From a virus, in IMG/VR virus record IMGVR_UViG_3300035698_008255, positions 1 to 24,071 of that record: 24,071 nt of DNA. One strand, 5' to 3'. A program made the position numbers and the translations under genes. How positions within the stretch are numbered: position 1 is the first letter of the stretch; each line of letters begins with the position of its first letter. Shown here in pieces: positions 1 through 24,071 of the stretch. The notes below the pieces were generated by a model. The model worked only from the letters and a program-made list of their open reading frames with translations. It made no database searches and was not told the DNA's origin.

Positions 1-108
1 ATACCAGAGTATCCGCTTATACCAGAGTATCCGCTTATACCAGAGTATCCGCTTATACCAGAGTATCCGCTTATACCAGAGTATCCGCTTATACCAGAGT
101 ATCCGCTA
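1..108. repeat. 18-bp perfect tandem repeat (5 exact copies plus one with a single change), continuing off the window
   Basis: The unit ATACCAGAGTATCCGCTT occurs five times without a mismatch from 1 to 90. A sixth copy (91-108) differs at the last base, and degenerate copies follow to about 162. The repeat starts at base 1, so the array continues to the left. On the minus strand each unit encodes SGYSGI, so gain or loss of units keeps the frame and changes rod length. The exact identity, including third codon positions, points to recent expansion or homogenisation. It could also mark an assembly problem. Confidence 0.95.
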
Positions 109-200
109 TAACCAGAGTATCCTGAATTTCCTGAATATCCGCTATATCCCGAATATCCATATCCCATAATTCCGCTTACAAAAGGTAGATTCAATGCCAT
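1..200 (-). CDS. Collagen-like (Gly-X-Y) tail fibre or adhesin protein, 3' end off window
   Basis: This gene starts at the ATG at 200-198 and runs off the left edge without a stop, so only about 66 codons are visible. After a short head (MALNLPFVSGIMG) the protein becomes pure Gly-X-Y: GYSGYSGYSGNSGYSG, then repeats of SGYSGI with Gly at every third position. Such triplets are typical of collagen-like segments in phage tail fibres, where they form trimeric rods. A run of GGGG lies about 9 bases before the ATG, and the start is 9 bases after the stop of the giant tail gene, so it is the next gene of the tail operon. Most likely it is a tail fibre or its attachment stalk. The receptor-binding part, if any, lies outside the window. 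The collagen-like repeat is certain from the sequence; the fibre role is inferred from context. Confidence 0.8.
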   Translation of the reverse strand, partial: MALNLPFVSGIMGYGYSGYSGYSGNSGYSGYSGYSGISGYSGISGYSGISGYSGISGYSGISGYSG

Positions 201-209
201 GGTATTCCC

Positions 210-3200
210 CTAACTTATATATGAATGAATTGGTCTAAGATAAAGCACTAAAGAATTTAACTGCGTCCTCATGCTCGTCTCTATATCAATGGCAACTCTT
301 ATCGGTTTACCATACCAATCATTTAACATATCATTATTGATTGTTTCAAGAAAATTCTTTGGTATTATCTGCAAGATGTTCGTTCCGATCCCCTGAGTTA
401 TAACCCCAGATAAAGGGTTGTAAGACTTGATAGATGGATTAAAATTGAACGTCTGTATAGCTATCTGAGCAGCAGAATCTAAAACTAAATTCTCCATTCT
501 GTCATCCGCAGTATAATAATTTGCTCCATCTATATCTTGTTCTTTCGGAATCACAACACACTTCAGAGTAACATACCCCCTCGTGTATAAATTCAGTATT
601 ACCTTTCTTATCCGCTTAATCATTGTCTCCAAATCACCTGTGTAGAACTTACTGAAATATCCTACCTTTACTGGAGCTTCTAATATTTTTGGGAATGTAG
701 TTGCTGTTGTTATCGTCGCAATGTCCGCAACATTAGCTGCATCTAATATATCATCTGTGTCTATATATAATACACTTACAGAGCGGGTGCTATCTCTTCG
801 ATCTGACCGTAGATTAGCATACCTCAATGCTGTATTAATATCATAAGGCGTTTCTATATAAATACCAGCCCAATACTTAGTCACATATTCTTCTGAAATT
901 TGATGTAATCCCTGATACTTAATCGGCAGAATATCTGCACTCCGCATCTCTCCAATGGAATTTGTAAAATACTTACGGATTAATTGTGATGGATCAGTGA
1001 TGATACGGTAATAATATGTTACATTTATAGCTAATGATGTTTGATGTATAAACTTAGTTGCATATCCTTTATCTAAACTAAGAACATATATATTCCCATA
1101 TAATGCTCTTTCATAATTTGCTGTAACTCCACTATTATCTCCTCGTAATACATGAGGATAAGTAGCAATATGCCCCGCTTCTGTTATTGAGGAATTATCT
1201 GTATGTAAAGTATATAACTTTGGTACATTAATGTAAATCTCGTTATAGTATTGGTTATATCCAGCAGAAGCATCTCGAATAGCTTGTTCCCCATTCGCTT
1301 TGATCGTCGCCACTACTTCTTCATTAAATTTCTTATCTATTGGGACTAATTCGTTATTATCATAATACATGATCCCTTTCCATGACAGGAAGAAGATTGT
1401 ATTATTGACATTTATGCAGCTATTAGGAGCAATGCACCCTATCTCTGGGGTGACTTCATCCGTTCTTGATATTGGCACTTCAGCTCCTTGTACAGCTACT
1501 CTGTGCATCGAAGTCTCTTTGAGTATCAATATATTACCGTATAGCGATTCAAGCCCCGTGATTTGCTTGCCGTCTCCACTACGGTATTCTGAGAAGCTCT
1601 CCAGCTTAATCCAGTCTGGTCGGAATGGTTCAGACCATCTAAGCCCAGATTCGTAAGTGTTAATTTCTGGCTCCATATCGGCGGCTAATAACTGCCGTCC
1701 AGTTGGTAAGTCTGCGTCTACGAATATTCCTTCGTCTTCATGCTCTATCGAACCGATGTAATAGAAATCGCCTGTATTACCAGTGCTACTTCCTGTTGCT
1801 CTATATACCTGTAATTCTTCGATATAGTCAGCGTATCCACTTGGCAGATAATATAGCACCGCTACTTTAGTCTCTGATCCTGTGATTTCCACTTTTATAT
1901 CATCGGCATCAGACGGAATGGTTTTCGCTACGGTATAGTTGCCAACAGTATCTTTATAGATGATTTTATACTTCACGTAAATCGTTTCTGTATATCCTCC
2001 TATATCGTCATCCTCGTCTTCATCTACTGTCATCACCTCAAAGTTAACATCTTCTATACCATCTACAACATTCCCTCTTGGACCTTGTACTTGATAAGTC
2101 TCTTCAAAGTTTGCATAATACATGCGTTCATTCACGGCAATATTAAACCGAGACTTCAGAGGATATATCAATCCTTCATAATCGTTGATGTTAACACCGA
2201 AATCAAGTTCATTATCTTTAATCTTATCAAAATAATAAATACCAGCGTAATGATCTACGTCGCCGCTTGGTATGAGTTCCCCTGGTGCTTCGCTATACGC
2301 ATCGCCTTCGCTGCCTTTATTATCTGAACCAGAAGACCTATCTATATCTATTGCTACTACTCTACCATAATCATTCGGCTGATAGCTATTATTATGTGAT
2401 GCTTTTGTGCGGAAGATATGTAGTCTCGTCGCTTTTGATGGCACATCATTAGTGGCTATCTTTATGCCCATTCGTGGTGCTTTATACAATACAGATGCAG
2501 GAAAGTATGCCGTTAGTTGTTCGTGAGCCGTCAGTCGTTCACCTTCTCCATAGACATGAATCTCTAAGTTACTCAGACTTTGGACTGAGTTGTTTTCGTA
2601 AGTAAATTCATCATAGCTTGCCACGACACCTTCTACCATGGTGGCTTCCCCCCGTATGGTTCTGCCAAGAACTCTATATCTATCGTATGGATCAGTGCCA
2701 CTTGCTATCCCAACAGTATTGTTAATGCGTCTATCTGGTGTACCATACTGATTTGTATGCCTTAGTGTGTTATTATCGAACCTTGTACCTACTCGCCCAG
2801 ATAGATCGGGAGGGACATACATATCTTGTTCATATCCATGATGTTGGTACAAATCAAATCTATCGCCATTTCCAGCTACTTGGACATGACATATCCCTGG
2901 TAATATCAACCTTGCCAGCGCATCGGCATCCATTCCTTCTTGTACTCTCGTCAGCCTATCTTGGTCTGAATCAACCGCTCTAAGTGGGGTATGAGTACGT
3001 TCATCATCTATCACCAAATCAGGGTCATTGCTTATGTCCTCTTCAATCGGGTTAATATTTACATATATACTCCCATATTCCCCATCTGGCATCCAATTAT
3101 ATCCTTTTATCCAAGCTGAGTATATACCTCCTGCTGGTGTTTTCTGATATATTGTATCGAATAGACCAGGCAAGACTAATGCCCGCTTAGTCCCAAATAG

Positions 3201-5363
3201 TGTACCATCGGTATCATCATTAATATATGAAAGTCGCAACTTACCATTGTCGTCAAACAATGAATTGTAAGTTCTCTTGTTGTCGTTGCTCTGGAATATA
3301 GGAACTTCAATCCTTATATGCCCATAACGTAACGCCGTGCCTAACGATACTCCTGGATAATTTGCAGGGTATTTCTCAGCTCTTGTCTGTGATACAAAAT
3401 GTGCCTCGACAGATTTCAAGAACTCAGCAAATCCTTCCGTCTGTTCGTAGTTAGGGATTTCAATAAATTCCCCAGCAAACCCAAGCATTGGCAATGTATT
3501 AGTTGTGAAAAATGCCGTTACGTAAACACCAAGATTACCTTTAACATTTATATCTGTATCATCCGTGATGTCTTGCAGGGTGGCTGCGTTGCCTATGCCG
3601 TACTTATGGTTCAGCTCTCCATACAACTCGTTTTTAATATCGTATATCAACTGTCCAATATCCGTTACGCTACCGTCAGGAAGCCACAACTTACCTGTAT
3701 CTAATACTCTATTTGGATAAGAACTACCTGTCAAATAACACATGTCATTATTCAGGTTATGTCCATCTGGCGTGCCAGTATCGTAATCCTGTACATCATA
3801 TAGCTTGTTAGGTCTTGAATACTCTGTATCATCTATGCCTGCATCTTGCACGGCGCTCCACATCATATCAGGACAATTCATTACTGGACTTGGAGCTGAC
3901 ATCGTGCCATCTTCGTATTCCCACATAAACCTATAACGCCAAACGGATAAAGGGACATATCTGTCTCTACCTGTCTTTGCGTTATACTCAACTATACGTG
4001 GGATACCTGGTGTTAATTTATCGAATAACCTATCTATATCTTTTAAATATTTATTAGCGGTTTTGGATTCTGCCCCAGATGATGGATAATACGTGACTCT
4101 ATGGTCTTCCCATATATACACATCAGATGCTCGCTCTATAATAAGCTCACCATCTTCATTGTAATACTCATCAGTTTCTAACTCCAGTTTACCCAGTACA
4201 TCACCATACTTAACGCCATCTTGTTCATTCGAGAATATATAGGCATTGCTACTATTCAGAATCTGCATTGACCCAACATTTTCTTCAGTGGTGGCATCTG
4301 GATGCTGTATTCCGATATCATCGTGCCAAAAGCTGGCGTGAACCATGAGTGTATCTATCTCTCCAGATTCGAGGTATGACTTAATTTGCTGGATAAATGG
4401 TTCGTTCTCGTCATCGTACTTATCCTTACTGGACTGATCCCCTATCCATTGTTCATTGGTTAGTTTATCGTCAAGATGATCCACGGAGCTAATGGAAAAT
4501 TCTTCTGGTAGTTTAAAGTTATACAATGCCATTCCATTCTCGACACCCTCATCTGGAGAGTTCTCCTTTTCGCTGGCATCTGTCTCTGGATCGCCTGTAC
4601 GATCATCAAGAATTACATTATCTATCTCGAATGTATCTAAACAATTAGGAGTTAACATAAATCCGTGAGTATCATCGTCTTCTATCTTTGCGTCGCTTAG
4701 TATCATGTCTCCATTAATCCTATCGGATATACATAAACGATGACGATACTGAGTCATATCAACATAGTGCTTAATCCATGTATCTCTGGCTACTGACATA
4801 TCATCTGGTAAATCTCGATTAGGAGAGTATAGCACTTGGGCTGGGTGGGTTACATCGTTGTCGTTCTGCGGATAATAGTTCCTCGACGTTTTATACATCG
4901 TTTCACCTTCTATCACACACATAAGTAAAGCATTGGCAAACCGACCAGATATTGGGCTGAATAGGTAGTATTCATAATAATCTCTTCCTGTTGTCCCTGC
5001 ATCTGGATTAACAGAGGCATCATCATATTCACCCATGCGAATGACATATACCATGAATCTATCGCTATCAGGTGCTATCCACTTTTCTTCTAATACTATT
5101 TCGCCTATACCGATGATCCCAAGGCATCTCATATACGCCTCAGCACCATTTAGGTCTTCCGTAGTACATGCAGCAGCTGGAGTACTATATTGACCAATAA
5201 ACAATCCGAAGATACTACCATTACGAGATACCAACTTCCCAACTTTCTCCATTCGGAAATTATATATATCTCTCGCTTCACCATCATCTATCAATTCAGG
5301 TGCAACGTTGGAGTTCAATCCTCCGAACTTGTTTATTCGTATGTCTTTGTAACTCATGCCCAT
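210..5363 (-). CDS. Giant tail nozzle / DNA-stabilisation-like protein (1717 aa)
   Basis: This is the largest gene of the window. The N-terminus (KFGGLN at 12-17, then APELI, a DIYNFR stretch and GKLVSRNG at about 42-49) fits large phage 'stabilisation' or tail nozzle proteins. Around residues 1260-1340 lies a stretch of the kind seen in such proteins (LYGNILILKETSMHRV, then IGCIAPNSCINVNNTIFFLS and GIMYYDNN), resembling P22 gp10-type tail proteins. P22 gp10 is under 500 residues, so this protein is far larger. Its middle is acidic, rich in Asp, Tyr and Thr, and may hold inserted domains. No transmembrane segment or signal peptide is seen. The listed ATG at 5363 has no clear SD. An ATG at 5357 forms an ATGA overlap with the stop of the upstream gene and may be the true start by translational coupling. 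A tail-tube or nozzle role is inferred from position after the adaptor genes and before the fibre gene. Confidence 0.65.
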   Translation of the reverse strand: MGMSYKDIRINKFGGLNSNVAPELIDDGEARDIYNFRMEKVGKLVSRNGSIFGLFIGQYSTPAAACTTEDLNGAEAYMRCLGIIGIGEIVLEEKWIAPDSDRFMVYVIRMGEYDDASVNPDAGTTGRDYYEYYLFSPISGRFANALLMCVIEGETMYKTSRNYYPQNDNDVTHPAQVLYSPNRDLPDDMSVARDTWIKHYVDMTQYRHRLCISDRINGDMILSDAKIEDDDTHGFMLTPNCLDTFEIDNVILDDRTGDPETDASEKENSPDEGVENGMALYNFKLPEEFSISSVDHLDDKLTNEQWIGDQSSKDKYDDENEPFIQQIKSYLESGEIDTLMVHASFWHDDIGIQHPDATTEENVGSMQILNSSNAYIFSNEQDGVKYGDVLGKLELETDEYYNEDGELIIERASDVYIWEDHRVTYYPSSGAESKTANKYLKDIDRLFDKLTPGIPRIVEYNAKTGRDRYVPLSVWRYRFMWEYEDGTMSAPSPVMNCPDMMWSAVQDAGIDDTEYSRPNKLYDVQDYDTGTPDGHNLNNDMCYLTGSSYPNRVLDTGKLWLPDGSVTDIGQLIYDIKNELYGELNHKYGIGNAATLQDITDDTDINVKGNLGVYVTAFFTTNTLPMLGFAGEFIEIPNYEQTEGFAEFLKSVEAHFVSQTRAEKYPANYPGVSLGTALRYGHIRIEVPIFQSNDNKRTYNSLFDDNGKLRLSYINDDTDGTLFGTKRALVLPGLFDTIYQKTPAGGIYSAWIKGYNWMPDGEYGSIYVNINPIEEDISNDPDLVIDDERTHTPLRAVDSDQDRLTRVQEGMDADALARLILPGICHVQVAGNGDRFDLYQHHGYEQDMYVPPDLSGRVGTRFDNNTLRHTNQYGTPDRRINNTVGIASGTDPYDRYRVLGRTIRGEATMVEGVVASYDEFTYENNSVQSLSNLEIHVYGEGERLTAHEQLTAYFPASVLYKAPRMGIKIATNDVPSKATRLHIFRTKASHNNSYQPNDYGRVVAIDIDRSSGSDNKGSEGDAYSEAPGELIPSGDVDHYAGIYYFDKIKDNELDFGVNINDYEGLIYPLKSRFNIAVNERMYYANFEETYQVQGPRGNVVDGIEDVNFEVMTVDEDEDDDIGGYTETIYVKYKIIYKDTVGNYTVAKTIPSDADDIKVEITGSETKVAVLYYLPSGYADYIEELQVYRATGSSTGNTGDFYYIGSIEHEDEGIFVDADLPTGRQLLAADMEPEINTYESGLRWSEPFRPDWIKLESFSEYRSGDGKQITGLESLYGNILILKETSMHRVAVQGAEVPISRTDEVTPEIGCIAPNSCINVNNTIFFLSWKGIMYYDNNELVPIDKKFNEEVVATIKANGEQAIRDASAGYNQYYNEIYINVPKLYTLHTDNSSITEAGHIATYPHVLRGDNSGVTANYERALYGNIYVLSLDKGYATKFIHQTSLAINVTYYYRIITDPSQLIRKYFTNSIGEMRSADILPIKYQGLHQISEEYVTKYWAGIYIETPYDINTALRYANLRSDRRDSTRSVSVLYIDTDDILDAANVADIATITTATTFPKILEAPVKVGYFSKFYTGDLETMIKRIRKVILNLYTRGYVTLKCVVIPKEQDIDGANYYTADDRMENLVLDSAAQIAIQTFNFNPSIKSYNPLSGVITQGIGTNILQIIPKNFLETINNDMLNDWYGKPIRVAIDIETSMRTQLNSLVLYLRPIHSYIS

Positions 5364-6079
5364 GGAGCCATTATATATGACACAACACCTTCATTAAAGA
5401 GAACTGGTTTGTTCACCTTCGCTCTTGCTATCTCTGCATTAAACTGATCTTCGTACACCCTGTAATTCGCATTGCCTTGACTTTTGATATACACAGATAT
5501 AGCGTAGGCAAGAAATGCCTCCTCATATTCATCTAAAGATGGATTAATCTGTGCCGATATAAAGTTAGCTTCAAAATTCACTTCGTGTGGATACCACGTT
5601 GCCCATTGATAGCTACCCGACGATATGGCATGCAGGTCAGGATGGTAATATACTTGTATGATGTCTTTCTCGTATGCGGGATAAAATAGGAATCGTCCTT
5701 GCCAGATGCTCCATAGCGTGCTACGGTCATTAACTACTGTCCCCCATAATTTCATATCGTAATTAGTCGGGACTTCCTGTATTTTTACTTCCCAGTGATC
5801 TGCGACCCTATTCATTTGTTTTGGATGTTGCATTAGCATTGGATAGCCGTCTTCGTCTCTAACCTCCAATATATCCAGCATGTCTTGAGGTGCTAAGAAG
5901 ATACCTCCTATTGCTCCGATATTGACAATGCTTTCAACATATAAAGTTTCTCTTTGGAATAGTTGTATACCACGGGTAAGTTTTCGCATGAAAGAATACT
6001 TCGTAACATCGAGCTTTTCAGTATATATTTTCACAGCATCTTGGAAATCGCTGTACAGTTCTGAAAATGTAGATGGCAT
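5354..6079 (-). CDS. Head-to-tail adaptor-like protein, fifth of a tandem set (241 aa)
   Basis: This protein has the architecture shared by the five genes 5354-8913: an N-terminal helical stretch (about 1-48), a beta-rich middle opened by a hydrophobic strand after Pro (APQDMLDILEV, about 63-73), and a C-terminal helix pair with an acidic-aromatic lead (DEYEEAFLAYAISVY, about 183-197). This pattern resembles connector or adaptor rings of the P22 gp4 / SPP1 gp15 type, which form dodecameric rings below the portal. The C-terminus (FNEGVVSYIMAPWA) is hydrophobic and differs from the other four. Tryptophan is unusually frequent in the middle. The gene ends inside the start of the giant tail gene, which suggests it is the ring nearest the nozzle. 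Family membership is judged by eye only. Confidence 0.5.
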   Translation of the reverse strand: MPSTFSELYSDFQDAVKIYTEKLDVTKYSFMRKLTRGIQLFQRETLYVESIVNIGAIGGIFLAPQDMLDILEVRDEDGYPMLMQHPKQMNRVADHWEVKIQEVPTNYDMKLWGTVVNDRSTLWSIWQGRFLFYPAYEKDIIQVYYHPDLHAISSGSYQWATWYPHEVNFEANFISAQINPSLDEYEEAFLAYAISVYIKSQGNANYRVYEDQFNAEIARAKVNKPVLFNEGVVSYIMAPWA

Positions 6080-6081
6080 AA

Positions 6082-6813
6082 CTAAATTCCTTTCTTACTT
6101 GGCAATAATACGGAAGCCCTTAATTGTTCCTTATCGTATTCCGCTTTTAAGCCCTTTATAATAAAGTCAATCTCAAGTTCAATACTTTGCCTTGCTACTT
6201 CGTCCTTGAGTATCTGTAAGCAATACAAGACGGCGTATAAAACTACTATTTCGTCAAACTCGGCGGGTATAACCGTTTCGTTGTCGTCTGTTCCAGAGAT
6301 ATTTAACAACTCTAAATCGTCTATTGCCGCTATATAATATACAATAATTCTTTCAATATTCCCAGATAAATTATAGTTTCCGTAACTTATTTCTAAAATA
6401 TATCTTGTCAATAATCCAGAGATACCGTAATACGTAGTATAGATCGGAAATTGCAATGTTGGACCGTTAAATGCATGCTCTCTTGCTGCCTCTATCTCTC
6501 TGTTAGCTACCCGTCTCATCTCGGAAATGATTGTATCACCTCCATCTGTATCGTTATATTCAAAGTAAGCGACATACACATCTAAGCAATCTTCAGGTAA
6601 AAAGAACCTCGTAAGTCCTTCAGTTGTAACGCTTTCAGGATTAATAGCAAGTTTATTACCATATCTCTCTGGGGTCATCACCATTGTTGTATGCTGGACC
6701 TTACGTCTTGCTCTGTTAATGCAAGTCATAACCAAAGAATCATCAATGGCTTGCATAACATCATTTCTCAGTAATCGTAGTTTTACATCATCTATATAAT
6801 CTCTTGCTGTCAT
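6082..6813 (-). CDS. Head-to-tail adaptor-like protein, fourth of a tandem set (243 aa)
   Basis: The N-terminal helices (ARDYIDDVKLRLL, then VMTCINRARRKVQ at about 28-40) match the 'I-N-x-A-x-R' helix of adaptor proteins. A strand after Pro follows (LPEDCLDVYVAYFEY, about 72-86). The C-terminal helix has the recurrent lead PAEFDEIVVLYAVLY (about 183-197), followed by a charged helix to the end. The ATG at 6813 overlaps the stop of the next gene upstream by four bases (ATGA), so translation is probably coupled. The role is inferred as a ring subunit between portal and tail. The exact layer in the stack cannot be read from sequence. Confidence 0.5.
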   Translation of the reverse strand: MTARDYIDDVKLRLLRNDVMQAIDDSLVMTCINRARRKVQHTTMVMTPERYGNKLAINPESVTTEGLTRFFLPEDCLDVYVAYFEYNDTDGGDTIISEMRRVANREIEAAREHAFNGPTLQFPIYTTYYGISGLLTRYILEISYGNYNLSGNIERIIVYYIAAIDDLELLNISGTDDNETVIPAEFDEIVVLYAVLYCLQILKDEVARQSIELEIDFIIKGLKAEYDKEQLRASVLLPSKKGI

Positions 6814-7550
6814 AGCTTCTTAGATGCCTCCCCTTTCTCTGGTGGTGGTGCTGCAAGCGGAACAACTGGTTCGATGAACGAATCCAATTCCCTACTTTCC
6901 ATCTTTTGCTTAGCAATATATAACTCAAATATTTTAGACTTCTCTTGTGCTAATCGTTTCTGTACTTCAGTAATCTGGGCATGAATGGTTGTCCGAGCAA
7001 ATATCCTTTGCATAATAGTATATATCACAATATCTATATATTCTTCTGGTATTGGGACAACATCTGTATCTGCTGTGAGTTCTGCTGGCATTGAATAATA
7101 GTCTAATATGCCAGTTAGGTCCGTGGGGTGAGTATATATCCTAAACTCTATTGGGACTGATGTTGTGTCTGCCTGTCCCCAAAAGGTATAGATACCAGCA
7201 TGATCATAGGAATGGTTGAAGTCATGGATATTGATACTGTTGGTTATATTAAAGTATTCCTTAATATCAGCATATCTTGCTTCGTCATATACGCCTTCTG
7301 ATCGTTCCACCAGCAATCTTGACCTTCTGACAAACTCACGAGGTATAGCACTCTCATTGGCTATTGTCATTCTCCGTAGGAACGCTTCCCCCTCATACGG
7401 GATAACCAACGAAGCAATCTCTCGTATGCTATGATTTGCATAGCGAACAAGGGTATCCCAGTCTAAATTGATTGCACTACGATGATCGCCTAATCTAATG
7501 ATTACTTCATCTATAATACCTTTCAATGTTATTTTGGCGTATTGTATCAT
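6810..7550 (-). CDS. Head-to-tail adaptor-like protein, third of a tandem set (246 aa)
   Basis: The protein opens with helices GIIDEVIIRLGD and WDTLVRYANHSIREIASLV (about 31-49), the acidic-aromatic lead plus N-H-x-x-R helix usual in connector proteins. A strand region after Pro follows (IPREFVRRSRLLVER, about 69-83). A C-terminal helix begins with IPEEYIDIVIYTIMQRIF (about 167-184) and leads into a charged helix. The last about 25 residues are a Pro-rich tail (PLAAPPPEKGEASKKL) absent from its neighbours, which may be a flexible arm. The gene overlaps both neighbours, by four bases downstream and one base upstream (TAATG). A ring-forming role in the neck is inferred from this layout and from the four similar neighbours. 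Confidence 0.5.
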   Translation of the reverse strand: MIQYAKITLKGIIDEVIIRLGDHRSAINLDWDTLVRYANHSIREIASLVIPYEGEAFLRRMTIANESAIPREFVRRSRLLVERSEGVYDEARYADIKEYFNITNSINIHDFNHSYDHAGIYTFWGQADTTSVPIEFRIYTHPTDLTGILDYYSMPAELTADTDVVPIPEEYIDIVIYTIMQRIFARTTIHAQITEVQKRLAQEKSKIFELYIAKQKMESRELDSFIEPVVPLAAPPPEKGEASKKL

Positions 7551-8206
7551 TACTCATCCAGCTTATCAAGTGTTAATTTCTGATTTTGGTATGCGGCTAA
7601 TCCTCTCTCCATCTCTCCTACGTCAATATTGTTAGCTAATTCGGCTGCCATAAACACTACCTCATGGTGATATTCACTTGGCAGAGACAAAGCTACGTTA
7701 TTAGCGGGGGTTGTCGCATCGTATACGAATACATCGGGTTCGATAACCCATACTAAATTTGCTACCGTATCTGTATCTGATAGCCATATATATGATTCCA
7801 ATTCACTCGTTACGGTACTATATACCTTCGTCACGGTATAGTAAGCAACTCGTGGGAACCTGTCTCCTGGGTTTGTCCCTGGTGGTACATAGTTATAAAA
7901 CAATTCTGGTGGTACATATCTTGCACTAACAGAATATTCATCATCAGCCCCACTCGCTTTCATCCGAACTGCTCGTGGATATAACAGTGGATTAGTTCCC
8001 GCTGTAATGATCGAGCCATCAGTGAATCCAAGTGAAGTTCTATATAAAGGTCTCAAAGCTCGTTCATCCATTTTTATATAATATTCATGGACTTTTCTGA
8101 GCTGTGCCTCGTTAATAATCGCTGCTATTTCCGCTGTTGTTGGAAACCAGTCTCGTGAATCATCTAACAGCATTCTAACGGCTCTCATTGTTTCAATGGT
8201 TGTCAT
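7550..8206 (-). CDS. Head-to-tail adaptor-like protein, second of a tandem set (218 aa)
   Basis: This is the shortest member of the set. Helices TIETMRAVRMLLDD and TTAEIAAIINEAQLRKVHEYY (about 23-43) give the familiar 'I-N-x-A-Q' pattern. A beta-rich centre begins near LLYPRAVRMKAS and contains several Tyr-rich strands. The C-terminal helix starts LPSEYHHEVVFMAAELANN (about 175-193), very close in form to the lead of known phage adaptor proteins. The ATG at 8206 overlaps the upstream stop by four bases. Of the five genes, this one and 8203-8913 look most like classical head-completion adaptors. The assignment rests on pattern, without an alignment search. Confidence 0.55.
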   Translation of the reverse strand: MTTIETMRAVRMLLDDSRDWFPTTAEIAAIINEAQLRKVHEYYIKMDERALRPLYRTSLGFTDGSIITAGTNPLLYPRAVRMKASGADDEYSVSARYVPPELFYNYVPPGTNPGDRFPRVAYYTVTKVYSTVTSELESYIWLSDTDTVANLVWVIEPDVFVYDATTPANNVALSLPSEYHHEVVFMAAELANNIDVGEMERGLAAYQNQKLTLDKLDE

Positions 8207-8913
8207 ATCTGTCTCCCAGTGTTTTGAGCATTAGTATATACTGGCGGTTGTTGATTCATTGTATTGTCTAGAATTTCAGCTACGTCTTTACCAGTATATC
8301 TAACATATACATCAGATTCCAGTATCTTACGCATCTTCTCATAGAGTTGTTCTTTGAAATCTCGTTGTGTCTGTACTTCTTTCATCCCACAGGAGAATGC
8401 GGCGTGTTTCGCTATCACATCATTATACACAAAATCCTCGAAATCCCTAATGGCATAATCTGCACTTAGAGTATCAGAGGTAATAGAAGCAGGTGATTTG
8501 TAATAATATAGCACTCCATTGGTTGAAGCTCTTGCCTCCATGAATGTGCATGTATTCTGCAAGATGATTGCAGCTCTGTGGTCGGTATAGAAGAAGCCAT
8601 ATCCAGTGCCACCTAAATACACTTGAGCCATTTTTAGAGTTCCCTCTGTTGCTCCTACCCTTGCACTTAGATAATGCATATAGGAGGTAAGGGAAGTTAA
8701 GGTGATGGCACCAGAAGATAGCCCACTCGATCTAATTAGTCCATTAAGCATGTATTCTTTTTTGGACTGCAAGCAGTAATTGACATAAATATCTTGGGAG
8801 ATATTGAGGTAAAGCTCGATTTCTTCATCACTCCAAAATTCCCCCTTGATACTGTCAGAGACAACATCTTGTAGATATCGTCTCACTCTTGTTATCAGTC
8901 CATTTGCTCGCAT
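8203..8913 (-). CDS. Head-to-tail adaptor-like protein, first of a tandem set (236 aa)
   Basis: The N-terminus has the clearest adaptor signature of the set: LITRVRRYLQDVVSD, then FWSDEEIELYLNISQDIYVNYC (about 27-48), a 'W-S/T-D-E-E-I-x-x-Y-L-N' helix common in head-tail connector proteins. The middle is beta-rich (about 60-150). The C-terminal helix IRDFEDFVYNDVIAKHAAFS (about 155-174) continues into a charged helix and a polar tail ending in QNTGRQI. It is the first adaptor gene transcribed after the head genes, so it may be the ring that binds the portal. The gene starts three bases after the stop of the Met/Gln/Pro-rich protein gene. Confidence 0.55.
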   Translation of the reverse strand: MRANGLITRVRRYLQDVVSDSIKGEFWSDEEIELYLNISQDIYVNYCLQSKKEYMLNGLIRSSGLSSGAITLTSLTSYMHYLSARVGATEGTLKMAQVYLGGTGYGFFYTDHRAAIILQNTCTFMEARASTNGVLYYYKSPASITSDTLSADYAIRDFEDFVYNDVIAKHAAFSCGMKEVQTQRDFKEQLYEKMRKILESDVYVRYTGKDVAEILDNTMNQQPPVYTNAQNTGRQI

Positions 8914-8916
8914 GCT

Positions 8917-9363
8917 TTACCCCATTGGTGGTAGTTGTCCCATTGATATACCTGGAGATGGAGGAGGTCCCATAGGCATCCCCTGTCCCATTGGTGGTCC
9001 TTGATCCATAGGCATTCCTTGTCCCATCGGCATTCCTTGTTCCATACCCATTCCTTGGTCTGCTGGGAAACCTGGTATTGGAGCATTAGGTAATGGAGGA
9101 GGTTGCATCATCATCTGTATCTGTTGGTCCAGCATCATTTGCGCTCTCTGTACTTCCGCCAATATGTCTTTTAATTGGTTAGTCTTCTCATTAAGCATCA
9201 TGCTTTGGATCATGTTCATCTTAGATGTCTGCTCGTTCTCTTTTCGCTGCCCCTCTGTGTGTGCTGCTTCCTTACCAAGCTGGAAATACTGGCTTTCCTG
9301 TTCGGCTGATTTTGCTTTCTTCTTGCTATGCGGTTTAGCTCCACTCTCTTTATAGTTATCCAT
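8917..9363 (-). CDS. Small head-region protein: coiled coil plus Met/Gly/Gln/Pro-rich tail (148 aa)
   Basis: No family is recognised. Residues 1-45 are highly charged and Lys/Glu-rich. Residues about 46-88 look like an amphipathic helix or coiled coil, with many Met, Gln and Leu. Residues 89-148 are low-complexity Pro, Met, Gly and Gln, including repeats of the form QGMPMGQGMPMDQGPPMG. There is no Cys and no membrane segment. An SD-like TAGGA lies before the ATG at 9363. The gene sits between the capsid accessory genes and the adaptor genes, so a minor virion protein or assembly chaperone is possible. The repeat tail resembles that of disordered, sticky assembly factors, but no function should be assigned from that. 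Confidence 0.75.
   Translation of the reverse strand: MDNYKESGAKPHSKKKAKSAEQESQYFQLGKEAAHTEGQRKENEQTSKMNMIQSMMLNEKTNQLKDILAEVQRAQMMLDQQIQMMMQPPPLPNAPIPGFPADQGMGMEQGMPMGQGMPMDQGPPMGQGMPMGPPPSPGISMGQLPPMG
8930..9063. repeat. Degenerate repeat encoding the Met/Gly/Gln/Pro-rich tail
   Basis: Short imperfect copies built on CCCATTGG, CCCATAGG or CCTTGTCCCAT recur through this stretch. They encode alternating Met-Gly, Gln-Gly and Pro-Met pairs on the minus strand. Unlike the left-edge repeat, copies differ at many third codon positions, so the array looks older and kept by selection or slow slippage. Recombination between copies would often keep the frame. Confidence 0.6.
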
Positions 9364-9377
9364 GGTAGTCCTACTGA

Positions 9378-9764
9378 TTAGTTTTCTTCAATTTTCTCTC
9401 GTGTTAAGGATTCTCGGTCCTTCTTTAATTTCATCGCCACTGGTGCTGGCGGAGCATCTTTCCAAAAATGACGATTGAATTGAGGATGCTCTTCTAAATA
9501 CTTAATGTCTGTTTTGTTGTTGGTTTCGTATACGTGATTGTTGAATACTATCAACGTAGCTGAATCAATCTCCTGTCGAATTAGCATTAGTTTTTTCTTG
9601 TCTGCAAAGTATTTCTTTACTCCATCATTAGGAACGGTGTTCCCATCCTTATCCACCTTAGTTAATTTTAAACCAGGTTCACGCCCTACCTTTTTGATAG
9701 GACGTGGTTTCTGGTTAAAAGGTGTTCGCTCTACGTATCGCACTTGTTGTGCTTCGTTAGCCAT
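9378..9764 (-). CDS. Unrecognised small protein of the capsid gene cluster (128 aa)
   Basis: The gene has a strong SD (AAGGAGT) before the ATG at 9764. The protein is basic at the N-terminus (about 1-35, with PRPIKK and GREPGLKL). Its centre, YETNNKTDIKYLEEHPQFNRHFW (about 79-101), resembles the 'falls into a D-x-x-x-I-x-x-L-x-x-H-P' stretch seen in several small phage proteins encoded near capsid genes. The C-terminal 25 residues are charged and probably helical. No catalytic motif is visible. Its place between the capsid and adaptor genes suggests a minor head protein. That is an inference from position only. Confidence 0.7.
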   Translation of the reverse strand: MANEAQQVRYVERTPFNQKPRPIKKVGREPGLKLTKVDKDGNTVPNDGVKKYFADKKKLMLIRQEIDSATLIVFNNHVYETNNKTDIKYLEEHPQFNRHFWKDAPPAPVAMKLKKDRESLTREKIEEN

Positions 9765-9777
9765 TGTTACTCCTTAT

Positions 9778-10461
9778 TTATCTAATATATCCAAAAAACT
9801 TCGGAGAAGATGTATCAGCAGAATTTCTTGGACTATAACCACTTGTGAAGTCATAATAGTCATACGGTTCTGTTCCATCACCAAGATTCTTGTTATGGAA
9901 CTCACCGTCTCTATCGTAACCCTTGTAGTTCTTTAATGCAGGTGGTAATGCTAACGCATATTTAGCGGTAGTACCAGATACACTATTCACTGCTGCTGTC
10001 GTCCCTCCGTCTGACTTAAAGATGTCTCCTTTTTTGTAAGCCACACCACTATAAGTAAGTGTGCCTAACAATACCTCATACCAGATGCCTGACAAGCCAG
10101 ATACAGCACCATTAGTCCCACTCGTAGCTGTCAAGACAGGTGCAGGGAACCAATATCCTCTGTATCCATCTGTTAAGCTAGTAAGAGCTGCTCCCGCCGC
10201 ATCTACACCATCTAAACTTCCCTGTCCGTATGCTTCTATTGGTGGACTCTGAGATACCCCAGAAAGTCCAGTAGTAAACAATGTAAAAGGATTGTTTCCG
10301 ACGGTAGTCGCATCGTAAGTATGTGTAATCGCATCCGCACTGGTTGTCCCAACGGTTGTCAAGCTACCCACTACCAGAACTCCTGAAGGTCCAAACTGAT
10401 ATAGTGGCTTGCCATCTCTCTTGCTAATATTAAAATTAGCGTGTTGGCTAATATATCTCAT
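9778..10461 (-). CDS. Gly/Ser/Thr-rich beta protein, probable capsid decoration or head fibre protein (227 aa)
   Basis: This gene directly follows the major capsid gene and has a strong SD (GAGGAGA). The protein is very rich in Gly, Ser, Thr, Ala and Val, with short hydrophobic stretches that look like beta strands, and almost no long helix. The N-terminus, RYISQHANFNISKR, may be a docking peptide. The C-terminal 50 residues are Tyr-, Asp- and Gly-rich (KGYDRDGEFHNKN and PYDYYDFTSGYSPR) and differ in composition from the rest. There is no Cys. Small beta-rich proteins encoded just after a major capsid protein are often decoration proteins that sit on the shell. No sequence family is recognised. 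Confidence 0.55.
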   Translation of the reverse strand: MRYISQHANFNISKRDGKPLYQFGPSGVLVVGSLTTVGTTSADAITHTYDATTVGNNPFTLFTTGLSGVSQSPPIEAYGQGSLDGVDAAGAALTSLTDGYRGYWFPAPVLTATSGTNGAVSGLSGIWYEVLLGTLTYSGVAYKKGDIFKSDGGTTAAVNSVSGTTAKYALALPPALKNYKGYDRDGEFHNKNLGDGTEPYDYYDFTSGYSPRNSADTSSPKFFGYIR

Positions 10462-10477
10462 TTCTATATCTCCTCAA

Positions 10478-11770
10478 TTAAGTTCTTAAAAGTGCGTGTG
10501 ATTGCTCTAAGTGCCATTTAATTGTTCCTTGCCATTCGATCATGTATTTAATATCACGCTCATTGTTGTTAGAATACAACCTTGATTCGTAATCTTTCAC
10601 AATACACCATTCTGCTTGAACAGGGTCCAATACAAATAACCAGTTCTCTGCGTCGGTATCTTGGCGTAATGTTTCGTTTCTTACCATAGTAAGAGCGTAA
10701 CCGCCAGGAATTACGTAAGTATCTAAATCTAAAGTAACATTGCCTACGAGCTTCATTCCTGAAGTTCTGCGATATTCTCTGAAATAGTCATTGAAGTTAA
10801 TTAACAAACGACCACCTGCAAAGCCCAGTTTCTTTTTCTGTCCTGAAGGGTTATACCTATATGCTTGCTCGTGCAAGAAGTTAACAATCAGCATTTCAAA
10901 GTCTGTTGATGCATTTGGATCGTAATACGAAACGTTGGTTTCTATGGCATGGAATAAACCACGCATGTGCCTCATTGGTCTGGTAGGATCAGTAAAATCA
11001 ACAGATCGTTCAGACCATATTGAGTTATAATCCACTGACTTTTTGAAGTTTCGTATTGTTTCTTGTTGCTGCAAATCAAAGTCTGCCATTGAACCGTTGG
11101 TCTTGATCCACTTCTTCTGATCTTCTGTTATCGTAATAACAGCTTCTTTATGCTCTACATAGTTGTAGTCATATAAGACGTCAGTTTGATGTGATTCTGC
11201 CTCAATGTCCTGACTTTCCTTGATTGTCCGTCCAGTGTATATAACATCACTTACAGTGAAGTCTAACAATGGTGCGGCTTCTACGTTCATTACTAGCACT
11301 GATCCATCAGAAGTTCTGGTTGTTGAATTTCCAGTGACTGCCGCTGGGAATGTCAAATCAGAACCACTTACTTGTAGTGCTGCTCGTGGTGTTGCCACCA
11401 CCATTACTGTTTGTCCTGTTTCAAGAATAGTAAATTTGTCCTGTGGTGCATAATACATCACGTCATTGGTTAATGGTCTAGACGCTTGGTCTAAAGTCAT
11501 TAAGGCAAAACGTGAATATCCTGCATCCACTGTACCACTCATAGTAACTGAGGAACAATAATCCCAATGGTCAAAAGCATGCAACTGAGTTGACTGTACT
11601 TTATGACTATGAGGTTTCTTTCCTCTGCCTATGGATTTAGATATTGCTTGAAAAGGAGCTGCTTCTGGGTCGAGAACTCTCACTTTTTCGTCAATGTCCG
11701 CTACTAACGATAACGGATCAACGGTTACTGATGTTCTCGTTCCAGGTCTATGCCTACTATCATAAGCCAT
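10478..11770 (-). CDS. Major capsid protein, SU10/HK97-fold-like (430 aa)
   Basis: It lies just after the scaffold gene and has a very strong SD (AAGGAGAT), as expected for the most abundant virion protein. The N-terminal segment (VDPLSLVADIDEKVRVLDPEAAPFQAI, about 17-43) is of the kind found in SU10-type major head proteins, where residues near the start set up the HK97-like arm. A central helical stretch (TEDQKKWIKTNG then FDLQQQETIRNFKKSVDYNSIW, about 213-252) fits the long spine helix region. PMRHMRGLFHAIETN follows. No protease gene or obvious cleavage site is visible nearby. Capsid identity is strong from gene order; the SU10 assignment is by motif memory and is less certain. Confidence 0.8.
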   Translation of the reverse strand: MAYDSRHRPGTRTSVTVDPLSLVADIDEKVRVLDPEAAPFQAISKSIGRGKKPHSHKVQSTQLHAFDHWDYCSSVTMSGTVDAGYSRFALMTLDQASRPLTNDVMYYAPQDKFTILETGQTVMVVATPRAALQVSGSDLTFPAAVTGNSTTRTSDGSVLVMNVEAAPLLDFTVSDVIYTGRTIKESQDIEAESHQTDVLYDYNYVEHKEAVITITEDQKKWIKTNGSMADFDLQQQETIRNFKKSVDYNSIWSERSVDFTDPTRPMRHMRGLFHAIETNVSYYDPNASTDFEMLIVNFLHEQAYRYNPSGQKKKLGFAGGRLLINFNDYFREYRRTSGMKLVGNVTLDLDTYVIPGGYALTMVRNETLRQDTDAENWLFVLDPVQAEWCIVKDYESRLYSNNNERDIKYMIEWQGTIKWHLEQSHALLRT

Positions 11771-11787
11771 GATTTATCTCCTTAATA

Positions 11788-12816
11788 TCATAAGTTTTTC
11801 CAGTTCATCTTGCGTTCTGAAATACCAACATTATCTATCTTCGGTATCTTCAGCATCGGTTTCCCTGTCTTCGTGTTTGTTGAGCCAGGTGCTATCTTCG
11901 GCACTTTCTTAACTGACTTGGTCGCTATGTTTCTCTTTGCTTTTGGCGTAACATCGCCAAACTTCCTATCCAACAACGCAGCTTTTATTACACCATTAAT
12001 CTGGTGCTGTGCGTATTTCGTGTTCTGTACATCTACCCGTCCCTTTTCATCACCATAATATGTGGTGAAAGCAGCTCTGACAGCATTCTTCTGTTCTTCA
12101 GTTAATCCGCTTGGAGTAAACCCAGCGTTGTTTAATGCTGTTGCAAACATCGTATCGTTATGCTGTATGATGCTTTGCTGTTGCTGCTGTTGATTCTGTT
12201 GTTTCATTTGGTTTTCGTATGGAGATAACCGTTTTTGTACAGCATCCTCAACCTTCTTTTCAAATGTTGCTTTATCCAACATCCCATAATCTTCTGTATC
12301 ATCTTCTGGTGGAGCGGTGTTAAATTTCTTGCCCCACATTTCGTATAGTCCCCTTTCGATTTCTGCGTCTGTATGCCCTCGTGCTAAATAATAATCCACG
12401 TATTGCATTAACTGACTTTTGTTTAGGTTCTCTACAAATGGCGTTGCGTCTTGTATGAATTGTTCATAATGGCTGAAGTCTCGTTCTGCTTTTGCTACTA
12501 CATCTGGAAGTTCGTCTTCTGTGATGGTTCGTTCATGTTCGTTCCCATCAGCTCCAGTGTATGTCACTACAAAACTATCCCCCGATTCTTCATCCTCCGC
12601 ATCATCGCTATCGTCCAAATCTTCGGCTTCTTCATCATCCTCTTGCTCGTCGCCTTCTTGCTCGTCATCGCTATCGTTTTCTTCGAGATCATCATTTTCT
12701 TCAGTCTCTTCATCAGTGAGTTCCGATATATCATCTGTATTCTCCTCACTGTTAAAAGATTCACGATCCTCTTCTGTGAAAGATACGGACATCCCGCCAT
12801 CCAATATACTAGGCAT
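11788..12816 (-). CDS. Scaffolding protein with polyacidic N-terminus (342 aa)
   Basis: It sits between portal and major capsid genes, the usual place for a scaffold. Residues about 14-82 are almost only Asp, Glu, Ser and Asn, which is extremely acidic. A small ordered segment follows (FVVTYTGADGNEHERTITEDELPD, about 84-107), then helical regions. A Gln-rich run (QQNQQQQQQ, about 206-216) sits inside a likely coiled coil. The C-terminal third turns basic (KAKRNIATKSVKKVPKIAPG), as in scaffold proteins whose basic C-terminal helices bind the capsid protein. An SD of GGGGGT precedes the ATG. An internal virion role is an alternative but less likely. Confidence 0.75.
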   Translation of the reverse strand: MPSILDGGMSVSFTEEDRESFNSEENTDDISELTDEETEENDDLEENDSDDEQEGDEQEDDEEAEDLDDSDDAEDEESGDSFVVTYTGADGNEHERTITEDELPDVVAKAERDFSHYEQFIQDATPFVENLNKSQLMQYVDYYLARGHTDAEIERGLYEMWGKKFNTAPPEDDTEDYGMLDKATFEKKVEDAVQKRLSPYENQMKQQNQQQQQQSIIQHNDTMFATALNNAGFTPSGLTEEQKNAVRAAFTTYYGDEKGRVDVQNTKYAQHQINGVIKAALLDRKFGDVTPKAKRNIATKSVKKVPKIAPGSTNTKTGKPMLKIPKIDNVGISERKMNWKNL

Positions 12817-12824
12817 ATAACCCC

Positions 12825-14888
12825 CTATAATAATGATGCAATAATAGACTCAGAAGATAAGCGTTGCATTTCAGGATGCATATTGGCTTCCTGTGCTATT
12901 TGCTCCTGTTCCGTTTGATTCACTTCTTGAAGCATTTGTTCTCTCATCCTTTCAGTCTCATTTAATTTTTGTTCTATCTTAGATTGTTGTTTATGAATTT
13001 CCTGTTCTTTGTCTTTAAGTTCGTCTCCACGTTCAGCTTGTTCTTTAAGCTGTTTCTTGCGCAAGGAATCTATTACTGATTTCTGTAATTTTTCTTCTTC
13101 TTGCATCTTAGCTTTTTGTTTAATATAATCTTTATAATGTTCTAAGCCGTCCATAATCTTCTTTTTGGTGTTCTTCGATATATCTGAATATTCGAGCATG
13201 AATTGAGCAACTATTTCAGGTGGTATGCCTGGTATTGTCATAAACAATTCTTTCAGCTGCTGGAATTTCATTTCTCTGATTGTTTCAGATTTAGAGATTT
13301 CATCTACAACTATATCATATTTTATTTCTCTGATTGTGTCCAACACCCCATCATCTATCTTCATGTATTTAATGTCTTCTTCGCCACCTATTATGCGGAG
13401 TTGTTGTCGTGGGTCCATATAATTTTTCATCCACCACACCATTTTATATGTTACATTTTTTCTCCATTGACGTAAGTGATCGAATAATGGTAGTCTTGCC
13501 AAACCACCTTGTTCGGCTCTCGCCATTACAGCTTTACCTGATTCTGCTGCATTCTCTTGGAAACCTAATACATTCCTTCCACCAGCATAATCATTCATTC
13601 TATTGATGCCAAATTGGATACCTTGGAATAATTCTGGTCTCACTGGTACATTTGGTTTCAAGTCAATAGCACTATGATTCAGGACTGGTAATACTGGAGA
13701 TATATTTTTCATCTCTCTTCGTACATCCTCAATATCTTTACCTCTCGGTAAGAGGGATTCCATTACTGTCATAGGACTTTTAGCTGACGAACCAACTGCA
13801 TAATCCCACATGGAGAAGAATCTATTCACTGCTATTTGCGGGCTGACAAGATTATCAATAAACCCCCAATAATCTCCATCTATAAAATATGCGAAGTTCA
13901 GATCAAATGGGAAGAAAGGAATATCCAGTTTCGTGGAGTATAACAACACATCAGAAACTACAATACTTTGCTCAATGCATGGTATTTCAATGCCTTGCAC
14001 TTCTATTTTCAATGTACCATCATCGTAATATAAACCGATGCCATCGCTAATATACTGCTTTATTAATCCATTTCCAAATGCAACAGCATCATTTTCTTTA
14101 TCAAACTCAAATTTATTTCCTTGCACGTCATCTACTACAACATATTGTGTCTTCTTAAATGTCTCATAATACTCTATCACTTCTATCATTTCTCGTGATA
14201 TATTTGAGCTTGGAACTCCTCTGCGTTCTAAATCTTCCTGCCGTTTAGTCTTAACTCTATTGACTATCCCAGATACGCTTGAGATACCTTCTGCCCCTGG
14301 GACATCATAGATTATTTCTGTATATCCTTTGTATATCTCATCTGCGGTTGCACGAGACATGTTCATTACTCTTGCCATCCATCTGGCATCAGACAAATCT
14401 GATTTTTTTGAATCTCCATCCCAAAACAATTCATTAATCGGAACTTTCTCGATCTTTGGATAGCCATATAAGACATCATCAGCTGCCCATGAGATTACAG
14501 ATGCCCCCATTCCTCCTATTACAGCATCAAGGAATACATCTGTTTCGATGCTATCTGTGTCGTTAACCTGATTTGCCCATTTGACTAAGAACGTAATAAT
14601 CTCTGCTGCTTGCTGATCTTCTTGCTCTCTACCTATGACATGCACATCAAGTCTTGTTTGTGTCTGCATGCCAATTAGGTGGTCAACTTTGTGCTGTATC
14701 TCGTTAAAGACATAGGGCTGTCTGAATTGCATTCGATGCATCTCTTCCTCTTCAGGTGTCCAATGCCTCCCTGCGTAGTAATCCACATTCCTTAGATGTG
14801 TTTCATACTTCTCATTATACACATCCTTGACAGATTCAATGTCATTAAGAATGTACGCTACCTTATCATCTGACTTAGTGTGTCTCAT
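12825..14888 (-). CDS. Portal protein, P22-like (687 aa)
   Basis: This is the dodecameric DNA gateway of the head. The N-terminus carries the P22-like portal pattern: helix, then YAGRHWTPEEEEMHRMQFRQ at about 48-67, VFNEIQHKVDHLIGMQTQTR at about 70-89, and a wing region with IPINELFWDGDSKKSDLSDARW-like sequence near 155-178. The segment FFPFDLNFAYFIDGDYWGF (about 321-339) and the following QIAVNRFFSMWDYAVGS lead into the stem and crown. Residues about 590-680 are a long Gln/Glu/Lys-rich coiled coil, longer than usual charged tails and possibly equivalent to the P22 barrel. Length is close to that of P22 portal (725). The start codon overlaps the terminase stop by one base (TAATG). Confidence 0.88.
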   Translation of the reverse strand: MRHTKSDDKVAYILNDIESVKDVYNEKYETHLRNVDYYAGRHWTPEEEEMHRMQFRQPYVFNEIQHKVDHLIGMQTQTRLDVHVIGREQEDQQAAEIITFLVKWANQVNDTDSIETDVFLDAVIGGMGASVISWAADDVLYGYPKIEKVPINELFWDGDSKKSDLSDARWMARVMNMSRATADEIYKGYTEIIYDVPGAEGISSVSGIVNRVKTKRQEDLERRGVPSSNISREMIEVIEYYETFKKTQYVVVDDVQGNKFEFDKENDAVAFGNGLIKQYISDGIGLYYDDGTLKIEVQGIEIPCIEQSIVVSDVLLYSTKLDIPFFPFDLNFAYFIDGDYWGFIDNLVSPQIAVNRFFSMWDYAVGSSAKSPMTVMESLLPRGKDIEDVRREMKNISPVLPVLNHSAIDLKPNVPVRPELFQGIQFGINRMNDYAGGRNVLGFQENAAESGKAVMARAEQGGLARLPLFDHLRQWRKNVTYKMVWWMKNYMDPRQQLRIIGGEEDIKYMKIDDGVLDTIREIKYDIVVDEISKSETIREMKFQQLKELFMTIPGIPPEIVAQFMLEYSDISKNTKKKIMDGLEHYKDYIKQKAKMQEEEKLQKSVIDSLRKKQLKEQAERGDELKDKEQEIHKQQSKIEQKLNETERMREQMLQEVNQTEQEQIAQEANMHPEMQRLSSESIIASLL

Positions 14889-16366
14889 TAATATACCACA
14901 AATGTATTATATCTATTGAATTTTTTACCATTTATATCTATTATCCCATCGTCTTCGTATTTCTTCTCTGTACTATATGTTGTATCTAATAGCACCTCTA
15001 GATCAGGTCCAGAGAACTCCTCATGGTTAGACTCTATCCTATTGTCTCGGAGTGAAGTTATAGGATAGCCAAATGCACTGGCAACGATATATCGCAAAGC
15101 GTCTATTGCATCATCTGGTCCAGTGGTATCTAAATCTTCTTGGTTTGTTATATTTCGCTTGTTGTACTTATTTAGCGGTAGAGTCTCTATGAGGGTTCTA
15201 CAATTTTCAAATACCTGCAATAATGGGAACTCTCGACGTTTATCCCAATGTAACCATTGCTTCAGTATTCTCCATCCTTCTATTCTTTTGTTGTTAGCTT
15301 TTAGCAATGGTAAACCACCAACGGTAAATATGTTTTCTGATGTCTGATCGTTTTCGTTGGTCCTACCAGACATACCCCACATAGAAGGATCAGCATATAT
15401 CTCTCTTACATAATCCACCCTATCTCCAAGCATACCACCAATACCTCTGACGTACTGTTCCAATACACCTGAATCAACGTATTCATCTATTATGTACAAA
15501 CGACCTGTATCTGGGTCCTGTGCAGATAGCAGGAATACAGTTGGATGAGTATCGCTAAACCCTAAATCTAATCCCCCGACATGTCTCCAGTGAGCAGGTA
15601 TCTCGAATGGCTTCACGACATGTTTCTCTTCATTCCATTCCGAGAAGTACTGTCCTGTAAATACATTCCAATCACCTTCCAGCCATGCTCTTCGGCGATC
15701 TTCACTCATTCCCTTTAGGTTATCTATATAGTCTTCGTCTATATATGGGTTATCATATACACTGGCAGATATAAATACATACTTCTTCTTATTCTTTATG
15801 GCATTCTTGTTCCAGTACTTATAATCTGGTGTAATGAAGTGAGTTTTAAACCAGACATCTGAGAATCCACCAGGATTACCTGTCATAAGGAATGTTGATG
15901 TGAAATTCTTAATGCCTGCATTACGCAATGAACCAATAAGCATTTCCAACTGATCTGGATAGAACTGATTTGCTTCATCAACAATCATGTACTGATATTC
16001 CAGTCCTTGGACCTTGATGACATCAGTGTCTCTCTCGGCTGCTCTAAAAATGATTTTCGATTTATTATTAAAATATGCTGTTCGATCTTGTCTTCGGTAG
16101 GTATATCCAAATACTTCTTCTGGATATGTTTCAAGTAGTTTTTGTATAAATAATTCATTTAGTTCGCTATAATGCCGACGCATTATCACAACTCTAATTC
16201 CTGGGAATTGAGCGGCGACTAATACTCCAGAGGATAATGCGAAATGGCTTTTCCCCCCGCCTCTTGCTCCTCCATAAAAGATATACTTCCCTTTACCAAC
16301 TTGCTCTAATGCTTGTTGCTGTTTAGGATTTCTTTTATAGCTTATGTAGTCCGATATTTTATCCAT
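14888..16366 (-). CDS. terL: Terminase large subunit (492 aa)
   Basis: This is the ATPase-nuclease motor that packages DNA. Numbered from the ATG at 16366, the Walker A motif GGARGGGKS is at about 32-40, and Walker B with the catalytic Glu (YMIVDEAN) is at about 126-133. Motif III-like FLMTGNPGG is at about 159-167. The RNase H-like nuclease starts with GGLDLGFSDTHPT (Asp267), continues with EIYADPS (Asp326) and ends with DDAIDALRY (Asp418 to Asp422). All key acidic residues are present, so the enzyme looks intact. A longer frame reaches a TTG at 16378, but the ATG gives a natural eight-base overlap with the upstream gene and is preferred. Confidence 0.95.
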   Translation of the reverse strand: MDKISDYISYKRNPKQQQALEQVGKGKYIFYGGARGGGKSHFALSSGVLVAAQFPGIRVVIMRRHYSELNELFIQKLLETYPEEVFGYTYRRQDRTAYFNNKSKIIFRAAERDTDVIKVQGLEYQYMIVDEANQFYPDQLEMLIGSLRNAGIKNFTSTFLMTGNPGGFSDVWFKTHFITPDYKYWNKNAIKNKKKYVFISASVYDNPYIDEDYIDNLKGMSEDRRRAWLEGDWNVFTGQYFSEWNEEKHVVKPFEIPAHWRHVGGLDLGFSDTHPTVFLLSAQDPDTGRLYIIDEYVDSGVLEQYVRGIGGMLGDRVDYVREIYADPSMWGMSGRTNENDQTSENIFTVGGLPLLKANNKRIEGWRILKQWLHWDKRREFPLLQVFENCRTLIETLPLNKYNKRNITNQEDLDTTGPDDAIDALRYIVASAFGYPITSLRDNRIESNHEEFSGPDLEVLLDTTYSTEKKYEDDGIIDINGKKFNRYNTFVVY

Positions 16367-16652
16367 CGTTGTATCCAAGAACTAAATTTGGGTCATCTAT
16401 CTCCAGCTTTCTATCGCTTGCTGTATTCATTCTCCTCTGTTCGATCAACCTTGAATGTGCAATAAGCGAATTATATACTTTTATCTGTTCCTCGAAACTT
16501 CCCTCTTGCATAATTGAATATGCTTTTTTCATACTATCGTACAGTAAAGCGTCCAATGCTTCCTGTTGTAATTCAACTGATGGGATGGTTAAAGCGTTAT
16601 CTTGCACTAAACCACAATTTTCATGTTCTAATATTTTGCCAAGTGATCCCAT
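16359..16652 (-). CDS. Possible terminase small subunit (97 aa)
   Basis: This is a small, mostly helical protein encoded directly before and overlapping the large terminase gene, the usual position of a small terminase. Residues about 22-75 (SVELQQEALDALLYDSMKKAYSI and EEQIKVYNSLIAHSRLIEQRR) look like two or three amphipathic helices suited to oligomerisation. No classical helix-turn-helix is obvious, so DNA recognition is not demonstrated and the name is by position. No SD is seen before the ATG at 16652: the preceding bases are AT-rich and contain putative promoter elements. It is the first gene of the structural operon. Confidence 0.5.
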   Translation of the reverse strand: MGSLGKILEHENCGLVQDNALTIPSVELQQEALDALLYDSMKKAYSIMQEGSFEEQIKVYNSLIAHSRLIEQRRMNTASDRKLEIDDPNLVLGYNDG

Positions 16653-16661
16653 TTCGTTATA

Positions 16662-16691
16662 TTAACATACAATAATTATACATATTATACA
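16662..16691 (+). promoter_or_regulatory. Putative promoter for the plus-strand M15-like gene, possibly giving a leaderless mRNA
   Basis: TTAACA (16662-16667) is followed after 18 bases by TATACA (16686-16691). Initiation about seven bases later would fall at or just before the ATG at 16700, and no SD is present before that ATG. The two divergent promoters would overlap, so they could compete. The region is AT-rich, which makes chance matches likely. Confidence 0.3.
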
Positions 16692-16713
16692 AATATATTA
16701 TGAATTATCTTAA
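16684..16713 (-). promoter_or_regulatory. Putative sigma70-type promoter for the packaging/structural operon
   Basis: On the minus strand TTAAGA (16713-16708) is followed after 18 bases by a perfect TATAAT (16689-16684). A second TATAAT lies at 16680-16675. The elements point at the possible small terminase gene and overlap the plus-strand gene start. The surrounding 47-bp gap is almost all A and T, so chance matches are easy and activity is unproven. Confidence 0.4.
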
Positions 16714-17335
16714 AAACCTAATAAAAGCCGAACAAGACGCATATTATGCTAAGTTAATCTCACTGATTAATGGTTCTGCTAGCTTAGACGAGTATATTGA
16801 TAAAGGAGTGCAAAACAATGCAAGAGAGTTTTACCATTCTCTCCGAGACTTTATCCGTTATTCCAAGGACTTCATGTTCTACATGAGAATGGAATTATGT
16901 GAAACTGCTATGCGGTTTGTTTCCCCAATGGATGACAAGCTGATATGTGGAAGTATAGCACCTTCTCTCTTCTGTGGTCCGTTCCAATTTTCTTATATCA
17001 ATACAAGATTTGAAAAGGATATGATAGTGCTATATCTGGAGTTAGCTAAGTTAGAGGTATATCCAAAGTTCCTATACGGAACACACCCTAATCCAATGAC
17101 TTACTCATCTGGAATGTTTACTTCTCATCATAGGATTGGATCAGCGATAGACTTTCATAGATTTACTGATGTGGAATCTGAATGGGCGATGGAGATCATA
17201 AGGAAGAATAACTTAATGTTGAGTATTACCAATATGGTACGATATACCCATATACATCGAAAGTCATCTCGGGATTATCAATCTAAGGCATATAGCTGGA
17301 GGCATTGTTATGATATGGACAATAATTTATCGTAA
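16700..17335 (+). CDS. M15-like zinc peptidase, candidate endolysin (211 aa)
   Basis: This is the only convincing gene on the plus strand. Residues 142-151 read SHHRIGSAID, which fits the M15 peptidase pattern S-x-H-x-x-G-x-A-x-D, with His144 and Asp151 as the first two zinc ligands. A later THIH (183-186) can supply the third. M15 enzymes (D-Ala-D-Ala carboxypeptidases and L-Ala-D-Glu endopeptidases) cut peptidoglycan peptides and serve as phage endolysins. The first 80 residues are helical and unrecognised and could be a binding domain. There is no signal peptide, so a holin would be needed. No SD is visible. The 3' end overlaps the nuclease gene on the opposite strand by 28 bases. The motif is seen; lytic function is inferred. 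Confidence 0.55.
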   Translation: MNYLKNLIKAEQDAYYAKLISLINGSASLDEYIDKGVQNNAREFYHSLRDFIRYSKDFMFYMRMELCETAMRFVSPMDDKLICGSIAPSLFCGPFQFSYINTRFEKDMIVLYLELAKLEVYPKFLYGTHPNPMTYSSGMFTSHHRIGSAIDFHRFTDVESEWAMEIIRKNNLMLSITNMVRYTHIHRKSSRDYQSKAYSWRHCYDMDNNLS

Positions 17336-17649
17336 AGAACTTTGATTTGTTTATAGGTATCATCTTTCATCATGTCTTGGGGTGTATATCGCAATATATG
17401 CCATAACTCCTCATTAGCTAAATTATATTTTTCCATGTCGTTAAGAAATCCAAAACCACGATTATGCCTACCACTAATCCACACACCACCTTCTATCTCT
17501 ATGGCAAGTTTAACTTCAGGATAAGCATAATCGAATCGGAATCTTCGTTTACCGTGAAACCTATGTTCTGGTTTTGGGTCGGGTAGTCCCGCTTGCTTCA
17601 GCAGGAGCAAAGTTAATTTATTTGTGTTCTTACTTTTATCGCTTTTCAC
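17308..17649 (-). CDS. PD-(D/E)XK nuclease, VSR/DUF559-like (113 aa)
   Basis: The core reads RFRFDYAYPEVKLAIEIEGG (36-55), giving Asp40 and the Glu51-x-Glu53 pair of the PD-(D/E)XK fold. GRHNRGFGFLNDMEKYN (60-76) and WHILRYTP (83-90) follow, a layout common in small phage nucleases related to VSR and DUF559 proteins. Such enzymes act in recombination, branched-DNA resolution or host DNA breakdown. The N-terminal 20 residues are basic and helical. The start is a GTG at 17649, supported by AAAGG seven bases upstream. It overlaps the primase-helicase gene by 14 bases and the plus-strand gene tail to tail. It is the last gene of the replication block. Confidence 0.75.
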   Translation of the reverse strand: MKSDKSKNTNKLTLLLLKQAGLPDPKPEHRFHGKRRFRFDYAYPEVKLAIEIEGGVWISGRHNRGFGFLNDMEKYNLANEELWHILRYTPQDMMKDDTYKQIKVLYDKLLSIS

Positions 17650-19333
17650 TTAAATACCTTTGTGTGTTAACATCAAATCCCATTCTAAACATACCAGTGC
17701 TTCCAACGTATCTATGTTTAACTTTGGATATATAGATGGATGAAGTATTAGATAGCACCCCAGTATAGCTATCTAAGGGGCGATATACCATCATAAAGTT
17801 ATCAGCAACATTATACCAGTTTGCACTACCTGATACGTCGTATGGCGATGGGACGGTATAAGATTTCTTTGTCTTGTCAGAGAAGTCCATCATTGGTTTC
17901 CTTGGATGTGCTACCACGAATGTATGAATATCTTTGTCTCGTGAGTAATACTTCAGCATATTCAGCTTCCTACCTATGTATTCATGTTCGGACATATCTC
18001 CATATGAATGTGATATTTGATTCCATGGATCAATGACCATACCATCAATATGCTCTTTGCTAATTAACTCGGTTACGGAATCAATGATAATACTAAATTT
18101 ATGATCGTAGTTCTTTGGGAATATGAAATAGAAATGTTCTCTGATGAAGTCATATGCCATCTGCATCTCGTGCATATCCATTTGACCTTCTCTGCCGTTC
18201 TCAAATGGCTTGCCTATATATATTTCAGCCAGACAAGACATATACATTGCTGCCGATGAATCTTCTGGACTAAACACTGCAAATTTCCATCCAGCGTTCT
18301 TAGCCAGTTGTGTCATTATATACTTTAGCCAGCTTGTTTTACCATGGCTTGGAATACCACTTACTATTGTCAGCATTTTCCGATAGAACTTAAATAGCCC
18401 ATCGAGTTGATATATACCAGTGCTATCTCCATTCTCAAAGCCTTTGGTGTATATATTCATAAACTCATCATAGTAAGCATCTGCTGTTAGCTTCTCTATA
18501 ACTGTCCTATCATCACGCTTCTGTTCAATACGCTTGGGTTCCCAGCCATACCGCTTTGCCATGTTAACGACAGCCCCTATATTGATCGTAGTAATAGCGT
18601 TAGCGACCTTTACTTCTGTACCCTTGTCTTCGTCTGGGGACCACTCTTCAATCAGCTCTACCGCCGTCGTGTGGTCAAATTCGTTAGCTATACCAGATAC
18701 AACAAGCAACCAGTCCGTATATTCCATCCGCTTTGGTATAACGCTTAGCATCCCTCTAACGTCTTCTGCTGTCCATTCACGATCCGTCGGGACAGTAGAG
18801 TAAGAAGATGCCATAGCACTTACAGCACTCTCTAACAGAGGTTTGGTTGACAGTATACCGCCAATATAAGTAATGGTGGCATTTGTATTCCCATAGAACA
18901 TACGAGACGCATCTTTGCAGCTAGCATCTGTATGGTACTTAGCTATGAGCTTTTTAATGATTGATTCATATTCATACTTATCCATTCGCCTGTCCAACTT
19001 AAACACCACACGATAACGCTGGTCATCTTCTTTGTGGTTATATGTTGTGTAGGCAAACAATGCATTCTGTGCTAAATACTCATCATCTAATATGCTATTA
19101 AATTTAATGTCGTTGGCGTGGTCGAAGTCTAATGCTAGGCATTCTGTGGCAATGATGTCTTTTTTAGATGGATTACTGCCGTCATGGTTTGGTTTAATAA
19201 TGCCTGGTGATATTGCGATTCCTTGTTTTACTTTGTTCATCATCTCGTAAACGTCTGTCTTTACATTTTCCCATCCTGTTACATAGGGTGTTGTTTTGTT
19301 GATGATGTTTGTATTTTGCGAATATTCTATCAT
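17636..19333 (-). CDS. Primase-helicase fusion: AEP-like primase, PriCT-like linker, DnaB-type helicase (565 aa)
   Basis: Residues about 1-165 look like an archaeo-eukaryotic primase domain: ALDFDH with Asp69 and Asp71 as metal ligands, RYRVVFKLDR at 106-115, and SRMFYGN at 143-149. Residues about 185-265 (EWTAEDVRGMLSVIP, then YTDWLLVVSGIANEF) fit a PriCT-type domain. Residues about 285-565 form a RecA-like hexameric helicase: Walker A GIPSHGKT (326-333), Walker B GMVIDPWN (Asp435), a THxxxxHP-like motif TFVVAHPRKP (471-480) and the DnaB-type KHRYVGSTG (539-547). It would prime and unwind at the fork, as T7 gp4 does, but with an AEP-type instead of a TOPRIM primase. SD AGGGGGGG precedes the ATG. 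Confidence 0.85.
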   Translation of the reverse strand: MIEYSQNTNIINKTTPYVTGWENVKTDVYEMMNKVKQGIAISPGIIKPNHDGSNPSKKDIIATECLALDFDHANDIKFNSILDDEYLAQNALFAYTTYNHKEDDQRYRVVFKLDRRMDKYEYESIIKKLIAKYHTDASCKDASRMFYGNTNATITYIGGILSTKPLLESAVSAMASSYSTVPTDREWTAEDVRGMLSVIPKRMEYTDWLLVVSGIANEFDHTTAVELIEEWSPDEDKGTEVKVANAITTINIGAVVNMAKRYGWEPKRIEQKRDDRTVIEKLTADAYYDEFMNIYTKGFENGDSTGIYQLDGLFKFYRKMLTIVSGIPSHGKTSWLKYIMTQLAKNAGWKFAVFSPEDSSAAMYMSCLAEIYIGKPFENGREGQMDMHEMQMAYDFIREHFYFIFPKNYDHKFSIIIDSVTELISKEHIDGMVIDPWNQISHSYGDMSEHEYIGRKLNMLKYYSRDKDIHTFVVAHPRKPMMDFSDKTKKSYTVPSPYDVSGSANWYNVADNFMMVYRPLDSYTGVLSNTSSIYISKVKHRYVGSTGMFRMGFDVNTQRYLSEKR

Positions 19334-19344
19334 AGCACCCCCCC

Positions 19345-20307
19345 TTATAATGGCATGTGAGTTCTAACGGATTCCTTGTCTATACACTCATCTCCCTCGT
19401 ACACATTCTCCCAGTCATTCAGGATTGACTTCTCGATAAGTTTCTCAGGACTGTATCCCTCGACACATGACCTTGCTAATTTTCGTAGCATAATCTCAGC
19501 AGCATGTACCGTGAGCGGATGGTCAAAAGACCTATGCTTAACCATTTGCGTCCACATAAACTCAAAGTCTTCTCGGCGATTAAGGACTGGTGGGATCGGT
19601 AAAATTGTGGGTAAAACACCATCGTCGCTAAGCTCGTAGTATTCTTTCGGCGGACGTGGTTTCCTGCTTTTGCCAGAACGTTTAGCTGCGGGCAAAGGTG
19701 CTATACCCTCTTCGCTTCTCGAAGTTTCGGCAAATAGTTCCAAACTTTCTTTTTTATTATTATTTTTTTCTTTATTCTTACTCTTATTCTTCAAACATAT
19801 AGCACTAGTAAGAAGAGATTCATAAGATAAATATATATCCTTACAGTCAGTTTTTGAGGAATTGTTGATTTCACGAGGTTTTATTTTGCTACCAGTAGGT
19901 GCTATACTCTTTGTTTCCCTCGAATTAGCTACTGCTTGCAGAGAAAGTAATCCTGAATTTCCCTCTGGATAAATATAGGTAATTCGGTCAGCCGTAAAGT
20001 ACTTAGTGGCTTTAGCTGTTAGACAGTACCACTGGGTGTTGTCTAAGTTATTGCCATCTAACCGACTTGTCTTCTGTATAATACCCGATTTTGTAAGTCT
20101 TGTTACTGCTGTCCATATCATTTTATAGGTTAATTTTGGGATTAAATCTACTAATAGTTGGATCGGTAGCCGTAGATATTCCTGCCCGTTTTTAATCGCT
20201 GTTGTGGCTGTTTTGGAATTAGATAACGCCCTAATTGCTTGGAATACACACTCTGCATTTGGACTTGTTAGAACGGCTAAATCTGCGTTTAAAATTTGTT
20301 CTGCCAT
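19345..20307 (-). CDS. Replication initiator / helicase-loader-like protein with winged helix (320 aa)
   Basis: Residues about 15-105 form a winged-helix-like domain: YLRLPIQLLVDLIPKLTYKMIWTAVTRLTKSGIIQ, with a wing ending in TQWYCLTAKATKYF. Residues about 120-240 are a low-complexity linker with a Lys/Asn run (173-186) and a basic Arg/Pro stretch (209-220). Residues about 245-303 are helical and end in EKLIEKSILNDWENVY, like the C-terminal 'Y-x-x-x-I-x-x-x-W' stretch of DnaD/DnaT and phage replisome organisers that load helicase. Perfect SD AGGAGG precedes the ATG. It lies directly before the primase-helicase gene, a typical initiator-loader-helicase order. The linker DNA is very AT-rich and could hold an origin. 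Confidence 0.65.
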   Translation of the reverse strand: MAEQILNADLAVLTSPNAECVFQAIRALSNSKTATTAIKNGQEYLRLPIQLLVDLIPKLTYKMIWTAVTRLTKSGIIQKTSRLDGNNLDNTQWYCLTAKATKYFTADRITYIYPEGNSGLLSLQAVANSRETKSIAPTGSKIKPREINNSSKTDCKDIYLSYESLLTSAICLKNKSKNKEKNNNKKESLELFAETSRSEEGIAPLPAAKRSGKSRKPRPPKEYYELSDDGVLPTILPIPPVLNRREDFEFMWTQMVKHRSFDHPLTVHAAEIMLRKLARSCVEGYSPEKLIEKSILNDWENVYEGDECIDKESVRTHMPL

Positions 20308-20316
20308 GATTTCCTC

Positions 20317-20640
20317 CTAATTGGTATAAACGGTATATTGTTTTTCGGCTATTTCTGAATTTTGAAGTTGTGCCATACACAGTAAGCCGTAATATAATAA
20401 AAATTCTGCTAAATAGCCAGACTTTTTTTCGCTTTTTTTAATTATTTTTTCCATATGAATTTGCAAGTCTTTTAACGCTTTCAGATCAAAAGAGTTGGTT
20501 TGTTTTTGGGAGAATATTGATCGCAACACTAAGTCAAGTGTACCTTGAGAATCATTATGTAGCATCTTTTCTTTCTGTGCTTCCATCTCAGCATGTCCTT
20601 CTAATGTTAATAAAAGTAGCCACACAACATCAAGGTGCAT
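20317..20640 (-). CDS. Unrecognised small protein (107 aa)
   Basis: The open frame extends upstream to a TTG inside the previous gene, but the ATG at 20640 starts just after that gene's stop at 20654 and is preferred. A later ATG (EMEAQKEKML) with AGAAGG ten bases before it is an alternative. The protein is helical: HLDVVWLLLLTLEG near the start, then Gln/Lys-rich helices and SEKKSGYLAEFLLYYGLLCMAQ near the end. The first hydrophobic stretch is short (about 10 residues) and probably not a membrane span. It lies directly before the initiator gene, so a replication-related role is possible but unsupported by any motif. Confidence 0.6.
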   Translation of the reverse strand: MHLDVVWLLLLTLEGHAEMEAQKEKMLHNDSQGTLDLVLRSIFSQKQTNSFDLKALKDLQIHMEKIIKKSEKKSGYLAEFLLYYGLLCMAQLQNSEIAEKQYTVYTN

Positions 20641-20653
20641 GGCTACGATGAAT

Positions 20654-21283
20654 TTATAATGAATAGTATGATTTCCACATGGTCGCCACATTCGGATCGT
20701 CCAGATGAGCTGCAATGACCAATGCTTTAAATAATATTAAGTAGTTAATGGCATCGCCATACTTCTCATCGAGCATTGTCCGTGGTGTCTCACTGGGATC
20801 ATCCTTGTCGTTAATGTCCTGAATCGAGACGAGATGTTTTAATAGCATCCCCAATAATGCATGGGCTGCCTGATAGAATAAAAACCTATCTCTATCTTCC
20901 TGATAATAGCGTGTATATAGTCTTGCTGCTGCAATAAAGTTATGTAATCTGTTATCCGCTTTCGCATATTCTGCCGCTTTTTCAACCAGCACTTTATTGA
21001 CAAATGAGTAGCAATACGCATATTCTTTTGGATCACACGTTATGGCTTGTTTGCTTTGTATGAGTTCATAAATCGTGTGGTCAATGAATGAATTAAGTTC
21101 ATGTATCTGACATTTGAATGCCAATACTGTATCAATTAAAGATAATGAACTTTTCACAATATCCTCGGTGATGGCTTTTGCGTTAATGGCAAGTCCACTA
21201 CGCACTGAGTGGATACTCGTTACATTGTTTAATGTCTGTTGGACAATAGTGTCCATCTGTTTATTGCTAATTGTTAAGGGCAT
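20654..21283 (-). CDS. Helical protein, possible DUF1599/Nmad1-like nucleotide-metabolism domain (209 aa)
   Basis: The C-terminal half has a pattern I associate with the nucleotide-modification-associated or MazG-like helical family in phages: VEKAAEYAKADNRLHNFIAAARLY (100-123), LLGMLLKHLVSIQDI (143-157) and LDEKYGDAINYLILFKALVIA (171-191). The Asp/Glu residues in the last helix could bind a metal. The N-terminal 95 residues are helical and unrecognised. A good SD (AAGGAGTT) precedes the ATG at 21283, and the start overlaps the DnaA-like gene by 17 bases. A role in nucleotide pools or base modification would follow if the family is right, but that is a guess by pattern. Confidence 0.5.
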   Translation of the reverse strand: MPLTISNKQMDTIVQQTLNNVTSIHSVRSGLAINAKAITEDIVKSSLSLIDTVLAFKCQIHELNSFIDHTIYELIQSKQAITCDPKEYAYCYSFVNKVLVEKAAEYAKADNRLHNFIAAARLYTRYYQEDRDRFLFYQAAHALLGMLLKHLVSIQDINDKDDPSETPRTMLDEKYGDAINYLILFKALVIAAHLDDPNVATMWKSYYSL

Positions 21284-21653
21284 CAGTTAACTCCTTTTCA
21301 TATTTTTGTAATATTTCTGTTATAATGGCAATATCTGATCGAATCTTCCTGTTGTACTGTGACTCACTATCAATAGTTTTGTAATAGTGGTAAATACAAG
21401 AACGATCAAGATTCAAGTGCTTCGCAATGGCTGCTGGGTTATGTCCATACAGCCTTGCTATGTGTGCGAATATCTTACGATGAACCACAACACTTTCCTT
21501 TCTATTGGTGGCTGTTAGATCAGCATAGGTAAGATTGTAGAATCCAAGTATAGCCGACATAATATCATTGAGACTAATACAAAAGGATTCATGCTTACGC
21601 TCCTGAGCTATCTCCATAATCCGCTTATTGATGTTGTGTGTGAGTTCAATCAT
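21267..21653 (-). CDS. Stand-alone DnaA domain IV-like DNA-binding protein (128 aa)
   Basis: Residues about 25-105 match the C-terminal DNA-binding domain of DnaA: a first helix ISLNDIMSAILGFYNLTYADLTATNRKESVVVHRKIFAHIARL, then a helix-turn-helix NPAAIAKHLNLDRSCIYHYYKTI (72-94). This corresponds to DnaA's '...IGxxFGxRDHTTVxHAxxKI' signature, with Leu-Asp-Arg-Ser in place of the GRDHTT stretch. No AAA+ ATPase domain is present, so it cannot act as a full DnaA. It may bind DnaA-box-like sites at the phage origin or compete with host DnaA. The ATG overlaps the upstream stop by four bases (ATGA). Confidence 0.8.
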   Translation of the reverse strand: MIELTHNINKRIMEIAQERKHESFCISLNDIMSAILGFYNLTYADLTATNRKESVVVHRKIFAHIARLYGHNPAAIAKHLNLDRSCIYHYYKTIDSESQYNRKIRSDIAIITEILQKYEKELTDALNN

Positions 21654-21853
21654 TTGGCATCTCGTATCTTAATGGCAACGTTGATAATCCCCTCCATCAT
21701 CTCTGTCGAGTATTTATCGGAATAGTTTTCTTTTAACTCCGAAGCTGTTTTACGGCTATATAAGGATACTTCTTCTAACAGGGTATCTATTATATCAGTA
21801 ACCGCTGTCATAAAGTATTCGGCTTGCTTATTATCCTTTAAAGTAACACTCAT
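21650..21853 (-). CDS. Unrecognised small helical protein (67 aa)
   Basis: A good SD (TGGAGAC) precedes the ATG at 21853, and the ATGA overlap with the DnaA-like gene supports a real, coupled gene. The protein looks all-helical and mildly acidic: YFMTAVTDIIDTLLEEVSLYSRK, then YSTEMMEGIINVAIKIRDAK. No Cys, no membrane span and no known motif are seen. Its coupling to the DnaA-like gene hints at a shared role. Confidence 0.7.
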   Translation of the reverse strand: MSVTLKDNKQAEYFMTAVTDIIDTLLEEVSLYSRKTASELKENYSDKYSTEMMEGIINVAIKIRDAK

Positions 21854-21871
21854 AATCTTTGTCTCCAGTTA

Positions 21872-22102
21872 TTAATTTCTTAAACTTAATTGATTGTCGG
21901 CGGCTATTGTCACCAACTGCTGCTCTAATCGCTTCATAGAACGAATCCCCTTTGGGGTCAACTTACCCTTCTTGCCATCAATATGAACGATGTCTGATTG
22001 AGATAACATCCCATTATTTTTAAAGTAATAGAAGTTTCCATAATTGACATCGGCATAGACACACTGACGTTGCAATTCAGGATTACTATATTTAGGTGTC
22101 AT
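21872..22102 (-). CDS. Unrecognised small protein, possible wHTH-like fragment (76 aa)
   Basis: The frame also has a GTG at 22105, but GAGG sits six bases before the ATG at 22102, which is preferred. The sequence VNYGNFYYFKNNGMLSQSDIVHIDGKKGKLTPKGIRSMKRLEQQL has an aromatic cluster followed by a 'L-T-x-K-G-x-x-x-x-x-x-L' end typical of the last strand and helix of small winged-helix proteins. This could be a small transcription regulator, but the recognition helix is not clear. It overlaps the upstream gene by 11 bases. Confidence 0.6.
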   Translation of the reverse strand: MTPKYSNPELQRQCVYADVNYGNFYYFKNNGMLSQSDIVHIDGKKGKLTPKGIRSMKRLEQQLVTIAADNQLSLRN

Positions 22103-22493
22103 CACGATCCTCGAACTTATGGAACATACTATACATCGTTAATATAATCATTTTTTTTGACATTGTCGTGAGGAATCTCTTATATCTTGGAGGAACATCC
22201 TTAAATTCCTTAGAATCACATAAAGCTCGAAAATCATCTTCGGCAATCCTATGTAGCATCCTCCCTCCATTCAACCCTGGATACGATCTCTCCTTACTTA
22301 AGATTTCACTATTGACAAAATCTATCATTAGAGTACGTAGTATCTTATTCAGGTTGTTAGTTATTGCCGTCATGTCAAAATCTAACGACCATTCTAAGTC
22401 TGTATCGTAATTGCTATGGATTACGTTAGAGACCTCTTCGTCATATCGGTCTACGAAAAAACCAGTCGCCTTTGAACTTATTGCTTTAGGCAT
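22092..22493 (-). CDS. Unrecognised protein of the replication block (133 aa)
   Basis: An open frame extends upstream into the GroES gene, but GGGAG seven bases before the ATG at 22493 marks the true start (MPKAISSKATGFFVDRY). The protein has an acidic N-terminal half (SNYDTDLEWSLDFDMTAITNNLNKILR) and a basic C-terminal helix region (PPRYKRFLTTMSKKMIILTMYSMFHKF). No domain is recognised. It starts 8 bases inside the end of the GroES gene, so the two are probably translated together. Confidence 0.65.
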   Translation of the reverse strand: MPKAISSKATGFFVDRYDEEVSNVIHSNYDTDLEWSLDFDMTAITNNLNKILRTLMIDFVNSEILSKERSYPGLNGGRMLHRIAEDDFRALCDSKEFKDVPPRYKRFLTTMSKKMIILTMYSMFHKFEDRDDT

Positions 22494-22857
22494 CGTCTTT
22501 CTCCCATAAGGTGCTATACTTCTTAAACATCTCAATATACATATCCTTAGCATCACCAATGTAAAATCCTTCAATGTCAAATTCCTTGATATGCCGACAA
22601 TTCATCCCATCAACAAGGATTTCTTCATCAGGAACATCCCTGAACTTTACCACGTCTCCGTGTTTAGGAAGCATCTCACGTATCACACCAGTCATTCGGT
22701 CTATGCGACCATGTCCAGTAGCCACAACAAGCCCTATACTTTGTTTCTTCTTCGCTGTATCTGGTATAATGATCCCGCCAACTTGGTCATCTGGTCGTAA
22801 CTCAACGATCAGCAAATCGTCAAATATCGGTTTAAAGTCAATGTGTCTTAATTTCAT
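22486..22857 (-). CDS. Phage GroES-like co-chaperonin (123 aa)
   Basis: The sequence follows GroES from end to end: KPIFDDLLIVELRPDD (9-24), the mobile loop with a hydrophobic anchor GGIIIPDTAKKK (27-38), IGLVVATGHGRIDRMTG (41-57) covering the roof hairpin, then HGDVVKFRDVPDEEILVDGMNCRHIKEFDIEGFYI (66-100). GroES caps GroEL during folding. Phage versions such as T4 gp31 help fold capsid proteins too large or unusual for the host cap. A tail of about 23 residues (101-123, GDAKDMYIEMFKKYSTLWEK) goes beyond the usual GroES end. A strong SD (AGAGGAGA) fixes the start at 22857, although the frame is open further upstream. No GroEL gene is present in the window. Confidence 0.9.
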   Translation of the reverse strand: MKLRHIDFKPIFDDLLIVELRPDDQVGGIIIPDTAKKKQSIGLVVATGHGRIDRMTGVIREMLPKHGDVVKFRDVPDEEILVDGMNCRHIKEFDIEGFYIGDAKDMYIEMFKKYSTLWEKDDA

Positions 22858-22892
22858 AAGTCTCCTCTTATAATTTGTTTTAAATAATAATA

Positions 22893-23636
22893 CTAAGCAT
22901 CTATATAAGCTATCGGAATACGATGTCCTATACAATAAGCTATTTCTTCCGCCATCCCAGCTGTTATATCCTTGCCATATACATTCATTTGTTGACATAA
23001 CGATAAGAGCTGGTGCCCTACTTTCATTCCTCTATCCCTTTCATGTTCTTCCCTGTCGTCAAGATAACGAGCTATCTGGTGAGGACATATTGGAATATCT
23101 CCTCCAAGTGCTATTTGACGTGCTTTACTTTCAGCAAAAACAATGTTATCCTGAATATCTCCTGATAGAGGAGAACATATAAAAATTATCTTGCCTGGAT
23201 GATGCTCCCCAATGACAGGAAGCCATGAGACATCCAACATGTTCTCTATGTCAAAATCGGATTTCCTATCTGGGTCATACCATTCTGAAGGCATTGCTCG
23301 TAGGATTTCAATCCGAGTTGTCCAGAAAGCTACCCTCGCTTTTATTGCTTCATGTACCTTCCCAAACGCATCTTTAATTGGATCAAATTCTTCTATTGCG
23401 CCAATCATAGCCATGTAAGTCGGTGATTCGGTACATCCAATTTCGCCAGCATTGCCAGCAGAAGGACAGCCATAGCACCCTTTAGCTTTGTAGAATGTTC
23501 GACATAGAAGGCAGTTGTCAACATTCCCTATTTCGTATAGTTCGTCTGTGTTGTCGCTCATTAATACATCTTCGTAGGCATCAAGCATCTCATGTATTGC
23601 ATATAATGCTCGTCCTTTGTGCTTGCTTTCGCTCAT
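22893..23636 (-). CDS. Cys-rich N-terminus fused to DUF4406 / nucleoside deoxyribosyltransferase-like domain (247 aa)
   Basis: Residues about 149-245 match the DUF4406-type domain related to nucleoside 2-deoxyribosyltransferases: KIIFICSPLSGDIQDNI (149-165), GDIPICPHQIARYLDD (179-194) and DITAGMAEEIAYCIGHRIPIAY (223-244). The fold works on nucleosides or nucleotides, and the GMxxEI stretch holds the usual catalytic Glu. Residues 42-68 contain five Cys (42, 45, 54, 57, 68) as CLLC and CYGC pairs, which could bind a zinc ion. Residues 75-145 include an aromatic, unrecognised helix region. GGAG is found before the ATG. The role may be nucleotide salvage or modification during DNA synthesis; the Cys motif is unusual for the family. 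Confidence 0.7.
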   Translation of the reverse strand: MSESKHKGRALYAIHEMLDAYEDVLMSDNTDELYEIGNVDNCLLCRTFYKAKGCYGCPSAGNAGEIGCTESPTYMAMIGAIEEFDPIKDAFGKVHEAIKARVAFWTTRIEILRAMPSEWYDPDRKSDFDIENMLDVSWLPVIGEHHPGKIIFICSPLSGDIQDNIVFAESKARQIALGGDIPICPHQIARYLDDREEHERDRGMKVGHQLLSLCQQMNVYGKDITAGMAEEIAYCIGHRIPIAYIDA

Positions 23637-23651
23637 AATTTTTCTCCATAT

Positions 23652-23756
23652 TTATTTAATAAATAATGACCATATACTTATTATTAATAATACCATCACG
23701 ATGATTGCTACCATTACGACTAATGCCTCACATAAAGTGTCGTCGTCGCATATCAT
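23652..23756 (-). CDS. Single-span membrane mini-protein (34 aa)
   Basis: A complete short frame fills most of the 116-bp gap between its neighbours. It starts with an ATG that overlaps the preceding stop as ATGA, and GAGG lies seven bases before the ATG. The product is MICDDDTLCE, then a hydrophobic segment of about 23 residues (ALVVMVAIIVMVLLIISIWSLFI), then Lys. The acidic N-terminus and basic C-terminus suggest the N-terminus is outside the cell membrane. Small single-span phage proteins act as pinholins, antiholins, superinfection or membrane-remodelling factors. Which of these applies cannot be told. It is too short to be called by most gene finders. Confidence 0.65.
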   Translation of the reverse strand: MICDDDTLCEALVVMVAIIVMVLLIISIWSLFIK

Positions 23757-24071
23757 TTCATTACCTCATACCATCTTGGAACATCGTTATGCCATTGGAT
23801 CGCTTCTGCATCTATATTAAATCTCTTACTACAATAACCACAATCATTATCACAAAATACGAAACCAAAGTTCATTACTGCACACTCTCCTTGACACACT
23901 GGACAGGGCTTGATAGTAGGTTCGATATTAGCTTTGAATAGTTGCATTAAGCGGTTGTAACTAACATAGGTAAACTCATCTTGTACATGCCAAAAATACG
24001 TTTCGTCGGTATGGGCAGTTATTAAACCATCTTTGTTGAATAAAATATATCGTTTAAGATAATTTGAATCG
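23753..24071 (-). CDS. Lar-like zinc-ribbon protein, 5' end off window
   Basis: The frame is open to the right edge, so at least 105 residues are present. An internal ATG at 23947 exists but has no SD, so the true start is probably outside the window. The last 64 residues resemble the Lar restriction-alleviation family: KPCPVCQGECAVMNFGFVFCDNDCGYCS, then IDAEAIQWHNDV, close to the usual 'C-P-x-C-G...V-x-C-x-x-C...A-I-x-x-W-N'. Counting from the internal ATG, Cys15, 18, 32 and 36 (or 39) could hold zinc. The preceding stretch, RYILFNKDGLITAHTDETYFWHV, is unrecognised. Lar alters host restriction activity, but many phage proteins share this fold with no known role. Confidence 0.6.
   Translation of the reverse strand, partial: DSNYLKRYILFNKDGLITAHTDETYFWHVQDEFTYVSYNRLMQLFKANIEPTIKPCPVCQGECAVMNFGFVFCDNDCGYCSKRFNIDAEAIQWHNDVPRWYEVMK

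Follow-up and report, generated by a model that had tools for sequence, protein, structure and literature searches.

Five directly adjacent genes in a 24,071-base record of an uncultured bacterial virus (the whole stretch analysed, hereafter the window) encode anciently diverged paralogues of the adaptor that joins head and tail in podophages (SU10_adaptor/T7 gp11 fold). The five proteins, named g1 to g5, are all different and probably build, within a short tail, a barrel in which five distinct rings are stacked. Homology to the SU10 and phicrAss001 proteins makes five different stacked rings the most likely role of g1 to g5, and it is by analogy with these phages that we infer the stack, its 12-fold rings, the assignment of one ring to each gene and the order of the rings.

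The structural genes of the window, which occupy the minus strand, follow the gene order of podoviruses: the terminase large subunit, the portal, a 342-aa acidic gene in a scaffold-like place between portal and major capsid protein (MCP), the MCP, genes of 227, 128 and 148 aa, g1 to g5, a 1717-aa protein and a GYSG protein. Collagen-like GYSG fibre candidates come after the 1717-aa gene. The features used below are as follows.

210..5363, minus strand, nozzle candidate, 1717 aa, matching phrog_3287 (6e-10) at residues 1263-1383
5354..6079, minus strand, g5, adaptor/ring paralogue 5, 241 aa
6082..6813, minus strand, g4, adaptor/ring paralogue 4, 243 aa
6810..7550, minus strand, g3, adaptor/ring paralogue 3, 246 aa
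7550..8206, minus strand, g2, adaptor/ring paralogue 2, 218 aa
8203..8913, minus strand, g1, adaptor/ring paralogue 1, 236 aa
8917..9363, minus strand, 148-aa gene, helical with a Gly-Met-Pro-rich tail, directly upstream of g1
10478..11770, minus strand, major capsid protein, PF17236 SU10_MCP (6.9e-17)
12825..14888, minus strand, portal protein, PF16510 P22_portal (1e-74) and phrog_156 (3.7e-83)
14888..16378, minus strand, terminase large subunit, PF04466 (1.7e-13) and phrog_2 (1.1e-38)

The genes g1 to g5 run head to tail from 8913 to 5354 and are flanked by the 148-aa gene and the nozzle candidate. The g1/g2 and g3/g4 junctions overlap by 4 nt and the g2/g3 junction by 1 nt, a 2-nt gap separates g4 from g5, and g5 overlaps the nozzle gene by 10 nt. 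The original prediction of five adjacent adaptor-like genes of 218-246 codons, with junctions that overlap or nearly touch, was therefore borne out by the open reading frames, and also by the same gene order in 13 lineages (see below). All five C-terminal helix leads that it had quoted were located (IRDFEDFVYN in g1, LPSEYHHEVV in g2, IPEEYIDIVI in g3, IPAEFDEIVV in g4 and DEYEEAFLAY in g5). The N-x-A-x-R pattern that it had placed in the lead helices occurs literally in g4 only (INRARRKV), and the other four proteins carry variants of it (NISQDI in g1, INEAQLRK in g2, NHSIRE in g3 and LTRGIQ in g5). The product of the 148-aa gene, relatives of which were detected by profile search in 9 of the 13 lineages, is probably structural, judged by gene position.

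Although the mutual identity among g1 to g5 in the window is 9-17%, several lines of sequence evidence place them in one family. The Pfam family SU10_adaptor (PF24175), the head-tail adaptor family of phage SU10, matches members of all five orthologue families. In the window, g3 scores above the Pfam cut-off of 27 (1.9e-10, 42 bits), g4 and g1 give weak matches below it (1.5e-4 and 0.0013, respectively), and the copies of g2 and g5 have no PF24175 match; among the orthologues, matches were obtained for 5 of 13 g1 proteins (best 1.5e-7), 1 of 13 g2 proteins (5.4e-6), 5 of 13 g4 proteins (best 1e-5) and 4 of 12 g5 proteins (best 1.4e-11). A scan of whole records with PF24175 and a loose first look returned at most one adaptor-like match per phage record, a procedure that undercounts paralogues and was not used for counts.

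HHalign comparison of alignments with 12-13 members per family linked g3 with g4 (probability 99.5%, P 3e-22), g1 with g2 (95%, P 2e-8) and g3 with g5 (70%, P 4e-5), and further P values were 2e-5 for g2-g3, 3e-5 for g1-g3 and 1.5e-4 for g2-g4. An early comparison, limited to six sequences or fewer for each family, had shown the g3-g4 link only, the further links appearing at 12-13 sequences. Forty control comparisons against eight unrelated families from the same phages gave probabilities of at most 1.2% and P values of at least 0.044, and reversed profiles, used as a second control, produced only self-matches. It was also observed that g5 is tied to g1-g4 mainly through its HHalign link with g3 and the common Pfam family. 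In a tree of 63 sequences, each gene formed one clade (SH-aLRT 99, 96, 97, 91 and 100 for g1 to g5), indicating that the duplications are older than the whole group; g1 and g2 were sisters (SH-aLRT 99), and the deeper order was without resolution. The SU10_adaptor matches in five families, the HHalign links and the five orthologue clades together uphold the earlier proposal that a single adaptor family was duplicated and then diverged to give the array.

Relatives were collected by scanning with the capsid, portal, g4 and g5 proteins, and near-identical contigs were counted once, which yielded 12 further lineages. The genes g1 to g5 occur in the same order in all 13, namely the window, nine viral contigs (L002, L003, L005, L006, L008, L013, L019, L020 and L022) and three contigs from metagenome-assembled genomes; the latter (L029-L031) come from Bacteroidia, Ignavibacteria and Kapaibacteria genome bins, are phage contigs or prophages, and provide a host link for the group that is suggestive only. 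Portal identity falls to 37% in the most distant array-bearing relatives, and the same five genes ordered alike in 13 lineages argue that the array is more than chance. Gene profiles found one orthologue per gene per lineage, save at contig ends: in L003 the contig break falls between g4 and g5, and g5 is located at the other end (L017), g5 of L008 is cut short by the contig end, and L006 ends within g4, so that its g5 lies outside the sequence. An additional 385-aa gene stands between g2 and g3 in L006. All complete copies of g1 to g5 measure 199-277 aa and keep the full-length adaptor layout. A sixth paralogue was not found in the 76.8-kb record G002, which was read nearly whole; one open reading frame there with a match of 0.0028 looked unrelated and was taken as chance.

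Structures were predicted with AF2 for g2 and g5, which are the two that lack a direct Pfam adaptor match, giving pLDDT values of 80.3 and 80.4, respectively. The top solved match of the g2 model was the crAss001 ring protein 4/5, gp34 (7qoj_E; VIA Z 13.1 over 185 residues, 4.3 A), and Z values against ring and adaptor proteins ranged from 8.3 to 13.1. In Foldseek searches of the PDB with g2, three crAss001 tail-barrel ring chains led with E values of about 1e-6 (7qoj_E, 1.3e-6), followed by crAss001 ring 2 at 0.004, almost three orders of magnitude weaker, and the next match at 0.04; against viral models, the top matches were mostly proteins of uncultured 'cr' phages of the crAss-like series. 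For g5, the best matches were solved single-ring podophage adaptors covering nearly the whole protein (Pa223 adaptor, VIA Z 13.6; GP4 adaptor, Z 13.5; SU10 gp11, Z 13.0 and 2.8 A over 190 residues), and the match to crAss ring 3 (7qoj_D) had a Z of 9.6. The solved full-length adaptor-fold matches of both proteins derive from portal, neck or tail-barrel complexes.

According to these models, g2 and g5 both have the adaptor/ring fold, in which helices from the two termini surround a beta domain, and since the two proteins share only about 9% identity, their common fold is informative. The original prediction stood to be refuted by unrelated folds in two or more of the proteins, and the two modelled here proved to share one fold. 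As modelled, g2 appears nearest to crAss001 ring proteins 3-5 and g5 nearest to single-ring podophage adaptors, so that the likeness to crAss rings that had been suggested is seen most directly in g2.

The gene context of the array fits a ring position between portal and nozzle. The predicted P22-like portal was confirmed by the PF16510 match, and the portal also matches phrog_18470 and phrog_14911 besides phrog_156, but not phrog_6547, the family of the crAss001 portal. Support was likewise obtained for the very large nozzle: the 1717-aa protein matches phrog_3287, which contains the SU10 nozzle gp17 (8e-116), and in HHalign it aligned with the 'putative nozzle' of Paracoccus phage KLEP18-1 (56%) over the same stretch, residues 1263-1383. 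At the sequence level, the profile of this nozzle candidate did not match that of the crAss muzzle (HHalign 1.0%). Sequence searches of the PDB with g3, the g3 profile and the nozzle profile returned nothing relevant, and tblastn with the MCP, g3 and g5 found no relative in 50,697 described phage records.

In the model that we propose, each paralogue would form one dodecameric ring, and the stack of five rings would have the P22-like portal at one end and, at the other, a hexamer of the 1717-aa protein as nozzle. Once duplicated, the rings would have diverged in both their upper and their lower interfaces, which would allow them to be added in a fixed order, and the number of ring genes would set tail length. 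The need of different rings for different faces fits the old duplications, the deep divergence and the strict retention of all five genes. Such a barrel would make a short tail longer and, as has been suggested for phicrAss001, could offer room for cargo proteins. As to order, the closeness of g5 to single-ring adaptors would make it the strongest candidate for an end ring in contact with the portal or the nozzle, and g2 is nearest to crAss ring proteins 3-5, which sit on the muzzle side of the crAss001 barrel. The crAss genes run from the muzzle-side rings to the portal-side ring, the latter adjoining the muzzle gene; g4 and g5 weakly favour DAC15 ring 1 (see below) and g2 favours rings 3-5, which would fit an arrangement reversed in the same way here, and this order we offer as a prediction.

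The number of axial layers could be smaller if some of the five proteins instead built a peripheral fibre-docking collar, leaving a barrel of two to four layers. The SU10 adaptor itself carries a fibre dock (PMC9509320), crAss phages have separate tail-hub proteins and phicrAss001 needs a docking collar (PMC10172136), and no match to the tail-hub protein THA was obtained among g1 to g5, so something in this phage must dock the fibres; the GYSG proteins are candidates for the fibres themselves. However, all five proteins keep the full-length adaptor layout at similar size, and the solved structural matches of g2 and g5 belong to portal, neck or tail-barrel complexes; we consider such a division of roles unlikely. 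Still less probable is an arrangement in which two or more paralogues alternate within a ring, so that six-fold or pseudo-twelve-fold layers match a 12-fold portal to a 6-fold nozzle. The sister relation of g1 and g2 and the closeness of g3 and g4 are what partner pairs would show, and in SU10 the change from 12-fold to 6-fold symmetry does fall at the adaptor-nozzle step; yet both crAss001 and SU10 solve this mismatch with two conformations of one protein, not with two proteins (PMC10172136, PMC9509320).

Whether the array shares an ancestor with the crassvirus rings is a separate matter, compatible with five different stacked rings. By capsid and portal profiles the group is not a crassvirus: its MCP and portal profiles do not find the crAss counterparts, and the crAss001 MCP belongs to phrog_11589 whereas that of the window is SU10_MCP. 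The group could nevertheless be sister to Crassvirales, its array sharing an ancestor with the crassvirus rings rather than reflecting an independent, parallel expansion. No significant orthology emerged when HHalign was used to compare g1 to g5 with crAss R1, R2, R3, THA and SU10 gp11, the best values being 36% for g3 with SU10 gp11 and 6.9% for g2 with R3 (full-length, P 0.005, weak). This g2-R3 alignment, the fold of g2, the choice of DAC15 ring 1 as best of the reference set by the g4 and g5 profiles (E 0.006 and 0.013) and the portal relatives in the Bacteroidia, Ignavibacteria and Kapaibacteria bins, crassviruses being phages of Bacteroidota, all lean towards common descent. Against it, the MCP and nozzle match no crAss counterpart by sequence profile, the portals share a distant family only (the crAss001 portal also matches phrog_156, at 6e-9), and no individual ring shows significant orthology; we regard common descent as less likely than not. 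On balance, we slightly favour the view that a podovirus lineage outside Crassvirales evolved or kept a barrel of five all-different rings, in which paralogues recognise only their neighbours and gene number sets the length, with no ruler protein.

A stack of different rings has so far been described only in gut crAss-like phages. In the searchable literature, only crAss papers were found on other multi-ring podophages, and no description was found of five adjacent, all-different adaptor genes together with an SU10-type capsid. The multi-ring barrel would then become a recurring way of lengthening a short tail, no longer a peculiarity of one group, and the 13 lineages would offer 13 natural versions for testing how a fixed order arises among homologous rings.

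Among known systems, the tail barrel of phicrAss001 is about 23 nm long, is thought to hold cargo and to help reach the outer membrane, and consists of five stacked dodecameric rings from four paralogues of 15-31% identity, R1 being gp43, R2 gp40, R3 gp35 and R4/R5 gp34 (PDB 7qoj, 7qog; PMC10172136). The window resembles it in having several low-identity paralogous adaptor-fold proteins (about 225-240 aa) near a very large nozzle/muzzle gene. It differs in that phicrAss001 has four ring genes, split by others, with gp34 used twice, whereas the window has five separate and directly adjacent genes with the lower paralogue identity of 9-17%; moreover, the window has an SU10_MCP capsid protein, no tail-hub homologue among g1 to g5 and no muzzle sequence match. 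SU10 uses a single adaptor protein, assembled as a dodecamer, to connect its 12-fold portal with the 6-fold nozzle, a hexamer of gp17 (PMC9509320). SU10 and the window share the adaptor Pfam family, the nozzle PHROG and a capsid Pfam family named after SU10, but only one adaptor gene is represented in the SU10 structure, and SU10 gives one PF24175 match and has a nozzle of 1005 aa, compared with 1717 aa in the window. Cellulophaga phage phi13:2, considered as a similar array, was unsupported on four candidate proteins. Burkholderia phage BcepIL02 has a portal similar to that of the window and two consecutive genes of the SU10_adaptor family, gp53 and gp54 (phrog_399 and phrog_437; 2.8e-32 and 3.5e-7, respectively); it has only two such genes, and this two-gene array indicates that multiple adaptor genes are not unique to crassviruses.

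Collagen-like proteins with GYSG/GFSG repeats are encoded directly after the gene of the nozzle candidate, both in the window and in the related 76.8-kb record G002 (stretches L045 and L046), and are likely to be fibres. Farther downstream than the nozzle and fibre genes, G002 carries the gene of a giant protein, which exceeds 2,000 aa if its two open frames join and is probably ejection-type cargo, together with further internal-virion-like genes.

Window 3-200; L045 13636-15138 and 16597-17922: collagen-like repeat proteins
L045 1-5466 with L046 15798-17999: giant protein

In several relatives, a small gene that differs by lineage separates the nozzle gene from g5, the fifth ring-type gene. 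Those examined by eye comprised one each of a lytic-transglycosylase-like, a lysozyme-like and a peptidase-like type; they may be exchangeable, tail-carried cell-wall enzymes. The L006 lineage carries an insertion within the array itself.

L017 4768-5340, L013 19882-20529, L029 18228-18863: small genes between g5 and the nozzle gene
L006 17471-18628: 385-aa gene between g2 and g3

In L002, the closest relative, the large terminase (4315-6888, 857 aa) probably contains an intein inserted at the Walker A motif, GGARGGGK/S, as read by eye from the sequence; the same reading showed the window terminase to be without it. The only long plus-strand gene candidate of the window had no family match in Pfam or PHROG.

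Window 16700-17335 (+): 211-aa candidate between terminase and helicase
Window 21267-21653: lone DnaA C-terminal DNA-binding domain (PF08299, 2.7e-8), replication part
Window 22486-22998: GroES-like co-chaperonin (phrog_3188, 6e-10), replication part

In Burkholderia phage BcepIL02 (L043), gp53 and gp54 (18074-18721 and 18718-19347) are consecutive SU10_adaptor-family genes, annotated only as virion-associated or hypothetical, and could possibly form a two-ring neck.
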